Shown one piece after another: positions 1-64,000 of a stretch of DNA of 64,000 nt. This DNA comes from Methyloversatilis sp. XJ19-49 (GTDB lineage Bacteria > Pseudomonadota > Gammaproteobacteria > Burkholderiales > Rhodocyclaceae), in contig NZ_JANINI010000004.1 of NCBI RefSeq assembly GCF_024580145.1, forward strand, positions 124,001 through 188,000, read 5' to 3'. Every line of letters begins with the position of its first letter. Positions within the stretch are counted from its first letter, which is position 1. A program made the position numbers and the translations under genes. The notes beneath the pieces are model-generated. The model was not told the DNA's origin and made no database searches. It saw only the letters and a program-made list of their open reading frames with translations.

Positions 1-1
1 C

Positions 2-826
2 GAGGGATACGATGGGGTGCGAGCCATTGCAAATGAGAAGGGTTCCGACGGGACGGTTCGTATTTCAACGGCGAACTTGAATTGTTCCAGGCTCAACTTG
101 CATTTAGATGAAAACCAAACTTTAGTAAAAAATCTGGAGATCGAGCGCAGCAATACCAAGGTGGCGTTTGGGATAGTGAACTCCCTTAATCATAGTAGTA
201 TTGTACCGAACGCAACCGCAAAGTCCCATGCCGAGGAGACGCTGCATCAGTGTGTGCTTGAAGCGCTGAAGGTTGGTGACGGTGATTATCTAGGCCAATC
301 AGAAAAATTTAACTGGCAAGAGCGTCTCGTCGAGATGACGCGTGATGGGTTCGCTAACGCATCTTTGTTTAAGAATGTCGTGACGCGAGTCAGCGACAAC
401 TTAGGAAATGTTGTAACCGACTACTTCGTCGAGTTCTATCGCACCAGTGGAGAAGACGGTAAATTTGAGAGGTTTCTCTATGAAACGTTTCTTTATTCAG
501 TTCATTCTTATAAGGATAACGGTTCTTACAGAGCACTTTATTTGGACGTGGGAAGCCTCCAGTCATTGCGCCCCGGGGAAGCTATTAATTTAAAGCAGTT
601 ATTTGTGAGTATTGACGCGCATCCGCAGTATCTCGATAAACGGTCGAAGACTCAGCCCGTCGGATATCGATCGCTTTCACCCACCAGCGAAGGTGGCATT
701 TGTATTCCAAGTGGGCGCATGGATGAATTCTTTCGACCGCATGAGACGATGCTGGTGAATGTCGTTTTGACTCGTACCCTATCCGCGGGGGTTGTTACAT
801 TTAGACATGCGAAAATGCAGCAATGA
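2..826 (+). CDS. C-terminal part of a lipase-like alpha/beta hydrolase (5' end outside window)
   Basis: The reading frame is open from the left edge, so the visible 274 codons are the C-terminal portion of a longer gene and the internal GTG at 17 is probably not the start. Near its beginning is the string EKGSDGTVRISTANLN. I associate this 'SDG.V...ANL' pattern with large alpha/beta hydrolases and lipases, where it supplies a late catalytic-core segment. The rest has no recognisable motif and ends in a hydrophilic tail. The nucleophile-elbow GxSxG would lie upstream and cannot be seen, so the enzymatic role is an inference. AT content is higher than in the core part of the window, as for its island neighbours. 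Confidence 0.5.
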   Translation, partial: EGYDGVRAIANEKGSDGTVRISTANLNCSRLNLHLDENQTLVKNLEIERSNTKVAFGIVNSLNHSSIVPNATAKSHAEETLHQCVLEALKVGDGDYLGQSEKFNWQERLVEMTRDGFANASLFKNVVTRVSDNLGNVVTDYFVEFYRTSGEDGKFERFLYETFLYSVHSYKDNGSYRALYLDVGSLQSLRPGEAINLKQLFVSIDAHPQYLDKRSKTQPVGYRSLSPTSEGGICIPSGRMDEFFRPHETMLVNVVLTRTLSAGVVTFRHAKMQQ

Positions 827-1413
827 ACCGCCACAAGGGCGATTCACATTGTCCAATTTAGGATGGCAGTTGATGCAGTCAAATTCTGATCAGTTCGTCA
901 GTGAGCCAGCGCCTGAATATCTTTCGGAAGGCGTGGCTTGCATAGTGAAATAGCTGGTTACCCCTTTGCGGATAGGGTTAGTTCAAAGAAGCACAAAGAT
1001 TGGGCGAACTCTCGATCTTTGGCTCTTTGCGCGGGTGGACGGACTTTTCACCTAATATAATGGCCTACTAGCTGTAAGCGTCCTGCCGGCATCATCTTTT
1101 CCTCATTGCTGTAATAGGTAAAGATCGACCGCATCGTAGCACCTCAAATTTTTTCCACGGATTCGTGGACACAAATACCAAGGCGGTTGCGCAGCGGTAC
1201 AGCCGCGGTCCGCGCGAGCATCACCCGGTAGCGTTCAAGCGTGCGTTCCGAAAAGTCGTGAGTATATGACTCTCCGATGAAACGAAACTCTTATAGTCTC
1301 AAGGTCTAAGTTCAGGGACGCTACGCGGCATCTTCCTTAGTGGCGCTGAAACACGGCGGTGGGATTGGATTGGATAATTAGAGCGAATTATTGATTCGTC
1401 ATTCGTACAGGGT
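827..1413. other. Non-coding stretch with a possible gene remnant
   Basis: I see no complete gene here. A minus-strand frame open for 48 codons (1144-1290) reads like real protein (for example HDFSERTLERYRVMLARTAA and RNRLGICVHESVEKI). It has no credible start or ribosome site and is closed by a stop just upstream. It may be the decayed tail of a transferred gene. No clear terminator was found after the upstream CDS. Confidence 0.3.
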
Positions 1414-2052
1414 TTATTCGTTGGCTAAGATAATCTTGAAAGGGTTTAGAAATTTTTTCTGCACGCAATTGCGCATAGAGCCCACGTCATTTTCGTTCTC
1501 GCAGGCTAGGCGAATAGACGTTTTGTCAATAAGTTTTTTATGTAGATCAATCAATAAATCAACATCCTTCTCCTTTTGTGAATTAATTGATTCTCTAAGG
1601 TTGAACAAGAGACCTGAAAAACTTTCATCCTTCAACTCTCCAAACATAACCGGTCCGCGATCAATGTTTTGGGTAAATTGATTTAACACATAATCCTCAG
1701 TTTTTCCAGAACTTAAGGCGTCCTCCAAATAATCGACTCTATGAACAATTTCGGCCATATATTTTCGCGCGGTTGAATTGCTATCTTGTTGTGGTCGTAG
1801 ATCGCTTATGGATGTAACGCCTTGGTAATCACGCCTTGCTTCTAATATCGGGGTAACAGTTATTTGAGGGTTGACTTCAATATGAGGGCTTACCTCTATA
1901 TGGGGAGTTGGCAGGCTGACAGGCTTTGGTGTCGCATTAAGTTCATCAGGAGACGAACTGCTATATAAGTTAATTGCGGCGACTGCTATGGCACCAATTA
2001 CACTGATAACGGCAAGTAAAACCTTAGTTTTTGAAGAATCCGAGTTTGCCAT
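1414..2052 (-). CDS. Membrane-anchored hypothetical protein
   Basis: This 212-residue protein is not recognised. The start at 2052 is preferred over 2070 because GGAG lies 5 bases upstream of it. Residues about 10-30 (KVLLAVISVIGAIAVAAINL) form one hydrophobic segment. A Pro-rich, repeat-like stretch follows (PHIEVSPHIEVNPQITVTP, about residues 50-70), then a mostly helical, charged domain with two cysteines near the C-terminus. The likely topology is a single N-terminal membrane anchor with the bulk outside the membrane, but this is inferred. The gene is AT-rich and stands alone with no operon partner, which fits recent transfer. Confidence 0.55.
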   Translation of the reverse strand: MANSDSSKTKVLLAVISVIGAIAVAAINLYSSSSPDELNATPKPVSLPTPHIEVSPHIEVNPQITVTPILEARRDYQGVTSISDLRPQQDSNSTARKYMAEIVHRVDYLEDALSSGKTEDYVLNQFTQNIDRGPVMFGELKDESFSGLLFNLRESINSQKEKDVDLLIDLHKKLIDKTSIRLACENENDVGSMRNCVQKKFLNPFKIILANE

Positions 2053-2070
2053 TCCAGCTCCGATATTCAA

Positions 2071-3433
2071 CGTTCAAATTTGGCTCAAGAATATATTCCC
2101 TGCTGCGAGTCCTAGTGACCGAAGGGAGTTCCTTTGCTGATGGAATGGATTCCCCGGGATTTTGGTCACTAATCCGGCACCCGCCGGTCTTCAAGCGTGA
2201 GGATCGGCCTTCAATCTGAAAAATCTACTATGCATATTAATACAGTCACGGCCGTTCTTGACAAGATCATACTTCAACTCGCTGTCACCGATGAAGAACA
2301 ACAGCTTACCGCCTTACCTGAATGCAGATCGAAGCCTAGTTTTCCGACCGGACCGTCCCCCTTATGACTATCGAGGACAATAAGTGGGCTCATTACTCGG
2401 CGTTCTGGGCCGCTTCACCTCGCATCGAATTCACCTTACTACTGTATTTTTAACCATTGACGCTGCAGAGAAAATCTCGTCCCCGGGGCGCGCTGCTGCG
2501 TTCGGCCTCGCCCGGCTTGAATTTGTTCTTCATCCCTTCAATTCCGCGTTCGTCACCTCTTGACGCCCGGTGCCGGCATTGCATGTCAGCGCTGTGAGGG
2601 CCTGGTTCTGCCCGCCAACTTATCTATATTGCGCATCTATGATGCCCGAGCTTTTCGATGTTGTGGACAATGCAATGTTGTTTTTATTGCCCATCAACCT
2701 TTGAGTCCGGCGCTGCGTGACGCGATCGAGTCGCTTGTTGCGCAGTAGGTTGCTTAGCGCAGGTTCAGTCATAGTAATGCCCGTGATTACCATCTGCTTG
2801 CCCTAGTCCGAATCGATGGGCTACATCGTTCGGTCGGGGTGGGATTCGGGACCACTGCTCTTGCCGCGGAAGGAGGCGACGGGCGTGCGCGGTCAGAGCC
2901 GATGCTGTTGGCACGACACGCTGTCGCGCGTCGGCCTGCTTATTTCGCTGTGGCGTAGGCGCTGATCGTGCAGTCCCCACCATTCCGATGGAACAGCTTG
3001 CCCTCCGGACAGATACAATGTCATTTGTCTTGGGCTTACGCAAATCGGTGTTGGAGTAGGCCTTCGTCATCGAACCGCTTATCGGGTGACGAAAAGCGAG
3101 GGAGCAGTGGATTTTATTACATTCGAGTCGATCACTGTCCTAAGCGACGGGTACTCCCTGCGGGGACCTACACCATTCGGATAGCCCATTCACGCACTCC
3201 AAGCGAGAACGCCCGCGATTTCCTTGCGGTGCAACATTTCCAAGAATCGGAGCCTTCGCAGAATCCTCAAAGATTCGATATGTAAATGCGAGGAATGGTC
3301 CTGTTGTTTCCTACAGGACTTAAATTAGAATGCACGCTTCTACTCATCAAAATCTTGCTCCTTTATAAGCAGCAGTTGCTCGGGTAGCGTCCTTGTTGCT
3401 ATCATCTCTAGGTAATCCGATGAGGGGATTTGT
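2071..3433. other. Gene-poor stretch of the island
   Basis: Apart from a doubtful small Cys-rich ORF (2560-2748), nothing here supports a gene. The open frames at 2765-3285 on both strands have no ribosome site, low-complexity composition and no recognisable motif, and I read them as chance frames or debris of former genes. No repeats, tRNA fragments or convincing terminators were seen. Confidence 0.4.
2560..2748 (+). CDS. Possible small Cys-rich (zinc-ribbon-like) protein
   Basis: This 62-residue frame starts at TTG and carries CQRC near residue 9 and CCGQC near residue 33, the spacing expected of a four-cysteine zinc ribbon. The C-terminal part is plausibly helical (SPALRDAIESLVAQ). Against it, there is no clear Shine-Dalgarno sequence, the start is the rare TTG, and neighbouring sequence looks non-coding. 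It could be an isolated fragment of a larger gene. The function is unknown. Confidence 0.3.
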   Translation: MTPGAGIACQRCEGLVLPANLSILRIYDARAFRCCGQCNVVFIAHQPLSPALRDAIESLVAQ

Positions 3434-3667
3434 GTGGAACGGGAACTAAAAATAGGGCTTAGAAATATCACGGATAATACCTTCGTGTTCGCGTGGGGCG
3501 TGATCTTGATCAGCCTTTGGACTTACACACCAGACCTCATGCTCTCCGGAATCATCGCCGGTGCGTTTGGATGGTACGTCAGCACAAAAATTGGAGGCCA
3601 TTTCTTCGCCGTCGTCCTGGCGTCTGTTCTTGGTTTTATTATTTATGCAGTGAATTCTATTGGGTAG
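3434..3667 (+). CDS. Small hydrophobic membrane protein
   Basis: This 77-residue protein has a GTG start with GAGGGGA about 5 bases upstream, a good ribosome site. It has a short charged N-terminus (MERELKIGLR), then two or three hydrophobic segments: about residues 15-30 (FVFAWGVILISLW), 34-48 and 55-75 (FFAVVLASVLGFIIYAV). It resembles the many unannotated two-to-three-helix proteins of mobile islands, some of which are holin-like or immunity proteins. No family is recognised, so the role is left open. It stands alone on the plus strand, facing the convergent gene that ends at 3769. Confidence 0.55.
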   Translation: MERELKIGLRNITDNTFVFAWGVILISLWTYTPDLMLSGIIAGAFGWYVSTKIGGHFFAVVLASVLGFIIYAVNSIG

Positions 3668-3768
3668 ATTCTGGCTGCTTATCTGCTTTAGGATTTGAGC
3701 GGTTGAAAACGACAAATCCCTCCGGGCCAAGAGCCGCAGGAATTTGTCGATTCAAAGATAGCATCGAG

Positions 3769-4524
3769 TCAATTTTTCAACAAGCCAGAGCGTGCTATGC
3801 GCACTGCGCTCCACTCCCGTTGCATCTGAAGCGGCAGCCATGTCAGATCCGTGGGCGTAGCAGCCAGGAGTACAAGACCCACATTCGTCTCCTTCGCGTG
3901 CTGCAGCAATCTTCTCGAATGTTTGATGAGAGCATCCGCGATCCCGTTCTGGGTGACAACAACCAGCAGGAACGCTGCACTGGCATCAAGGTGGATGCGC
4001 TGCGCGTGGGCCTCGTGTATTGCCCGCACGTCGAACTGGTCGGCAAGTTTTACTTCGAAAGTCACCGCATGGCGCGTTGGTCCGCCTCGCCTCAAGGTCG
4101 GATGCGTGCCGCTTCCCAACAGATCCTGCCTCGACCAGATTCCGCCGGTGTCGCGTCGGCCTTGATGGGCGGTGTTCGCGACCTGGACATCTGAGAATCC
4201 AAGTGCTGGCATCCATTCACGCTGGAGTTTTTCCTGGATAGCCCCATAAGATTGCTTTTCTCTCGTCCAAATGGTCGGTTCGCAGTGATTTTCGGCAAGT
4301 AATCCCTCAAAGCCACATGGTTTGCGAACCAGACGTACGCGCCGGCCGCGACCGCGGCAGCGTTCGATCTGTCCCCTTCGAACCAGCTCTTCAGTGGCAA
4401 CCTCGACTTCATCGCGACTCAGGCCGTTAAGCAGGGAGAGTTCGACAACCATCATGGATTCGCCTGTCGCCGCCAGGCATTCTGTGATCAGTTGGTGGTG
4501 GGTTCGTTGGTCAAAAGAATTCAT
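3769..4524 (-). CDS. Winged-helix plus PD-(D/E)xK-nuclease-like hypothetical protein
   Basis: This is a 251-residue protein. Residues about 1-60 look like a helix-turn-helix/winged-helix unit (ELSLLNGLSRDEVEVATEEL then a basic RCRGRGRRVRLVRK). The C-terminal half contains GGIWSRQDLLG followed about 25 residues later by TFEVKLADQ. This D...(E)VK arrangement is the shape of a PD-(D/E)xK nuclease core, as in HrgA-like proteins of restriction neighbourhoods. The start ATG lies inside the last codons of the upstream gene (its stop is at 4511), so the two are probably translationally coupled. Domain calls are from motif reading only. A DNA-binding nuclease or regulator role is inferred. Confidence 0.5.
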   Translation of the reverse strand: MNSFDQRTHHQLITECLAATGESMMVVELSLLNGLSRDEVEVATEELVRRGQIERCRGRGRRVRLVRKPCGFEGLLAENHCEPTIWTREKQSYGAIQEKLQREWMPALGFSDVQVANTAHQGRRDTGGIWSRQDLLGSGTHPTLRRGGPTRHAVTFEVKLADQFDVRAIHEAHAQRIHLDASAAFLLVVVTQNGIADALIKHSRRLLQHAKETNVGLVLLAATPTDLTWLPLQMQREWSAVRIARSGLLKN

Positions 4525-4774
4525 CGTCTTCCTCGAAGGCACCTGAAGATAAGGTTTGATGACCTTTCTTTCTTCCAGCCATTAGAGGTTCGTCGGTTTG
4601 CCCTTTGAAGCGAGCGTCCTCAGCGTGGTGATGAACTTCGGTCATCACCACGCCTGCGGTGGTCGCTGCGATGTCTTGGTAATCGAAGGCTTCCCTCTTG
4701 AGTTTTGGTGTCCTTGGGGCATAAGCGTGGTCCGGCATAAATGTTGGGGCGCCCGTTCTGCTGTGAGATTCCAT
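4511..4774 (-). CDS. Small hypothetical protein coupled to the downstream wHTH/nuclease-like gene
   Basis: This 87-residue protein starts at ATG 4774; a GTG at 4822 in the same frame would add 16 residues. It is polar, with a His/Glu-rich middle (VVMTEVHHHAEDARFKGQ) and a very acidic end (FEEDDEFF). Its final codons overlap the start of the next gene (ATG at 4524), which argues for co-expression of the pair. No family is recognised. The acidic tail could suit a partner or inhibitor of a DNA-binding protein, but that is speculation. Confidence 0.4.
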   Translation of the reverse strand: MESHSRTGAPTFMPDHAYAPRTPKLKREAFDYQDIAATTAGVVMTEVHHHAEDARFKGQTDEPLMAGRKKGHQTLSSGAFEEDDEFF

Positions 4775-5205
4775 GTTAAGAATCAGGACTGCCTGGCCGT
4801 AATGAGGGTATCTTGCCTGCACGAATGCTTGATTTATCGGAACTCACTGCTGGATTGAGATTTCTTTCTTATATAAGAGGCCTTGTGTGCCCCCGAATTT
4901 ACAGCGCGTATCAGCGCTGTAAATTCTCCCCCTGAAGGGGGTCGCGGAATCTCGAAAAAAACTCGAGCTTCCACATTATTCGCACTTTAATAGGGGTGCG
5001 AATAATGTTTTTAATTAGGGCCTCTTGGTTATCTTGAGAAATCCATCGTGTCAAATTTTGGAGTTCTTTTCTTCTGGCATCCTTGGTTATGTTTGGATAC
5101 CTCTGTCCGTTATGTGGGAAACCCTGCACGGGTGTCAATGCGCTGTAATGAAGTGTTCTCTCTGGCACGCTTGAGAGCCTTAAAGTAGGGGTTGAGCGGC
5201 GGGCC
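4775..5205. other. Structured intergenic region with four adjacent hairpins
   Basis: No gene is visible. Within 4895-5008 there are four consecutive inverted repeats: a perfect 13-bp stem (4895-4907 with 4914-4926), a 5-bp GC stem (4928-4932 with 4937-4941), a 5-bp stem around an A-run (4951-4955 with 4963-4967), and a perfect 13-bp stem (4973-4985 with 4996-5008). Two strong 13-bp stems this close suggest a structured RNA, a double terminator or a recombination/protein-binding element rather than chance. Confidence 0.45.
4973..5013 (+). terminator. Possible intrinsic terminator (plus strand)
   Basis: A perfect 13-bp stem (4973-4985/4996-5008) ends in a T-run at 5008-5012, the shape of a Rho-independent terminator for plus-strand transcription. 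However, no obvious plus-strand gene ends just upstream. It could instead be part of the structured element at 4895-5008. Confidence 0.4.
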
Positions 5206-6069
5206 TCAGAGTTCATCATCGGTATCCGTGAGGGATGACCGCATCCGACCGGCGCGCTCCACGTCGTAGTCACCTTGTCGGACGACACGGACCTCGAGGC
5301 TGTCCAGATCAAGTTCGGCGATGCCTCGAAAGCCCACACCGACGCATGCGAATCCCATCCGTTTCTGCTCAGCGCTGTAGTCGAGACTGTCGTGGTGGTG
5401 GCCGTGGATGACGAGTTTTGCGCCCATGGCCCGGGCAAGGTGGTCGATACCGATGTGACCGTAGGGGTGGCAGCTCGGCGCCTCGTGAGTGATGAGTACG
5501 TCAGCTTGCAAGTTGGCCATTTGTTCGAAATCTTCCGGAAAGATGCTTGATAAATGGAGGATTTCCGAACCAAAGAGTACGTTTGCGTGAAATAAGGGAT
5601 CGTCAAGCGCAGCGATTGCTTGTTCAGCGGTGATCCCCTGCTCTTTGAACCGAGCAGGGCCGGGTGTGGCGAGGATTCGTTGCGTGGCAAACTCTTTAAA
5701 GCTCTTAAAACTCGCTGTTTTGCCGTCGAATTGCTGTAAATCCGGTGACCAGACGGTTTTTCGGAATACACCCCCGAAGCCCGCGAGTCGGATGCCTCGG
5801 AGTTCAACTACGCGCTGATCAAGGTTCTCATTCAGAGCGGTGACAAGGTGCAACCAGGTAGTCACGTGTTCTGTATCGTGGTTGCCGCGTATCCACCACG
5901 TCTGAATGCCTTCTTCCTTTAGTGGAGCAAGGATCTCCTGCATGCTCCTCGTGGGTTCGATGTCACCCAGAAAGACGACACCTGCGGGACGACGCGCCAG
6001 CGCTTCATGGAGGGCGTGGTCAAACCGCCCATGAACATCCCCAAAAAGGAGGATGGATCTCGATTTCAT
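5206..6069 (-). CDS. Metallophosphoesterase
   Basis: This 287-residue calcineurin-like phosphoesterase has all the metal-site motifs in order: GDVHGR (residues about 10-15), GDIE (about 36), GNHD (about 62-65), THEAP (about 190) and GHHHD (about 219-223). Such enzymes hydrolyse phosphomonoesters or phosphodiesters with a di-metal centre; the substrate cannot be told from sequence. The C-terminus is acidic and unstructured. It is the third gene of a minus-strand series after an AAA+ ATPase and a small Zn protein, with a 64-bp gap. The three may form one cassette. Confidence 0.85.
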   Translation of the reverse strand: MKSRSILLFGDVHGRFDHALHEALARRPAGVVFLGDIEPTRSMQEILAPLKEEGIQTWWIRGNHDTEHVTTWLHLVTALNENLDQRVVELRGIRLAGFGGVFRKTVWSPDLQQFDGKTASFKSFKEFATQRILATPGPARFKEQGITAEQAIAALDDPLFHANVLFGSEILHLSSIFPEDFEQMANLQADVLITHEAPSCHPYGHIGIDHLARAMGAKLVIHGHHHDSLDYSAEQKRMGFACVGVGFRGIAELDLDSLEVRVVRQGDYDVERAGRMRSSLTDTDDEL

Positions 6070-6133
6070 GCGAATAGACCCAGAATTTTCGGGTTTTTAC
6101 GCTCAAAAATCGGATTTTCGGAGAAACGGTCTT

Positions 6134-6550
6134 TCATTTGCCGCGTACCGATGAGCCGCCTACCCTTCGACACCAGTCACAGAGCGTCGTCCAGCACGTT
6201 TGATGGTGCAAAGTGGGTGCTCCACAGTGCTCGCAGACAAAGGACGACTCCTTCCGGGCGATTTCCACCACGCGTCTGGAGTGTTCCGTACTCATGCCGA
6301 CTCGGAACCTGAGTTGCCAGAATTTCTGCGTGACGCCCTTCAAGTGTGGGACTTTCCCTACCGGCGCTTTTCGAATCTTCATCGCGTAAAGGCACTCGGC
6401 TTCGATGCCCGTGCATGCCTGATCGACCAGATCGAACCACCCGTTACCGCAGTCCAGACGCCATCGCCACTCATGCTCTGCCTGCTCTTTGATCTCCCGG
6501 AAAACGAGCGGGTAGCGGTCGATCAACTTTTTGACGAGGACGATATCCAT
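6134..6550 (-). CDS. Phage-type small zinc-binding hypothetical protein
   Basis: This is a 138-residue protein. The middle CGNGWFDLVDQACTGIEAE and the later Q-K-F-W-Q-L-R-F segment match a pattern I know from a common family of phage and prophage proteins of unknown function ('GDGWFDLI...', 'KFGGLRFY'). The C-terminus carries a probable zinc site: CEHCGAP and LCDWC. It begins 5 bp after the stop of the AAA+ gene and is thus almost certainly co-transcribed with it. The biochemical function is unknown. Its presence ties the cassette to mobile DNA. Confidence 0.6.
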   Translation of the reverse strand: MDIVLVKKLIDRYPLVFREIKEQAEHEWRWRLDCGNGWFDLVDQACTGIEAECLYAMKIRKAPVGKVPHLKGVTQKFWQLRFRVGMSTEHSRRVVEIARKESSFVCEHCGAPTLHHQTCWTTLCDWCRRVGGSSVRGK

Positions 6551-6555
6551 GCTCG

Positions 6556-8121
6556 TCAGTGGATGGCGAGTGTCGTAGCGTCAGCGCAAAGATCTCGCCC
6601 GAGCAGATCTTCGGCGATCAGGTGACTACGCCCCGTGAGGACGGCTCTGCCCGCGGCAGCTGTGAGCCGCTTTCTCATCTCGCGCGGCGGTAAAGCTGAA
6701 AGAACCGTCAACACTTCGTCGCTCAGGTGTCGATCCAGCACGTCGGTCAATCCACGATCCTTAAGAAAGTGGGAGAACACGTGGGTTGCAATTTGCCGGC
6801 CCTCATTCTCTTTCGGGCTCGGGATCTCGAAGGTGACGAATCGCTGCCGGATGGGGTCGGGAACGAGTTCGATGTCGTTGCAGGTCGCAAACCAGAGGAC
6901 GCGGCTCGCATCAAGAAGCAACTCGGGGAGCGACAGATCACAAAAACGTCTGGCAGTACTTCGTTCAAGCAACAGGTGAAGCGCCCCAAGCGCGGCCCTT
7001 TCTCCGCTTCCGCCACTGATGCTGCTCACTTTGTCGATCTCTTCCAGCACCACAACAGGGTTGGCGACCGGGGAGGTGACGAGGTGCCAGAAAAGCCGGC
7101 CTTCGTGAGAGTTCGCCCAGAAAGTCTCACTCCCGGCGAGGGCGGCACCGCTTTGTGCGCTGGCCATGTCCACTAACAGCACGGGAGCAAGACGTAATCC
7201 GTCTGCCAAATGTTGCAGATACAGGGTCTTTCCCAGGCCCGGCCGGCTATGGATCAGTACCGGATCGAGCGCAATGGCTCGTCCAGTCGCCAAGGACAGC
7301 GCGCACTGGCCTTCCATGTAATCAGTGACTGAAGTGAAATTTGGAAATAAGGCTCTTAATTCGGCAAAAAGGCCGTGAATGACGCCTGAAAACTGTCTCA
7401 GCGGCTTTTTTGAACTGTGCGCCTTCAACCCGGCAACGACGCCACGAATGCGCACCTTCGCGTCAGAGTCTCGTCCACTGACCCGCGTCTCCAAAAGCTC
7501 AACACCCTTCTCCTCCCACACATCCACAAGTTCTTCGCGCTTCATAACGGCCAAGCCTGCTTCTTCGACGTCAGGCGGATGCTGGGCATCCCCCTCTCCC
7601 GTCGAAAGAGACGAAACGTCACCAACGACAGAATCAACACAATCGCTGGAAGAAAAAAGAGGGATGGCACTTGAAGATTGAGGAGCGGTTGCATCAAACC
7701 ATGCTGCAACCCTTAACCCCTCAAGATAAGAATGCTCCGTGCAGAATTTGTGGTTCTCCCTCTCCAAAGGACTTCCACAAGCGTTACAGGAATACGCAGC
7801 CAGATAGCGGAAATGTCGACACCGTTCCGTGAGTGCTGCAGTCCTTGCCTCATCCAAGTCCTTGATAAACATAAAAACGGATGGCCCGTACGCACCGTAG
7901 GCCCAAAAGATGAAGGCGGAGGTGTCGTTAACACGGGCGTCGCCTACGATCGCACGAAATTCATTCAGTGCATCAAGAACGATCGATACGTGGCCAGGGA
8001 GGAATTCGATGGAAAACTGCATAGACCACGGGAATTCAGTGCGCTGAACCTGGGCGGAATACGCACGAAAAGCCTCGTGATTATCGAAGATCTTGTCGAG
8101 AAGAATGTTCTGTAGCGCCAT
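6556..8121 (-). CDS. AAA+ ATPase, Lon/MoxR-like core with an unusual N-terminal region
   Basis: This is a 521-residue protein. ATG 8121 is chosen because GAGG lies 6 bases upstream; in-frame starts at 8124 and 8154 are alternatives. The C-terminal half is an AAA+ module: Walker A SRPGLGKTLYL (about residue 290), Walker B VVVLEEIDK (about 354), sensor-1-like WFATCND and an arginine-finger-like PDPIRQRF, followed by a helical lid. The N-terminal 230 residues are not recognised and contain CNACGSPL...C, a potential zinc site. It lacks a protease or nuclease domain, so it may remodel a partner. It leads the putative operon with the Zn protein and the phosphoesterase. Confidence 0.7.
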   Translation of the reverse strand: MALQNILLDKIFDNHEAFRAYSAQVQRTEFPWSMQFSIEFLPGHVSIVLDALNEFRAIVGDARVNDTSAFIFWAYGAYGPSVFMFIKDLDEARTAALTERCRHFRYLAAYSCNACGSPLERENHKFCTEHSYLEGLRVAAWFDATAPQSSSAIPLFSSSDCVDSVVGDVSSLSTGEGDAQHPPDVEEAGLAVMKREELVDVWEEKGVELLETRVSGRDSDAKVRIRGVVAGLKAHSSKKPLRQFSGVIHGLFAELRALFPNFTSVTDYMEGQCALSLATGRAIALDPVLIHSRPGLGKTLYLQHLADGLRLAPVLLVDMASAQSGAALAGSETFWANSHEGRLFWHLVTSPVANPVVVLEEIDKVSSISGGSGERAALGALHLLLERSTARRFCDLSLPELLLDASRVLWFATCNDIELVPDPIRQRFVTFEIPSPKENEGRQIATHVFSHFLKDRGLTDVLDRHLSDEVLTVLSALPPREMRKRLTAAAGRAVLTGRSHLIAEDLLGRDLCADATTLAIH

Positions 8122-8301
8122 CATGACCTCACAATGGCCGCAGTAGAGCATCAATCCTTGTGTGTGTAAACCCCTTTAAAATCAGAGGGGATCGCGGACA
8201 GGAAATAAATATTTGGCTGGATTATTACTTTGATAATGGTGCATTAGGCAGTCTTTGATTACATTTAGAGCACGATAAACAGCCCTTTAGGGGGGTAGAT
8301 A
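8122..8301. promoter_or_regulatory. Divergent promoter region between the AAA+ gene and two small plus-strand genes
   Basis: This AT-rich 180 bp separates divergent start sites and must contain promoters in both directions. A hairpin, CCCCT/AGGGG with a 10-base loop, lies at 8172-8191. No promoter here matches consensus well enough to be called precisely. Confidence 0.4.
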
Positions 8302-8508
8302 ATGATTTTAAAAAGTGAAAGCCACGCAAAACATTTTCCGCTGGCCACCTTCGAATTTTCGGAGAGATTCAAAGTCAAGGCGCAAACGGTAAGGCGTCGG
8401 CTGTGCGAACGCGGGTCCTATTACGGATTTGTCCCGGTAAAACTTCCAAATGGCCGTCTGGCGTGGCCAGAGGTGGTTGTAACCGCGGATGGGCCTCAAG
8501 CTCTTTAA
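8302..8508 (+). CDS. Small hypothetical protein, DNA-binding-like
   Basis: This 68-residue protein starts at ATG 8302 with a strong purine-rich ribosome site (AGGGGGG) 7 bases upstream. The segment FSERFKVKAQTVRRRLCERGSYYG looks like a helix-turn-helix: a short helix, a turn, then a basic recognition-like helix. It ends with LPNGRLAWPEV, a wing-like strand pair seen in small Cro/excisionase-like island proteins. It could therefore be a small regulator or excisionase analogue, which is an inference from shape only. The next small ORF follows after 30 bp, suggesting a bicistronic unit. Confidence 0.55.
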   Translation: MILKSESHAKHFPLATFEFSERFKVKAQTVRRRLCERGSYYGFVPVKLPNGRLAWPEVVVTADGPQAL

Positions 8509-8538
8509 AACGTAACTTATCAGCGCAAAGGATTCATC

Positions 8539-8775
8539 ATGGTAAAAAGAGTAAAAGCAAAGCTGTCGGCAGTCGAGCAAGAATTTGATGACGATGAATA
8601 TCTCCATTCATACGGCAGCTATGCCGGTGATGGTTCTGATCTTTACGACGCAGACACAGGTTTCAGCAGTACGGATTACAACTTCGAAGGTGTCGGGAGA
8701 GTTGATCAAGACAACATGCGATATCAACAGGCAGTAAAGGACCTGGCTAAAGTGATCATCAATCTCGTCGAGTGA
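8539..8775 (+). CDS. Small acidic hypothetical protein
   Basis: This 78-residue protein has AAAGGA about 7 bases before ATG 8539. It has a basic N-terminus (MVKRVKAK) followed by a strongly acidic, Tyr/Ser/Gly-rich low-complexity segment (EFDDDEYLHSYGSYAGDGSD) and a short C-terminal helix (QAVKDLAKVIINLVE). No family is recognised. It is the last gene of a two-gene unit closed by a clear terminator at 8822-8856, which supports real expression. Confidence 0.5.
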   Translation: MVKRVKAKLSAVEQEFDDDEYLHSYGSYAGDGSDLYDADTGFSSTDYNFEGVGRVDQDNMRYQQAVKDLAKVIINLVE

Positions 8776-8821
8776 TTGAACTGTAAAAGCGAAAATTTCC
8801 GGGCTGCCCGGGAAGCCAGAC

Positions 8822-8856
8822 GCAAAAGGGGCACTTGAATAAAGTGCCCCTTTTGC
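8822..8856. terminator. Strong intrinsic terminator after the small-gene pair
   Basis: A perfect 15-bp inverted repeat (8822-8836 and 8842-8856, loop GAATA) has an A-run on the left arm and a T-run on the right arm, so it can terminate transcription from both directions. It follows the plus-strand small genes by 46 bp and shields them from the adjacent IS remnant. Confidence 0.85.
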
Positions 8857-8892
8857 ATTGCTCATCCCTTGCCACGTGTTTTCGCGTCACCG

Positions 8893-8917
8893 TGACCTGC
8901 CCCGATTCTTCGGACCA
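8893..8917 (+). repeat. IS terminal inverted repeat (orfB end)
   Basis: It starts TGACCTGCCCCGATT and pairs with the opposite end at 10077-10101, with several mismatches and a 1-base offset. Confidence 0.75.
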
Positions 8918-8921
8918 CGAA

Positions 8922-9775
8922 TTACTTGAGGAGAGAAGTGGCTTCGCGGTCCTCTCCTGACAGGAATTCTACGAACTGCGCCGGGGTCAGGTAGCCCAGT
9001 GCAGAGTGCGGTAGTACTGCGTTGTAATGGCGCTTCCACTGTTCGATCACAACCCGAGCTTCCGTGGGGTTCCGGAAGTATCCATCGACAGGCACTCGTC
9101 GCAAAACTTGCCGTTGAAACTCTCATCGGTACCGTTCTGCCACGGTTTGCCCGGCTGCGACAGTGCCATCTGAAAACCCTCGTTCGCGGCCCACTGCAAC
9201 AACCTTGTCGAGACGAACTCCGGGCCATTGTCCGAGCGCAGAAACTTCGGCGCACCGCGTTCGCTGATCAGCCGGCTCAGTACCTCGACTACACGCTCAG
9301 AACGAATGCTGCCCGCCACATCGATCGCCAGTGCCTCCCGCGTGTGTTCGTCGATCACCGTCAGGCACGTGAGCTGCTGACTGTTGGCGCAGGTGTCGAA
9401 CACAAAGTCGTACGCCCACACATGGTTTGCTGCGGGCGCACGCTGCACCTAGTCCCGCTGACTTGCCACCCGCCGCCGGCGTCGCTTGCGCGGCACCTGC
9501 AAGCCCGCCTTGGTCCACAGCCGCCAGGTTCAGCCAATGCGCAGGCTGAGTCCGGCACGGCGCAGGAAGATACGAACGCGCCGGTAACCGTACCGTGGGT
9601 ACTGACCCGCCAGCTTCTGCATTTGCTCGATCACCGGCCGATCCCGAACATCCAGCCGCGACACATAACCCAGACCGGAGCGCGATACGTCGAGCAGAGC
9701 GCAGGCACGTCGTCTCGATAGTCCTTTACCTTCTGCAAGCAGCACCTGCGCCCGACGGGCGCAGGTGCTCTCCAT
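8922..9775 (-). pseudogene. IS3-family transposase orfB, broken
   Basis: The integrase can be followed through three pieces: the N-terminal region ending QYPRYGYRRVRIFLRRAG, the catalytic core (WAYDFVFD, LRSDNGPEFV, NGTDESFNGKFCDECL: the DDE residues are all present) and the C-terminus (NAVLPHSALGYLTPAQF). Two in-frame stop codons (9530-9532 and 9449-9451) and a frameshift near 9105 separate them. No functional transposase can be made. The element is immobile unless complemented. Confidence 0.85.
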
Positions 9776-10032
9776 TTATTTGACGCAATCTCTTTCATCA
9801 CGTCGATCTCAAGGTCGCGTTCCGCGAGCATCTTCTTGAGCCGCGCGTTCTCCACTTCGAGCTGACGCAGACGCTTGACCTCGTCGGCGTTCATCGCGCC
9901 GAAGCGCTCTCTCCATGTGTAGATCGTCTGCTCGCTGACCCCGTGCTTCTTCGACACCTCCGACACCGGCGTCTTGTCCGCTTCGCGAAGGATCTTGACC
10001 ATCTGCTCTTCCGAAAAACGACTCTTTCGCAT
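9631..10032 (-). CDS. IS3-family transposase orfA
   Basis: From ATG 10032 the protein begins MRKSRFSEEQMVKILREAD and has the typical helix-turn-helix (VSEVSKKHGVSEQTIYTWRE), followed by the leucine-zipper-like coiled coil (LRQLEVENARLKKMLAERDL). After ASNKW the frame runs on for about 45 residues of non-family sequence to 9631. In relatives orfA stops about here, so this copy has probably lost its normal stop. It binds the element ends in active members of the family. Confidence 0.75.
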   Translation of the reverse strand: MRKSRFSEEQMVKILREADKTPVSEVSKKHGVSEQTIYTWRERFGAMNADEVKRLRQLEVENARLKKMLAERDLEIDVMKEIASNKWRAPAPVGRRCCLQKVKDYRDDVPALCSTYRAPVWVMCRGWMFGIGR

Positions 10033-10076
10033 GACTTCCTCTCTGCTGTTGGAAGCCTTCCTCTCAAGTTTCAACT

Positions 10077-10101
10077 GGCCCGAAAAGTCGGGAGCAGGTC
10101 A
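10077..10101 (-). repeat. IS terminal inverted repeat (orfA end)
   Basis: Read on the minus strand it starts TGACCTGCTCCCGACT. It is the partner of the repeat at 8893-8917. Confidence 0.75.
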
Positions 10102-10302
10102 CTCTGTTCGCGTAAAGGGGGGAAGTCGATCGAAAGAGACCCGACTTGAAGCACGCCAAGTTCAAATAGTGGCAGAGCGGTGACGCACGCTAGACGCGCA
10201 AATGTGCTTGTTTTGTCGCTCGCCCTTTAAATAAAGGAATTCCTTTACAGAAAATGCTTTGCTAATTTGAGGGCGTCAGCTCAATCACTTGGAATCAAGA
10301 AC
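10102..10302. promoter_or_regulatory. Upstream region of the defence locus
   Basis: This 201-bp region between the IS end and the first gene of the locus is AT-rich in its second half. It must hold the promoter for the plus-strand genes unless they are read from the IS. A perfect palindrome lies at 10232-10247. I could not fix a -35/-10 pair with acceptable spacing. Confidence 0.45.
10232..10247. promoter_or_regulatory. Perfect 16-bp palindrome, candidate operator
   Basis: TAAAGGAATTCCTTTA is a perfect palindrome 56 bp upstream of the gene at 10303, whose product has ribbon-helix-helix-like segments. Proteins with that fold commonly bind short palindromes in their own promoters, so autoregulation is a reasonable inference. 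Confidence 0.5.
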
Positions 10303-10974
10303 ATGACTAAGACGAAAGTTACCTTCCGCGTCCCAGTGCCCTTGTGGGATGCCTTCTCAACGCAGGCTGATGACTTGTTCTTAAAACGCGCGCCCTTCCT
10401 CGATCACGTACTTTCGCGCGAGATCCCACATCTCGAGGATGACCTCAAGGGTATGAGCCTAAGTGTTCGTGGAAATCGCTTCATCAGCGAGGCCCTCCAT
10501 AGAGCTCAAAATTACCAAAATGAAAAAATGGAGCTCAAGGCGGTCAATATCGAGATTCAGAAGACAACCGCCGACCGGCTCAATGCAGCTGTAAAGCGGC
10601 ACAACCTGGTTCGGGATGCTTTCTTCTGCCGATTGCTCATCCTGTTCCGCGGGCAAGACAGGATGCTGAAAAGACTTGGCGTCTCATCGACTACAGGTGG
10701 AAGGAATGACTACGGCGCGCCCTTCTCGACGAGCCCCTTGAAAGCGATGGAAGAAGTTCGTGATGACCCGTTCTTTTACCTTCGGCAGGCGATATTGGCT
10801 AAACACGGGCTCGGGCTTTACCTAGTCGAACTACCAGGGCTGACGTGGGCAACTTGCTTCGTCGATGATGCAATGGTGCCAACGACAAGTAAGTTCAAGA
10901 AGCTGAAGCATGCGATGGAGGAGTTCGAAGACTTTCTCTTCGAAGTGAAAAATGACAAAGGGAGCGGACGATGA
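10303..10974 (+). CDS. Putative ribbon-helix-helix regulator/antitoxin-like protein
   Basis: This 223-residue protein starts at ATG 10303; an upstream TTG at 10267 is less likely. Two segments have the strand-helix-helix pattern of ribbon-helix-helix proteins: KVTFRVPVPLWDAFSTQAD (residues about 4-40) and AVNIEIQKTTADRLNAAVKR (about 83-115). The C-terminal 100 residues are unrecognised and contain an aromatic-rich part (DDPFFYLRQAILAKHGLGLY). The stop overlaps the DUF4258 gene start (ATGA), so the pair is translationally coupled like a toxin-antitoxin operon. A role in controlling the downstream sspFGH-like genes is inferred from position and from the palindrome upstream. Confidence 0.5.
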   Translation: MTKTKVTFRVPVPLWDAFSTQADDLFLKRAPFLDHVLSREIPHLEDDLKGMSLSVRGNRFISEALHRAQNYQNEKMELKAVNIEIQKTTADRLNAAVKRHNLVRDAFFCRLLILFRGQDRMLKRLGVSSTTGGRNDYGAPFSTSPLKAMEEVRDDPFFYLRQAILAKHGLGLYLVELPGLTWATCFVDDAMVPTTSKFKKLKHAMEEFEDFLFEVKNDKGSGR

Positions 10975-11243
10975 ACTACTCCGATCACGCTTCAGTGAGG
11001 ATGCAACAGCGGGCCATCCCTGCCCTGATCGTTGAGTTGGTCTTGCGGTTCGGAACAGCTGAGCCCGCGGGCAACGGCACAAGTAAGCTTTACCTCGACA
11101 AGCGAGCGCGTCGCCGAGTTAAGTCTTTCGCAGGGCCGCTGGCCAAAGCGATTGAGTCCCACCTTGACGTCTATGTCGTTATCAGCGACTCAGGCAATGT
11201 CGTTACAACGGCGTATCGCCATGAGCGTATTCACCGTCACTGA
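10971..11243 (+). CDS. DUF4258-like small protein
   Basis: This 90-residue protein starts MNYSDHASVRMQQRAIP, the signature opening of DUF4258 proteins (S-x-H-A..R..QR.I), and ends with VVTTAYRHERI. The fold is thought to be RelE-like. Such proteins often sit in toxin-antitoxin or defence contexts, but activity is generally unproven. It overlaps the preceding gene by 4 bp and lies 172 bp before the likely start of the SspF-like ATPase. It may be a toxin held by the preceding protein, or a regulator. Confidence 0.65.
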   Translation: MNYSDHASVRMQQRAIPALIVELVLRFGTAEPAGNGTSKLYLDKRARRRVKSFAGPLAKAIESHLDVYVVISDSGNVVTTAYRHERIHRH

Positions 11244-11415
11244 GGGTGGGTCAGACCTCGCGCGCATCGGTCGCGAGATGCAAAGCGGTGTAAATGAAGT
11301 TGAACGTGAACCATTTCGGCAAGCTCCCGGCGCTTGCATGAAAAAACATCCGAGATGCCGAGTACAAGATCGCAGCGCACGAAAGGTTTCCGCCAAAATT
11401 GCGAAAACGTTTGTC

Positions 11416-13329
11416 ATGGATAAACCACAATTGCAAGATCAGTCAATCATGTCCATTGAACCGCATATGCAGCCTCCATCAAGTGCGTGGGTACGTTTCT
11501 TACGCACGTATGGCCCAACACCCAACAATCTGACGATGTATGACGAATATGTGGCTGGGGCTGTGGGCCGAGCCAAGGTGCAGCCTATCGCACTGAGCAC
11601 GCCGATGCTAGAACCGATGAAGGCGCATGTCGCCTCGGGCAAACCCGGCTCAGTCTTGATCGCGGGCACAGCCGGCGATGGCAAGACCTATCATTGCCGC
11701 GCGCTGTGGACAGCTATAGGTGGTGACTCTCGCGCTTGGGCCGCCAAGGGAAACATCAAGGAGCATCGCTTGGTCGATGGCCGCTTGGCAGTGTTTATCA
11801 AGGACCTCAGCGAGTTCAATGGCGAAGAGAGCGACGCCCCTTTGGCGCGCCTCGAAAAGTCGGTGCTCGGCGGCGACGACAGTGAAATAATTATCTTGGC
11901 AGCCAACCATGGCCAAGTGCTCGACCGGCTTCGCGACCTCGGGCGCCGGCAAGGGCGCAATCATCCCTTGCGCAAGCCGCTTCAAGAGTTCTTTTTGCAG
12001 GCGGCGCAGGAGCCTGATCGCCTCGCTGTATTCGATCTAAGCCGCAGCGTAGGGCGCATGGCTTTGGAGGAAGTGGTCGCGGCGGTCGCCGACCATGCCG
12101 AGTGGAACAACTGCGATCGGTGCTCCTTGAAGTCCAGTGGTAAGGTCTGCCCGATCTTCGAGAATCGGCAGCGTTTGCTCGGGACCGGCGATGGCGCGCA
12201 GCTCGGGCGCCGCCTTGGCGACCTCGTCGAGATCGCCAGGCTCAACGGGCAGCATTTGCCAGTCCGGGACTTGCTTGCGCTGTGCGCCAACATAATCTTG
12301 GGCCATCGCGACGCAAAGGACGGCTTGATGTCCTGCGCCGAGGTTGCGTGGATTCAGGAGCAAGGGGCAGTGGACCGGGCGAGTGTCTACAGCAATGCCT
12401 TCGGCGCGAACCTGCCCAAGAGCCGTCTTGGCGAACGGCCGGTGTTCAAGGCGATGGCGGCCTTCGGCGTGGGCGATGAAACCACCAATGGCGCGGACGG
12501 CTTGTTGGTCTATGGCAAAGATGACGTGAAGCTCGCGCCGGCGTTTGCCCGCTTGATCGGCAGCGATCCGGTCTATGGGGCTACGCCGAGACTGTTGAGC
12601 GCCCAAGACAAGTATCTCGAAGGCGAGGAGGCCGCCCGCATTGACGGCGGCGCGGCCGGCTTCATGGACCTGTTGCAGGAGCAGCGCCGCAGATTGTTTT
12701 TCACGCTGCCGCCGGATGAGAAAGGCTATCCCTTCTGGTCCATGACGGTGTTTCGCTTCGCGGGCGAATACTTGGAGATGCGTGCGGCCCTGCTCGACAA
12801 GAAGCCCGTCGCCGAGACCGCGCGCGGCCGACTCGTGCGCGGGCTCAACCGCGTGATGACAGGCCTCTTGGTCGACAACGTGGACCGCATCTTCGTCGCC
12901 AGCTCTGGCGGATTCACCCAGTCGCGCGTAAGCGTGCTGTGCGACACCGAGGCTCCGTCGCGCCGGCTCAATGGGGTCGGCATGGCGGTGAAGCTCGAGG
13001 CGAAGACGGGCCGTCCCTGTCTGGAGGTGTCACTGGTCCAAGGCGCAGTCGATTCCGTGGCCTTCGACCTCACGCCCGTGCGCTTTGAGTTTCTCTCGCG
13101 GGTCTCCGAGGGCGCGCTGCCGGGCAGCTTCTCCAATGAGTGCTTGGAGGACATGCTGGCGTTCAAGGCCAAGCTGCTGCGCAAGGCCGAGCTCATCCGT
13201 AACCGGAGCCAGCAGGACGACGACGAGGAGGCAGGGGCTGATAGCGGCTCGCTGACGCTCAACTTCATCGACATCGAGCAGGGTGGCCACGGGTTCTCTC
13301 GGCCCATCACCGTGAGGATTTCAGAATGA
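11416..13329 (+). CDS. sspF: SspF/DptF-like P-loop ATPase of a phosphorothioate-linked restriction module
   Basis: The protein is about 637 residues from ATG 11416. The true start is uncertain: 11449 and 11338 are in frame and no site has a good Shine-Dalgarno. Walker A is LIAGTAGDGKTYHCRA (about residue 82) and a Walker-B-like DDSEIIILAANHGQ follows (about 155). A cysteine cluster, CDRCSLKSSGKVCPI (about 233-246), could bind zinc. It is followed by a middle gene and a giant HerA/FtsK-like ATPase in the order of sspFGH (and the related dptFGH), whose products damage DNA lacking phosphorothioates. The assignment rests on this order plus the sspBCD-like genes nearby. The stop overlaps the next start (ATGA). 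Confidence 0.6.
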   Translation: MDKPQLQDQSIMSIEPHMQPPSSAWVRFLRTYGPTPNNLTMYDEYVAGAVGRAKVQPIALSTPMLEPMKAHVASGKPGSVLIAGTAGDGKTYHCRALWTAIGGDSRAWAAKGNIKEHRLVDGRLAVFIKDLSEFNGEESDAPLARLEKSVLGGDDSEIIILAANHGQVLDRLRDLGRRQGRNHPLRKPLQEFFLQAAQEPDRLAVFDLSRSVGRMALEEVVAAVADHAEWNNCDRCSLKSSGKVCPIFENRQRLLGTGDGAQLGRRLGDLVEIARLNGQHLPVRDLLALCANIILGHRDAKDGLMSCAEVAWIQEQGAVDRASVYSNAFGANLPKSRLGERPVFKAMAAFGVGDETTNGADGLLVYGKDDVKLAPAFARLIGSDPVYGATPRLLSAQDKYLEGEEAARIDGGAAGFMDLLQEQRRRLFFTLPPDEKGYPFWSMTVFRFAGEYLEMRAALLDKKPVAETARGRLVRGLNRVMTGLLVDNVDRIFVASSGGFTQSRVSVLCDTEAPSRRLNGVGMAVKLEAKTGRPCLEVSLVQGAVDSVAFDLTPVRFEFLSRVSEGALPGSFSNECLEDMLAFKAKLLRKAELIRNRSQQDDDEEAGADSGSLTLNFIDIEQGGHGFSRPITVRISE

Positions 13330-14861
13330 GGCAGCGCATTGACATTGACCGGGTCGATTTCGCTGTCGACGAGCACATTTGGGGCCACCGCCTCTATGAC
13401 GAGCAGTTGCCGCATTTGACGGTGCTCGAGTTCTTGGGCGTGCTGGGCTCAAACCTTGACGGCCCGTTGGTCGCCACGCCGAGCGACAAGGTGCGATATC
13501 GGCCGCAGCATCAAATCCGCCTGCGCGGTCTGCTATTCAACAACCCCTTTGTCGAGGCCATCCGCGAGAGATCAATCCCCGACGACGAGAAGTGGCGCGA
13601 GTGGAGCGCGTTGTTCGCCCAGGACGCCACCAATCTCGGCGACCACGACATGGGCTACCTGCGCAAGGCGTTTTCCAGCTTTGACGACTTCGCCAAGGCC
13701 ATCGAACTGCTGCGCTCGTCGGCCTTCGAGGCCCGCAGCAACAAGCGTTGGAGCTCTAAGTTCGTCTTTCCCTTCGGTCCCGACGCGTTGTTCGAGGACT
13801 TGCGGATTGACTCGGGCGGCGCGAGCAACGACCGCCGGTTCTTTGCCCGCACGGGCGAATTGCTCTACCTGATGCTCAGCCGCGCGGCCCGCGGCCCGCA
13901 GCTCGGAGCTCAGCTCTCGCAGCGCCTGTTCAACCGCTCCGCTCCGATGAACCGCCTCGTGCGGGCAATGCAGGGCGAGCCCCAGTTGGCGTCGAATTCG
14001 CGTGACGTTGGCTACCTGCCCCACGCGTCCCATCCGCGCTTTGATCAGCTGTGCGAGGACTGGTTGGCGATCTTGGCCAAGGACATGCCCATCTATGACG
14101 CCTTGGAGCACTTGATCACGTCGGCGGGCCTCAACCTCCTATTGTATTTCCTGGAGCAGGCTAAGACGCAGGCCGGCGACGCCGAACCCGTGGAGTTCGT
14201 CTGCGAGATCGTCTCCAAAGAGCGCACAAAGGTTCGCGCCCTGTCGGGAGACAGCTACCAGCTCAACCAAGGGCTCTCGGTCAAGGCTATTCGCGCGTCC
14301 ATCGAGCAAACCCGCCTGCTGCCCGAGTGGGAGGCTGCGTCCAAATCGGATTACCCCGACGCGGCGCAGGCCAGCATCATGCGCGAGCTGTTCCAGTGGC
14401 CGTCGGCCGATTCGGACGACGAAGCCGACTACACGTGCATGTCTGGCGACAAGCTTATCGAGAAGCTCGTGGAGATGGCGATTTCGCGCCATGAGCAGCA
14501 CGTTAACAAGATTCACGCGTCGTGGTCGCGCGCCGTTGGGCTGAGCTCCCGTCGCCTTGCGCGGCGAACGCGGTATGCGCCAAATGACCGGCTCATCAAG
14601 ACGCTGGTGGTCACCATTGTCGATGACCGGATGCAGTTCGACGAGTTCCTTACCGAGGCCAAGCGCCGATATGGGATCGTCATCGGCGACGCGGAGGGCT
14701 CGCGCCTGGTCGCCGACAAGAAGGTGGACCAGGAAGTGCTCAGCGAGAACCGCGCCAATCTCGAAACGCGGCTGGTGGGGCTTGGGCTGGTGCGGCGGCT
14801 GTCCGACTCCTGCTCGTTCGTGGAAAACCCGTTTGGGTTCAAGGGAGAAGAAAATTGCTGA
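13326..14861 (+). CDS. sspG: SspG/DptG-like middle component
   Basis: This 511-residue protein has no catalytic motif that I recognise. It is rich in helices and begins MRQRIDIDRVDFAVDEHIWG. It is identified by its position between an SspF-like ATPase (4-bp overlap) and an SspH-like ATPase (7-bp overlap) and by a size in the range of the G components of PT-dependent restriction modules. In such systems the three proteins act together, and the G component probably bridges or regulates the two ATPases. GC content and codon use match its two partners. Confidence 0.5.
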   Translation: MRQRIDIDRVDFAVDEHIWGHRLYDEQLPHLTVLEFLGVLGSNLDGPLVATPSDKVRYRPQHQIRLRGLLFNNPFVEAIRERSIPDDEKWREWSALFAQDATNLGDHDMGYLRKAFSSFDDFAKAIELLRSSAFEARSNKRWSSKFVFPFGPDALFEDLRIDSGGASNDRRFFARTGELLYLMLSRAARGPQLGAQLSQRLFNRSAPMNRLVRAMQGEPQLASNSRDVGYLPHASHPRFDQLCEDWLAILAKDMPIYDALEHLITSAGLNLLLYFLEQAKTQAGDAEPVEFVCEIVSKERTKVRALSGDSYQLNQGLSVKAIRASIEQTRLLPEWEAASKSDYPDAAQASIMRELFQWPSADSDDEADYTCMSGDKLIEKLVEMAISRHEQHVNKIHASWSRAVGLSSRRLARRTRYAPNDRLIKTLVVTIVDDRMQFDEFLTEAKRRYGIVIGDAEGSRLVADKKVDQEVLSENRANLETRLVGLGLVRRLSDSCSFVENPFGFKGEENC

Positions 14862-17800
14862 CCGATCGGATCATTGGGCGCGTCGGCGCGGACATACTGG
14901 CTAAGCGCATCAGTGACGCTCGCGAGGCCGACGGCTCGGCGCACGACTCGGCGGCACTGTTCCGCCTCGACAAGCTGTCTTCTTCCCAGGTCGCCTCGGT
15001 GGTCCGCGCGGTGCTTGCCAACCACGACTTGGCCGCGCGCGTTGATCTCATGATTCCCGAGGCGCTGGTCGAGGGCCAGGGCTTGCCTCCCGAGGCTCTG
15101 ATCCAGCACAACGCTGGCTTCGTGCGCAACAACGCCCAGACGAGCAAAGAGGCGATCCTCACGGCCAACGGCAACGAGCATAACCTGGCCGACACCTTGG
15201 GCCACGTTACCGCTTTGGGGGCCAAGGAGCTGCGCGCGAACGAAGAGGCATGGGTCGATGCGACATGCCATGTCGCTGGAATGGCGCCGGTTCCCGATGA
15301 TCGGCAGGTGTTCCGCTCTGCCCTCAGAGGCCTGATCTCTGCCTACGACCTGTCATTGGTTCAGCTTGGCGATTTCTGCGCCCACGTAACGGAAGCAATG
15401 TCGGCGACGCGCGGCCTGCCAATTCGCGACGCTATTGGCTGGTCGCTGCCGAAGGTGGGCTTGCCTCGGGACACCGCTTTCTTCGCCAGCGCGAAAACCT
15501 ACGGTGCGTCCTACAAGCCATGGAAGAAGGCGTTCGAGAAGCTCTTCGCCCACCGCGCTCCGCTGCTGCTGCGCTTGCGGCCCAACGGCCAGCCGCTGGA
15601 CCCCGACGAAATGCGCCAGCGCTTGGAGGACAACGCGGCCAGCATCACCGATGCCGCGCGCGTCGCCTTGGAGGCGTTCATCAACGCACCTATGGGCGAG
15701 AACCAGCCCGCTGCTGACGTGGCAGAGCTCGAATGGGAAACCGATGGTGTATGCCACATCTTCGACAAGCCGAAGGAAAAGCTCCAAGGTCTTGCCGAGC
15801 ACACGTTGCGGTTTTTCGAGCATGACTGCGACGACGCAGAAGCCCTTGACGAAAAGTGGAAGCGCCACCTTGAAGATCTCAAGGCGCGAGAGAAGCGCTC
15901 CGAGTGGAATGATGACGACAAGGTCTTCTTCGAGCTGCACCGCCGCTTCATGGAGCCATCGCGGCAGCTTCATTCCCGCTGGGAGAAGGCGATCTTCGGC
16001 AAGGCCATCGAGTGCAATGACTTTCTTGATGGCTTCGCGAGCGTGGCTCACCACCTTTTGGCTGGCGCCGACGACATGGCCGGCGAGCGGTTCCTGCGGT
16101 TTACGGTGAACAAGGGCCGGACTGAGTGGCGCACTCGCTTCAACCATGACGTGGGGTGCTATTTCTCGGCGATGTATCGCGGCATCCAGGAGCTGATGGG
16201 CTCCCGGGTGAAGTGGGAGGTCAAGGGTATGGGCGTGGGCAACCTGCCCGACCCGCTGTTCCACTATGAGAAGTTTTTCGCCAAAGAGAAGGAGCTTCGC
16301 GGCGCGACGCTTAAGCCCGTTTCGTCGCTGGCCCGAAACGCGGTCCAGATCAAGTTCGACGTGGCGCTTGTGCAGCGCATTGGCGAACGCGAGAACGTCA
16401 TCGACAAGACACAGCTTGTGTGGAGCTACCGGCCTGAATCCATTGGCTTGGCGTTGGTCTCGGACATGCGGCGGCTGCTGGAAAAGGGTGCGGTCGGCTG
16501 CACCGAAGTTCCGCGCCGCCTGGTCAGCAAGAAAGGCGGCGTTCAAAGCGTCTCGCTGCTCGACACTGGGACGCTGGAGGCTACGTTCTCCCGCGATGCC
16601 GGTTCGCTGATTCCCCCGGCCAACAAGCTGCGCAGCTTGCGGGCCGAGATCAAGGACCGGATCAAGGAGCTTGCTAATGAGGGACGCCTGACCAAGGAGC
16701 AGCGCGACGAGCTGCGCGTTGCATGGGATGCGTTCGAGGCCGATTACATCTCGGCTATGAAGGACTTCATCGATACAGGTCTGCAAGGCGAATCCGTCCT
16801 ACGGCAGGCTGAGTCGTTCTCGACCCTCCTCAACGCGCTGATGGTCCATGCGCGAGGCGATGTGTGCCGCGCGAAGCTGGTCGCCGAAGTGCTCTCGATT
16901 GCCACGGCCCGCATTTCGGGCGCGCAGCCGTCGCTAATCATCCCGCCTTGGCATCCCGAGCGGATGAAGGCGCTGGCGGTCAAGACTCGCCGCGTTGCGG
17001 GCCTGGTCACTCACTTGCTCAACAGCGACAGCGTGCTCTTTGGGCACCGTGACATCTTCTTCCGGGAGTTCTCCGAAGAGCTCGCACATCCGTTTTATCC
17101 CGAAATCGCCGTCCTGCAGCGCGGGAGCGAGCCGCTGCTTGTCGCCGAGAGCAGCACCGTCAATGGATACAGCCTGTTTGAGCGGCCGGTCCGCGGCGAA
17201 GAGGACTCAATGACCGATGTCGATCCGACGGCCGCCGCCAAGCAGGCGCGTGAGCTCTTGGAGCGCTACATCGGTCTGCAGCCCCACGAGGCGGCTAACC
17301 TCAGCGTTTTGCTCTACAACGCCGACGCGGCTGAGCTGCCGCTGGCCACCGTGCGCGAACTCGCAAGCCTGCAAACCGAGGACGACTTCCAATGCAATGT
17401 GTCGGTCAGGCACAGCGATTCGGCCAAGCTGCGCCGGGTCTATGCCGAGCTGGTCAACAACGCGTGCGACGACCCGGAGCTGCCAGTGGTCAGCGAGACC
17501 TCGGACAACTTCATCTCCAAGCTGCGCATCGCGGTGACTCCGGCGTCGGCCACGCCAGGGCAAGACGAAGGCGGCTTCAAGCCCTTCGACGTCGCGTTCT
17601 TGCATGACGTAGTGTCGCGCACGGCGGTTGAAGAGTGGCTTTCCGTGGACTGGACCAACGACCGGCCTAGTCTGGAGCACGCTCCATCGCGCTGGTCCTA
17701 TCGAAGCGTATCCGGCGAAAACGAGCTCAAATCCACCACCTTCCTGACTTGCCCGTGGCAGACGGCTTCGGGATGGGCCTATGTCGGCGCGGTGGCGGCG

Positions 17801-20260
17801 GTGCATCGCCAAACCGATGCGCCGGTTGGAGCACGCTACCTGCCCGCCCGCCGCATTTCGTTGCAGCATGAGGCGCTGGCTTCCACCATGAACGACGCGC
17901 ACGCGTTGGCCGAGTGGGTCGCCACCTATGATGAGCTCCTCGATAAGCGGCAACTGCAGCACAACGGCATCACGGTGGTCCGGTATCGCCGAGCGTCCAC
18001 CAACGGCCGCAACATGATCGTGAGCTCGACCTCCGAGCTGCGCCTGCTCGGCGTGCTGATTCGCCGACGCCTCGGCGAGCTGGGCCTCTCTCTTGGCTCC
18101 GATGAGCTTGATGCCGTGGCCGCCCGCATGAAGAAGGATGCCTTGTCCGTCTCCGGCGACATCGTTCTGCGCGCCGCCAAGCGCGGCGTCTCTGCCGGCG
18201 AAATGCTCGGGCTTGTCCTCAGCCGCCACCTGGTTGCCGAGGAGTTTGCAGCCCAGGCCTGCGTGGGCCAATCGTTCAGCGTATTCTTTCTGCTGGACGA
18301 CTACGCCGATTGGTTGGCCCAGCGCGAAAGTCGCATCGCCGACATCTTGGCCCTTTGTGTCGAAGAGGTGGACGACGGGATTCGGCTGCGCATCGCAGTG
18401 GTCGAATCCAAATACGTTGCCGCCGATGGCTTAGCTGATGCGAAGCGCTCATCGAAGGCGCAACTCATGGCGACGTTGACGACCTTCCGGGCGGCCTTGT
18501 TTGGCGACCCTGGCCGCCTTGACCGCGATGTGTGGCTCTCGCGCCTTGCCGACTTGCTGATCGACGCTGAGATTCCGCCAGGCCTCTCCGGCCTGTTGGA
18601 GCGGGCACGCTCGAAGCTGCGGGAAGGCGACGTGGACATCGGCTTGCGTGGCTATTCCCAAGTCTTCGTCCATTCGGCCGAAACAGGCCAGTCCCAATCG
18701 GCGTCCGAGCAGATCGAGATCGACAATACGGATGGCGTCCAAGCCTGGCAAGAAGTGTTTGACCGGCCAGAACTGCGCAAACTGGTGGAAGCCTATGCGG
18801 CGGGAACAGGCGCAACCGGCGCTCGGACACAGCTGGGCGGCTCAGAGCCTTGGACGTCCGTCGCGTTCAACCGCCCGGCCGCGCGCGTAGCTTGGCACGC
18901 CATGATGGAGCAGCTCGGGCCGCAGCCGGAACAGGCGCAGGAAGCCGCTGGCGCGCCTGAGCCCAATAAGCAGCCCCCGTCGGTCCAGCCAGTGCCCGCT
19001 CCGGCGCAGACCGCCTCCGCGGCGCCCGCCACTGAAAGCGCTGCCGCAGTCGCGCCATTGCCAGTCGCGGTCGCGATGGGGGCGCATTTGTCGGCTTTGA
19101 TCGCCGCTAAGCAAGCGGGCTTGGCCGTGGCGGACGACGAGCGCGAAGCTTGGGCGCAGGAGACCACCAAGAAGCTCAAGACAGCATTGAACAGCTACGG
19201 CTTGCAGGCTGCGGTCTTGGGCACGCGCATGACGCCCAATGGCTGCTTGGTACGCCTGGCGGGTTCTGATCGGCTCAGGGTCGAGGACATTGAGGCCAAG
19301 CGCACTCAACTTCTGACCACCCACGCCATCAACCTGGTGACGGTTCAGCCCAAGCCAGGCGAGATCGTGGTGACGATTGCCGGGGTCAAGAGGCAGGCGG
19401 TGTCGCTTTGGGACTTATGGGCCAAGCGGCAGCTCAACCGCAACATAGCCGGCATCAACACTTCCTTCGTCCTGGGGCTTCAAGAAATTAATGGCTCGCT
19501 GCTCTACCTGAATCTCGGCGGCGAGTTCGGCGGCCTGTCCTCGCATGAACCGCATTCTCTGGTGGCCGGGGCCACGGGCAGCGGCAAGTCGGTGCTGATC
19601 CAAGCGATTCTTTTGGATATTGCCGCGACCAACCCGAAGGAGCTGGCCCAGATCATCCTCATCGATCCCAAGATGGGCGTGGACTATGCGGCGTTGGAGG
19701 ACTTACCGCACATGCGTGAGGCGATCATCACGACCAAGGAGCGCTCGACCGAAGTGTTGGGCGCGCTGGTCGAGGAGATGGAGAGCCGATACAGGGCGTT
19801 CGCCCAAGCTCGCGCGCGAGACCTGGCAACGTTTAACGCAAAGGCAGCCCCCGACGCTCGTTTGCCCATGGTTTTCCTGATCCACGACGAATTCGCTGAC
19901 TGGATGCTTGACGATGGCTACAAGGGCGCTGTTAGCGCCGCGGTGCAGAGGCTTGGCGTGAAGGCACGCGCCGCAGGCATCCATTTGACCTTCGCAGCGC
20001 AGCGGCCCGACAAAGACGTGATGCCCATGCAGTTGCGCGAGAACCTCGGCAACCGGCTGATCCTAAAGGTTGCCAGCGAGGCCACGTCAAAGATTGCGCT
20101 TGATCGTCCAGGCGCCGAACTGCTGCTCGGACGGGGCCATATGGCCGCAAAGCTCAATGGCGAGCAAGGACTTGTTTTCGCTCAGGCGCCGTTCCTGTCT
20201 GACGACGATATTGCCTTGGCGGTTACCGCGATTCGCGCCTCAAGTTTGAACATGACATAG
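14855..20260 (+). CDS. sspH: SspH/DptH-like giant protein with C-terminal HerA/FtsK ATPase domain
   Basis: This 1801-residue protein starts at TTG 14855, supported by AAGGGAG 7 bases upstream. The first 1340 residues are unrecognised, large and helical. An Ala/Pro-rich linker follows (about 1345-1415). The C-terminal part is a FtsK/HerA-type motor: Walker A AGATGSGKSVLIQAILL (about 1570-1580), IILIDPKMGVDYAALED, Walker B MVFLIHDEFADWM (about 1670) and LTFAAQRPDK. Such domains translocate DNA. In PT-linked restriction the H component is proposed to be the motor or nicking partner. The gene is probably co-transcribed with the two upstream genes and perhaps with the next one (32-bp gap). Confidence 0.7.
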   Translation: MLTDRIIGRVGADILAKRISDAREADGSAHDSAALFRLDKLSSSQVASVVRAVLANHDLAARVDLMIPEALVEGQGLPPEALIQHNAGFVRNNAQTSKEAILTANGNEHNLADTLGHVTALGAKELRANEEAWVDATCHVAGMAPVPDDRQVFRSALRGLISAYDLSLVQLGDFCAHVTEAMSATRGLPIRDAIGWSLPKVGLPRDTAFFASAKTYGASYKPWKKAFEKLFAHRAPLLLRLRPNGQPLDPDEMRQRLEDNAASITDAARVALEAFINAPMGENQPAADVAELEWETDGVCHIFDKPKEKLQGLAEHTLRFFEHDCDDAEALDEKWKRHLEDLKAREKRSEWNDDDKVFFELHRRFMEPSRQLHSRWEKAIFGKAIECNDFLDGFASVAHHLLAGADDMAGERFLRFTVNKGRTEWRTRFNHDVGCYFSAMYRGIQELMGSRVKWEVKGMGVGNLPDPLFHYEKFFAKEKELRGATLKPVSSLARNAVQIKFDVALVQRIGERENVIDKTQLVWSYRPESIGLALVSDMRRLLEKGAVGCTEVPRRLVSKKGGVQSVSLLDTGTLEATFSRDAGSLIPPANKLRSLRAEIKDRIKELANEGRLTKEQRDELRVAWDAFEADYISAMKDFIDTGLQGESVLRQAESFSTLLNALMVHARGDVCRAKLVAEVLSIATARISGAQPSLIIPPWHPERMKALAVKTRRVAGLVTHLLNSDSVLFGHRDIFFREFSEELAHPFYPEIAVLQRGSEPLLVAESSTVNGYSLFERPVRGEEDSMTDVDPTAAAKQARELLERYIGLQPHEAANLSVLLYNADAAELPLATVRELASLQTEDDFQCNVSVRHSDSAKLRRVYAELVNNACDDPELPVVSETSDNFISKLRIAVTPASATPGQDEGGFKPFDVAFLHDVVSRTAVEEWLSVDWTNDRPSLEHAPSRWSYRSVSGENELKSTTFLTCPWQTASGWAYVGAVAAVHRQTDAPVGARYLPARRISLQHEALASTMNDAHALAEWVATYDELLDKRQLQHNGITVVRYRRASTNGRNMIVSSTSELRLLGVLIRRRLGELGLSLGSDELDAVAARMKKDALSVSGDIVLRAAKRGVSAGEMLGLVLSRHLVAEEFAAQACVGQSFSVFFLLDDYADWLAQRESRIADILALCVEEVDDGIRLRIAVVESKYVAADGLADAKRSSKAQLMATLTTFRAALFGDPGRLDRDVWLSRLADLLIDAEIPPGLSGLLERARSKLREGDVDIGLRGYSQVFVHSAETGQSQSASEQIEIDNTDGVQAWQEVFDRPELRKLVEAYAAGTGATGARTQLGGSEPWTSVAFNRPAARVAWHAMMEQLGPQPEQAQEAAGAPEPNKQPPSVQPVPAPAQTASAAPATESAAAVAPLPVAVAMGAHLSALIAAKQAGLAVADDEREAWAQETTKKLKTALNSYGLQAAVLGTRMTPNGCLVRLAGSDRLRVEDIEAKRTQLLTTHAINLVTVQPKPGEIVVTIAGVKRQAVSLWDLWAKRQLNRNIAGINTSFVLGLQEINGSLLYLNLGGEFGGLSSHEPHSLVAGATGSGKSVLIQAILLDIAATNPKELAQIILIDPKMGVDYAALEDLPHMREAIITTKERSTEVLGALVEEMESRYRAFAQARARDLATFNAKAAPDARLPMVFLIHDEFADWMLDDGYKGAVSAAVQRLGVKARAAGIHLTFAAQRPDKDVMPMQLRENLGNRLILKVASEATSKIALDRPGAELLLGRGHMAAKLNGEQGLVFAQAPFLSDDDIALAVTAIRASSLNMT

Positions 20261-20292
20261 TTGGGTCGGCTGATGTCCCAAGGAAATTAAGT

Positions 20293-22656
20293 ATGACAAA
20301 TTCATTTAATGAAGAAGGCCAGCCTTTTCGAATCGCTGCGCGTGCGATGCGGCAGCTCGGTGCCGAACTGATTACATCTGATGAAATGGCTCTCTATGAG
20401 CTCATTAAAAACGCTTTTGATGCGCGTGCGCCACGGGCAAAGGTTTCAATTTCCGCGCCAGCGGATGCAGGCGCCGTTGCGCTTGTTCGTGAACAGCTCT
20501 TAGCCCAAAAGATTTCTAAGGTCGCCGCGCTCGAAAGGCTCGATAAAGCGATCTCTGTGGATCTTGATCTTGATCAACGGGCACAGGTATTGAGCCTGTT
20601 CAAGGAGAATTTCGCCTCGCGCGAAGACTTGGCGCAATGCATCGAAAAATTTTTGCTTGATGACTACTGGATTCAGATAAGCGACAGTGGTGAAGGTATG
20701 TCGGCTTCGAATCTACAGAATAGATTCATGGTCGTAGGGACGCCTAACAAATTCTTGGAGAAGAAAACCAGAAAAGAGGGGGGGCATCTGGTTTTGGGCG
20801 AAAAAGGAATAGGTCGTCTGTCCATGATGAAGCTGGGCGACATCGCAATCGTCGAATCCAAAACTGAAGGTGAACGGTATTGGCATTCAATAACTTTTGA
20901 TTGGCGAAAATTTGATGATCCAGCTGCATATCTCGGAGAAGTAAGGTTTCACGTTGTTCGTGGGCAAAGCGACGCCTCCGAGGTTCAGGGAACGGTCATC
21001 ACAATACGTAGACTTATCGCGAACTGGTCAGCCACCAAGGTGCAAGCGTTTCTCAATAAGTTCATTCGCCGATTACAAGACCCAGTTTCCTCACGCAGGC
21101 GGCCCTACCCCATAGATGTTCTTTTAAACGGACACAGGCTGCCCATCGTTCCGTTGCCGCGCTGGCTAACAGAGTGCGCGCAGTTCAAGACTGAAATCAC
21201 ATACACGCCCGGTGACTCTCCCACCTCCGTGGCACTGCGACGCGATCTCAACTGGAAAAGCGCCACCAGTGCTGAATCCAGAAGTTGGACGCTTGAAGAG
21301 ATTTCTCGTGAGGCGAGCGTACCCATAGAAATCTGCCGGCGCCTAGGGCCATTCTCAGTGAGTTGCCTCTGGTTTAATAGATCGCTTATTCACGGTGGCA
21401 TTGAGCACTCGAAGAAAAAGATAGTCGATGAGCTCAATGTTTGGTGCGGAGGGTTTGCAATTTACCGAGATGGATTTCGCGTCGGTCAAACAGGCGGAAT
21501 GGATGATGACTGGCTTGAGTGGGACGCCAAAGCTCTACGCACTAAAGGGTTTACGCTTAACCGGTATCAGACTGTGGGAAGCGTCAACATTTCATCTGAA
21601 ACCAATCCCCATCTTGTCGATGCGGCGAATCGGGAAAGGCTGGTTTCTTGCCCAGAGCAGGATTTGCTCGTCACATTGCTTGGAGACGTGATTGTCAGAG
21701 ACCTGCGCGCGCACATCGATGCTGTGAAGCAGCTTGAAGTCAAGCACGCCATCGAGGAGGAATCTACGGATGAGAGTCTCAAGAAGTCTGAGGACTCACT
21801 GCGACAGACATTGCGAAATGTCGAAGAAATAGGTCGCTCTATTCCGGCTGCAAAACAAAAGATCGATGAAATTCGGCGTGCCCTACAAGGTCAAGTCGAG
21901 TATGTGGAAACGATCCGAAATGCACTTCAGCTTGCTCGCGAGACGCGAGTTGAATTGCTTGAGTTAGCCAATATCGGTCTAGTCGTTGAGATTGTTGTCC
22001 ATGAACTCACACGACTGACCCAGAGGACGGGAGAACTGCTGTCTGATCTCAAAAAGACGGAGGGGGCGAGTTCGGCAATGGTATCGCTAGTTGATAACCT
22101 GCAGACACAGATCATTGCAACAAACAAGCGGATTCGGTCAATTGACGTTATGAGTCCGTCAGGGCGGAATCGTAAGGAACGCTACGATGTTATCGCTCAG
22201 GCACAAACTGTCTTGGCAGGGTTTGACGCCAGGTTCAAGCGCCATCTGATTGAATTCGAGTTGACCGTTGATGGCGAAGACCCCGCTGGGAAACGACTCG
22301 TCGTTCAGCTTGTCAGGGGACTGATAGCTCAAGTTCTTGAAAATCTTTTAACTAATTCTGTGTATTGGGTGCAGCAAAGCCTTCGAGAGCCAGACGTTGT
22401 TCGATACATGTCTGTCGATATTGACTCGCAGGCTTTCACGATTTCCGTATCCGACAATGGGCCGGGAATCGATCCTTCGTATCGCGAAGATGTCTTCAAA
22501 CCCTACTTCACCACCCGGAAAAGGGGCAAAGGGTTGGGTCTCTACATCGCTCGCGAGCTCGTTGAATATCATGGCGGAAAGCTCTATCTAGATTCAACGA
22601 GCGATGCTGATGGGAGACTGAGAACCTTTGTGCTTGAGCTTCCCAAGGAAGGCTAA
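20293..22656 (+). CDS. Dual-GHKL-domain histidine-kinase-like protein
   Basis: This 787-residue protein has AAGGA 8 bases before ATG. The N-terminal GHKL domain (residues about 5-190) has an N box (YELIKNAFDAR), G1 (IQISDSGEGMS) and a glycine-rich lid (GEKGIGRLSMMK), in the style of Hsp90/MORC-like ATPases. The C-terminal 140 residues are a second, histidine-kinase-type ATPase: ENLLTNSVYW, VSDNGPGIDPSY, VFKPYFTTRKRGKGLGLYIA. Between them a coiled coil leads to EIVVHELTRL with His570, placed like a kinase H box. No membrane segment or sensor domain is seen. GC content is visibly lower than in sspH. It pairs with the receiver-like gene 2 bp downstream. Confidence 0.75.
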   Translation: MTNSFNEEGQPFRIAARAMRQLGAELITSDEMALYELIKNAFDARAPRAKVSISAPADAGAVALVREQLLAQKISKVAALERLDKAISVDLDLDQRAQVLSLFKENFASREDLAQCIEKFLLDDYWIQISDSGEGMSASNLQNRFMVVGTPNKFLEKKTRKEGGHLVLGEKGIGRLSMMKLGDIAIVESKTEGERYWHSITFDWRKFDDPAAYLGEVRFHVVRGQSDASEVQGTVITIRRLIANWSATKVQAFLNKFIRRLQDPVSSRRRPYPIDVLLNGHRLPIVPLPRWLTECAQFKTEITYTPGDSPTSVALRRDLNWKSATSAESRSWTLEEISREASVPIEICRRLGPFSVSCLWFNRSLIHGGIEHSKKKIVDELNVWCGGFAIYRDGFRVGQTGGMDDDWLEWDAKALRTKGFTLNRYQTVGSVNISSETNPHLVDAANRERLVSCPEQDLLVTLLGDVIVRDLRAHIDAVKQLEVKHAIEEESTDESLKKSEDSLRQTLRNVEEIGRSIPAAKQKIDEIRRALQGQVEYVETIRNALQLARETRVELLELANIGLVVEIVVHELTRLTQRTGELLSDLKKTEGASSAMVSLVDNLQTQIIATNKRIRSIDVMSPSGRNRKERYDVIAQAQTVLAGFDARFKRHLIEFELTVDGEDPAGKRLVVQLVRGLIAQVLENLLTNSVYWVQQSLREPDVVRYMSVDIDSQAFTISVSDNGPGIDPSYREDVFKPYFTTRKRGKGLGLYIARELVEYHGGKLYLDSTSDADGRLRTFVLELPKEG

Positions 22657-22658
22657 AA

Positions 22659-24683
22659 ATGAACGAGCAGAATATCAATTTGGAAGGTGCGCCGGACAAT
22701 ACCCTCGTGGCTGGTGATCCGCCCCGACTGGCTATTCAGCCACCCGAGGGGCAGGAGCTAGTACTCAAGAGAATACTTGTGGTCGATGACGAGCTCGCGG
22801 GCTTGCGTTGTGAGCACGTCAGGGGAGTTAGTCCAGATTTCTATGACGTGATTTCCGATGTCAACGATCCGCGATTCGAATACTTGCGGCAGGTGGGCCT
22901 TGCAGTTGTGTCAATTGCTGAGCTCATGGACGGCAACATCAATGATGTGGCTGAGTATTTTGGTTCAGACGACGCCGTTTCAAATTTGATTTTGAGTGAT
23001 GCTTTCGCTCAAAGTGCCCACCATGAGTTGAAGGCGTTGCTGAATCCCTTCGTCGAGCGTGCGGCGCGCGTTAAAAAGCTAGAAGCCGCAGTGCGTGAAG
23101 CATTTCCCGCTTCGCATTTTGTGATTGAGATTCGATCTGCCCCTCGTCCTCCTCCGCAGGACGTGTTGTTGTTCGACGGTCTGTTCTTGGACTTGTTTCT
23201 GGAGAATGGTGAGGCCAATCCCGTCGACGGACTGGCTGACTACATGCGGTCAGTCTCGCGGGCAGCCGCCGGAAATGAGATTCCTCCCATCGTGTTGATG
23301 TCATCTCATGAGGAGCTTGAGCAAAACAGGCGGAGTTTCAGCGAGAGGTCGCAGATTAGTGCCGCGGGCTTGCTGATTCTCCCTAAGCAAAAGATTACAA
23401 GTGAGGCTTTCGGCGCTCCCGGTTTGCGGCTTAGTTTTGATCAGTTGACGCGTCAGCGCCCGGCGGCTCGTGAGATGCGGCAGTTTATGGCCAACTGGCT
23501 TAATGCACTCGATGAAGCCAAGAAGAAGGCCTCGGCCACGCTTTGGAATCTGGATGCGTCGGCCATGCAACAAATTCATTTTGCGTCTGTTAGCGACGAT
23601 GATCCTTTTGACCAGCATCTTCATGAGTTGCTCGCGCGCGAGCATCTTGTCCATATTGAAAAAGATGCGAGTGTCTCGTCGAGCATGTCCAAGTTGGACG
23701 GCATTTTTCGGCTGCTGCTGTCGGCCGACGGGAAGGCCATCGAAAACAGGCTGATCGCGCCGACTACCGATGTCCACGCAATGCGAAATCTAATCTCGCA
23801 TTTCACATGGGTGGGTGCATTGCCTTCCGTGCCTTTTGTTACATCTGAGAACGAAGCAGAAGCGGCAAAGAACATTAGCCGAAGCCTGCCTTTTGGCTCT
23901 GTTCTTGCCGGCCCGGACTTGAAGACTGGTTCGATTTGCCTAGTTCATATAACTCAGCAATGCGACTTGAACGGCATAAGCCGAGATGAGGACATCAACG
24001 GTTGCTTGATTTTTGCCCGTGCGCGGGCACGGGAGCTTCAAACATGGGAGAAGCCCGACCCTTCAACAAAGCCACGATTGGTTGCTCGGAATTTGAAGTT
24101 TGACGACAGTGCTGGGCCACATGAATTTGATTTGGACATAGAAGTTGGCCAGGTTTTGGCTTTGCCGTTGGTCGAAGTGGTTCAACGCGCGCGGGAACAG
24201 AGCCTTCGCGTCATTGGGCGTTTGAGGTGCGACATTGCTTCGCATGTCGTCGCTGACACAAGCAACCACATCTCACGCTCGGCCTCTCAGAAAATGATTC
24301 GGCCGGCGATGATGAAAGCGAAGGTGTTCCTTCAAGAGCCGACGTTGCCTCGAAAGTTCACCACTGTTTTGGAGAACCCCAAAACAGGAAAGATTTTCTC
24401 TCTACTGCTTGAAGGCGAGCTATACAGCTTTCAGGACGATGCCTGTATTTGGATTTCGCTATGGCTTAGGAGTGAGTTGGCAAAGCTGAGCATCGTGGTG
24501 GAGGCTGACTTGGTTTGCACCGCGCTGCGCAAGGGTTGGCGCGCCGATAAGCGACTTGCGGGGGTCTTGATGACGAGAGTGAAGAGTGTGAACGCACTCG
24601 ACACCGCGTATAACGCACTCGTTCACCCGGAGGCTACGGCAGGCCAGCCGCAGTTGACCATTGTTATCGAGCGGAGCGCGTGA
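22659..24683 (+). CDS. Receiver-like protein with an interrupted REC fold and unknown C-terminal domain
   Basis: This 674-residue protein contains the elements of a response-regulator receiver, spread out. They are the acidic pair in KRILVVDDELAG (Asp43, Asp44), a candidate phosphoacceptor in GLFLDLFLEN (Asp178), PIVLMSSHEE for the conserved Thr/Ser and LILPKQKI for the conserved Lys. Acidic pair and acceptor are about 135 residues apart instead of about 45, so roughly 90 residues are inserted. The C-terminal 400 residues are not recognised and contain a His/Cys segment (VHITQQCDLNG). It follows the dual-GHKL gene by 2 bp, so they are probably partners. It converges on the sspD-like gene with a 9-bp gap. 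Confidence 0.6.
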   Translation: MNEQNINLEGAPDNTLVAGDPPRLAIQPPEGQELVLKRILVVDDELAGLRCEHVRGVSPDFYDVISDVNDPRFEYLRQVGLAVVSIAELMDGNINDVAEYFGSDDAVSNLILSDAFAQSAHHELKALLNPFVERAARVKKLEAAVREAFPASHFVIEIRSAPRPPPQDVLLFDGLFLDLFLENGEANPVDGLADYMRSVSRAAAGNEIPPIVLMSSHEELEQNRRSFSERSQISAAGLLILPKQKITSEAFGAPGLRLSFDQLTRQRPAAREMRQFMANWLNALDEAKKKASATLWNLDASAMQQIHFASVSDDDPFDQHLHELLAREHLVHIEKDASVSSSMSKLDGIFRLLLSADGKAIENRLIAPTTDVHAMRNLISHFTWVGALPSVPFVTSENEAEAAKNISRSLPFGSVLAGPDLKTGSICLVHITQQCDLNGISRDEDINGCLIFARARARELQTWEKPDPSTKPRLVARNLKFDDSAGPHEFDLDIEVGQVLALPLVEVVQRAREQSLRVIGRLRCDIASHVVADTSNHISRSASQKMIRPAMMKAKVFLQEPTLPRKFTTVLENPKTGKIFSLLLEGELYSFQDDACIWISLWLRSELAKLSIVVEADLVCTALRKGWRADKRLAGVLMTRVKSVNALDTAYNALVHPEATAGQPQLTIVIERSA

Positions 24684-24692
24684 CGTCCAAGC

Positions 24693-25535
24693 CTACTTGT
24701 GACAGATCACGCAGGACCCGTTGCCTTCGTCCTCGCCATAAACATCGTCGATGTCCTCGGGGCATGAGCGAACTGGGCGGAGCGGATTGATCGGGATGAC
24801 CGCGCGAGCGCGCTCCCTGCGCTTCTCAAAGTCAGCCACGATTTGGGCGACCCGCTCGGGTTGCTCCAGCTCAGCAAGCGACTCCCCTGAAGACCAGGTG
24901 AACGGCGAACCGTGCTCCAAGGCGTCTTTCTCCAAGTCCTTGGCGGCCTCGAACTTGTCGGGGTGGCGTTCTTTGAGGCGCACCCATTCGATCTTCTGCT
25001 GGAAGAAGCAGAACGTGCAGCCGCTGCGAGAACGCCACTCGTAATACTTGGGGTAGCCCACGCCGGATGATTCGAGGATGTCCATCACGCCAGCCTTGTC
25101 GATGCCGGCCGTGCGGAAAGGCAGGGACACGCTGAGGTTGTCCCGCTTGGACGAGTAGCCTTCGCGATAGTCTTCGTCGGCTCTGATGGCCACGTATGAA
25201 GTGACCTTGTCTCCGGCAGCGATCATCGGTTTAATCCACTGCTCGAACGGCGTCAGCTTGAGCTTGCGGGTGCACCACCGCGTTTGTGGCGACGGCAAGA
25301 AGTGGTTGTATTCGCGTAGCCAGAAGTCGAAGTCGCGTCGCGGATTGAGCCGCTCAATGGACTTGCCGAGGTAGCCCTCGAGGCGGCCAAGGAACTCATA
25401 AACCTCCGGCAGCTCTTCGCCTGTGTCGGTGAAGAAATACTCGATGGTCAGTTCTGGGTGAGCCTGGCGCATGTGCACGGCTAGTGCCGCGCTGTCCTTG
25501 CCCCCCGACAGTCCGAGAACGTGGCGATCAGCCAT
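24693..25535 (-). CDS. sspD: SspD/DndC-like PAPS-reductase-family PP-loop enzyme
   Basis: This 280-residue protein has the PP-loop LGLSGGKDSAALAVHM at residues 8-23 and the family string YFFTDTGEELPEVYEF. Cysteines that may bind an Fe-S cluster are at RWCTRKLK, SGCTFCFFQQ and near the end (CPED, SCVICHK). In phosphorothioation the enzyme (DndC or SspD) adenylates the DNA backbone for sulfur transfer. An ordinary CysH is less likely given the neighbours. Its start overlaps the end of the ATPase gene by 8 bp. Last gene of the sspB-sspC-sspD-like operon. Confidence 0.75.
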   Translation of the reverse strand: MADRHVLGLSGGKDSAALAVHMRQAHPELTIEYFFTDTGEELPEVYEFLGRLEGYLGKSIERLNPRRDFDFWLREYNHFLPSPQTRWCTRKLKLTPFEQWIKPMIAAGDKVTSYVAIRADEDYREGYSSKRDNLSVSLPFRTAGIDKAGVMDILESSGVGYPKYYEWRSRSGCTFCFFQQKIEWVRLKERHPDKFEAAKDLEKDALEHGSPFTWSSGESLAELEQPERVAQIVADFEKRRERARAVIPINPLRPVRSCPEDIDDVYGEDEGNGSCVICHK

Positions 25536-28500
25536 GGTTTTGCTCCTCGTCAGCCGTCAGCCGCATGCCCGCCTTGGCCAGAATGGCAAGCAACACATCC
25601 GTTTCCAGGCCTTCCTTTTGCAGTTGGGCAGCGATCTCGTCGGCCTTGGTTTCCACGGCCTGGCGATTTCGGTCGGTGATGTCGAAGGAGCGCGAGATCG
25701 TTCGGGCGTCTGTGCCAGCGCCAATGACCACTGCAAAGGCTTCGCTGTTGGGCTTGCGGCCCTTGACTGAGACGAACGCCTCGGTTTGCCTGAACCGCAA
25801 CGCTACCTTTGAGATCTCAAGCGTCGCAGCGTCGATGTCGCGATCCGTCCAGTCACGCGGCGGCTTGTTGGCGGCTAAGCTCAGGATGCCCTCGATGCTG
25901 ACCGTGCTGCCGTCATGCTTGGCCAGGCGGGTTGCGAATGAGTCTTGCCTTAGGTCGCCGGTGATGCCGGCAACGGCCTCAGCGCGAGCCCTCAGACGGT
26001 CAAGGCGAGCCGGCGGGGCGTCGAGGGCTGCGAGCATGGCCGAGTCCATGCTTCTGAGCATCGCTTCGTATGCCCCGGCCAATTCGGCGATGGGGCCACG
26101 CAGGGCTTCCACATAGGCGTCGCCATCGCTGGTGTCTAACAGAGCCACCAGGTCGACGAACAAGACCTTGTGGGGGTCGCTCGCTTTTAGCAAGGTGTCG
26201 CGGATGGCTCGGGCGCTGTCGCTGAGTTGATGTGTGCGCTGGGTCCACACCGGCAGGTTGAACGCCAGGCCGACCAAACTGCGGGCGGCCTCGAGCGGGT
26301 CGCGCGCATCGGCGGCATGTCCTAGCTCCGTCAGGATGTTGGCGATGCCACCTAAGATGCGCGCCTTCTCCTCATCGATGACCACCCAACGAAGCGAGAA
26401 GCGGCCAGCGTCTTGAAGGTATTCGTCGATATCGGCGTCATTAAGGCGTGGAATGAACATGCCATCCTTATAGACGGCCACATTGGATTGATGCGCCAGC
26501 AAGAACGCGACGAAGAGCACTGGCTGAATGCCCGCCTTCACCCCAAAGGGCGCGGCAGACCATCGCTCAAGGATGTCGGAGGCCCTTACGCGCGATGACG
26601 AGTCCACGAACATGTCGCGTGTCGCTTGCCAGATCGCGGCGAAACGGGCTTCGCCGTCTCTGTCAGGCTGCACAAAGCGCCAGTTCCCCTCGCTGACTTC
26701 CTGGTGGATTCCTGTGCTGTGTAGCAACGTCTCGTAGAGGCCGCGCTCAGCGGGGAAACCTTCAATGCCCAGGTGCTCGGTTCCCTCGTGGGAAAGCATG
26801 CGGTGTAGCAGGTCGCGGCGCGCCTTGACGCTGTTGCTCGACACGCTGTCGCGATTGACTAGCTCGCTCCACACAAGCGGAGCGCTTGAATAGAGCTCGT
26901 CGGCGAGGTTGGAGGCGATGGGGGAGAGGCGAGCGCCGGCTTCGATGGACTCGTTGCTTCCATCGAACCACTGAACGTTGGTAATTGCAGCTTGGAGCTG
27001 CTCTTCAAGGGTGGCGTTGACGGCGGCGAGGCGCGCATGGACTTCGCGCCTCGCGACAGCGTCACCTTGGAGCTCGTGGCGATCCTTGACGGTTTCGAGA
27101 GCCACCAGCTCGGCACCGAGCTCTTCGATACGGGCATGGTTACGCGGGATGCCGACCAGCACCGGCCAAGGACTCAGGCGCGAGCTCTCCTGCGCCCTAC
27201 GCTGCGCGACCTTGTGCCCAACGCCGCGACCAGGGAGGGCAAGGGCAAACAGGCCGAACTCGCCCTTGGCCGGAACGTATTTCTCGGCCAAGCGTTCTGC
27301 CTCGTCGAGCTTGCTCAGCGAGAGATTCATCCACCGCATGGTGCCTGTCGCGTGATAGTGCCGCTTTGCCACGACTGGGTGCAGGCCCATCAAGTGGGCG
27401 AGGTGGTTGTAGTCGACGTCTGGCGAGGCGGCCAAGGTTTTGGCGACGGCAGCGTCGATGTCGAAGTCGCTGCCCTCAAAGACCGACCAAGCGCCGATAT
27501 GCTTTTTGAAGAGAGCCACACGCATGCGCGAAAGTTCTTCAAGGCCCTTCTCAATTTCAGCGATGGGCTGCTTGTAGAAGATTGTTCCCAGGACTGCCGT
27601 GTCGGCGGCCAGGCCGGAGCCATTGCGGAACAAGTCAATTACCGCAATGTTCTTGATCAGCTCGACCAAGAACGGATTGCAGTTCTTAGCCTCGGTGCGC
27701 TCGACGGCTTCGACAGCTTGCGACCAACGATGGCCATCGGGAGAGGCGAGAATCGCGGGCTCAAGGTTCGAGCGTAGGTAGTCCCAATAATTGTCCGGCC
27801 GATACCAAGTGGCCGACTTGATGGGGGTCGCTTCGAGATAGGAGCGGAAGCCGTGCGGCTCCACCGATGCCAGAAAGCCGAATGTGCTGCGCTCGTTTTG
27901 GCCGAACTGCCGCTTGGAGATCGGGCCGAGTAGTGCAGCCATGGCCGGATGTAGCGGCCAGCAAGCTTCAAGCGCGTCGGCAAACTGGCCGCCAACGACG
28001 GGGCGGCGCAACCGGATGGAATCAGCGATGGCTGTGGAGACTTCTTTCACCCAAGTCGGGCGGCACCCTGCTTCGATGGCCTTACCTATCAACGCCACCA
28101 TTTCGTCGTTCGCGGCGACAAAGGGCAGGTCGATGTATCGGCCTTGAATCTTGGCCCACTCGTCACGGGTCTCGGTGCCCAGACGCGCTCCGTATTGGGC
28201 GAACGATTGGTGCAGTACGCCAACGATCACTAGCCTGCCATTGGCACGTGCTGCAGCTTCGGCAAGTTCTTGGAAGAAGAAGACATCGTCTCCGTATCCC
28301 AAGGCCGAAGCCTCTAGAAACTTACCCATCTCGTCAAGGATAACCAGTACGCCGTCTTGCGAGCGATCCTCGGCGGTTTGACACAGCTCATTGATCAAGC
28401 TGCTTGAGGATACTTTGCGGTTGTCGGTGCCCTTGCCCTTGGCTTTGCGCAGCGCGGTGTTCAGGTCGGCGACTACATTTCCGCGCCTGCCTACCACGGG

Positions 28501-28857
28501 TAACACAAGCCATCCGTCGCGGGTCGGGAATGCCTTTTCAAAGGCGGGCATCGCGCTGAGCTTGAGTACGTTTCGTGCGTGGGTCCGCAGCTTCTTGTCA
28601 GGATGCAACGCGCTCGCTAGAGCCACGGCAAGCGATGACTTCCCTCCGCCGAAAGGGCCGGTCCAAGTGAATGAACGTTGGTTGGTTTCCGTTAACTGCC
28701 GAGCCATGTTCTCCAAGATGGAGGTCGCGGTGGAGTGGCAGATGTAGCCTGCCAAGGCGTCGAGACGGCCCAAGTCCGCGTCCACGCGTATTGAGCGTTG
28801 GTAATGGCGTGCAATGTGGACGAAGTCTGAGAGAGATTGGCCTTTGTCGTCAGTCAT
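25528..28857 (-). CDS. sspC: SspC-like large P-loop ATPase
   Basis: The protein is 1109 residues long. Walker A is TGPFGGGKSSLAVALA (about residue 67-80) and Walker B is VLVILDEMGKFLE (about 175-187), followed by VIVGVLHQSFAQYG as a sensor-1-like strand. The rest is a long helical region without other recognised domains. Similar ATPases occur as BrxC/PglY in BREX, but no PglX, PglZ or BrxL accompanies this one. The DUF4007 and PAPS-reductase-like neighbours, each with an 8-bp overlap, point to SspC of the single-strand phosphorothioation machinery. The exact ATPase subfamily is uncertain. Confidence 0.65.
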   Translation of the reverse strand: MTDDKGQSLSDFVHIARHYQRSIRVDADLGRLDALAGYICHSTATSILENMARQLTETNQRSFTWTGPFGGGKSSLAVALASALHPDKKLRTHARNVLKLSAMPAFEKAFPTRDGWLVLPVVGRRGNVVADLNTALRKAKGKGTDNRKVSSSSLINELCQTAEDRSQDGVLVILDEMGKFLEASALGYGDDVFFFQELAEAAARANGRLVIVGVLHQSFAQYGARLGTETRDEWAKIQGRYIDLPFVAANDEMVALIGKAIEAGCRPTWVKEVSTAIADSIRLRRPVVGGQFADALEACWPLHPAMAALLGPISKRQFGQNERSTFGFLASVEPHGFRSYLEATPIKSATWYRPDNYWDYLRSNLEPAILASPDGHRWSQAVEAVERTEAKNCNPFLVELIKNIAVIDLFRNGSGLAADTAVLGTIFYKQPIAEIEKGLEELSRMRVALFKKHIGAWSVFEGSDFDIDAAVAKTLAASPDVDYNHLAHLMGLHPVVAKRHYHATGTMRWMNLSLSKLDEAERLAEKYVPAKGEFGLFALALPGRGVGHKVAQRRAQESSRLSPWPVLVGIPRNHARIEELGAELVALETVKDRHELQGDAVARREVHARLAAVNATLEEQLQAAITNVQWFDGSNESIEAGARLSPIASNLADELYSSAPLVWSELVNRDSVSSNSVKARRDLLHRMLSHEGTEHLGIEGFPAERGLYETLLHSTGIHQEVSEGNWRFVQPDRDGEARFAAIWQATRDMFVDSSSRVRASDILERWSAAPFGVKAGIQPVLFVAFLLAHQSNVAVYKDGMFIPRLNDADIDEYLQDAGRFSLRWVVIDEEKARILGGIANILTELGHAADARDPLEAARSLVGLAFNLPVWTQRTHQLSDSARAIRDTLLKASDPHKVLFVDLVALLDTSDGDAYVEALRGPIAELAGAYEAMLRSMDSAMLAALDAPPARLDRLRARAEAVAGITGDLRQDSFATRLAKHDGSTVSIEGILSLAANKPPRDWTDRDIDAATLEISKVALRFRQTEAFVSVKGRKPNSEAFAVVIGAGTDARTISRSFDITDRNRQAVETKADEIAAQLQKEGLETDVLLAILAKAGMRLTADEEQNHG

Positions 28858-29779
28858 ATGCTCTACGAATCATATTTAGACGCATTTCATTGGAGTCTCC
28901 TGCTTGCTTATGCACTTGGCGCAGACCCGCCGTGTCCGTCCATGCCAAAAAGCCACTTGTGAGATCGTTCAGCCCCATCAGCCGTTCAGCGATGGAATTT
29001 TCATCAAGTTTGAATACACGTCCCGGTGAGCCCTCGCCGTACGCAATGGTTTCAAATGCCATTGAGCTCATGCTGACTTCCGATCTCTCCCAGTAGTCCA
29101 ATAGTGCATAGGCGAAAAGGGCGTTGTGAAGAGTGGCCTTTGGGCCTCTTCGGAATGCGTATTGGCCTTTGTGTATTTCTTGGATCAAACCGAGCTCGCC
29201 CAGCAGCGGTTCAGCAAAGTCTTCCGGCGAGCCACCGGCAAAGCGCGGCGCGTAGCTGCGTAGGCACGTGTCCAAATCACGTGACAGGGTGGAAGCCGAC
29301 AGCCGTCGCTTTGGGTCGTGCTTGCGCGCGAAATTTTCCAAAGGTGATTCGAGCTCCTGTCGCGTAAAGGTTGGTGAGGTCACATGATTGAAAAGCCAAC
29401 TCCAGGTCGTGGCTCTGTTTCCCTTTCCTGCGAGCCACCAGTGCGCATGCCAAGCGGTTGTTGGGCTTTCGGCATACGGGTCCAAGCCCCCATCGCAAAG
29501 GACCTCGATAGCGACAGGAGATAGGTCGAAAAATCGAGAGTCACTAGAGTCACGTAAAACATCGCAGGCTAGTGCCCAGTGGCGGATAGAGCTGACCATG
29601 TTTTTGCCGACACCAAAAGCTGCGATAGCGCTCTCATCGGAGAACGCTGCTTTTGGAACGCGATAGCCCGCAACCGATTGATCAAAAACCTTTTTTAGCC
29701 ACATTTGCCGGAGAGGAAACGTCTCATGTCCGGAAAAGTGGTGTGCATTAGCTGTGTTCAAAGCCATCCTCATTTGCAT
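28850..29779 (-). CDS. sspB: SspB-like DUF4007 protein
   Basis: The protein has 309 residues if started at 29779; starts at 29767 and 29827 are also in frame and none has a clear ribosome site. The N-terminus holds the DUF4007 hallmark HHFSGHETFPLRQMWLKKV, followed by AAFGVGKNMVSSIRHWA, a helix-turn-helix-like segment. Later NHVTSPTFTRQELE and the WTDTAGLRQVHK end fit the family. In SspABCD systems the DUF4007 protein SspB is reported as the DNA nickase that opens one strand for sulfur insertion. It is the first gene of the minus-strand operon and its stop overlaps the next start by 8 bp. It appears intact. Confidence 0.75.
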   Translation of the reverse strand: MQMRMALNTANAHHFSGHETFPLRQMWLKKVFDQSVAGYRVPKAAFSDESAIAAFGVGKNMVSSIRHWALACDVLRDSSDSRFFDLSPVAIEVLCDGGLDPYAESPTTAWHAHWWLAGKGNRATTWSWLFNHVTSPTFTRQELESPLENFARKHDPKRRLSASTLSRDLDTCLRSYAPRFAGGSPEDFAEPLLGELGLIQEIHKGQYAFRRGPKATLHNALFAYALLDYWERSEVSMSSMAFETIAYGEGSPGRVFKLDENSIAERLMGLNDLTSGFLAWTDTAGLRQVHKQAGDSNEMRLNMIRRAYD

Positions 29780-30522
29780 TTTGTAGTGGCGTGAATGCAA
29801 GAACTGGTGGAAACCTCCAGTTCGCATCTTACTCCTGTGGAGGATGTGTCAGTCGCCTCAAGATTTTCTTACGCCATCGCCAATCCCGCGCCACCTTCAA
29901 TGCCAAATGAATCTAAAGATTAATGCGTTGTCCAGCCGGGTGATATCAGCACGCGTATGAACTTCAGGAAAAAGGGGTATTTTTACTGAAAATTTAAGCC
30001 TGTCTTATTAGATGCAAGCATGTGATAAAAAAGTACTTTCAAGAATATTCTGTTATGGAAGGGGTGGGGCTTTCACAAAAGTCGATGCGTGGCCGAGTGG
30101 GGCGGCGTGTTCGGTGATGCGGTGGTGGCCACCGCAATCCTCGATCGACTACGCCACCACAGCCATGTCATCACGATCCGCGGCGACAGCTACGGGCTCA
30201 GCGCAAACACCGAAACCCAAAACGATTGATCAACAACAGGGGTCAATTCCTGATGTCGTTTGACACGCCGCACATCGACGCGCTGTTCGATGGGGGTGGA
30301 TTTCGTTTTCTGCCAAGGGACACGTCAGCATCTCTGCGGAATTGCCGGAGTTAGCACATGTGCAACTTGGGATCTCTCAAGATTGGATGCTTCGAGACCT
30401 CCAGACGGCACACCTGCCTTACTTGTCGATACATCGAGCTCACGAGTTTCGCGGGTGACGCCGCCCAGTTTGGTTGATTGAAACTGGCTACGCCGTGGCT
30501 ACTCAGGCCCAGAAAACAAAAA
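29780..30522. other. Promoter region of the sspB-like operon and island-edge debris
   Basis: The right part of the island has no intact gene. It must contain the promoter of the minus-strand operon near 29780-29900, though no consensus pair was found. An IstB fragment lies at 30092-30229. The remainder up to the tRNA terminator holds short open frames without ribosome sites that I regard as remnants. Confidence 0.5.
30092..30229 (+). pseudogene. istB: C-terminal fragment of an IS21-family IstB ATPase
   Basis: The frame reads EWGGVFGDAVVATAILDRLR then HHSHVITIRGDSYGL and a stop, which is the characteristic C-terminus of IstB helper ATPases (FGDAV.A.AILDRLLHHS...I.GDSYRL). Only about 45 codons remain and there is no istA or upstream istB. 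It marks an old IS21-family insertion or recombination scar at the island edge. Confidence 0.8.
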
Positions 30523-30544
30523 GGCCAGTTCCGAAGAACTGGCC
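30511..30544 (-). terminator. Intrinsic terminator of the tRNA-Lys operon
   Basis: A perfect 9-bp stem (30523-30531 with 30536-30544, loop CGAA on the plus strand) is followed on the minus strand by a T-rich run (30511-30522). It lies 17 bp beyond the end of the tRNA-Lys(CUU) gene. Confidence 0.85.
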
Positions 30545-30561
30545 TAACTTACTGATTTTAC

Positions 30562-30637
30562 TGGTGGGTTGTGAGTGGCTCGAACACTCGACCTACGGAT
30601 TAAGAGTCCGCTGCTCTACCAACTGAGCTAACAACCC
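30562..30637 (-). tRNA. tRNA-Lys (anticodon CUU)
   Basis: This 76-nt cloverleaf with encoded CCA has acceptor stem GGGTTGT/ACAACCC, anticodon loop CTCTTAA and T loop TTCGAGC. Anticodon CTT decodes AAG. It is the second gene of a tandem pair. Its 3' end faces the accessory island, the usual arrangement for a tRNA used as an integration target. Confidence 0.95.
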
Positions 30638-30675
30638 GAAACTGGTTCGCAATACCTGTTTTTCGGCCCACCTGG

Positions 30676-30751
30676 TGGTGGGTCGGGCGAGACTCGAACT
30701 CGCGACCAACGGATTAAAAGTCCGCTGCTCTACCGACTGAGCTACCGACCC
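30676..30751 (-). tRNA. tRNA-Lys (anticodon UUU)
   Basis: This 76-nt cloverleaf with encoded CCA has acceptor stem GGGTCGG/CCGACCC and anticodon loop CTTTTAA, decoding AAA/AAG. It is the first gene of the tandem pair, 38 bp before the CUU gene, and is read from the promoter at 30772-30800. Confidence 0.95.
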
Positions 30752-30771
30752 TCGCCTTGCGAAGAGGGCGG

Positions 30772-30800
30772 ATTATAGGAAGCGGGTTTTGATGCGTCAA
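30772..30800 (-). promoter_or_regulatory. Sigma-70 promoter of the tRNA-Lys pair
   Basis: On the minus strand TTGACG (30795-30800) and TATAAT (30772-30777) are separated by exactly 17 bp, with a GC-rich discriminator (CCGCCC) just downstream, as expected for a stringently controlled stable-RNA promoter. Confidence 0.9.
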
Positions 30801-30837
30801 GGCTTTCCGGCATCGGCGGCGTGCAGGCGTGTGCCGG

Positions 30838-31953
30838 TTACTCGCGCATCAGCCACCACATCGAGGCCTTCATGGTCAGCGCCGAGCCGGCGATGATGGC
30901 CAGCAGCGCGATGGCGGAGCCGAGCGCCAGCGTCGATACGCCGGTGATGCCCTGGCCCACGCTGCAGCCGGAGGCCAGCACGCCGCCGATGGCCATCAGC
31001 GCCCCACCGATGCCGTGCCGCACCAGGTCGGCGCTGCTGCGGAACCACTCGATGCGGAATTTGCCGGCCACGATGGCGTACAGGAAGGCGCCGACGATGA
31101 CGCCGACCAGTGCCATGACGCCGAAGTTGAGCAGGGCGGTGTTGGTCGGGTCGAGCAGGTAGCGCGCGCTGTCGGCCATCGGGCCGACGAAGGTGTAGGA
31201 CTGCGCCTCGACGCGGCTGGGCAGCACGTCGGCGAATTCGGCCCACTCCTTCCATGCCGCGGCGCGCGGGCCGGCGGTGAGCCACCAGCCGGCCAGCACG
31301 GCCAGACCGAAGCCGATGCCGCCGGCGATGTTGTCCCGGTCACGCCGGAACTCGGCATTCGCGAAGGCCCAGACGGCGAGCGCGCCGGCGATCAGCCAGG
31401 CCAGCGCGCGGTTGAGCGTGGCGGCGTCGCCACCGACGGTGCCGGCGATGACCGAGCCGAGCGCCTGCGAGTCGATGCCGCGCGCCTCGAGCGACAGCGT
31501 CAAGCTGCCCATCCAGCCGAAGGCCAGCGCGTAGAACTCGGTGAAGATCATCAGGTAGGCGAACAGCGCACCGACCGCCAGCACGAACACCGACTTGAGA
31601 TTGCCGCCGCCGATGCGCACCAGTGTCTTGTTGCCGCAGCCGCTGGCCAGCGTCATGCCGACGCCGAACAGCAGGCCGCCGACCAGATAGCGCAGCCAGG
31701 CGAACTGCGCGCTGCGGTAGGGCGGATAGGTGGTGCTCAGGTCGATGATGCCGGCCGATTCCATGCCGACCAGGCCGGCCATCGCGGTGGCGATGGCGAG
31801 CATCCACGAGCGCATGCGGCCGAGATCGCCGATGTTGATCCAGTCGGACACCGCGCCCATGGTGCAGAAATTGGTGCGCGAGGTCAGCGCGCCGAGCGCG
31901 ATCGACAGCCCGAGCACGGCGGCCAGTGTTTCGGTGTGGATGTTGAGGTCCAT
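30838..31953 (-). CDS. YeeE/YedE-family sulfur-compound transporter
   Basis: This 371-residue integral membrane protein has about ten hydrophobic segments. It carries the conserved cysteine motifs of the YeeE/YedE (TsuA) family: SRTNFCTMGAVSD (about residue 25-37), ASGCGNKTL (about 105) and a second-half copy ASGCSVGQGITG (about 330). These cysteines are thought to relay thiosulfate or related sulfur species through the pore. It follows queC by 38 bp on the same strand and may be read from the Tol operon. No TusA/YeeD-type partner is adjacent. Length is normal for the long form of the family. Confidence 0.85.
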   Translation of the reverse strand: MDLNIHTETLAAVLGLSIALGALTSRTNFCTMGAVSDWINIGDLGRMRSWMLAIATAMAGLVGMESAGIIDLSTTYPPYRSAQFAWLRYLVGGLLFGVGMTLASGCGNKTLVRIGGGNLKSVFVLAVGALFAYLMIFTEFYALAFGWMGSLTLSLEARGIDSQALGSVIAGTVGGDAATLNRALAWLIAGALAVWAFANAEFRRDRDNIAGGIGFGLAVLAGWWLTAGPRAAAWKEWAEFADVLPSRVEAQSYTFVGPMADSARYLLDPTNTALLNFGVMALVGVIVGAFLYAIVAGKFRIEWFRSSADLVRHGIGGALMAIGGVLASGCSVGQGITGVSTLALGSAIALLAIIAGSALTMKASMWWLMRE

Positions 31954-31991
31954 CGTGTTCGGGTCCGGTTGTCGGCCCCTCGCACGGGGCG

Positions 31992-32681
31992 CTATCTGTA
32001 CGGCGTCGGGTCCGCGATGCCCGCGGCAGCGAAGCCTTCACGGCGCAGCCGGCACGAATCGCACACGCCGCAGGCGCGGCCCGCGTCGTCGGCCTGGTAG
32101 CACGACACGGTGAGACCGTAATCGACACCCAGATCTGCGCCAGCGCGGATGATACCCGCCTTGGTCAATGCAATCAGCGGTGCGTGCACGGTCAGTCGGG
32201 CGCCTTCCACCGCAGCCTTCGTGGCCAGATTGGCCATCGCTTCGAAGGCCTTGATGTATTCCGGCCTGCAGTCGGGGTAGCCGGAGTAGTCGACTGCGTT
32301 GACGCCGCAGTGAATGTCCTGCGCGCCGAGCACTTCGGCCCAGGCCAGCGCCAGTGACAGCATGATGGTGTTGCGCGCCGGCACATAGGTGACCGGGATG
32401 CCGGGCGCGACGCCGTCGACCGGCACGTCGATCGCGCTGTCGGTCAGCGCCGAACCGCCGAAGGCACGCAGGTCGAGCGTCAGCGTCCGGTGGCTGGCAG
32501 CACCCAGCGCCTTTGCCACGCGCGTGGCCGCCACCAGTTCCGCGCGGTGGCGCTGGCCGTAATCGACCGACAGGCAATGGCAGTCGTGCCCCTGTGCACG
32601 CGCCATCGCCAGCACGGTGGCCGAGTCGAGGCCGCCCGACAGCAGCACGACGGCCGGCCGCGAAGAAACCCCACTGCCCAT
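31992..32681 (-). CDS. queC: 7-cyano-7-deazaguanine synthase QueC
   Basis: This 229-residue enzyme converts 7-carboxy-7-deazaguanine to preQ0 for queuosine synthesis, using ATP and ammonia. The PP-loop [15 protein letters not shown] is at the N-terminus, followed by LSVDYGQRH, and the zinc site at the C-terminus is [17 protein letters not shown]. It begins 15 bp after cpoB, an arrangement common in betaproteobacteria where queC closes the tol-pal operon. It is a routine tRNA-modification gene and there are no dpd-type genes nearby to suggest DNA deazapurine modification. Confidence 0.95.
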
Positions 32682-32696
32682 TGCGCGCGTCCCTTC

Positions 32697-33461
32697 CTAC
32701 TTCTTCTTCGGCGGCGGGGCCAGTTGCTTCAGGCGCTGACGCGCGACGTCGGCCGCCGGCGTGCTGCCGTATTCGGCCACCACGGTGTCCAGCGTCTTCT
32801 TCGCGCCCTTGGTGTCGCCCTGGACCTGCTGCGTGTTGGCCAGACCGAGCAGGGCCTCGGGTGCGCGCACGTCGGACGGCCACTGCGCGTGCACGGCCTG
32901 GTAAAGCTCGGCGGCACGCGGGTAATTCTTGGCCTGGAATCCCGAACTGGCGGCCCAGTAGTGCGCCGCAGGCTGGAAGCTGCTCTGCGGCCAGGTGGTG
33001 ATGAAGGCTTCGAACGCCGCTTGCGCGTCGGCAAACTTGCCACCCTTGAGCAGATTGAGCGCTGCTTCGTAGTCGCGCGCCTCAGCCGCCGGATCGGCGG
33101 CCGGTGCCGCCGCCGCCGCGGCTGCCGGAGCGGCTTCGAGCGCACGCAGGCGGTTGTCCAGATCGAGGTAGAAATCCTTCTGCCGTTTGGTGGCGGCTTC
33201 CAGTTCGTAGGTCAGCACCTCGTTCTGGCCGCGCAGCTTGGCGATTTCGGCGCGCAGGGCTTCGATCTGGTTGTTCAGGTCGAGCTGCACGCGCTGCGAT
33301 TGTTCCACCTGCGCATCGAGCTTGCCCAGCCGGGTAGTGGATTCAAGCTTGAGCGCTTCGATCCGCTGGCGCGCCACGTCGTCATCGAACAGCGCCCACG
33401 CCGGGGCGCTGCCGATGGACAACATGGCCAGCGCCGTCGCGATGCCGCGACGGGCCAACAT
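32697..33461 (-). CDS. cpoB: Cell-division coordinator CpoB (YbgF)
   Basis: This 254-residue periplasmic protein has a signal peptide (about residues 1-23, ending APAWA), a coiled-coil trimerisation segment (about 30-95, LGKLDAQVEQSQRVQLDLN) and C-terminal TPR repeats (from EAALNLLKGGKFADAQAAFE). CpoB links Tol-Pal constriction with peptidoglycan synthesis by PBP1B. The start codon overlaps the pal stop (TGATG), so translation is coupled. An Ala-rich linker separates coiled coil and TPRs. Confidence 0.93.
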   Translation of the reverse strand: MLARRGIATALAMLSIGSAPAWALFDDDVARQRIEALKLESTTRLGKLDAQVEQSQRVQLDLNNQIEALRAEIAKLRGQNEVLTYELEAATKRQKDFYLDLDNRLRALEAAPAAAAAAAPAADPAAEARDYEAALNLLKGGKFADAQAAFEAFITTWPQSSFQPAAHYWAASSGFQAKNYPRAAELYQAVHAQWPSDVRAPEALLGLANTQQVQGDTKGAKKTLDTVVAEYGSTPAADVARQRLKQLAPPPKKK

Positions 33462-34024
33462 CAGAACTCACCCGAATAGAGCATTTCCGAGCGGCGGTTC
33501 TCGGCGTAGGCGGCTTCGTCGCTGCCTTCCATGCGCGGCTTTTCTTCGCCCAGGCTGACCGACTCGATCTGCGCTTCCTGCACGCCCAGCAGCATCAGCG
33601 CGCGCTTGACCGCTTCGGCACGCTTCTGGCCGAGTGCCAGGTTGTATTCGCGCGAACCGCGTTCGTCGGTGTTGCCCTGGATCAGCATCTTCAGCTTCGG
33701 ATTGGCGACCAGCACCTTGGCGTGCGCCGAGACCAGGCTGGCGTAGCTGTCCTTGATGGCGTAGCTGTCGTAGTCGAAGTAGATGATGCGTTTGGACAGC
33801 GGGCTGTTCGGGTCCTTCAGCGACGCCATCAGCGCCTCTTCCGGCGTCATGGTCTTGCCGCTGACGGCGGGCGGGGCGACCGGCGTGCCGCTCGGGCTGG
33901 CGGGCGCAACCGGCGTCTTGCTTTCGGTCGGGGCGGCGGGTTGCTCCGGACCGGATGACGAGCAGCCGGCGAGCAGAGCAAGGGTCAGGGTGGCGATGGC
34001 GATCTTGCTGGCGGACGTTTGCAT
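33461..34024 (-). CDS. pal: Peptidoglycan-associated lipoprotein Pal
   Basis: This 187-residue lipoprotein starts at ATG 34024, chosen because it opens a lipoprotein signal with lipobox LLAGC. A Pro/Ala/Thr-rich linker follows, then an OmpA-like peptidoglycan-binding domain (IIYFDYDSYAIKDSY; NTDERGSREYNLALGQKRA). Pal tethers the outer membrane to the cell wall and moves to the septum with TolB. It sits between tolB (67-bp gap) and cpoB (overlap) in the classical order. Confidence 0.95.
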   Translation of the reverse strand: MQTSASKIAIATLTLALLAGCSSSGPEQPAAPTESKTPVAPASPSGTPVAPPAVSGKTMTPEEALMASLKDPNSPLSKRIIYFDYDSYAIKDSYASLVSAHAKVLVANPKLKMLIQGNTDERGSREYNLALGQKRAEAVKRALMLLGVQEAQIESVSLGEEKPRMEGSDEAAYAENRRSEMLYSGEF

Positions 34025-34091
34025 GGCGGAGGCCTTTCTTGTGGTCGGAACGAGGAGTGTGACGTGATTTCGAAGGTTGGTCTGTGCGGCG

Positions 34092-35366
34092 TCAGGGCTG
34101 GTTGAACGGTCCCCAGGCCGGTTCGCGGACATCGCCGCCGGCCTGTCCGGACAGTTTCTGCTTCACGCGGCCATCTGACGATACTGCCGACAGCACGCCG
34201 CGCCCGCCCACTTCCGATGCATACAGGATGGTGCGGCTGTTGGGTGCGAAGGACGGCGATTCGTCGCGCGACGAATCGGTGAGGATCTGGATCTGCCGGC
34301 TGGCCAGGTCCATCACGGTGACCTGGAACCGGCCGCCGTTGCGCGACACGTAGGCGAGCATCTTGCCGTCCGGCGACAGCCGGGGCGACACGTTGTAGCT
34401 GCCTTCGAAGGTGACGCGCTCGGCGGTGCCGCCGGTGGCCGCGACGCGGTAGATCTGCGGGCTGCCGCCGCGGTCGGACGTGAAGTAGAGGTGCTGGCCG
34501 TCGGGCGAGAACTGCGGCTCGGTGTCGATGGTGGTCGAACCGGCCACGCGGGTCAGCCCGCTGCCGTCGGCGTTGATGCTGTAGATCTGCGAACTGCCGT
34601 CCTTGGTCAGCACCACGGCCAGCCGCTTGCCGTCGGGTGACCAGGCGGGCGCCGAATTCGAGCCCTTGAAATTGGCCACGACGGTCTGCGTGCCGGTTGC
34701 CAGCGAATGCACGTAGATGATGGGCTTCTTGGCCTGGAACGACACATACGCCAGCCGCGTGCCGTCCGGCGACCAGGCGGGCGAGATGATGGGCTCGCTC
34801 GAGCGCAGCGCGGTGCGCGGGTTCTGGCCGTCGGCGTCGTCCACCTTCAGTTCGTAGCTCTTGCCGGTCTTCACCACGTAGGCGATGCGGGTCGAATAGA
34901 CGCCGCGCTCGCCGGTCAGCTTTTCGTGGATGAAGTCGGCGATGCGGTGGCCCGTTTCGCGCACGGTCGCTGCACCGAAAAGGAAAATCATGCCGTCCGG
35001 CTTGTTCTGCCGTGCGATGTCATAAAGACGCATGCGCACTTCGTAGCGGCCGCCCGGCGCCGGCAGGATGCTGGCCAGTGCCAGCGCGTCGGCGCCGCGG
35101 TCCTTCCACTGGTTCAGGTCGATGGCCGCGTTCTCCGGCACCGGCGTGGTGCCCGGATCGACCAGCTTGAACAGGCCGCTGCGCTCCAGATCGGCGCGCA
35201 CGACACCGGTCAGCGCCTGCGGCAGCAGGCCGTCGCCGGCAAAGTTGGCGATCGCGACCGGAATGCGGTTGGCGCCGGCGCCGGTGATCTCGACCGTGAG
35301 CTGCGCCTGGGCGGCGGTTGCTGCCAGCAGCAGCGTGGTGGCCATCAGTCTGAATATCTTGAACAT
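34092..35366 (-). CDS. tolB: Tol-Pal translocation protein TolB
   Basis: This 424-residue periplasmic protein has an N-terminal signal (MFKIFRLMATTLLLAATAAQ), an N-terminal alpha/beta domain (about 22-150) and a six-bladed propeller marked by repeated SPDG motifs (WSPDGTRLAYVS, WSPDGKRLAVVL, FSPDGQHLYFTS, LSPDGKMLAYVS). TolB binds Pal through the propeller and links it to TolA. It follows tolA by 34 bp. Length and repeats are standard. Confidence 0.96.
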   Translation of the reverse strand: MFKIFRLMATTLLLAATAAQAQLTVEITGAGANRIPVAIANFAGDGLLPQALTGVVRADLERSGLFKLVDPGTTPVPENAAIDLNQWKDRGADALALASILPAPGGRYEVRMRLYDIARQNKPDGMIFLFGAATVRETGHRIADFIHEKLTGERGVYSTRIAYVVKTGKSYELKVDDADGQNPRTALRSSEPIISPAWSPDGTRLAYVSFQAKKPIIYVHSLATGTQTVVANFKGSNSAPAWSPDGKRLAVVLTKDGSSQIYSINADGSGLTRVAGSTTIDTEPQFSPDGQHLYFTSDRGGSPQIYRVAATGGTAERVTFEGSYNVSPRLSPDGKMLAYVSRNGGRFQVTVMDLASRQIQILTDSSRDESPSFAPNSRTILYASEVGGRGVLSAVSSDGRVKQKLSGQAGGDVREPAWGPFNQP

Positions 35367-35400
35367 CTGATCCTTTCGATGAGAGGTGGTGCGGCGGCGG

Positions 35401-36222
35401 CTACTGTCCCAGCGGCCGGAACACCAGATCCAGGTTGCGCACGAAGACCGACGGATCGTCCGGCTTCGGCAGCGGTGACGACTTCACGATGGCACGCAGT
35501 ATCGCGTCATCGAGCGCCGGATTTCCGGTTGATCTTTTCATGCGCGGTTCGCCGACCACCGAACCGTCCGGCAGCAGCGCGATGGCGACCAGCGCTTCCG
35601 GGTTGCCGGTGGCGCCCGGCGGCAGCACGATGTTGCTGCGTATCTTGGCGCTGATCTTGTCTCCCCATGCGCTTGCAGCGTTCCTGCGCGCGCCTTCCGC
35701 GGCGGCCTGCGCGATCAGGTCCGCTTCTCGCGAAGCCTCGCGCTTGGCCTGTTCGGCGCTCTCGCGGGCCATGGCTTCCTTGAACATTCTGTCCTGCGCT
35801 TCGATCTCGCGCCGCATGTCCGGCGGCGGCTTCACGTCGGGCTTCTTCTCGACCGGTTTCGGTTCGGGTTTCGGCTTGGGCTCCGGCTTGGGTTCGGGCT
35901 TCGGCTCAACCTTGGGAACCGGTTTCGGCTTCGGAGGTTCCTTGAACGCGATGTCCGGCTTGGGCGGCGGCGGCGGGGGCGGCGGCTCGACCACCGGTTC
36001 CGGCCGCTTCTCGACTACCGGCTCGGGCGGCGGCGGCAGACGCACCGGAGCCTCCACCGTCGGCATGCTGCTGATCAGTTCCACCTGCACCGCAGCCGGT
36101 TTGCTGGTCTGCCAGCGCACGCTGTAGAACAGGAACAGGCCGAGCAGCAGATGCATGCCGGCGGCCAGCACGGCCGACTGCCATTTGCCGGGTTCCGGGC
36201 GTTTGAGTGCGTGCTCGCGCAT
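35401..36222 (-). CDS. tolA: TolA, proton-motive-force-coupled periplasmic spanning protein
   Basis: This 273-residue protein starts at ATG 36222, overlapping the tolR stop (ATGA). It has one N-terminal membrane helix (VLAAGMHLLLGLFLFYSV, about 15-33), then a Pro/Lys/Glu-rich rod (about 60-130: repeated KPEPKP units) and a helical charged region (REIEAQDRMFKEAMARE). The C-terminal TonB-like domain (about 200-273) has LPDGSVVGEPRMKRSTGNPA and ends VFRPLGQ. The Pro-rich rod is longer and the Ala-rich helix shorter than in enteric TolA, as is usual in betaproteobacteria. Confidence 0.93.
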   Translation of the reverse strand: MREHALKRPEPGKWQSAVLAAGMHLLLGLFLFYSVRWQTSKPAAVQVELISSMPTVEAPVRLPPPPEPVVEKRPEPVVEPPPPPPPPKPDIAFKEPPKPKPVPKVEPKPEPKPEPKPKPEPKPVEKKPDVKPPPDMRREIEAQDRMFKEAMARESAEQAKREASREADLIAQAAAEGARRNAASAWGDKISAKIRSNIVLPPGATGNPEALVAIALLPDGSVVGEPRMKRSTGNPALDDAILRAIVKSSPLPKPDDPSVFVRNLDLVFRPLGQ

Positions 36223-36650
36223 CAGCGGGCCGGTTTCGCAGTCTGGCCGGTGTGCACCAGCAGGCCGATGCGGGTGATGCCATTGCCTTGCAGCGTGTCC
36301 ATCACCTTCAGTATTTCTTCGTAGCGTGCCGCCTTGTCGCCGGCCACCACCACGGCGCGGTCGGGTCTGGCGCCCTGCAGGTCGCGGATGCGCGTGACCA
36401 GTGCATCGCGCGTGATCGTTTGTTCCTTGCCGCCCTGGTCGCGGTCGCGCAGCGCCAGCTTGCCGTCGGCTTTCACGATGACTTCGATCGGCTGCGCCGG
36501 GGTCTGCGACGCCTGACCGACGCTGGGCAGTTCGATGCTGCCGGTGGGCGTGGCCTGCGGCGCCACCATGAAGATGACGAGCAGTACAAGCATCACGTCG
36601 ATGTACGGCACGACGTTGATCTGGTTCATCAGGCGGCGCTGTCTTCTCAT
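36222..36650 (-). CDS. tolR: TolR, biopolymer transport protein
   Basis: This 142-residue protein of the ExbD/TolR family starts with [20 protein letters not shown]. The membrane helix [18 protein letters not shown] includes the conserved Asp used in proton passage. The periplasmic domain follows. It overlaps tolQ upstream and tolA downstream by a few bases, and works with TolQ as the motor that energises TolA. Confidence 0.95.
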
Positions 36651-37336
36651 TGCGCCTTACCGGGGCCCTGGCGCTGCAGGATGTTGGAGAACTCTTCCAT
36701 GAAGCTTTCCCAGCGGATGGAAATGCGGTCGATGTCGTGCGCGAAGCGGTTGTACGCGACCACCGCCGGAATTGCCGCAAACAGGCCGATCGCGGTCGCC
36801 ACCAGCGCTTCGGCGATGCCCGGGGCGACCTGGGCCAGCGTCGCCTGACCGACGTTCGACAGGCCGCGGAAGGCGTTCATGATGCCCCACACCGTGCCGA
36901 ACAGGCCGATGTAGGGGCTGACCGAGCCGGTCGAGGCGAGAAAGGCGAGGTGAGATTCGAGTTCGTCGACCTCGCGCTGATAGGTCGCGCGCATGGCGCG
37001 CCGGGCGCCATCGACCGCGGTAGCGGTGTCGATGTTCTGCCGCCCGCGCAGCTTGATGAATTCCCGGTAGCCGGCTTCGAAGATGCGTTCCATGCCGCCG
37101 GCGTTGTGCCGATCGTTGGCCGCGCTCTGGAACAGCGCGTTCAGGTCGCCGCCGGACCAGAACTCCAGCTCGAACTTGTCGGTGCGGCTGCGTGCGCCGC
37201 GGATGGCGAAGGATTTGCGGAAAATCCAGTACCAGCTCATGAACGAAATGCCGATCAGCAGCGCCATCACCAGCTTGACCAGCAGGCTGGCGTTCATGAT
37301 GAGCGAAATGATCGAGAGGTCTTCTGATAGGTTCAT
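36647..37336 (-). CDS. tolQ: TolQ, proton channel subunit
   Basis: This 229-residue MotA/TolQ/ExbB-family protein has three hydrophobic helices: about 15-38, about 133-160 ([15 protein letters not shown]) and about 170-195 ([20 protein letters not shown]). The GTVWGIM and [10 protein letters not shown] motifs are diagnostic. It begins 2 bp after ybgC and overlaps tolR. Confidence 0.96.
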
Positions 37337-37338
37337 GG

Positions 37339-37806
37339 TCAGTTCGTGAGCGGGGGCAGAAGAGGGGGCGGGGATGAAGGGACGAGCCGCGCGCGCAGTG
37401 CAGGCGGGATCGACACCGGACGGCCGCGCGCCGGATCGATGCAGATCACCCGCACCAGACCGTCGAACAGCAGCGTGTCGCCGCGGTACAGCCGCTGCGC
37501 GAAGTCGATGGCGACCCGGCTGACGCCGGCGATCGTGCTGCGCACCTCGAGCGCGTCATTGAAATGCGCCGGCTTCAGGTATTCGCCGGTGACCGAGCGC
37601 ACGACGAAGCCGTGGCCCTGCGCCGTCATGTCGACCTGATCGAAGCCGAGCGCGCGCAGCCATTCGGTGCGTGCGCGTTCGAGAAAGCGGAAATAGTTTG
37701 CGTAGTAGACGACACCGTAACTGTCGGTGTCTTCGTAGTAGACGCGCACCGGCCACGAAAAACCGTCGGCGTGCGGGCCGTCATCGTGCTGCGCGGAAGG
37801 TGTCAT
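37339..37806 (-). CDS. ybgC: Acyl-CoA thioesterase YbgC
   Basis: This 155-residue hot-dog-fold 4HBT thioesterase starts at ATG 37806; the longer frame to 37908 lacks family similarity. The active-site string [20 protein letters not shown] contains the catalytic Asp, and [12 protein letters not shown] follows. It acts on acyl-CoA or acyl-ACP at the membrane and is the first gene of the tol-pal operon, directly before tolQ. The C-terminal 20 residues are Pro-rich and not part of the fold. Confidence 0.93.
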
Positions 37807-37918
37807 GGGCCGCGATTTTACCCGAGCGGCCGCCCCGGCTTGCTGCAAGGCATCAAAAAGCCTCGCAAGGGGATGTAACAGTCGGCTGGGTGGCGTGGAG
37901 GCGGGCAAGCGGCAGGGT

Positions 37919-38767
37919 TCAGCGGCGGGTGGTCACGACCAGCGCGATGCCGCCCAGCGTGGCGGCAGACGCCAGCGCCAGCCGCGCGGTCAGCGGCTCG
38001 GCCAGCAGCAGCGCACCACCGAGCGCGGCGATCACCGGCACGCTCAACTGCACCGTGGCGGCCTGCGTCGCCGTCAGCCCGCGCAGCGCGCTGTACCAGA
38101 TGGCGTAGCCGACGCCCGATGCCAGCGCGCCCGACAGCACGGCGTACAGCACGCCCGCCATATCGATCCGGGCGTCGGCGGCCGACACCATCGACAAGCC
38201 GATCGCCAGCGGCACGGCACGCACGAAATTGCCGGCCGTCATGGCGAGCGGCGTGCCGCGTGCGTGGCGCCCGCGCAGCGAGTACACAGCCCAGGCCATT
38301 CCGGCCAGCGCCATCAGCAGGGCCGCATCGACCGGTGGTGCGCTGACGCCGGGCGCCAGCAGCACGCCCAGCCCGCCCAGTGCGACGCCGAAGCCGGCGA
38401 TCTGCAGCGGCCGGAAGCGCTCGCCCTTGAACAGTCCGGCGGCAATCATGCTCACCTGCACCGTGCCGAACAGCAGCAGTGCACCGGTGCCGGTCGACAG
38501 CGCGCGATAGGCGAAGGAGAACGCGGCGGCATAGATGAACAGCGCACACGCACCCGGCCAGTCGCCGGCCAGCCGGCTGCCCGACTGGCGGCGCACCAGC
38601 GCCCACAGCACCAGCGCACCCGCGGCCAGGCGGATCAGCGTGAAGCTGGCGGCATCAATCGCCGTATCGGCCAGCGCCAGCCGGTTCAGCACCGAATTGG
38701 CGGCGAAGGCGAACATCGCCAGCGCGGTCAGCGCGGCGATGCGGCCGGCAGAATGCGGCGCGGTCAA
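37919..38767 (-). CDS. EamA/DMT-family inner-membrane transporter
   Basis: This 282-residue protein has ten hydrophobic helices arranged as two EamA repeats (about 10-135 and 145-280). It begins FAFAANSVLNRLALAD and later has WYSALRGLTATQAATVQLSVP, a motif typical of the second EamA repeat. These transporters export metabolites; the substrate cannot be predicted. It lies 24 bp downstream of ilvD on the same strand, which might hint at a link to branched-chain amino acid metabolism, but position alone is weak evidence. Confidence 0.85.
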   Translation of the reverse strand: MTAPHSAGRIAALTALAMFAFAANSVLNRLALADTAIDAASFTLIRLAAGALVLWALVRRQSGSRLAGDWPGACALFIYAAAFSFAYRALSTGTGALLLFGTVQVSMIAAGLFKGERFRPLQIAGFGVALGGLGVLLAPGVSAPPVDAALLMALAGMAWAVYSLRGRHARGTPLAMTAGNFVRAVPLAIGLSMVSAADARIDMAGVLYAVLSGALASGVGYAIWYSALRGLTATQAATVQLSVPVIAALGGALLLAEPLTARLALASAATLGGIALVVTTRR

Positions 38768-38791
38768 GACCGGTGCGACGGCAAGCCGGCC

Positions 38792-40657
38792 TTACGGACG
38801 GCGCAACTGCGTCAGATCGCGTACCGCGCCGGTATCGGCGCTGGTGGTCATCAGCGCATAGGCCTGCAGCGCCTGCGACACCACGCGATCACGGTTCCTT
38901 GGCGTCCACGCGTCGGCGCCACGCGCCTCTTCCGCCGCCCGGCGATGCGCCAGTTCGTCGTCTGCGATGACCAGATGGATGGTGCGGTTCGGAATGTCGA
39001 TCTCGATCACGTCACCGTCCTTCACCAGCGCGATCAGGCCGCCCTGCGCCGCTTCCGGTGAGGCATGGCCGATCGACAGGCCGGAGGTGCCGCCCGAGAA
39101 GCGGCCGTCGGTCAGCAGCGCGCACGCCTTGCCCAGGTCCTTCGACTTCAGATAGGTCGTCGGGTAAAGCATTTCCTGCATGCCGGGGCCGCCCTTGGGG
39201 CCTTCGTAGCGGATCACGACCACTTCGCCCGGCTTCACCTCGTCGCCGAGGATGCCGGTCACCGCATCGTCCTGGCTTTCGTACACCCGGGCGGTGCCCG
39301 AGAACTTCAGGATCGAGTCATCGACGCCGGCCGTCTTCACGATGCAGCCGCGCTCGGCGATGTTGCCGTACAGCACGGCGAGGCCGCCGTCCTGGCTGAA
39401 GGCATGCGCCTTGTTGCGGATGACGCCGTTTTCGCGGTCGAGGTCGAGCGTCGGGTAGCGGCGGTCCTGCGAGAACGCGACCTGGGTCGGGATGCCGCCG
39501 GGAGCCGCGCGGTAGAAGGTGCGCACCGCTTCGTCTTCGGTGCGCACGATGTCGTACTTGTCGAGTGCTTCGCCCAAGGTGGCGCTGTGCACCGTCGGCA
39601 GGTCGCGGTGTATCAGCCCCGCGCGGTCCAGCTCGCCGAGGATGGCCATGATGCCGCCGGCGCGATGCACATCTTCCATATGCACGTCGGACTTGGCCGG
39701 CGCGACCTTGGACAGGCAGGGTACGCCGCGCGAAATGCGGTCGATGTCGGCCATCGTGAAATCGACACCGGCTTCGTGTGCCGCGGCCAGCAAGTGCAGC
39801 ACGGTGTTGGTCGAGCCGCCCATCGACACGTCGAGCGTCATCGCGTTCTCGAATGCCTTGAAGCTGGCGATCGAGCGCGGCAGCACCGATTCGTCGTCGT
39901 TCTCGTAGTACTTTCGGCACAGCTCCACCGCCAGCTGGCCGGCGCGCAGGAACAGCGCCTTGCGGTCGGCGTGCGTGGCGAGCGTCGAGCCGTTGCCCGG
40001 CAGCGACAGGCCGAGCGCCTCGGTCAGGCAGTTCATCGAATTGGCGGTGAACATGCCGGAGCACGATCCGCAGGTCGGACAGGCACTGCGCTCGTAGGCG
40101 TCGGACTCCTCGTCCGAGCAGTTGCTGTCGGCGCCCTTGACCATGGCATCGACCAGATCGACCGCGATGATCTTCATGCCGCCGGGGTTGGACAGCACGA
40201 CCTTGCCCGCTTCCATCGGCCCGCCGGACACGAACACGGTCGGGATGTTCAGGCGCAGCGCCGCCATCAGCATGCCCGGGGTGATCTTGTCGCAGTTCGA
40301 AATGCACACAAGTGCGTCGGCGCAGTGCGCATTCGCCATGTATTCGACGCTGTCGGCGATCAGTTCGCGGCTGGGCAGCGAATACAGCATGCCGCCGTGA
40401 CCCATCGCGATGCCGTCGTCGACCGCGATGGTGTTGAATTCCTTCGCCACGCCGCCGGCCTTCTCGATCTCGCGGGCGACCATCTGGCCCAGATCCTTCA
40501 GATGCACATGGCCCGGCACGAACTGCGTGAAGCTGTTCGAAATGGCGATGATGGGCTTGCCGAAATCGCCGTCCTTCATGCCGGTGGCGCGCCACAGCGC
40601 GCGGGCGCCGGCCATGTTGCGGCCGTGGGTGGAAGTACGTGAGCGGTAGGCGGGCAT
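38792..40657 (-). CDS. ilvD: Dihydroxy-acid dehydratase IlvD
   Basis: This 621-residue enzyme catalyses the dehydration of 2,3-dihydroxy-isovalerate (or -3-methylvalerate), the third common step of valine and isoleucine synthesis. Fe-S ligand motifs are [13 protein letters not shown] (about residue 122) and [19 protein letters not shown] (about 190-208). [19 protein letters not shown] and [12 protein letters not shown] in the C-terminal half are also family signatures. The length equals that of standard IlvD proteins. No other ilv genes are nearby. Confidence 0.96.
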
Positions 40658-40721
40658 GGCGGCTCCTGCTGGAAATCGGGTAAAAGCGGGATTCTATCCG
40701 TCCCCCGGCCTGCCGGCCCGC

Positions 40722-41807
40722 ATGTTGATGACCCGACCGCGCGTGCTGTTCGTGACCCGCAGCCGCTACTGGCGCGCCGGCAACGGCGAGGCCACCCGTA
40801 CGCGCACATTGGTCGAGGCGCTGGCTGGCGTGTGCGAACTGACGGTTTTCTTTCTCGAAGCCGCCGATTCCGACGCGTCAGCCGCGGTGGCGGCGAGCCC
40901 GCACCGCTACCGGCTGGCGCATGGCGGCCGCGAAAAGCCGGCGCGTGAAGCGCTGCTGGCGGCCGTGCGACAGCTGTGCGGGCAGCTTCGGCCCGATGTC
41001 GTGCTGCTGTCGCGCCTGCAACTGGATTTCCTGCGCCAGGCAGTGCCCGCCGGCACCCGGCTGGTGATCGACACCCACGATCTGGTCAGCGACAACGCCG
41101 CGTCGCGCCGGCACCTTGGCGTGCCGGTCGATGAGCCGCTCGGTTTCGAACGCGAGATCGCCTTCCTGCGCCGTTACGACCGGGTGCTGCTGATCCAGCC
41201 CGACGATCATGCGCGGGTCGCCGCCGTGCTCGGCGAACGGGCGCTGTGCGTGCCGCATCCGGTCGAACTGCCGGCGCAGCCGGTGCGCCCGGCGTCACGC
41301 GTGCTCGGCTGTGCGGCCAGTCCTTCACCGGCCAATCGACATGGTGTGCAGTGGTTTTTCGGCGAGGTATGGCCGCAGCTGGCCACGCACCGGGTCGAGC
41401 TGCAGCTGGCCGGCCCGCTGTCGGCGCTGCTGCCGCTGCCCCTGCCCGCGGGGGTGCGCGCATGCGGTTTCGTGCCGGCGCCCGAAGCGCTGTGGGCCGA
41501 GGTCGACGTGGCAATCAATCCGGTGCGCTGGGGCTCCGGCCTGAAGATCAAGACGGTCGAGGCACTGGCATCGGGCCTGCCGCTGGTCACCACGCGCGAA
41601 GGCGCGCGCGGCATTGAACATCTCGCTGGCGAGGCCTTCCTGCTGGCCGACGATCCCGCCGTCTTTGCCGGCGCCTGTCTCCGGCTGCTCGATGACGTGG
41701 ACGCGCGTCGCGCGATGTCGGCCGCGGCGCGGCGCTGGGCCGGTGCGAACCTGTCCGTGGCCGTGTGTTTCGGTCCGTTCTTCAGCTGGTTGTCGGGAAA
41801 TTCATGA
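40722..41807 (+). CDS. GT4-family glycosyltransferase (copy A of a paralogous pair)
   Basis: This 361-residue protein starts at ATG 40722 or the ATG at 40728. Its GT-B fold is suggested by the N-terminal VLFVTRSRYWRAGNGEATRTR and the C-terminal sugar-nucleotide part DVAINPVRWGSGLKIKTVEAL...PLVTTREGARGI, which includes the E-rich nucleotide-binding region of GT4 enzymes. It shares long motif strings with the protein at 47616-48692 (IDTHDLVSDNAASR, ALCVPHPV, DVAINPVRWGSGLKIK). The donor and acceptor are unknown. It is divergent from ilvD with 64 bp between them. Confidence 0.8.
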   Translation: MLMTRPRVLFVTRSRYWRAGNGEATRTRTLVEALAGVCELTVFFLEAADSDASAAVAASPHRYRLAHGGREKPAREALLAAVRQLCGQLRPDVVLLSRLQLDFLRQAVPAGTRLVIDTHDLVSDNAASRRHLGVPVDEPLGFEREIAFLRRYDRVLLIQPDDHARVAAVLGERALCVPHPVELPAQPVRPASRVLGCAASPSPANRHGVQWFFGEVWPQLATHRVELQLAGPLSALLPLPLPAGVRACGFVPAPEALWAEVDVAINPVRWGSGLKIKTVEALASGLPLVTTREGARGIEHLAGEAFLLADDPAVFAGACLRLLDDVDARRAMSAAARRWAGANLSVAVCFGPFFSWLSGNS

Positions 41808-41960
41808 ATGTAAGCCGGCTGTCGCCAGGCGGCCGGCAGAGCCGGAACCCGGTTGGCGGTCTACAGTCAGGAGTGCGTATGCGACACGTTCATCGCGACC
41901 TCAGCGTCGCGCGTCAGTCGCATACCGAACCGATCGCCTGACAGGAAAAGGAGATTCGCC

Positions 41961-42551
41961 ATGTCACATCCCGCATTGTCGACTTACCGTTTCGCCGAAG
42001 GCACCTGCATCGCCCAGGCCACGCCGCCCGAGGCGGCCCGCGTGTCGCTGGACAGCCCCGCGACCGCCGTCATGACCGATCTGGCCAGCGTGCGCGCCGC
42101 CTGCATCGGCCCGCAGGTCTCGCTCGACGCGGCCGAGCAGCGGATGCGCGAAAGCGGCGTCCGCATGCTGTTCGTCATCAGCGACATGCCCTGCGTGGAT
42201 GGCATCGTCACGCTGTCCGACCTGCAGGGTAGCAAGCCGATCCGGTTGATACAGGCGCAGGGTCTGACCCGTACCGAGCTGACGGTGAAGCATGTGATGC
42301 AGGCGCTGAGTGACATCGACGCGGTGGATTTCGAGGCGCTCGGGCGCGCCACCGTAGGCAGCGTCGTGGCGGCGCTGCAGCACTACGGTCATGCCTACCT
42401 GCTGGCGGTCGAGGCCGCGACACGCGGCGCACCGCCGCGCATCCGAGGCATCTTCTCTGCGGCGCAGGTCGAGCGCCAGCTCGGCATGCCGTTGAATTCG
42501 GTCGAGGTCGCCGCGACCTTCGCAGAGATCGCAACGGCGCTGCGCGGATGA
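41961..42551 (+). CDS. CBS-domain-like protein
   Basis: This 196-residue protein starts at ATG 41961, supported by AAAGGAGA 9 bases upstream. The N-terminal part is unrecognised. The rest resembles a CBS pair: DAAEQRMRESGVRMLFVISD then GIVTLSDLQGSKP for the first motif, and ATVGSVVAALQHYGHAYLLAVE then IRGIFSAAQVERQLG for the second. CBS pairs bind adenosyl nucleotides and act as sensors. It lies 154 bp after a glycosyltransferase and before fpr, and appears monocistronic. Confidence 0.75.
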   Translation: MSHPALSTYRFAEGTCIAQATPPEAARVSLDSPATAVMTDLASVRAACIGPQVSLDAAEQRMRESGVRMLFVISDMPCVDGIVTLSDLQGSKPIRLIQAQGLTRTELTVKHVMQALSDIDAVDFEALGRATVGSVVAALQHYGHAYLLAVEAATRGAPPRIRGIFSAAQVERQLGMPLNSVEVAATFAEIATALRG

Positions 42552-42587
42552 GGTGATGCGGCCGCCCGCGGTTCCATCACCGAGGCG

Positions 42588-42604
42588 GATAACCTTTGGT
42601 TATC
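42588..42604. promoter_or_regulatory. Inverted repeat upstream of fpr, LysR-box-like
   Basis: GATAACCTTTGGTTATC is a perfect 7-bp inverted repeat with a 3-bp spacer (42588-42604). It is placed about 60-75 bp before the start predicted from the promoter at 42626-42655, the usual position of a LysR-type activator site. In pseudomonads a LysR-type regulator (FinR) controls fpr, so a similar arrangement is plausible here. Confidence 0.55.
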
Positions 42605-42625
42605 GAATCATTGGTTGTTCGCCTC

Positions 42626-42655
42626 TTGAGTTATATGCGATGAACTCGCTATAAA
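42626..42655 (+). promoter_or_regulatory. Putative sigma-70 promoter of fpr
   Basis: TTGAGT (42626-42631) and TATAAA (42650-42655) are separated by 18 bp. The ATG of fpr follows 31 bp later. Confidence 0.6.
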
Positions 42656-42685
42656 GCAGACTGTTCAACGAATCCGGTTCTTGCC

Positions 42686-43462
42686 ATGGCCACCGTCGCA
42701 CCCGAAAAAGTCCTCAGCGTGCATCACTGGAACGACACGCTGTTCAGCTTCAAGACCACGCGGGACCCGAGCCTGCGCTTCCGCAACGGTCATTTCGTCA
42801 TGATCGGGCTGGACACCGGCGGCAAGCCGCTGCTGCGCGCCTACAGCATCGCCAGCGCCAACTACGAAGAGCATCTCGAGTTCTTCAGCATCAAGGTGCC
42901 GGACGGTCCGCTGACGTCGCGCCTGCAGCATCTGAAGGAAGGCGATGAAATCCTGGTCGGGCGCAAGCCGACCGGCACGCTGGTGCTCGACGACCTCAAG
43001 CCCGGCAGGCATCTTTACCTGTTCGGCACCGGCACCGGGCTGGCTCCCTTCCTGAGCCTGATCCGCGATCCGGAAGCCTACGAGCGCTTCGACAAGGTGA
43101 TCCTGTTCCACGGTGTGCGCCATGTGAACGAACTGGCCTATCAGGACTACATCGAGCGCGAACTGCCGGACGACGAATTCCTCGGCGAATTCGTGCGCGA
43201 CAAGCTGCTGTACTACCCGAGTGTCACGCGCGAGCCCTACCGCAACCGCGGCCGGCTGACCGATCTGATCATCAGCAACAAGATGACCGACGACCTCGGT
43301 CTGCCGCCGCTGAATCCGGACACCGACCGCGCGATGATCTGCGGCAGCCCGAGCATGAACAAGGACACCGCCGACCTGCTCGACGCTCGCGGCTTCGTCG
43401 TGTCGCCGGGCGTCGGCGAACCGGGCGATTACGTGATCGAGCGGGCTTTCGTCGAGCGCTGA
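42686..43462 (+). CDS. fpr: Ferredoxin/flavodoxin-NADP+ reductase
   Basis: This 258-residue FAD enzyme moves electrons between NADPH and ferredoxin or flavodoxin, often under oxidative stress. FAD-binding RAYSIASANYEEHLEFFSIKV (about residues 51-71; cut here to the family core RAYSIAS) and NADP-binding LFGTGTGLAPFLSLI (about 112-126) are clear. AMICGSPSMNKD contributes to the nicotinamide pocket. The C-terminus ends IERAFVER, the bacterial class I form. It has its own promoter and a LysR-box-like repeat upstream, and abuts the convergent glycosyltransferase gene with no gap. Confidence 0.93.
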   Translation: MATVAPEKVLSVHHWNDTLFSFKTTRDPSLRFRNGHFVMIGLDTGGKPLLRAYSIASANYEEHLEFFSIKVPDGPLTSRLQHLKEGDEILVGRKPTGTLVLDDLKPGRHLYLFGTGTGLAPFLSLIRDPEAYERFDKVILFHGVRHVNELAYQDYIERELPDDEFLGEFVRDKLLYYPSVTREPYRNRGRLTDLIISNKMTDDLGLPPLNPDTDRAMICGSPSMNKDTADLLDARGFVVSPGVGEPGDYVIERAFVER

Positions 43463-45187
43463 TCAGCCACGCTGGGCGTCCAGCCAGGCCGGAAACCGCT
43501 GCTGCCAGGCGTCCGGCAAACGCGCCGCGAGCGTGCCCCGATGTCCGGCATGCCAGCGGCGCAGCCAGTCGGTGACGCCGGCGACCGCCGGTTCGATCAC
43601 CCGTCCGTCCGGTGTGTGCGGCGCCGACAGCCAGCCGTAGCTCGCCTGCGTGCCGCTGGCCAGCCGCACGCTGCACAGCGTTTCCCGAAAGCGCAGCAGG
43701 CCTGACGTGTGCAGCGCCAGCTGCACCGGCCACCAGCCACCCGCTTCGCCCATGTCCGCCGGCCACGGCTGGCCGTCCGGCGCACCGGCCAGTTCGACCA
43801 GCAGGTCGCGCCGGAACATGCAGGCCGCCAGCGGTGGTGCAACCCACTGACTCAGCCCGGTCGCGAACGGCGGAATCTGCTGCACCGCCTGCGCCCAGGC
43901 GCCGCTTTGCGCGAATGCGTTCTGATGCACCAGTTCGCCGCCTGGTGTGATGAGCCGTACGTCGCTGCAGGTCACGCCGACCAGCGCGCCGTACTGGCGA
44001 TAGAACAGATGGCGTTCGACGAAATCGCGGTCCAGGCGGTCACCCACCGGCAGGAACACGATGGATTCACCGGAGGCCGCCTGCGCGGCCGCGATGAGGC
44101 GCGTCAGGGCGTCAGTCTCATCCGGGCCGTCGTCGTAACGGCGGATGTCTGCGCCGTCGGGCGTTGCCGGACAGGGCAGCGCGGCGGGCAGCAGCACCTC
44201 GCAGGCCGGATGCCGCTGGTCGAGTGCCGAAGCGACGCTCGCCGACACGCCGGCGGCGTCGCCGCGACCGATCAGCGCGATGCTGATGCGCGCCGCCGCG
44301 ACGCCGCGGTCGCCGGTCGGCATGCGCTGCAGTTTTTCCCAGCGCCGGAAGTAGCTGCGGGCACGCGCGTGGTGCGCCGGTTCCAGATCGGCCATGTCCA
44401 CCCACTGGTCGAGAAAGTGCAGCTGGCGCGGCGTGCGGTCTCGCAGATCGATGCGTGGCGCATAGCGGCCGTTGCGCAGGCTGCCGAATTCGTTGGCCGA
44501 ATGGATGCGGTAGATGCCCAGGCTCTGGCGCAGGTAGTGAACGCAGCCGCTCCTGATCAGCGCCGCCGGGCACAGCGCACCGTCGGCACCGCGCGGAAAC
44601 GCCCAGGCCGGAATCGCGGCCAGGCACTCGGTGACCAGCGTGCGTCCGAACACCAGCCCGGTCGGCACCGAGAACGGGAAGAACATCGGCCGGCCATCGA
44701 GATCGTAGATGTCGTCCAGCTTGTCGATGCCGACGATCTGGAACCAGGTGTCGAGCGCCGATTCGCCGGTGCGTTCGTCGCGCAGGATGAGGTCGTGGCA
44801 CAGGAACAGCCGCTCGGTGTCGATCGCCTTCGCGGCGATCCAGGCCGCCACGCCCGCCAGCTTGTCCGGCAGGCACAGGTCATCGGAATCGAGCAGGCAC
44901 ACCAGTTCGCCGGTGGCGGCGCGCACGCCGGCGTCGAAGGCGGCGGTCTGGCCGCGGTTGGGCTGCTGCACCACCTTAACCTGCGGATGGTCGCGGTAGC
45001 GCGCCAGCACGGCGAGCGAATCGTCGGTCGACCCGTCATCCACGACAACCACCTCGACCTTGTCGGCCGGATAGCGCTGCGCCAGCGCACTGTCGATCGC
45101 CTGCCCGACGAACTGCGCGTAGTTGTAGTTGCAGATGACGATGGAAAAAGACGGTGAGCGAGACGGTGCGCGGGACGGCGTGCTCAT
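43463..45187 (-). CDS. GT2-family glycosyltransferase with a second C-terminal domain
   Basis: This 574-residue protein starts at ATG 45187, inside the stop of the upstream gene (ATGA). The N-terminal GT-A domain (about 10-240) has FSIVICNYNYAQFVGQAID, VVVVDDGSTDDS and LVCLLDSDDLCLPDKL, the DxD-type metal site. The C-terminal half (about 300-570) looks like a second, degenerate GT-A-like unit (ISIALIGRGDAAGVSASV, ESIVFLPVGDRLDRDFV). It is co-transcribed with the GT1-like gene upstream. The acceptor may be a surface polymer or a secreted protein; the sequence does not tell. Confidence 0.82.
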   Translation of the reverse strand: MSTPSRAPSRSPSFSIVICNYNYAQFVGQAIDSALAQRYPADKVEVVVVDDGSTDDSLAVLARYRDHPQVKVVQQPNRGQTAAFDAGVRAATGELVCLLDSDDLCLPDKLAGVAAWIAAKAIDTERLFLCHDLILRDERTGESALDTWFQIVGIDKLDDIYDLDGRPMFFPFSVPTGLVFGRTLVTECLAAIPAWAFPRGADGALCPAALIRSGCVHYLRQSLGIYRIHSANEFGSLRNGRYAPRIDLRDRTPRQLHFLDQWVDMADLEPAHHARARSYFRRWEKLQRMPTGDRGVAAARISIALIGRGDAAGVSASVASALDQRHPACEVLLPAALPCPATPDGADIRRYDDGPDETDALTRLIAAAQAASGESIVFLPVGDRLDRDFVERHLFYRQYGALVGVTCSDVRLITPGGELVHQNAFAQSGAWAQAVQQIPPFATGLSQWVAPPLAACMFRRDLLVELAGAPDGQPWPADMGEAGGWWPVQLALHTSGLLRFRETLCSVRLASGTQASYGWLSAPHTPDGRVIEPAVAGVTDWLRRWHAGHRGTLAARLPDAWQQRFPAWLDAQRG

Positions 45188-46380
45188 CGGTGCGGCTCCA
45201 GCAGGGTTTCGCAGCGATCGGCGACTGCCCGGATCGTCTGCTGCGGTTCGTACCCGGTGTGACGCTGCGCGAAGGCGCGCGCGGCCCGACCGAGGGCTGC
45301 GTTCGAGAGGGCCTTCCTGAACAGCGCCGCAATGGCCGCCGCGGCATCGGGCATCACCACGGCGGCGACACCGAGGGTTTCGAGACGTTTGGCGGTCATG
45401 ACCTGTTCCATCTGTGACGGCAGCACGACCAGCGGTTTGCCGGCCAGCAACATGGCCGACACCGTGCCGTTGCCGCCATGGCAGACCGCCAGATCGCAGT
45501 CCCGCCGGGCGGCTTCCATGTCCAGCGGCTCGACGCTGACGCGCATCGATCCGCGCGAAAACGTGGCGACGGTCTGCGCCGAGGCGCCCGGCACATGGGC
45601 CAGCACGCGCGCCGGCAGTTTCGCCAGCGCACCCAGCGCTGCATCGATCGCCGGATAACCGGGCTTGAGATAGGCAAACACGCGCGGGCCGCTGCCCTCG
45701 GGCCAGATGACGTCGCTGCCCTGGCCGAGGCTGAACAGCGGTCCGAGCCAGTGCGCGCCCGGGTGATCGGGGTAATGATCGAGTTCGGCGAAGCCCAGCA
45801 TCAGGGAGGCATCGCAGGCGGTCAGTTCCGACAGGCTCGCCAGCGGTGGCGCGTCCAGCGCGAACAGCACCTCGTTCGCGGTTTTCCACACATGCGCCTC
45901 CGAATCGGCGACCCGCTTCATGTTTTCCTGCTGCCACCAGCGGAACGGCGGCATCGGACGGCCGCCTGGTGGAATGCAGAAGCCGTCGCCCAGATTGACG
46001 CGCGGGGTGTCCAGCCCGCGGGTCGCGAGCAGCGCCGTCGGCGCGTGATCCATCACCAGCAGGTCGGGTTGCACGAGGTCGATCATCGCGCGCCAGGCCC
46101 GCGCGACGCCGGTCAACGCGCGCGTATTCAGGAAGCCGAAGCGCATCAGCAGTTCGGCATGGCTGATCGGCGGCGGCAGCCCGGTGACCTGGCCGATCCA
46201 CAGCGGCGCCTGCAGCCAGCGCAGCTGATGCCTGTGCAGCAGCGCTTCCGCGCCGAGCAGGTCGCGCACGGCGAACACCGGTTCGTGTCCACGTTCGCGC
46301 AGCGCCAGCGCGATCGGCAGCAGACGCGACAGGTGACCGTAGTCCCCACCCAGTTCCCAGCAGAAAAGAATGCGCGCCAT
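45184..46380 (-). CDS. GT1/MGT-like glycosyltransferase (copy A of a paralogous pair)
   Basis: This 398-residue protein starts at ATG 46380; an ATG at 46389 is possible. It begins MARILFCWELGGDYGHLSRL, a GT-B opening with the GH dyad used by UDP-glucuronosyltransferase-like enzymes. The nucleotide-sugar part includes DLAVCHGGNGTVSAMLLAGKP and VVLPSQMEQVMTAKRLE, which match that superfamily. It is clearly paralogous to the protein at 48839-50062 (MAWELGANMGHLDR; ASIGTVSAAALAG; LPNHMEQYMVGRR). Substrates are unknown. Confidence 0.82.
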   Translation of the reverse strand: MARILFCWELGGDYGHLSRLLPIALALRERGHEPVFAVRDLLGAEALLHRHQLRWLQAPLWIGQVTGLPPPISHAELLMRFGFLNTRALTGVARAWRAMIDLVQPDLLVMDHAPTALLATRGLDTPRVNLGDGFCIPPGGRPMPPFRWWQQENMKRVADSEAHVWKTANEVLFALDAPPLASLSELTACDASLMLGFAELDHYPDHPGAHWLGPLFSLGQGSDVIWPEGSGPRVFAYLKPGYPAIDAALGALAKLPARVLAHVPGASAQTVATFSRGSMRVSVEPLDMEAARRDCDLAVCHGGNGTVSAMLLAGKPLVVLPSQMEQVMTAKRLETLGVAAVVMPDAAAAIAALFRKALSNAALGRAARAFAQRHTGYEPQQTIRAVADRCETLLEPHR

Positions 46381-46408
46381 GGATGCCATGGTAGCGGCTG
46401 CTCAAACA

Positions 46409-46434
46409 ACAACGGCACCCGCAGGTGCCGTTGT
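46409..46434 (-). terminator. Hairpin terminator after the PEP-CTERM gene
   Basis: A perfect 11-bp stem (46409-46419 and 46424-46434, loop CGCA) lies between the PEP-CTERM gene stop and the glycosyltransferase start. On the minus strand it is followed by a short T-rich sequence (TTGTTTGAG), so termination may be partial. Confidence 0.65.
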
Positions 46435-46452
46435 GTGAAGGCTGTCGTGAAA

Positions 46453-47490
46453 TCAGCCGGGTTTGCGTCGTCGCGCAGCAGCCAGTCCGGCGAGTGCCAG
46501 TCCGGCGAGTGCGATGCTGGAGGGTTCGGGTACCGGGTTGCCGACGTTGCGCTGCGTGATGGCAAACGGCGAGGCGTTGTCTGCCGGGATCACCAGTTGC
46601 TGCGGGCCGGGATTGGCGAACGAGAAGTTGTTGGGGTCGCCGCTGCGGGCGATCGCCTGGCCGGGGCTGCAGCCGAAAACGGGGATCAGGATCACATCTT
46701 CATCATCAACCGTCGCGGCCGCGAACTGGGGTTGCTGTTCGACGACGTTGCCGAACTGGACAGCGCCGTTGCCATAGCCGTCTTCGACGAATTCGCCGTA
46801 GGAACTGCACTCGGTGCCGCCCAGCATGTTTCCGGACACGGTGGCGATGATGTCGTACTGCAACGTGAAGTCGCTCGTGCGGATGCCCAGGTCGGCAGAG
46901 AAGTCACGCGAGTTCTGCGAAATGCTCGCCAGTGCAGAAGGCGGGCATTCGATGTAGCTGTCGAGCTGTCCGCTGCCGGCGTCGGTACAGGTGATCGTGC
47001 CGGTCGCCGCGAGATCCAGGCGGATGTCTTCGCGCGTCAGCTCGGTGCCGTCGATGCTGATGACGAGCTCGAGCCGGGTGCTGCCGGTCTGGCCGATGAA
47101 CGCGTTGTAGAAAGCCAGTTCGGTGTTGTCGACGCGGAAGTCGAAGTTCACGGCCTGGGTGCCGGTGACATCCACCAGCGTGCTGTAGCTGACCCGGCTC
47201 CACGCCGTGAAGACGCCTTCACCGGATGAGCGGGCACCGAAATTGGCCTGACCGCCGCTTTCGTACCCGTAGGTATGGAAGAACACGGAGTTGCCGCCCG
47301 GGGTGTCTTTCCAGAGGTAGTAGTCAACATTGCTGCCGGTCAGCGTCGGTTCGGTGATTTCCGAGCCGCCGCCGAGGCTGTAGCGCGCGTCGACCGAGAT
47401 CGGATTGGCCTGTGCCTGAAGCGACAGCGCGCTGAATGCAGCACCGATTGCCAGGGCGATGGTTTTTGCGTTGGGAAGTCTGGCTTCCAT
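46453..47490 (-). CDS. Secreted PEP-CTERM sorting-domain protein
   Basis: This 345-residue protein has a signal peptide (about 1-28, ending LQAQA) and an extracellular Ser/Thr/Asn-rich body with few lysines. The C-terminal tail is typical of PEP-CTERM: VPEPSSIALAGLALAGL then AARRRK. Such proteins are processed by exosortase (EpsH/XrtA) during export and are often heavily modified with sugar in organisms that make exopolysaccharide. No exosortase gene is in the window. It is flanked by glycosyltransferase genes on both sides and lies on its own transcript in an AT-rich pocket. Confidence 0.88.
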   Translation of the reverse strand: MEARLPNAKTIALAIGAAFSALSLQAQANPISVDARYSLGGGSEITEPTLTGSNVDYYLWKDTPGGNSVFFHTYGYESGGQANFGARSSGEGVFTAWSRVSYSTLVDVTGTQAVNFDFRVDNTELAFYNAFIGQTGSTRLELVISIDGTELTREDIRLDLAATGTITCTDAGSGQLDSYIECPPSALASISQNSRDFSADLGIRTSDFTLQYDIIATVSGNMLGGTECSSYGEFVEDGYGNGAVQFGNVVEQQPQFAAATVDDEDVILIPVFGCSPGQAIARSGDPNNFSFANPGPQQLVIPADNASPFAITQRNVGNPVPEPSSIALAGLALAGLAAARRRKPG

Positions 47491-47615
47491 GAGCTACTCC
47501 GGTGTTGTTTGAGGTGTGGACGCCCGTAAGCAAAAAAAAGGCCCGAAATAAATGTACAACTAATCAGAGGGTTGAAGAGCGGGTATTACCGAAGTGTTAA
47601 AAAATCTGACGGAAG

Positions 47616-48692
47616 TTAAATTATTAGAGTGCTAATCAATTGTGTAAAACATTGTTGCGGTGAAAAGTGCTGCACTGCATAGTCGTGGGCCCGCGCGCCG
47701 GTCTGTTCGCGCAGTGCGGCATCGGCCAGCAGTTCGCGGCAGTGGCGCGCAAAGCCGTCCGCATCGTCGGCAACACGGAAGCAGCGGCCGGCGTCGTCAT
47801 CCAGTCCGCGCGCGCCTTCGGTCGTCGTGACCAGCGGTACGCCATGACCAAGCGCCTCGACGTTCTTGATCTTGAGACCGGAGCCCCAGCGCACCGGATT
47901 GATGGCGACGTCCACGCTGCCCCAGATGGCGGTGTAATCCGCCACGAAGCCGTGTGCGATGGCAGTCATCCCGGGGGGCGGTGCCCAGACCCGGCACACC
48001 GACCCCCACACATGCAGTTCGGCCGTCACGCCCTCCAGCGCTGGCCAGACCTCGTGTGCGAACCAGTCCAGTGCGTCGACATTGCCTTGCCAGCCGCTGG
48101 CGACAAAGCCCAGCACGCGGCCTTGTGCCCGCACCGGCTGGCGGGCGAACATCACCGGGTGCGGCACGCACAGCGCCCGCGGTCCGATGGCGGCCGCCAC
48201 GCGACGTGCATCATCCTGCTGGATCAGCAGAACGTGATCGTAGCGGGCCAGCAGCGTCATCTCCTCGTCGAACGACATATCGACGCCGCCCCAGGGCTCA
48301 AGCCCGGCGCGCGCGCGCGACGCCACGTTGTCGCTGACCAGATCATGGGTATCCAGGATGCGCAGCACGCCGGGCGGCAGCGCGTCTGCCAGAAAGTCGA
48401 GCCGCAGGCGCGCAAACAGGCAGGCATGGGCAGCGATCGCGCCGACCAGATCGGCCAGCTGCGCACTTGCGGCCGCAGGTTCCGCATCGGTGCAGGGATG
48501 CAGCGTGGCGGACACGCGCAGTGCGGCGAGCCGCTTGTGGTCGGCCTCGCCAACCGGCGCAAGGCAGAACAGGTGCAGGTCGAACAACTGGCCGAGCATC
48601 CAGGCCAGCGCCAGATTGCGCGTGCGCTCGCCGCCGCCCAGACGCCAGAACGGGTCGTGGGTGACGAACAGCACCACCCGGCGCGCGCTCAT
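47616..48692 (-). CDS. GT4-family glycosyltransferase (copy B of a paralogous pair)
   Basis: This 358-residue GT-B enzyme begins MSARRVVLFVTHDPFWRLGG and carries DVAINPVRWGSGLKIKNVEA followed by PLVTTTEGARGL. It shares these and other strings (ILDTHDLVSDNVASR, VLLIQQDDARRVAA, RALCVPHPV) with the protein at 40722-41807, so the two are paralogues about 6 kb apart. It is divergent from the GT1-like gene at 48839 with 146 bp between their starts. The C-terminus ends in a short AT-rich coding stretch. Confidence 0.82.
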   Translation of the reverse strand: MSARRVVLFVTHDPFWRLGGGERTRNLALAWMLGQLFDLHLFCLAPVGEADHKRLAALRVSATLHPCTDAEPAAASAQLADLVGAIAAHACLFARLRLDFLADALPPGVLRILDTHDLVSDNVASRARAGLEPWGGVDMSFDEEMTLLARYDHVLLIQQDDARRVAAAIGPRALCVPHPVMFARQPVRAQGRVLGFVASGWQGNVDALDWFAHEVWPALEGVTAELHVWGSVCRVWAPPPGMTAIAHGFVADYTAIWGSVDVAINPVRWGSGLKIKNVEALGHGVPLVTTTEGARGLDDDAGRCFRVADDADGFARHCRELLADAALREQTGARAHDYAVQHFSPQQCFTQLISTLII

Positions 48693-48838
48693 GCCCGGCC
48701 GCCCGGCGCGTGACAGGGCGCGTGCGGCGCCCGTATGCTCTGCGCCTGCATCATGTCATTGCCGGATGAGTCGGACACCATGGAAAACTCCTGCGCGCGG
48801 TCGGAACGGACGCGCGATTCTTGCACAGGCTTGTCGCC

Positions 48839-50062
48839 ATGAGCCGCGTGCTGATGGCGTGGGAGCTCGGTGCCAACATGGGCCACCTCGACCGCATGCT
48901 GCTGACCGCGCGCGTCCTGCGTCGGCGCGGTCATGAGGTGGTGTTCGCGCTGAAGGATCTGTCGCGTGCGCATGGACGCGTGGTTGGCGAGGGATTTTCG
49001 GTCATGCAGTCGCCGATCTGGCTGCCGCGCATGGCCAGACCGCCCGGTCTGGTCAATTTTTCGGCCGTGCTGGCGTCGGCCGGCTGGCTTGATCCGGGTG
49101 GGCTGGCGGGGTTGATGTCCGGCTGGCGCACGCTGTTCGACCTGTGTCGGCCTGATCTGCTGGTGTGCGACCACGCGCCGACAGCGATGCTGGCGGCGCG
49201 CGCCTGCCGCTTTCCGGTGGCCGCCGTCGGCAACGGTTTCGAAGTGCCGGCCTTCGGTGACGTGTTCCCGGCGTTGCACTACTGGGATGCGGCCGATACC
49301 GCTGCCTGTGCCGGCAGCGACGCCACCGTGCTGCGTGCGGTCAACGCCGCGCTCGACGCGCTGGGCCAGCCCGCGCTGCCCCGGCTCACCGCCTTGTTCT
49401 CCGACGTGCTGTGCATCGTGGCTTCGCTGCCGGAACTGGCGCATTACCCGGCCTATCCGGACAGCGTGGTGCGTGTCGGCCCGAGTTTCGTCGCCGACGC
49501 CGGCGCGCAGCCGCAGTGGCCACAGGTTGAAGGTGAAGGAGGCGGCGAGGGCATCTGCGTGTTCGCCTATCTGTCGCCCGAGCATGCCGATTTCGCGGCG
49601 CTGACGGAGGCCCTGCGCCAGCCCGGGCTGCGCAGTGTGGTGCATGCGAAAGGGCTGTCGGCCGCGACGGCGCGCGAACTTGGCGCGCCCAACATCCGAT
49701 TCGAGCCGGCGCCGGTGCGCATGGACCTGGCGACCGCGCAGGCGCGCATCGTGCTGTCGCACGCCAGCATCGGTACCGTCAGCGCGGCCGCGCTGGCCGG
49801 ATGCGTGCAACTGGTGCTGCCCAATCACATGGAGCAGTACATGGTGGGTCGCCGCGTGGTCGAAGCCGGCGTCGGGTTGATGGTCGAGCCGGGCAGCCGC
49901 GGCACCGACTACCCGGCGCTGCTGCGCAGGTTGATCGACGACACCGCATTCTCAGCGGCCGCGCTGGCGCTGGCCGGGCGCCATGCCAGCGTGCGACCGG
50001 ACCATACCGGGGTACAGGTCGTGGACGCGCTGGAGCGGTACCTCGCGCACGGCGCGGCATGA
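48839..50062 (+). CDS. GT1/MGT-like glycosyltransferase (copy B of a paralogous pair)
   Basis: The protein has 407 residues from ATG 48839; an in-frame start at 48821 would add six residues. It begins MSRVLMAWELGANMGHLDRM, has PDLLVCDHAPTAMLAARAC in the N-terminal domain and IVLSHASIGTVSAAALAGC plus VLPNHMEQYMVGRRVVE in the nucleotide-sugar domain. It is paralogous to the protein at 45184-46380. The HGGNGT of that copy is replaced here by SHASIGT, suggesting altered donor binding. The next gene begins 40 bp downstream. Confidence 0.82.
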   Translation: MSRVLMAWELGANMGHLDRMLLTARVLRRRGHEVVFALKDLSRAHGRVVGEGFSVMQSPIWLPRMARPPGLVNFSAVLASAGWLDPGGLAGLMSGWRTLFDLCRPDLLVCDHAPTAMLAARACRFPVAAVGNGFEVPAFGDVFPALHYWDAADTAACAGSDATVLRAVNAALDALGQPALPRLTALFSDVLCIVASLPELAHYPAYPDSVVRVGPSFVADAGAQPQWPQVEGEGGGEGICVFAYLSPEHADFAALTEALRQPGLRSVVHAKGLSAATARELGAPNIRFEPAPVRMDLATAQARIVLSHASIGTVSAAALAGCVQLVLPNHMEQYMVGRRVVEAGVGLMVEPGSRGTDYPALLRRLIDDTAFSAAALALAGRHASVRPDHTGVQVVDALERYLAHGAA

Positions 50063-50102
50063 CCGGCAGCGGAACCCCTGCCGCGGCGGGCGTCCAAGGC
50101 GG

Positions 50103-51197
50103 ATGACGTCCCCTCAAGCCGACCTTCCGCTGCGACGCCTGCTGCTCAAGCTGCCGCTGCTCGCCGCCCTGCCGGCGCTGGCGCACGGTCCGGAGTTCGA
50201 CCCGGTCGTGCGCGGCACGCCCCTCGTGCTGCCGCGCGACCATGGTGCGCACCCGCGCCACCGCATCGAGTGGTGGTACATCACCGGCTGGCTGGAGCGC
50301 GATGGCGCGGCGCCGGTCGGCTTCCAGCTCACCTTCTTCCGCGTGCGCCAGCCTGCGCACGACGCCAGTGCAAGCCGTTTCGCACCGGGCCAGATCCTGT
50401 TTGCGCATGCCGCGGTGTCGGACGCCGCACGCGGCCGTCTGCTGCATGCGCAGAAGATTGCGCGCGCCGGCTTCGGCCTGGCCGAGGCGTCGGTGAGCGA
50501 TCTGGACGTACACATCGACGACTGGAGCCTGCGCCGTCACCCTGCGCCGGAGCATCTGACGGCGCGCATCGCGGCGGCCGATTTCGGCTATGCACTCGAT
50601 TTCACGCCGACCCAGCCGGTGCTGTGGCAGGGCGACGCCGGTTTCAGCCAGAAGGCGGCCGACCCGGCGCACGCCAGTCACTATCTGAGCTGGCCGCAGC
50701 TCGCGGTGGCCGGCACGCTGGACATCGGTCGCCGTCGGCAGCGCGTGCGTGGCCACGCCTGGCTGGACCATGAATGGTCGAGCGCGCTGATGCCTGAAGG
50801 CGCCACCGGCTGGGACTGGCTGGGGCTCAACATGGACGACGGCGGCGCCCTGATGGTGTTCCGCATGCGCGATGGCGAGGGCCGTGCGATGTGGGCATCG
50901 GCGACGCTGCGAGACGCGCGGGGCGAGTGGCAGTTCGCGCCGGCCGACATCGAATTCACCGTGCTGCGTACCTGGCTCAGTCCGCGCACCGCCGGCCGCT
51001 ATCCGGTCGCGATGAGCATTCGTGTCGGGTCGCGTCGATTCGAGCTGCAGCCCCTGATGGACGACCAGGAACTGGACAGCCGCGCCAGCAGCGGCGCGAT
51101 CTACTGGGAAGGCGCGGTCAGCGCATCGCAGTCGGGGCGACCGGTCGGACGCGGCTATCTGGAGCTGACCGGCTACGCCGGCGCGCTGCGCCTCTGA
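50103..51197 (+). CDS. CrtC/AttH-like lipocalin-fold protein
   Basis: The protein has 364 residues from ATG 50103. A signal with a twin-arginine-like start (LRRLLLKLPLLAALPALA) precedes PRHRIEWWYITGWLE, the hallmark of the carotenoid 1,2-hydratase (CrtC)/AttH family, and later GHAWLDHEWSSALMP. The family has two linked lipocalin-like barrels. With no carotenoid genes nearby, an AttH-like periplasmic protein of unknown function is more likely than CrtC. Such genes often sit with ABC lipoprotein exporters, but none is visible here. Confidence 0.8.
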   Translation: MTSPQADLPLRRLLLKLPLLAALPALAHGPEFDPVVRGTPLVLPRDHGAHPRHRIEWWYITGWLERDGAAPVGFQLTFFRVRQPAHDASASRFAPGQILFAHAAVSDAARGRLLHAQKIARAGFGLAEASVSDLDVHIDDWSLRRHPAPEHLTARIAAADFGYALDFTPTQPVLWQGDAGFSQKAADPAHASHYLSWPQLAVAGTLDIGRRRQRVRGHAWLDHEWSSALMPEGATGWDWLGLNMDDGGALMVFRMRDGEGRAMWASATLRDARGEWQFAPADIEFTVLRTWLSPRTAGRYPVAMSIRVGSRRFELQPLMDDQELDSRASSGAIYWEGAVSASQSGRPVGRGYLELTGYAGALRL

Positions 51198-51215
51198 CGC
51201 GGGCGGCGAGGGCGC

Positions 51216-52121
51216 TCAGAGCCGCCGCGCAATCGTCACCGCGAACGCCGACCCGCTGCCCACCAGAGCACACCAGCTGCGCATCAGCCAGCCGTCGGGC
51301 AGGTCACCATGACCCAGCGCTTCGTCGCGATGCGCGCATTCATCGGCCTGACATTCGACCAGCAGCGCGCGCAAGGCCGGGTGGTTGCCGTCGTCGGGCA
51401 GACGGTCGATCTGCTGCTGGTAATGCCGGTCTACAAAGGTTTCCACTGCGCCGATGGTGCCGAATACCGCACGCGCGCCGAACAGTGCCGGCAGCGCGCC
51501 GGTCAGGAAGCCGGCGACACGCCAGCCGGGCAGCAGGACGCTGCGCCGCAACGGTGGCAGCAGCGCCGAAATCCGGTCCAGGTGCTGCTGCTCGGTCACC
51601 CCGTGGCGCTGCGCGAATTCGCGCACGACCGGATCGCGCGACACGGCGAGGATGCCGCGGTAGATCCACACCGCACCGGTTTCTCCCGCATGGTCCGAGC
51701 GCAGTTCGCCGATCAGGTCGTCCGGCACGCCCGGCGTGTCGAGCGCGCGCGCGACGCGCTGCATCGAAGGGCGCACGCGCAGGAAGCTCCGGTAGGCGAC
51801 TTCGAGCACGCTGGCGACGCCCGGCAGCGCGCCGGCGCGGGCCAGCCAGCGCCAGCCGGGCAGGGCCGCCCACAGCGCGATGAAGGCGCGCGCACCGCTG
51901 AGCACTTCGCCGCTGTCGCGCCGCACGTGAAAACGCGCCAGATAGCTCGCCCGGTCGCCGGCTGCCGGCAGCGGCACCCGCGTGTCACTGACGTCCACCC
52001 AGTGCAGCGGCCGCAGCGGGCGCAGGCCCCGGTAGACGCCGACTTCGCGCCGGCACAGCGGGCAATCGCCGTCGTACAGCACGGTCAGGCCGGTGGGGGA
52101 TTCGATGTCGGGCGCGGTCAT
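51216..52121 (-). CDS. Fusion of a DCC (DUF393) thiol-oxidoreductase domain and COQ7 hydroxylase
   Basis: The protein has 301 residues from ATG 52121. Residues about 10-115 are a DCC domain (VLYDGDCPLCRREVGVYRGL, with the DxxC and CxxC residues). Residues about 130-301 are a COQ7-type di-iron domain: ELRSDHAGETGAVWIYRGI, VTEQQHLDRIS, GAVETFVDRHY and ECQADECAHRDEAL, giving the Glu and ExxH ligands of both iron sites. COQ7 performs the 5-hydroxylation step late in ubiquinone synthesis. The N-terminal fusion suggests redox coupling or assembly help. It is convergent with the upstream CrtC-like gene. Confidence 0.85.
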   Translation of the reverse strand: MTAPDIESPTGLTVLYDGDCPLCRREVGVYRGLRPLRPLHWVDVSDTRVPLPAAGDRASYLARFHVRRDSGEVLSGARAFIALWAALPGWRWLARAGALPGVASVLEVAYRSFLRVRPSMQRVARALDTPGVPDDLIGELRSDHAGETGAVWIYRGILAVSRDPVVREFAQRHGVTEQQHLDRISALLPPLRRSVLLPGWRVAGFLTGALPALFGARAVFGTIGAVETFVDRHYQQQIDRLPDDGNHPALRALLVECQADECAHRDEALGHGDLPDGWLMRSWCALVGSGSAFAVTIARRL

Positions 52122-52290
52122 GGCGGGCGAAGGAAGGGAAGAAAGGCAGACGAAGGCGCAACGAAGACAGCAACAGCGCAACTCAGACGCGGCGGAGCCG
52201 CAAATGTTCAACCCGGCTGCGGTACGGCCTCGGCCGACCATTCGTGCTAACGTCACGCCCCGCCCCCGGACCGACAACCCGTACAGCATC

Positions 52291-52866
52291 ATGGAAGCCT
52301 TCATCGTGTCGACCGGCGTGGTCGCACTGGCCGAAATCGGCGACAAGACCCAGTTGCTGGCCTTCATTCTGGCCGCACGCTTCAGGAAGCCCCTGCCCAT
52401 CATCGCCGGCATCCTGTGTGCGACGCTGGTCAATCACGGTCTGGCCGGCGCGCTCGGTGGCTGGATCACTTCGGTACTGAGCCCGGAGGTGTTGCGCTGG
52501 GTGCTCGGCCTGTCCTTCATCGGCATGGCGATCTGGACGCTGATCCCGGACCGGATCGAGGACGAGGAAACGAAGGTCGCGGCGCGCCTCGGCGTGTTCG
52601 GGGCCACGCTGGTCACCTTCTTCCTGGCCGAGATGGGCGACAAGACGCAGATCGCAACCATCGCCATGGCAGCGCACTACGCCAGTCCGCTGCTCGTTGT
52701 CATGGGGACCACGCTGGGCATGCTGATCGCCGACGTGCCGGCGGTGTTCGTCGGCGACCGCTTCGGCGCGAAGATTCCGATGAAGCTGGTGCATGGCATT
52801 GCCGCCGCGATCTTCGCAGCGCTCGGTCTGCTGACCCTGCTCGGTGTCGATCGGCTGCTCGGGTAG
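52291..52866 (+). CDS. GDT1/UPF0016 (MneA-like) cation transporter
   Basis: The protein has 191 residues from ATG 52291; longer in-frame starts upstream give a low-complexity extension and overlap the divergent gene. It has six hydrophobic helices in two repeats, each with the E-x-G-D-K-T motif: ALAEIGDKTQLLAF (about residue 13) and FLAEMGDKTQIATI (about 115). Family members export Mn2+ or exchange Ca2+ for protons. Bacterial members are often under a yybP-ykoY riboswitch, but none is recognisable in the 169 bp upstream. Confidence 0.88.
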   Translation: MEAFIVSTGVVALAEIGDKTQLLAFILAARFRKPLPIIAGILCATLVNHGLAGALGGWITSVLSPEVLRWVLGLSFIGMAIWTLIPDRIEDEETKVAARLGVFGATLVTFFLAEMGDKTQIATIAMAAHYASPLLVVMGTTLGMLIADVPAVFVGDRFGAKIPMKLVHGIAAAIFAALGLLTLLGVDRLLG

Positions 52867-53095
52867 TTTCACAACGCAACACCCGATACAGCGGTTCAAG
52901 GCAGCGTGACATTTTCCCGATAATGACTGCACGAGACGCTTTGCGCTGGAACTGCGCAGGCATATTGGGTTCCACGGTTCGCCAGGGCATCCCGGCAGCC
53001 TTTGCGGGCCTGTCCTCGGATGCCATCAAGTTCGGCACCTCGACGACGAGCGCGCCGGAACGACCCGACAACAGGGCTGCAAGCACACATTCGGC

Positions 53096-56074
53096 ATGCA
53101 CGACAGGGAAATATCCATTGATGAGGAATCGAAGCGCCTCGACACACTGAGGCGCTACGACATCCTCGATACGCCACGTGATGAACGTTTCGACAACATC
53201 ACTGCGCTGACGGCCGAACTCATGCAGGTGCCGCTGGCCCTCGTCACCCTGGTCGATGCCGACCGTCTGTGGTTCAAGTCGGCGCACGGTCTCGATGTGC
53301 GCGAGATTCCGCGCTGCAGCGGGCTGTGCTCGTCCGCCATCCAGCAGGACGGTCCCTACATCGTCGAAGACACCCGCGAGTCGCCGGTCGAGCGGGATCA
53401 CCCGCTTGTCACCGGCCCGCTCGCGCTGCGCTTCTACGCCGGTGTTCCGCTCAGGGCAGACGACGGCCGCGCCCTCGGCGTGCTGTGCATCGCCGATCGT
53501 CAGCCCCGCCAGCTCGCTGCGCGCGCGATCAGCCACCTGCAGGCGCTCGCCCGGATGGTGATGGACCAGTTCGAACTGATGCGCGCGCTCAGGCAGGTCA
53601 CCTCGATTGCCGAAGACGACAGGCGCTTCAAGCTGCTGTTCGACAAGATCGCCGATCCGATGCTGTTGCTCGACGCGGCGTCGGGCATGTTCATCGACTG
53701 GAATCCGGCAGCCATGGAAATGCTCGGTTATCCGAATCGGGACGAAATCCGTGCCCTCAGCCCGGCCGACATTTCGCCGCGGCGGCAGCCGGACGGGCGC
53801 GATTCGGCCGAGAAGGCCCTGGAAATGAATGCCATCGCTGCGCGCGAAGGCAGCCACCGTTTCCAGTGGGCCATCTGCAGTCCTTACCGCGACACGCTGG
53901 TCATCGAAGTACTGCTCACCGCGCTGACGATGCAGGGCCGCCGGGTGTTCATCACCACCTGGCGCGACCTGACGTCGCAACGTCTTGCCGAGCAGAAACT
54001 GCTCGACAGCGAAATCCGCTGGAAATTTGCCATCGAAGGTTCGGGAGACGGGCTGTGGGACTGGAACATTCCCGCCAGCACGGTCTTCTTCAGCCGGCGC
54101 TGGAAAAGCATGCTGGGCTTCGAAGAGCACGAGATCGGCTCGGATCTGACGGAATGGGCTTCGCGTGTGCATCCGGATGACATGCCGTCGGTGATGGCGG
54201 ATGTGCAGGCGCACCTGCGCGGCGAAACCACGACCTACATCAACGAGCACCGCGTTCGCTGCAAGGACGGCGAGTACCGCTGGATACTCGATCGCGGCAA
54301 GATCGTCAGCCACGATGACGCCGGTGAGCCGTTGCGCATGGTCGGCACGCACACCGACGTGACCGATCGCCGGCGCGTGCTGATGGAGCTGGAAGCCGCC
54401 GAGTTCGGCCACCGCGCATTGCTCAACGCGATGGCCGACGGCGTGTTCGTGTCGCAGGACTTCCGCTTCGTGTTCAACAACCCGGCGCTGCCGCAGATGC
54501 TGGGCTACGCGCCAGATGAATTCACCGGCCTGCGCTTCGACCAGATCGTGCACCCGGATTTTCTCGACCTGTGGACCGAGCGCTTCATCCAGCGCATCAG
54601 CGGTGCCATCGAACCGGTGCGTCAATACGAGGCGAAGTTCCTGCGCAAGGGCGGTGCCGAGGTCATCTGGATCGAACTGATCGCCTCGCGTTTCATGTTC
54701 CAGGGCGCGCCGGCGGTGCTCGGCATCGTGCGCAACATCAGCGAGAAGAAGAAGACCGAGGACATCATCTGGCGTCAGGCCAATTACGACGCACTGACGC
54801 AGTTGCCCAACCGGCTCATGCTGCTCGATCGGCTCGATCACGAAATACGCCAGTCTCGCCGCAGCGGTCAGCCGCTGGCGGTCATGTTCATCGACCTCGA
54901 TCACTTCAAGGAAATCAACGACACGCTCGGCCACCACCGCGGCGACCTGCTGCTGCAGCTGGCGGCTCAGCGCCTGTCGTCCTGCCTGCGCGAGACCGAT
55001 CTCGTGGCCCGTCTGGGCGGTGACGAATTCACGGTCGTCGTGTCGGGGCTCGACGACATGGACACGGCCGAGCGCATCGCGCAGAACATTCTCGACGCCC
55101 TGCAGCGGCCTTTTCATCTCGAATCGGAACTGGTGTATGTGACGGCCTCGATCGGCATCACGCTCTATCCGCATGACGCGCGCTGCATCGAAGATCTGCT
55201 CAAGCAGGCCGATCAGGCGATGTACGACGCCAAGCATCTGGGCCGCAACCGTCTGAGCTATTTCACGCCGTCGATGCAGCAGCGCGCGGAAAGGCGCATG
55301 CGCCTGGTCGGCGACATGCACGAGGCCATCGCGAAAAAGCAGTTCTACATGGTGTATCAGCCCATCGTCGATCTGGCGACCGGGCAGACGCGCAAGGCCG
55401 AAGCGCTGATCCGCTGGAACCACCCGGAGCGCGGCATCGTGTCGCCGGCCGATTTCATTCCGATTGCCGAAGAGACCGGCCTCATCATGGAGCTGGGCGA
55501 CTGGATCACCCGCACCGCGCTGGCTTTCGCGCTCTATCTCGAGCAGCAGTTCGACGAGCCGGTGCAGATCAGCGTGAATCAGTCACCGGTGCAGTTCCGC
55601 AACAAGAAGCCGCAGTACCCCGATATCGTGCAGGTGTTGAATCAGGCTGGCGCCTCCGGCGAACTGGTCACGGTCGAAATCACCGAAGGCACGCTGCTCG
55701 ACGCCGATGCGCAGGTGCTCGACAAGCTGCACCGCATGCGCGAAGCGCACGTACAGGTGTCGCTGGACGATTTCGGTACCGGTTACTCGTCGCTGTCCTA
55801 CCTGAACAAGTTCGCCATCGATTACCTGAAGATCGACCGCTCGTTCGTGCAGGGGCTGGCGCCGCATTCGAGCGAACTTGCGCTGTGCGAGGCGATGATC
55901 GTCATGGCGCACAAGCTGGGCATCAAGGTGATCGCCGAAGGCGTGGAAACCGCCGAACAGCGCGACCTGCTGATCCTGGCCGGCTGCGATTACGCGCAAG
56001 GCTATCTGTTCGCCCGGCCGCTTACCGGCGAGGCGTTCGAGGCCTTCCTCGCTCAGGGCCCGCAGCCCCTGTGA
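53096..56074 (+). CDS. Cyclic-di-GMP signalling protein: GAF, PAS repeats, GGDEF and EAL
   Basis: This 992-residue protein has no membrane helix. A GAF domain is at about 25-165 (RFDNITALTAELMQVPLALV), followed by three PAS-like domains (about 180-295, 305-425 with WILDRGKIVSHDDAGE, 430-545). A GGDEF domain (about 560-720) has an intact ARLGGDEFTVV site and RETD as the inhibitory I-site five residues before it. An EAL domain (about 735-985) has RKAEALIRW, DDFGTGYSS and IAEGVETAEQ. Both c-di-GMP synthesis and hydrolysis sites look intact. The regulated process is not indicated by its neighbours. Confidence 0.93.
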   Translation: MHDREISIDEESKRLDTLRRYDILDTPRDERFDNITALTAELMQVPLALVTLVDADRLWFKSAHGLDVREIPRCSGLCSSAIQQDGPYIVEDTRESPVERDHPLVTGPLALRFYAGVPLRADDGRALGVLCIADRQPRQLAARAISHLQALARMVMDQFELMRALRQVTSIAEDDRRFKLLFDKIADPMLLLDAASGMFIDWNPAAMEMLGYPNRDEIRALSPADISPRRQPDGRDSAEKALEMNAIAAREGSHRFQWAICSPYRDTLVIEVLLTALTMQGRRVFITTWRDLTSQRLAEQKLLDSEIRWKFAIEGSGDGLWDWNIPASTVFFSRRWKSMLGFEEHEIGSDLTEWASRVHPDDMPSVMADVQAHLRGETTTYINEHRVRCKDGEYRWILDRGKIVSHDDAGEPLRMVGTHTDVTDRRRVLMELEAAEFGHRALLNAMADGVFVSQDFRFVFNNPALPQMLGYAPDEFTGLRFDQIVHPDFLDLWTERFIQRISGAIEPVRQYEAKFLRKGGAEVIWIELIASRFMFQGAPAVLGIVRNISEKKKTEDIIWRQANYDALTQLPNRLMLLDRLDHEIRQSRRSGQPLAVMFIDLDHFKEINDTLGHHRGDLLLQLAAQRLSSCLRETDLVARLGGDEFTVVVSGLDDMDTAERIAQNILDALQRPFHLESELVYVTASIGITLYPHDARCIEDLLKQADQAMYDAKHLGRNRLSYFTPSMQQRAERRMRLVGDMHEAIAKKQFYMVYQPIVDLATGQTRKAEALIRWNHPERGIVSPADFIPIAEETGLIMELGDWITRTALAFALYLEQQFDEPVQISVNQSPVQFRNKKPQYPDIVQVLNQAGASGELVTVEITEGTLLDADAQVLDKLHRMREAHVQVSLDDFGTGYSSLSYLNKFAIDYLKIDRSFVQGLAPHSSELALCEAMIVMAHKLGIKVIAEGVETAEQRDLLILAGCDYAQGYLFARPLTGEAFEAFLAQGPQPL

Positions 56075-56130
56075 TCGACAACGCCGCACAATGACCGGAT
56101 GATCCGCGCATCGCCCGATCCGGAGTCGTC

Positions 56131-56949
56131 ATGAACAAGTTCATCGCCAGCGCCTTTCTCATGTTCAGCAGCCACACCGTCAGCGCACTCGAACTGCTGG
56201 TACCCGCCTACTTCTATCCGGTGGATGACGGCGTCACCTACTGGCAGACGCTGGCCGAGGCCGCGCCGGACGTGGCCATCACCGCCATCCTGAACCCGGA
56301 CAGCGGCCCCGGCGCGGCGTTCGACAGCGACTACGCAGCGGTGGCGAACGCCTTCCAGGCCGCCGGCGGTCGCCTGATCGGCTATGTGTACACTGGCTAC
56401 GGCGCGCGCAGCGAAGCGCTGGTGAAGGCCGAGATCGACCGCTACTACGCACAGTACGGCGTGGACGGCATCTTTCTCGACGAGGTGTCGAATCTCGCGC
56501 AGCACCTTGGCTACTACCAGTCGCTGCACGCCTACATCAAGGGTGGCTTCGAAAGGAACCACATCGTTGCCAATCCGGGCACGCAGACGCCCGAGGCCTG
56601 GCTCGCGACGGCCGACGTGCTGGTCACCTTCGAAAGCCCGGCTGCCGAATACGCCGGCTACGCGCCGGACGTGTGGACCGCGGCGCAGGACGCCACGCGT
56701 TTCGCGCATCTGGTCTACGACGTGACGGATGCCGAGGCGATGCGCACCATCATCGACACGGCGCGGGCGCACAACGTCGGCCACGTCTACGTCACGGACG
56801 ACCGCGGCGACAACCCCTGGGACACGCTGCCGACCTACTGGGCCGCCGAAACCGCCTACGCCGCAGCGGTGCCGGAACCCTCTGCATGGGCCGGCCTCGT
56901 CGCCGGCCTCGCGCTGCTCGCCGCTCGCCTGCGCCGGCGCGCGCACTGA
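56131..56949 (+). CDS. Spherulin-4-like secreted protein with PEP-CTERM tail
   Basis: This 272-residue protein has a signal peptide (about 1-19), then a TIM-barrel-like domain of the spherulation-specific family 4 type: ELLVPAYFYPVDDGVTYW, VAITAILNPDSGPG, GGRLIGYVYTGYGARS and VDGIFLDEVS. The tail VPEPSAWAGLVAGLALLAAR followed by basic residues is a PEP-CTERM sorting signal. The family resembles alpha-galactosaminidase-type glycoside hydrolases, so it may trim or bind matrix polysaccharide. It is the second PEP-CTERM protein in the window. Confidence 0.85.
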   Translation: MNKFIASAFLMFSSHTVSALELLVPAYFYPVDDGVTYWQTLAEAAPDVAITAILNPDSGPGAAFDSDYAAVANAFQAAGGRLIGYVYTGYGARSEALVKAEIDRYYAQYGVDGIFLDEVSNLAQHLGYYQSLHAYIKGGFERNHIVANPGTQTPEAWLATADVLVTFESPAAEYAGYAPDVWTAAQDATRFAHLVYDVTDAEAMRTIIDTARAHNVGHVYVTDDRGDNPWDTLPTYWAAETAYAAAVPEPSAWAGLVAGLALLAARLRRRAH

Positions 56950-57124
56950 AGCGCGCAGCCGCTGGACAGGTACCCGCAGCGCAGCCGACAATGTCGCCAT
57001 GAGCATTTCCGGCGCCATCCCGTGCCACTGACACCGACCCGTCGCTGGGTCGTCCGGCAGCGCGCCGCCCGCTGGCGCCCCTCTCCGCACATCGCATGGC
57101 ACTCACTATCGATGCGGAGATTTC

Positions 57125-58816
57125 ATGAACATCCAGTTCCGACCCAAGCTGTTTGACACGCTGCGCGGCTATGACCGCGGCCAGTTCTCCGGCGACCTGT
57201 CGGCCGGCATCACGGTCGGCGTGCTCGCGCTGCCGCTGGCCATGGCGTTCGCGATCGCCAGCGGCATGTCGCCGACCGCCGGCATCTGGACCGCCATCGT
57301 CGCAGGCTTCCTGATTTCCGCGCTGGGCGGCTCGCGGGTGCAGATCGGCGGCCCGACCGGCGCCTTCATCCCCATCATCTACGCCATCGTCGTCGACTAC
57401 GGCGTGCAGAACCTGCTGATCGCCACGATGATGTCCGGCGTCATGCTGCTGGCCATGGGCGCGTTCCGGCTCGGCAGCATGATCCGCTTCATCCCGCTGT
57501 CGGTCGTCATCGGCTTCACCAATGGCATCGCGGTGGTCATCTTCGTGTCGCAGATCAAGGACTTCCTCGGCCTGCGTGTTGACAGTCTGCCGGGTGAGTT
57601 CTTCGGCAAGATGGAAGCGCTGTACCGGGCGCTGCCGACGCTCGACAGTGCCACGCTCGCGCTGTCGTGCGCGTCGCTGGCCGTGCTGCTGGGCTGGAAC
57701 CGGCTGGCGAAAGAGGTGGCGTGGATGCGTCGCCTGCCCGGACCGCTGGCGGTGCTGGTCATTGCGACCGCGGTGAACGCCTTCATCCAGCTGCCGGTCG
57801 ACACGATAGGCAGCCGTTTCGGCGGCATTCCGCGCGAGTTGCCGGACATCGGCCTGCCGGCACTGTCGTTTGGCCTGCTCGGCAAGCTGATCGCACCCGC
57901 ACTGACCATCGCGTTGCTGGGTGCCATCGAATCGCTGCTGTCGGCGCGCATCGCCGACAGCCAGATCGATGACCGCCACGACCCGAACCAGGAACTGATG
58001 GCGCAGGGCATCGCCAATATCGCGGCGCCGCTGTTAGGCGGCTTCGCCGCCACCGGCGCCATTGCGCGCACCGCGACCAATGTGCGCACCGGTGGCCGCA
58101 CGCCGGTGGCCGGCATCATCCACGCCGGCGTGCTGCTGACCATCGTGCTGGCGCTGGCACCACTGGCCAGCCACATTCCGCTCGCCACGCTGTCGGCCAT
58201 CGTCGTCGTGGTGGCGGTCAACATGGGCGAATGGCACGCCTTCGCGCCGAAGGAACTGGCGCGCTACTCGACGCCCTACCGCACCATCCTGCTGGCCACC
58301 TTCTTCGTCACCGTGGTGTTCGACCTGACGCTGGCGGTCGAACTGGGCATGGCGCTGGCCAGCCTGTTCTTCATCTACCGCATGTCCGACCTGACGCGCA
58401 TCGAGCGCCTGCCGCTGGAGGACTTCTACGGCGTCGAGGCGCTCGCCCGGCCCGATGGCACGCCGCGCATCCTGGCCTACCGGCTGACCGGCTCGCTGTT
58501 CTTCGGTGCCGCCAACAAGCTGGAAAACCTGCTGCTGATGCAGGACGGTCACCCGGACGCGGTCATCCTCGACCTGGAAAAGGTGATCAGCATCGACACG
58601 ACCGGGCTGGACATCCTGCAGACACTGCAGCGCAACCTGGCCCGGCGCGGTGCCACGCTCATCCTGTGCGACCTGAACGAACAGCCGGGATCGCTGATCC
58701 ACCGCTCCGGCTTCGCCGACCGGCTGGGCGAGGAGAACATCGCCGGCAACATCACCGACGCCCTGCTGCGGGCGCAGACGGTGATGCCCCGAAACTCCGG
58801 CGTGTCCTACGTCTGA
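57125..58816 (+). CDS. SulP (SLC26) family anion transporter with STAS domain
   Basis: This 563-residue protein has a transmembrane core (about 20-420) with family motifs ITVGVLALPLAMAFAIASG, GGPTGAFIPI and GGFAATGAIARTATNVRTGG. A C-terminal STAS domain (about 445-555) includes AVILDLEKVISIDTTGLDIL. Members carry sulfate, bicarbonate or dicarboxylates across the inner membrane; this one is not assigned a substrate. It ends 30 bp before the convergent gene at 58847. Confidence 0.92.
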   Translation: MNIQFRPKLFDTLRGYDRGQFSGDLSAGITVGVLALPLAMAFAIASGMSPTAGIWTAIVAGFLISALGGSRVQIGGPTGAFIPIIYAIVVDYGVQNLLIATMMSGVMLLAMGAFRLGSMIRFIPLSVVIGFTNGIAVVIFVSQIKDFLGLRVDSLPGEFFGKMEALYRALPTLDSATLALSCASLAVLLGWNRLAKEVAWMRRLPGPLAVLVIATAVNAFIQLPVDTIGSRFGGIPRELPDIGLPALSFGLLGKLIAPALTIALLGAIESLLSARIADSQIDDRHDPNQELMAQGIANIAAPLLGGFAATGAIARTATNVRTGGRTPVAGIIHAGVLLTIVLALAPLASHIPLATLSAIVVVVAVNMGEWHAFAPKELARYSTPYRTILLATFFVTVVFDLTLAVELGMALASLFFIYRMSDLTRIERLPLEDFYGVEALARPDGTPRILAYRLTGSLFFGAANKLENLLLMQDGHPDAVILDLEKVISIDTTGLDILQTLQRNLARRGATLILCDLNEQPGSLIHRSGFADRLGEENIAGNITDALLRAQTVMPRNSGVSYV

Positions 58817-58846
58817 CAGCGCCAGCCACTCGATCGGATTGCATCG

Positions 58847-59620
58847 CTACCGACCGTCGTCACGGTTCCTGGCGAGGTCGGCCATCTGTCGGGTCTGCTC
58901 GTCGAGCGCGCGCTGCCGTTCCTGCTCCTGCGCCTTTTCCAGCTGCGCGCGCAACTCGTCGAACTGCTTGTCGAGTTTGGCCTGCAGGGCCTGCTTCTCG
59001 TCGGCGCTCTTGTCGGCATGACGCTCGTCGAACTTCTCCTGCAGCGTGGCGAGCTTGCCGTCGAGTTCCTGCTTCTTCTGCGTGAACGTCTGGTCTATGG
59101 CCTCGAGCGTCTTGCCGAGCTGCGGATCGAGATCGACACGCCGCACTTCGTCGAGCAGGGCGTTTTCCCGTTCGGTGTCCTTCGAGTTGATGTGCGCATC
59201 GGCCAGTGCATCGACCAGCATGCCGCGGTTCTTCATGTGCATCTCGACATGCTCGACCGCCTGAACGATCTGCTGTCCCACGGGGCCGTTCAGCGCGCCT
59301 TCCAGCACGACATCCCCAAACTGCGCGACCTTGTCCACATCTTCCAGAACAAGCTCCGTGACCGGCGCCGACGTGGGCTTCAGGTCCGGCGTCATCGCCT
59401 GCGCCTGCGCGCGCGCCGCGTCGTCGATCTGACGATCGACCAGGGCCAGATCGGCGTCGATCTGCGGTATCGCGCGTGCCGCCGGAACCTGCTCCTGCGC
59501 TGCTGGCTGGCTCTTGGCCATGTCCTGCTGCCGGATGGCTTCCATGTACTCGTTGCGCAGTTCGGTGCGCCGGGCGTTCAGCCGAGCCAGTTCGGCCTGG
59601 TAGTCGATGCCTTCACTCAT
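58847..59620 (-). CDS. Coiled-coil hypothetical protein downstream of a VirD4-like gene
   Basis: This 257-residue soluble protein is rich in Gln, Glu, Asp, Ala and Lys. It has an N-terminal helix (YQAELARLNARRTELRNEYM) and a long C-terminal coiled coil (about 170-250: QKKQELDGKLATLQEKFDER). No signal or membrane segment is seen and no family is recognised. It starts 19 bp after the stop of the VirD4-like coupling protein, so the two are almost certainly co-transcribed. An accessory protein for the coupling ATPase or its substrate is a reasonable inference. Confidence 0.6.
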   Translation of the reverse strand: MSEGIDYQAELARLNARRTELRNEYMEAIRQQDMAKSQPAAQEQVPAARAIPQIDADLALVDRQIDDAARAQAQAMTPDLKPTSAPVTELVLEDVDKVAQFGDVVLEGALNGPVGQQIVQAVEHVEMHMKNRGMLVDALADAHINSKDTERENALLDEVRRVDLDPQLGKTLEAIDQTFTQKKQELDGKLATLQEKFDERHADKSADEKQALQAKLDKQFDELRAQLEKAQEQERQRALDEQTRQMADLARNRDDGR

Positions 59621-59639
59621 GGCGTGCTCCCGCGGGTCG

Positions 59640-61760
59640 TCATACGCTGCCCATGCGCGCCTTCAGGTCTTCGTTGCGCCACGCATAGTCCTTGCTGACC
59701 TTGGCCGGACGCGTCGCCAGACCGAGCACGATCTGCTGTTCGCGGTAGTTGGGGCCAGCCAGTTCCGAGGCCTCGACCAGCTTCTTGCGCGAACCATCCA
59801 GTGCATCGACGAAGCCGATCTCGTCGGACAGCCGCTCGGCCAGACCATCGGCCCCGGTCGGGTTCATGAAGATGCGCACCGCGCAGCTGCCCAGCATGCC
59901 GTCGGCGTTCTTGTAGGCGTTGCGCAACTGCCCCACGCTCTGCGCGAACATCCACAGCCGCAGCCCGTATTTGCGGCCGATGTTCAGCGCCTCGTCAACC
60001 GGCGGCATTTCCCTCAGGCGCGGCAGCTCGTCGAGCATTATCAGGATCGGCGCCGAACCGCGCGCCGGTACCTTGCCGCCGGTCAGCATGCGGATGTGCT
60101 GGCCGATGAAGACGCGCAACAGCGACAGATAGGATTCGACCGCATTGGGCGGCACGACGATGTAGATGGTCGGGTTGCTGCCGCTGCGCAGATCTTCCGG
60201 GCTCCAGTCGGAGCGATCGGTGATGCGCGCCACACGCTCGCCGGTCCATGCGTTGAGGCTGGAACGTGCCGTCTGCAGCACGCTTGAGCGGGTCTTTTCC
60301 GGCATTTCGCCGAGCGCGGTGGCGGTCTGCATCATGACGCGCACATCCACCGCGATCTTCAGCTCGAGAATCATGGTGTCCCAGGCCTCGCCGCCGAACA
60401 TCACGTCGAGCACCGCATGCATCGGCCGCTTTTCGGGCGGGTGCTGGTAGCACACGTTGGCGATGGCGGCGCACAGCACGGTGCGCGCTTCGTTCTCCCA
60501 GAACGGATCGGCCGCCCCGCTCGGCACGATCATCATGTCGGCCAGCAGGCGCGCGTCTTCCCAGATGAATTCCGGTGCACTGCGCACGAAGGCGAGCGGG
60601 TTGTAGTGGTGGCTCTGGTCCGGTTCGAGCGGATTGAAGCGGAATACCGGCCCGACGTTTTCGGCGCGCCACTTGCTGGTGTTGTCGTAGATGTCGCCCG
60701 ACACGTCCAGCACAACCGCCGGTCCCGGCCACGCCAGCAGATTCGGAAATACGTTGCATTGCGTCTTGCCTGACCCGGGCGGCGCGATGGTGACCATCGA
60801 GCCTTCACCCGAATAGGTCAGTGCGGTGCCGTCGGCGAAGGATCCGATGTGGAGCGGGAAATCGCCCGACGCGGCGAATACGGTCTTGCCGATGTCAGCC
60901 GGCCGCAGCCAGGTGCTGCCGCCGCCGATCAGCTGGTCGCTGGCGTCCTGCACGAGCTCGCGGATGCCGGCCGGCAGGTCGGGCTTGCCCTTCAGTTCGG
61001 CGAGATGGCCCAGGATTTTCGAGATGACGTTGTCGACCGAAAAACGGAGTTGCTCAACGGCGTGGTCGAGCGCCTGACGCGGTGTCTTGGCCTCGTTGTT
61101 CGCATTGCCCAGATTCCACTGCGCCGCGCCGCTGGTCCCCTTGCCCTGTGACCACACGAGCGCAAATCGCCAGCCACGGTAGAGCGGATCCTTGCCATCG
61201 GCCGAACTGTTCAGCAGTTCGGCGATGCGCATGAACTCGCGCTCCTTGTTGTCCATCGCCGCCAGGCTGCGGCTGACGGTTGTCCAGTAGTAGGCGTCCA
61301 TCCAGCGGTCGTTCTCGCCTACGTACTGCCAGGTGCCGTAGTGGCACACTTCAAGCGTCTGCGATCGTTCGGCGAACAGGGCATCGATCACCGGCACGCG
61401 CGCCGCATGGGTCGGGCCGAGGCTTTGCAGCCAGTGCGCGGCCGCGTCGTCGGCCTTCTTCTTCAGATCCTTTTCCTTCGAGTAGGTCACCTTTTCGGCG
61501 CCCTTCGGCCTGAACCACAGCCAGCCGCAGATCCCGAGCACGATGGCGCTTCCGAGGATATCGAGCACCCAGGTCGCGATGACGCCCACGATGACCGCGA
61601 CGACGTGCTGCCTGAACCACTGCGGCAGGAAGGCGGCGAAGTCCGCCGGCACGGTGGCTGAGTTGGTGCCGGCCAGCGCCTTGCGGTGCCAGAAGAACCC
61701 GATCGCTACAAAGCCGGCCAGAAAGATGCCGATGCTGAACAGCCTGAAGAAGAACTCCAT
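59640..61760 (-). CDS. VirD4/TraG-type coupling ATPase (orphan)
   Basis: The protein has 706 residues from ATG 61760. There are two membrane-helix regions: residues about 1-25 (FFFRLFSIGIFLAGFVAIGF) and about 50-85 (VVAVIVGVIATWVLDILGSA). A T4 coupling-protein ATPase follows: Walker A VTIAPPGSGKTQCN (about 325), LDVSGDIYDNTS, Walker B ILIMLDELPRLREMP (about 573) and YGLRLWMFAQSVGQLRNAY, all typical of VirD4/TraG. These ATPases pass substrates to type IV secretion machines, but no other secretion or relaxase gene is in the window. Only the coiled-coil partner gene follows. Confidence 0.85.
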   Translation of the reverse strand: MEFFFRLFSIGIFLAGFVAIGFFWHRKALAGTNSATVPADFAAFLPQWFRQHVVAVIVGVIATWVLDILGSAIVLGICGWLWFRPKGAEKVTYSKEKDLKKKADDAAAHWLQSLGPTHAARVPVIDALFAERSQTLEVCHYGTWQYVGENDRWMDAYYWTTVSRSLAAMDNKEREFMRIAELLNSSADGKDPLYRGWRFALVWSQGKGTSGAAQWNLGNANNEAKTPRQALDHAVEQLRFSVDNVISKILGHLAELKGKPDLPAGIRELVQDASDQLIGGGSTWLRPADIGKTVFAASGDFPLHIGSFADGTALTYSGEGSMVTIAPPGSGKTQCNVFPNLLAWPGPAVVLDVSGDIYDNTSKWRAENVGPVFRFNPLEPDQSHHYNPLAFVRSAPEFIWEDARLLADMMIVPSGAADPFWENEARTVLCAAIANVCYQHPPEKRPMHAVLDVMFGGEAWDTMILELKIAVDVRVMMQTATALGEMPEKTRSSVLQTARSSLNAWTGERVARITDRSDWSPEDLRSGSNPTIYIVVPPNAVESYLSLLRVFIGQHIRMLTGGKVPARGSAPILIMLDELPRLREMPPVDEALNIGRKYGLRLWMFAQSVGQLRNAYKNADGMLGSCAVRIFMNPTGADGLAERLSDEIGFVDALDGSRKKLVEASELAGPNYREQQIVLGLATRPAKVSKDYAWRNEDLKARMGSV

Positions 61761-62062
61761 GCGTGCTGACTCCCGGTTGATCGGCACTCCGCATCGGGCC
61801 GGAAACGGTGACCTGTCCGTTCCGGCGCCGCGTCGTTCTGTTGTGCGCGGATGCACCAGTTTCTTGTATCGAGCTGTCGAACGGGGCTGACCGCCCAAGG
61901 GGAAGTTTGCGGGCGCAGGCGCGCACGCGCAAGGCTTGTGGCACACGACCGACCGATCGCGATGCACGATGACGCACTGCCCGATACGTCAATCGACGTA
62001 TTGGCGCGCGAACCACCGTTCGCACAATGGACAGTTGATTCCATTCTGCCAGCGAGGATTTC
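61761..62062. promoter_or_regulatory. Divergent intergenic region between the VirD4-like gene and amiE
   Basis: These 302 bp hold promoters for both directions. A 7-bp dyad (ATACGTC/GACGTAT, 4-bp spacer) lies at 61984-62001, and AATGGA/TCCATT form a second dyad near 62027-62045. No sigma-54 -24/-12 motif was found on the plus strand. No gene is visible. Confidence 0.45.
61984..62001. promoter_or_regulatory. Dyad symmetry upstream of amiE, candidate operator
   Basis: A perfect 7-bp inverted repeat with a 4-bp spacer, about 60-80 bp before the amiE start codon, is the right size and place for a dimeric regulator. Confidence 0.4.
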
Positions 62063-63103
62063 ATGCACCACGGAGACATTTCGAGCAGCAAGGACACAGT
62101 CGGCGTCGCGGTCGTCAATTACAAGATGCCGCGCCTGCATACCAAGGCGGAAGTACTGGATAACGCACGCAAGATCGGCGAAATGCTGATCGGCATGAAG
62201 GCCGGCCTGCCGGGTCTCGATCTGGTCATCTTCCCGGAGTACAGCACGCACGGGATCATGTACGACTCGAAGGAAATGTATGACACGGCGACCACCGTGC
62301 CCGGCGACGAGACGGCGATCTTTGCCGAGGCCTGCCGCAAGGCCAAGGTGTGGGGCGTGTTTTCGCTGACCGGCGAGCAGCACGAGGAACACCCGAACAA
62401 GGCGCCGTACAACACGCTCATCCTGATGAACGATCAGGGCGAGGTGGTGCAGAAGTACCGCAAGATCATGCCCTGGGTGCCGATCGAGGGCTGGTACCCG
62501 GGCGACTGCACGTATGTGTCCGAAGGCCCCAAGGGTCTGAAGGTCAGCCTGATCATCTGCGACGACGGCAACTACCCGGAAATCTGGCGCGACTGCGCGA
62601 TGAAGGGCGCCGAACTGATCGTGCGCTGCCAGGGCTACATGTATCCGGCCAAGGAACAGCAGATCATGATTTCGAAGGCCATGGCGTTCGCAAACAACGT
62701 CTATGTCGCGGTATCGAACGCGGCCGGCTTCGATGGCGTTTACTCCTACTTCGGCCACTCGGCCATCATCGGATTCGATGGCCGCACGCTGGGCGAATGC
62801 GGCGAAGAAGAGATGGGGCTGCAGTACGCCGCGCTGTCCAAGAGCCTGATCCGCGACTTCCGCAAGAACGGCCAGTCCGAGAATCACCTGTTCAAGCTGC
62901 TGCACCGCGGCTACACCGGCCTGATCAATTCGCGCGAAGGTGACAAGGGCGTGGCGGCCTGCCCGTACGACTTCTACTCGAAGTGGATCAACGATCCGGA
63001 AGGCACGCGCAAGGCGGTCGAAGCCTTCACGCGCGACACCGTCGGCACGGAGGAATGTCCGATCGAAGGGCTGCCCAATCCGGCCACCGTCGGCCACAAG
63101 TGA
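62063..63103 (+). CDS. amiE: Aliphatic amidase AmiE
   Basis: This 346-residue nitrilase-superfamily enzyme has the same length as the Pseudomonas AmiE. It hydrolyses short aliphatic amides to the acid and ammonia. The catalytic triad is visible: Glu in [10 protein letters not shown] (about 59), Lys in KYRKIMPW (about 134) and Cys in [11 protein letters not shown] (about 166). The N-terminus [20 protein letters not shown] is nearly invariant in the family. GAGGA 6 bases before ATG supports the start. Its stop overlaps the next gene's GTG start (GTGA), so the AAA+ protein is co-translated. Confidence 0.95.
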
Positions 63104-63954
63104 TCGCGCCCGCGACCGCCGACCTGCGGCAGGCGGTCGGTGCGGCGGGCGCAGACCCGCTGGCAGACTGGCGGGTCGCCGACGAGCCGTACTACACGGC
63201 TGCCGGCGACGAAGTCGAGGCCTTCGAGGCGGCGCATGCGCGGCACCTGCCGGTCATGCTCAAGGGCCCGACCGGCTGCGGCAAGACACGCTTCGTCGAG
63301 TACATGGCGTGGAAGCTCGGTCTGCCGCTGATCACGGTCGCCTGCCACGAAGATCTGACCGCCGGCGACCTGATCGGACGTTTCCTGCTCGATGCCTCGG
63401 GTACGCGCTGGCAGGACGGCCCGCTGACGCGCGCGGTACGCTTCGGCGCGATCTGCTATCTCGACGAAGTCGTCGAGGCGCGCGCCGACACCACCGTGCT
63501 GATCCATCCGCTGACCGACGCGCGCCGCCAGCTGCCGCTGGCCGCCACCGGCGAACTGCTGCACGCGCATCCGGATTTCCGGCTGGTCGTGTCGTACAAC
63601 CCGGGCTACCACGGGTTGCACAAGACGCTCAAGCCGTCGACCCGGCAGCGCTTCACCGCGCTCGAATTCGGCTATCCGGACGCCGATCACGAATGCGCCA
63701 TCGTCATGCACGAGAGCGGTGTCGAAGCCGGCACCGCGCGCCAGCTGGTGGTGCTCGCCGAGCGCACGCGCCGGCTGGCCGGTGACGGCCTGGACGAAGG
63801 TGCCAGCACCCGCATGCTGATCCACGCCGGCGCGCTGATCACGCAGGGCCTGTCGGCGCGCTCTGCCTGCCGGCAGGCGGTTGCCGGCCCGCTGACCGAC
63901 GACCGCGAAGTCGCGGCGGCGCTGATCGCGGCCATCGATGCCTGCTTTGCCTGA
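63100..63954 (+). CDS. CbbQ/NirQ/NorQ-type MoxR AAA+ ATPase
   Basis: The protein has 284 residues from GTG 63100, which overlaps the amiE stop by 4 bp. AAA+ motifs are Walker [18 protein letters not shown] (about 50-62), Walker [13 protein letters not shown] (about 117), sensor-1-like [11 protein letters not shown] and an arginine-finger region [13 protein letters not shown]. These ATPases work with a VWA-domain partner to activate metalloenzymes such as nitric oxide reductase or Rubisco. In Pseudomonas the ami operon also encodes an ATP-dependent chaperone-like protein (AmiB) after amiE, so an amidase-linked role is possible here. Confidence 0.85.
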
Positions 63955-64000
63955 CCCCGCCGGCGCGCGCGCGCTGTCGCTCTATCTGCGTGCGCTGTGG
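63938..64000 (+). CDS. Start of a further gene, probably the VWA partner (NorD/CbbO-like), cut by window end
   Basis: An ATG at 63938 overlaps the end of the AAA+ gene in another frame and stays open to the right edge (21 codons: [20 protein letters not shown] and on). CbbQ/NorQ-type ATPases are normally followed by a VWA-domain protein, and the start overlap fits such a pair. The visible part is too short to confirm the family. Confidence 0.45.

What the first reader, a model, noticed from the sequence alone, without database searches (positions are those of the whole stretch)
20293..24683. A dual-GHKL kinase-like protein and an interrupted-receiver protein inserted between the two halves of the phosphorothioate locus
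Seen: the first protein has an Hsp90/MORC-like ATPase site at its N-terminus, a histidine-kinase ATPase site at its C-terminus and an H-box-like EIVVHELTRL between them. The second has all receiver landmarks (Asp43/44, Asp178, Ser, Lys) but with about 90 extra residues, fused to an unknown 400-residue domain. They are 2 bp apart and lower in GC than sspH. Neither belongs to the described SspABCD/FGH sets. Inferred: a cytoplasmic phosphorelay or conformational switch that gates restriction, or an independent defence pair. This is my best candidate for an undescribed system.
Basis: partly seen in the sequence, partly recalled or inferred. Interest (0 to 1): 0.87.

Follow-up and report, generated by a model that had tools for sequence, protein, structure and literature searches.

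The report
Kinase–receiver pair of sulfur-tagging defence
Two neighbouring genes, a sensor kinase with two ATP sites and an unusual receiver protein, look like a widespread but little-noticed part of a bacterial defence system that marks DNA with sulfur, and they may be the attack arm of some such systems that seemed to have none.

Summary
In detail: 20293-22656 encodes a protein with two GHKL ATPase sites and an H-box, and 22659-24683 a receiver-like protein with a helical insert and a long C-terminal part. The pair is no random insertion. Of the best 80 relatives (of 457) kept from a scan of one genome per species, 75 have SspB, SspC or SspD in view beside it and 2 more just past the edge. 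On plasmids all 16 records with the kinase also carry SspD. In 11 of 80 loci the pair lies between sspC and sspD on one strand. Phospho-acceptor residues are invariant: His570 80/80; Asp43, Asp44, Asp178, Lys243 73/73. The kind is known: a 2021 paper describes such kinase-receiver pairs beside R-M systems, without mention of phosphorothioate. This is a divergent branch plugged into another DNA mark. It is optional: 0 of 10 other SspD genomes in a phylum sample and 16 of 65 SspD plasmid records have it. In 34 of 63 fully viewed loci none of the effectors I tested was found, so the pair is a candidate restriction arm for part of the 'orphan' sspBCD loci. The output domain resembles MazF/PemK only weakly. 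Phosphotransfer and defence are inferred, not shown.

The parts
20293..22656 (+). P1: dual-GHKL sensor kinase, 787 aa (HATPase_c_3 - middle region - H-box His570 - HATPase_c)
   Evidence: ORF; families and PDB matches; E36, N40, D43, D131, H570, E571, N684, N688, D721, G723, G747: 80 of 80
20398..20913 (+). P1 N-terminal Hsp90/MORC-like ATP site (E36-x3-N40, D131-x-G133-x-G135, G169-x-K171-G172-x-G174)
21970..22110 (+). P1 H-box region (residues 560-606, His570); weak HEF_HK match, 16.9 bits against a cut-off of 24.1
22324..22650 (+). P1 C-terminal histidine-kinase ATP site (residues 678-786)
22659..24683 (+). P2: receiver protein with helical insert and C-terminal output part, 674 aa
   Evidence: ORF; AF2 model, pLDDT 88.6
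22767..23408 (+). P2 receiver domain (residues 37-250): Asp43, Asp44, Asp178, Ser215, Lys243; helical insert at residues 51-148
23844..24293 (+). P2 output domain (residues 396-545), MazF/PemK-like by fold (tentative), with Gly413 and Cys435 in 73 of 73 and Arg540 in 72 of 73
24294..24680 (+). P2 C-terminal part (residues 546-674), no fold match seen; after the N-terminal tail the least conserved part against the congener (81%)
11476..13329 (+). SspF (by position in front of SspG and by 60% identity to the same gene in the Polaromonas locus; not scanned against PADLOC; ORF opens at 11032, homology starts near 11476)
13326..14861 (+). SspG
   Evidence: 722 bits
14855..20260 (+). SspH, FtsK-type ATPase
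   Evidence: 2492 bits
24693..25535 (-). SspD (PAPS-reductase-like), convergent, its stop 9 bp from the P2 stop
   Evidence: 463 bits
25528..28857 (-). SspC ATPase
   Evidence: 1445 bits
28850..29827 (-). SspB (DUF4007)
   Evidence: 374 bits

Best explanation
The pair is an optional but dedicated module of phosphorothioate (Ssp) defence systems, most likely an alternative or additional restriction arm to SspFGH and SspE. Shown by sequence: P1 is a histidine kinase whose sensor position is taken by a MORC/Hsp90-like ATPase; P2 is its receiver partner with a long output part; the two evolve as one unit and travel with sspBCD. Inferred: the N-terminal ATPase of P1 closes on DNA or on a DNA-bound Ssp complex and so reads the modification state or the presence of foreign DNA. 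This switches the C-terminal kinase, His570 is phosphorylated, and the phosphoryl group passes to Asp178 of P2. Phosphorylated P2 then frees or assembles its C-terminal output domain, which attacks the invader or halts the cell. SspBCD supplies the mark that keeps the module silent on self DNA. Where SspFGH is also present, as here, the two arms would work side by side. My estimates: dedicated Ssp component 0.93; His570-to-Asp178 transfer 0.75; effector arm rather than regulator of expression 0.55; MazF-like fold of the output domain 0.5; RNase activity of it 0.2.
For: Linkage: SspB, SspC or SspD (over 60 bits) in view in 75 of the 80 best relatives kept of 457. Two more have SspD 46 and 425 bp past the fetched edge, and one has it on another contig of the genome. 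All 16 plasmid records with P1 (E<=1e-20) are among the 65 of 72,556 with SspD (E<=1e-30). Same gene order F-G-H-P1-P2/convergent D-C-B on plasmid pPNAP02. P1-P2 lie between sspC and sspD on the same strand in 11 of 80 loci and on a Chloroflexota plasmid. Activity: kinase, ATP-site and receiver residues invariant. Unit: tree distances P1-P2 rho 0.89 (n=83), like SspB-SspC 0.91 (n=70). Effector role: 34 of 63 fully viewed loci show no FGH, SspE, Pbe or other tested effector; on plasmids 8 of 16 pair records have no SspH hit. The 3 plasmid loci found with relatives beside a cytosine methylase hold methylase, kinase and receiver (one also vsr) and no annotated restriction enzyme in about 6 kb on either side, as if the pair stood in for it.
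Against: No biochemistry or phage data. In an even sample of 398 genomes of the phylum, the pair was in 0 of 10 other genomes with a strong SspD match (E<1e-80). Distances of the pair against SspB, C and D correlate at rho 0.38-0.48, less than SspH does with them (0.63-0.68, n=10-19), and against SspH only at 0.20-0.22 (n=21): the module is exchanged more than FGH is, which also fits an add-on regulator. The output domain has no significant fold match (best E 0.06 in PDB with rmsd 6.6 and target TM 0.48, 0.02 in BFVD with target TM 0.25), no sequence match to PemK (poor reference set), and I see no counterpart of the MazF catalytic residues as I recall them. 'No other effector' depends on my search models (window-seeded FGH profiles, two SspE queries, one query each for PbeA and PbeC); divergent ones, or ones further off, may be missed.
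Confidence: 0.5

Rival explanations
1. The pair is a regulator of the Ssp system: a two-component switch that tunes expression or activity of SspBCD (or of SspFGH) in response to infection or to lost modification, without being an effector itself.
For: Architecture is that of a sensor kinase and response regulator. On plasmids the pair is about equally frequent with and without SspH: 8 of 34 records with an SspH hit and 8 of 31 SspD records with neither an SspH nor an SspE hit, as expected for an accessory. It is exchanged more than FGH. The 2021 authors propose control of R-M systems (PMC8011034, parts 1-5 read).
Against: No DNA-binding domain was recognised in P2. In 34 of 63 loci I found no effector left to regulate, though solitary modification has been proposed to exist (PMC8092258, section 9).
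Confidence: 0.3
2. The pair acts as a safety device: it senses loss of phosphorothioate on self DNA and restrains SspFGH or the SspB nickase.
For: MORC-like ATPases accompany modification systems (PMC2292703, passages read); pair found between sspC and sspD on one strand.
Against: Distances of the pair against SspH hardly correlate (rho 0.20-0.22, n=21); FGH was not found in 42 of 63 fully viewed pair loci.
Confidence: 0.1
3. The pair is an independent defence or signalling system that merely shares defence islands.
For: Different GC (0.50-0.54 against 0.60-0.63 for five of the six Ssp genes); weak tree agreement with SspBCD; one locus without SspD (L039, beside PbeA/PbeC); 377 weaker relatives not examined.
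Against: 77 of 80 loci with SspB, C or D beside the pair, between sspC and sspD in 11 of 80; 16 of 16 plasmid records.
Confidence: 0.05

Closest known systems
HEF_HK (PF19191) / Response_reg_2 (PF19192) two-component-like pair beside R-M systems (Bellieny-Rabelo 2021, PMC8011034)
   Same: Same order of domains in the kinase (HATPase_c_3, H-box, HATPase_c) and an adjacent receiver protein. The P1 profile aligns with such kinases (4 sequences, 3 of them beside a cytosine methylase) over 672 columns (hhalign probability 100, E 5.6e-52). Five Response_reg_2-type proteins share with P2 an acidic DD near the N-terminus, a xCD(L/S/M) motif and an SR(V/I)G helix near the C-terminus.
   Different: Partner is phosphorothioation, not cytosine methylation. 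P1 is below the HEF_HK cut-off (16.9 against 24.1 bits). P2 does not match Response_reg_2; 1 of 66 family members matches, E 0.0026. P2 runs on for about 130 residues past the helix with which the relatives end.
SspABCD-SspFGH (Wang 2021, PMC8092258; outline and section 9 read) and SspABCD-SspE
   Same: The window carries SspBCD and SspFGH; the pair lies between the two halves.
   Different: The pair is not in the published sets as named there, and P1 and P2 have no Ssp match in PADLOC.
paraMORC ATPases of R-M systems (Iyer 2008, PMC2292703, passages read)
   Same: N-terminal GHKL ATPase beside DNA-modification genes.
   Different: The passages read describe fused nuclease or TIR domains, not a fused histidine kinase with a receiver partner.
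VcSduA, GHKL-Shedu nuclease of Vibrio cholerae (PMC12137116, passages read)
   Same: N-terminal GHKL ATPase in a phage-defence protein; E27A, designed to disrupt ATP hydrolysis, abolished defence there, a precedent for testing E36 of P1.
   Different: Effector is a fused nuclease domain; no kinase, receiver or DNA-modification partner in the passages.
Detocs (two-component-like phage defence; recalled, no paper read, listing of one search only)
   Same: Histidine kinase and receiver-type protein used for phage defence rather than transcription.
   Different: As recalled, a three-gene system with a phosphatase effector and no link to DNA modification; not compared by any search.
MazF/PemK toxin fold
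   Same: P2 output part: five of the seven best PDB matches are MazF chains (probability 0.51-0.87); best viral match of the full model is a PemK-like protein (probability 0.82).
   Different: E-values 0.02-0.3, low TM-scores, no sequence match, and an invariant Cys next to a nearly invariant Asp (73 and 71 of 73) where I find no counterpart of the recalled MazF active residues.

Membership tests
HEF_HK histidine-kinase-like family | HATPase_c_3 + H-box + HATPase_c order with conserved His-acidic | tested here: met
   HATPase_c and HATPase_c_3 in 14 of 14; H570, E571 80/80.
HEF_HK histidine-kinase-like family | Soluble (no transmembrane region) | not tested
   No predictor was run.
HEF_HK histidine-kinase-like family | Match to PF19191 over its cut-off | tested here: not met
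   P1 16.9 bits against 24.1; 10 of 14 family members match at E<=1, best 4.2e-6.
HEF_HK histidine-kinase-like family | Full-length homology to kinases beside Response_reg_2-type genes | tested here: met
   hhalign, probability 100, 672 columns, 4 reference sequences.
Response_reg_2 family | Match to PF19192 over its cut-off | tested here: not met
   No match for P2 at E<=1; 1 of 66 family members at E 0.0026.
Response_reg_2 family | Homology to known members by profile | tested here: inconclusive
   hhalign probability 95.5 but over 35 columns only; 5 reference sequences, 2 of them over the PF19192 cut-off and 3 found by similarity.
Receiver domain | Acidic pair, phospho-acceptor Asp, Ser/Thr, Lys at the ends of strands 1, 3, 4, 5 | tested here: met
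   D43, D44, D178, K243 73/73, S/T215 73/73; strand positions in the AF2 model; best Foldseek match is a response regulator, EutV, probability 0.89, E 0.03. No match to the standard receiver family of Pfam.
Histidine kinase | Autophosphorylation and phosphotransfer | not testable with these tools
   Residues present; no assay.
Ssp system component | Recurrent direct linkage to sspBCD | tested here: met
   75 of 80 in view plus 2 past the edge; 16 of 16 plasmid records with P1 also hold SspD.
Ssp system component | Present in most sspBCD loci (core part) | tested here: not met
   0 of 10 other SspD genomes in the phylum sample; 16 of 65 SspD plasmid records.
Ssp system component | Required for phage protection | not testable with these tools
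   No experiment.
MazF/PemK toxins | Sequence profile match | tested here: not met
   hhalign probability 0.1; the reference set was poor, 5 sequences of which 2 were wrong frames.
MazF/PemK toxins | Fold | tested here: inconclusive
   top ranks but E 0.02-0.3 and low TM-scores.

The most novel reading that the evidence does not exclude
One and the same kinase-receiver module serves as the restriction arm for two chemically unrelated DNA marks, 5-methylcytosine and backbone phosphorothioate: a phosphorelay that reads an epigenetic mark through a MORC-like clamp and fires a phospho-gated MazF-fold effector. It would be the missing effector of a sizeable share of 'orphan' sspBCD systems.
Probability: 0.33. 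Interest if true: 0.87.

Novelty: new variant of a known kind. Interest (0 to 1): 0.68.

Why it matters
Wang 2021 (PMC8092258, section 9) found 2,211 of 2,678 sspBCD modules with neither sspFGH nor sspE and raised more diverse restriction partners as one possibility. This pair is a concrete, widespread candidate with clear active-site residues, so that question becomes testable by point mutations. If right, restriction would be coupled to a DNA mark through histidine-aspartate phosphotransfer, and the 2021 pair beside R-M systems, for which the listing of one search showed no functional study, would be linked to phage defence.

Tried and rejected
Independent pair: disfavoured, see linkage counts. 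Pair as obligatory partner of SspFGH: rejected, FGH not found in 42 of 63 fully viewed loci and no SspH hit in 8 of 16 plasmid records. Pair as universal Ssp component: rejected, 0 of 10 other SspD genomes in the phylum sample and 16 of 65 plasmid records (four of the 16 are Acinetobacter baumannii records with the same P2 match, and two are Agrobacterium plasmids of the same length and match position). In that phylum sample 191 of 398 genomes had some SspD match at E<=0.001; only the 11 under 1e-80 were taken as SspD, the weaker ones were not read. P2 as a plain Response_reg_2 member: not accepted. MazF toxin by sequence: no support. P2 profile against solved structures: weak matches only, best E 0.021 to a magnesium transporter, the receivers regX3 and 3nns at E 0.69 and 1.6. 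Close relatives of P2 in viral contigs: none with a single-protein query. P2 in 369 genomes of the class: 2, the window's own and G141; in 61 relatives: 2, own and G380. VIA-align was not available. P1 was not folded, and no complex was predicted. 377 of the 457 relatives were not kept by the tool and not examined; the 80 kept include near duplicates (P2 of L055 and L057 98% identical to L053). Rows left out of A3 and A4: L050 and L092 (no P2 in view), L036, L052, L054, L062, L077, L094, L095 (split, cut or short P2), L064 (179 bits, under my limit of 200), and L055, L057, L068, L069, L089 as duplicates or relatives of kept rows (84-98% identical). A tree against many methylase-linked kinases was not made, because the plasmid search gave only three.
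Full report
What is there. The window carries an Ssp island: SspF, SspG and SspH on the + strand (11476-20260; SspF by position and by similarity to the Polaromonas gene; SspG and SspH by PADLOC), the pair (20293-24683), then convergent SspD, SspC and SspB (24693-29827). Two tRNA-Lys genes follow at 30562-30751. The first protein of the pair (P1, 787 aa) has two GHKL ATPase sites. The second (P2, 674 aa) matches no family at E<=0.1 in Pfam, PADLOC or NCBIfam. They are 2 bp apart. GC is 0.502 and 0.535 against 0.62-0.63 for SspF, G and H, 0.60-0.61 for SspD and C, 0.527 for SspB and 0.669 for the flank to the right.

Recurrence. P2 occurs once in its genome. Searching plasmids with P1 gave 16 of 72,556 records at E<=1e-20. 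All 16 are among the 65 with SspD at E<=1e-30. Twelve of the 16 were opened, and each has Ssp genes near the pair. Plasmid pPNAP02 of Polaromonas has the order F-G-H-P1-P2 and convergent D-C-B. Acinetobacter baumannii has P1-P2 and convergent D-C-B, with no FGH in the stretch shown. Methylorubrum has a cysteine desulfurase gene, then B-C-D-P1-P2. A Chloroflexota plasmid has P1-P2 between sspC and sspD on one strand.

A scan of one genome per species (84,980 species by the tool's description) with the P1 alignment A1, whose rows were not chosen by context, found 457 relatives and kept the best 80. By record title they come from Pseudomonadota, Planctomycetota, Chloroflexota, Nitrospirota, Acidobacteriota, Verrucomicrobiota, Bacteroidota and others. 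Profile searches of these loci found P2 beside P1 on the same strand in 78 of 80; the other two contigs end there, and in one of the 78 (L062) only a 62-residue piece of P2 was found. SspB, C or D over 60 bits was in view in 75. Of the 5 left, two have SspD 46 and 425 bp beyond the fetched edge, and one on another contig. L039 has PbeA and PbeC and its genome no SspD match. L094 has a weak SspD-like match (50 bits) in the ORF just upstream. The pair lies between sspC and sspD on one strand in 11 of 80 (L034-L037, L040-L042, L048, L049, L051, L056). The 377 weaker relatives were not seen.

The reverse direction is weaker. In 398 genomes of the phylum, 11 had an SspD match under 1e-80, the window's own among them. 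The other 10 loci were read: none has the pair. Four carry FGH, with weak scores in G657. Five carry a different GHKL gene with a helicase gene, four of these also a PLD gene over 60 bits (the fifth at 53 bits), and one of the five also SspE. One carries PbeA/PbeC. On plasmids the pair is in 16 of 65 SspD records: 8 of the 34 with an SspH hit (E<=1e-60) and 8 of the 31 with neither an SspH nor an SspE hit (one SspE query; 60 of the 65 SspD records were listed, and all 34 SspH records are among them). So the pair is an option that combines freely with FGH. In the 63 loci with at least 9.5 kb on both sides, FGH is present in 21, SspE in 3 and Pbe in 4, and none of the tested effectors (FGH, SspE, Pbe, second GHKL, PLD, STAND-like, Mrr-like) in 34, L093 and L094 among them.

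Function of the parts. In P1 the N-terminal ATPase keeps E36, N40, D43, D131 and the glycines tested, the H-box keeps H570, E571 and R574, and the C-terminal ATPase keeps N684, N688, D721, G723, G725, G747 and G749, each in 80 of 80 (T150 in 79). The kinase-phosphatase motif as I recall it has Thr or Asn where R574 stands, so I infer little phosphatase activity. In P2, D43, D44, D178, K243, G413 and C435 are kept in 73 of 73 ORFs over 400 aa, S or T at 215 in 73, D436 in 71, R540 in 72, R523 in 52. The AF2 model (66 sequences, pLDDT 88.6, pTM 0.74) places D43, D44, D178, S215 and K243 as in a receiver. Foldseek's best PDB match is the response regulator EutV (probability 0.89, E 0.03). The output part folded alone (pLDDT 89.6, pTM 0.62) ranks MazF chains 1, 2, 3, 6 and 7 (probability 0.87, 0.85, 0.63, 0.66, 0.51; E 0.06-0.3; target TM 0.46-0.51, rmsd 6.6-8.2), and the full model's best viral match is a PemK-like protein (probability 0.82, E 0.022, target TM 0.25). 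No match passed E 0.001 in any of the three searches. This is a lead, not proof; a profile comparison with a small, poor PemK set gave nothing. P1 and P2 evolve as a unit (rho 0.89) as SspB and SspC do (0.91), while the pair against SspB, C and D gives 0.38-0.48 and against SspH 0.20-0.22; SspH against SspB, C and D gives 0.63-0.68 on 10-19 loci. The pair is thus a cassette exchanged among Ssp loci, more so than FGH. Against a congener, dN/dS is 0.04 (498 residues of P1), 0.10 (P2) and 0.01 (SspD).

Prior art. PMC8011034 (2021; parts 1-5 of 7 read) describes kinases with HATPase_c_3, HEF_HK and HATPase_c next to Response_reg_2 proteins, with 91.6% linkage over 644 regions and enrichment near R-M systems, type II above all. 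Its main text holds none of phosphorothio, DUF4007, PAPS, FtsK, Dnd or sulfur as word starts. The P1 profile aligns with four such kinases over 672 columns. Five Response_reg_2-type proteins (two over the Pfam cut-off, three found by similarity) share with P2 a DD near the N-terminus, a xCD(L/S/M) motif and an SR(V/I)G helix, but P2 does not match the Pfam model and the profile comparison covers only 35 columns. On the three plasmids found, the block is cytosine methylase, kinase and receiver, in one with vsr, and no annotated restriction enzyme in about 6 kb on either side. PMC12421847 (passages) notes that sspE is absent in most A. [quoted passage not shown] PMC10853773 (passages, outline and abstract) and PMC12839542 (passages) do not mention such a pair in what I saw. 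The listings of searches showed no paper that ties the pair to Ssp as a family; by its own description that library lacks most papers of subscription journals.

Verdict. The pair is a dedicated, optional component of Ssp defence and a phosphorothioate-linked branch of a known but, as far as I found, functionally untested kinase-receiver type. Its most likely role is a restriction arm that reads DNA through a MORC-like ATPase and signals by His-Asp transfer. Shown: genes, linkage, conservation, receiver pattern. Inferred: phosphotransfer, DNA sensing, effector action.

Noticed in passing
L130, L134, L136, L138, L142 (genomes G476, G643, G751, G434, G456); also L022:5472-8820: Another cassette beside sspBCD: an SF2-helicase-like gene, a stand-alone HATPase_c_3 ATPase (weak MzaB match, scanned in L134) and in four of five genomes a PLD-family gene over 60 bits. 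L022 has the ATPase and helicase beside the pair. It may be a further effector arm for 'orphan' sspBCD.
   Followed up: partly
L039:4754-14265: The pair downstream of PbeA (helicase) and PbeC (DndD-like ATPase) in a genome without an SspD match: the module also joins the Dnd-like branch.
   Followed up: partly
L019:14518-17448, L044:14314-17247, L060:14498-17425, L055 and L057:14452-17442: A protein of about 976 aa with weak nSTAND, TPR and HNH_2 matches (scanned for L019) follows P2; in L043 and L047 a protein of about 490 aa (Mrr_cat in L043) follows instead. Possible extra effectors.
   Followed up: partly
L169:1769-7860, L170:1804-7872, L168:3023-9793: Cytosine methylase, dual-GHKL kinase and receiver as a compact block with no annotated restriction enzyme near it: the kinase-receiver pair may itself be the restriction arm there too.
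   Followed up: partly
L010:8963-11758: SspF of Rhizorhabdus wittichii pUPO218 is interrupted by an IS5-family transposase gene; left as found.
   Followed up: no
window 22659-22766: The N-terminal 36 residues of P2 are only 58% identical to the congener (86% overall) and are poorly modelled; they change fastest.
   Followed up: no
window 30562-30751: Two tRNA-Lys genes and a rise in GC to about 0.67 mark the likely right edge of the defence island.
   Followed up: no
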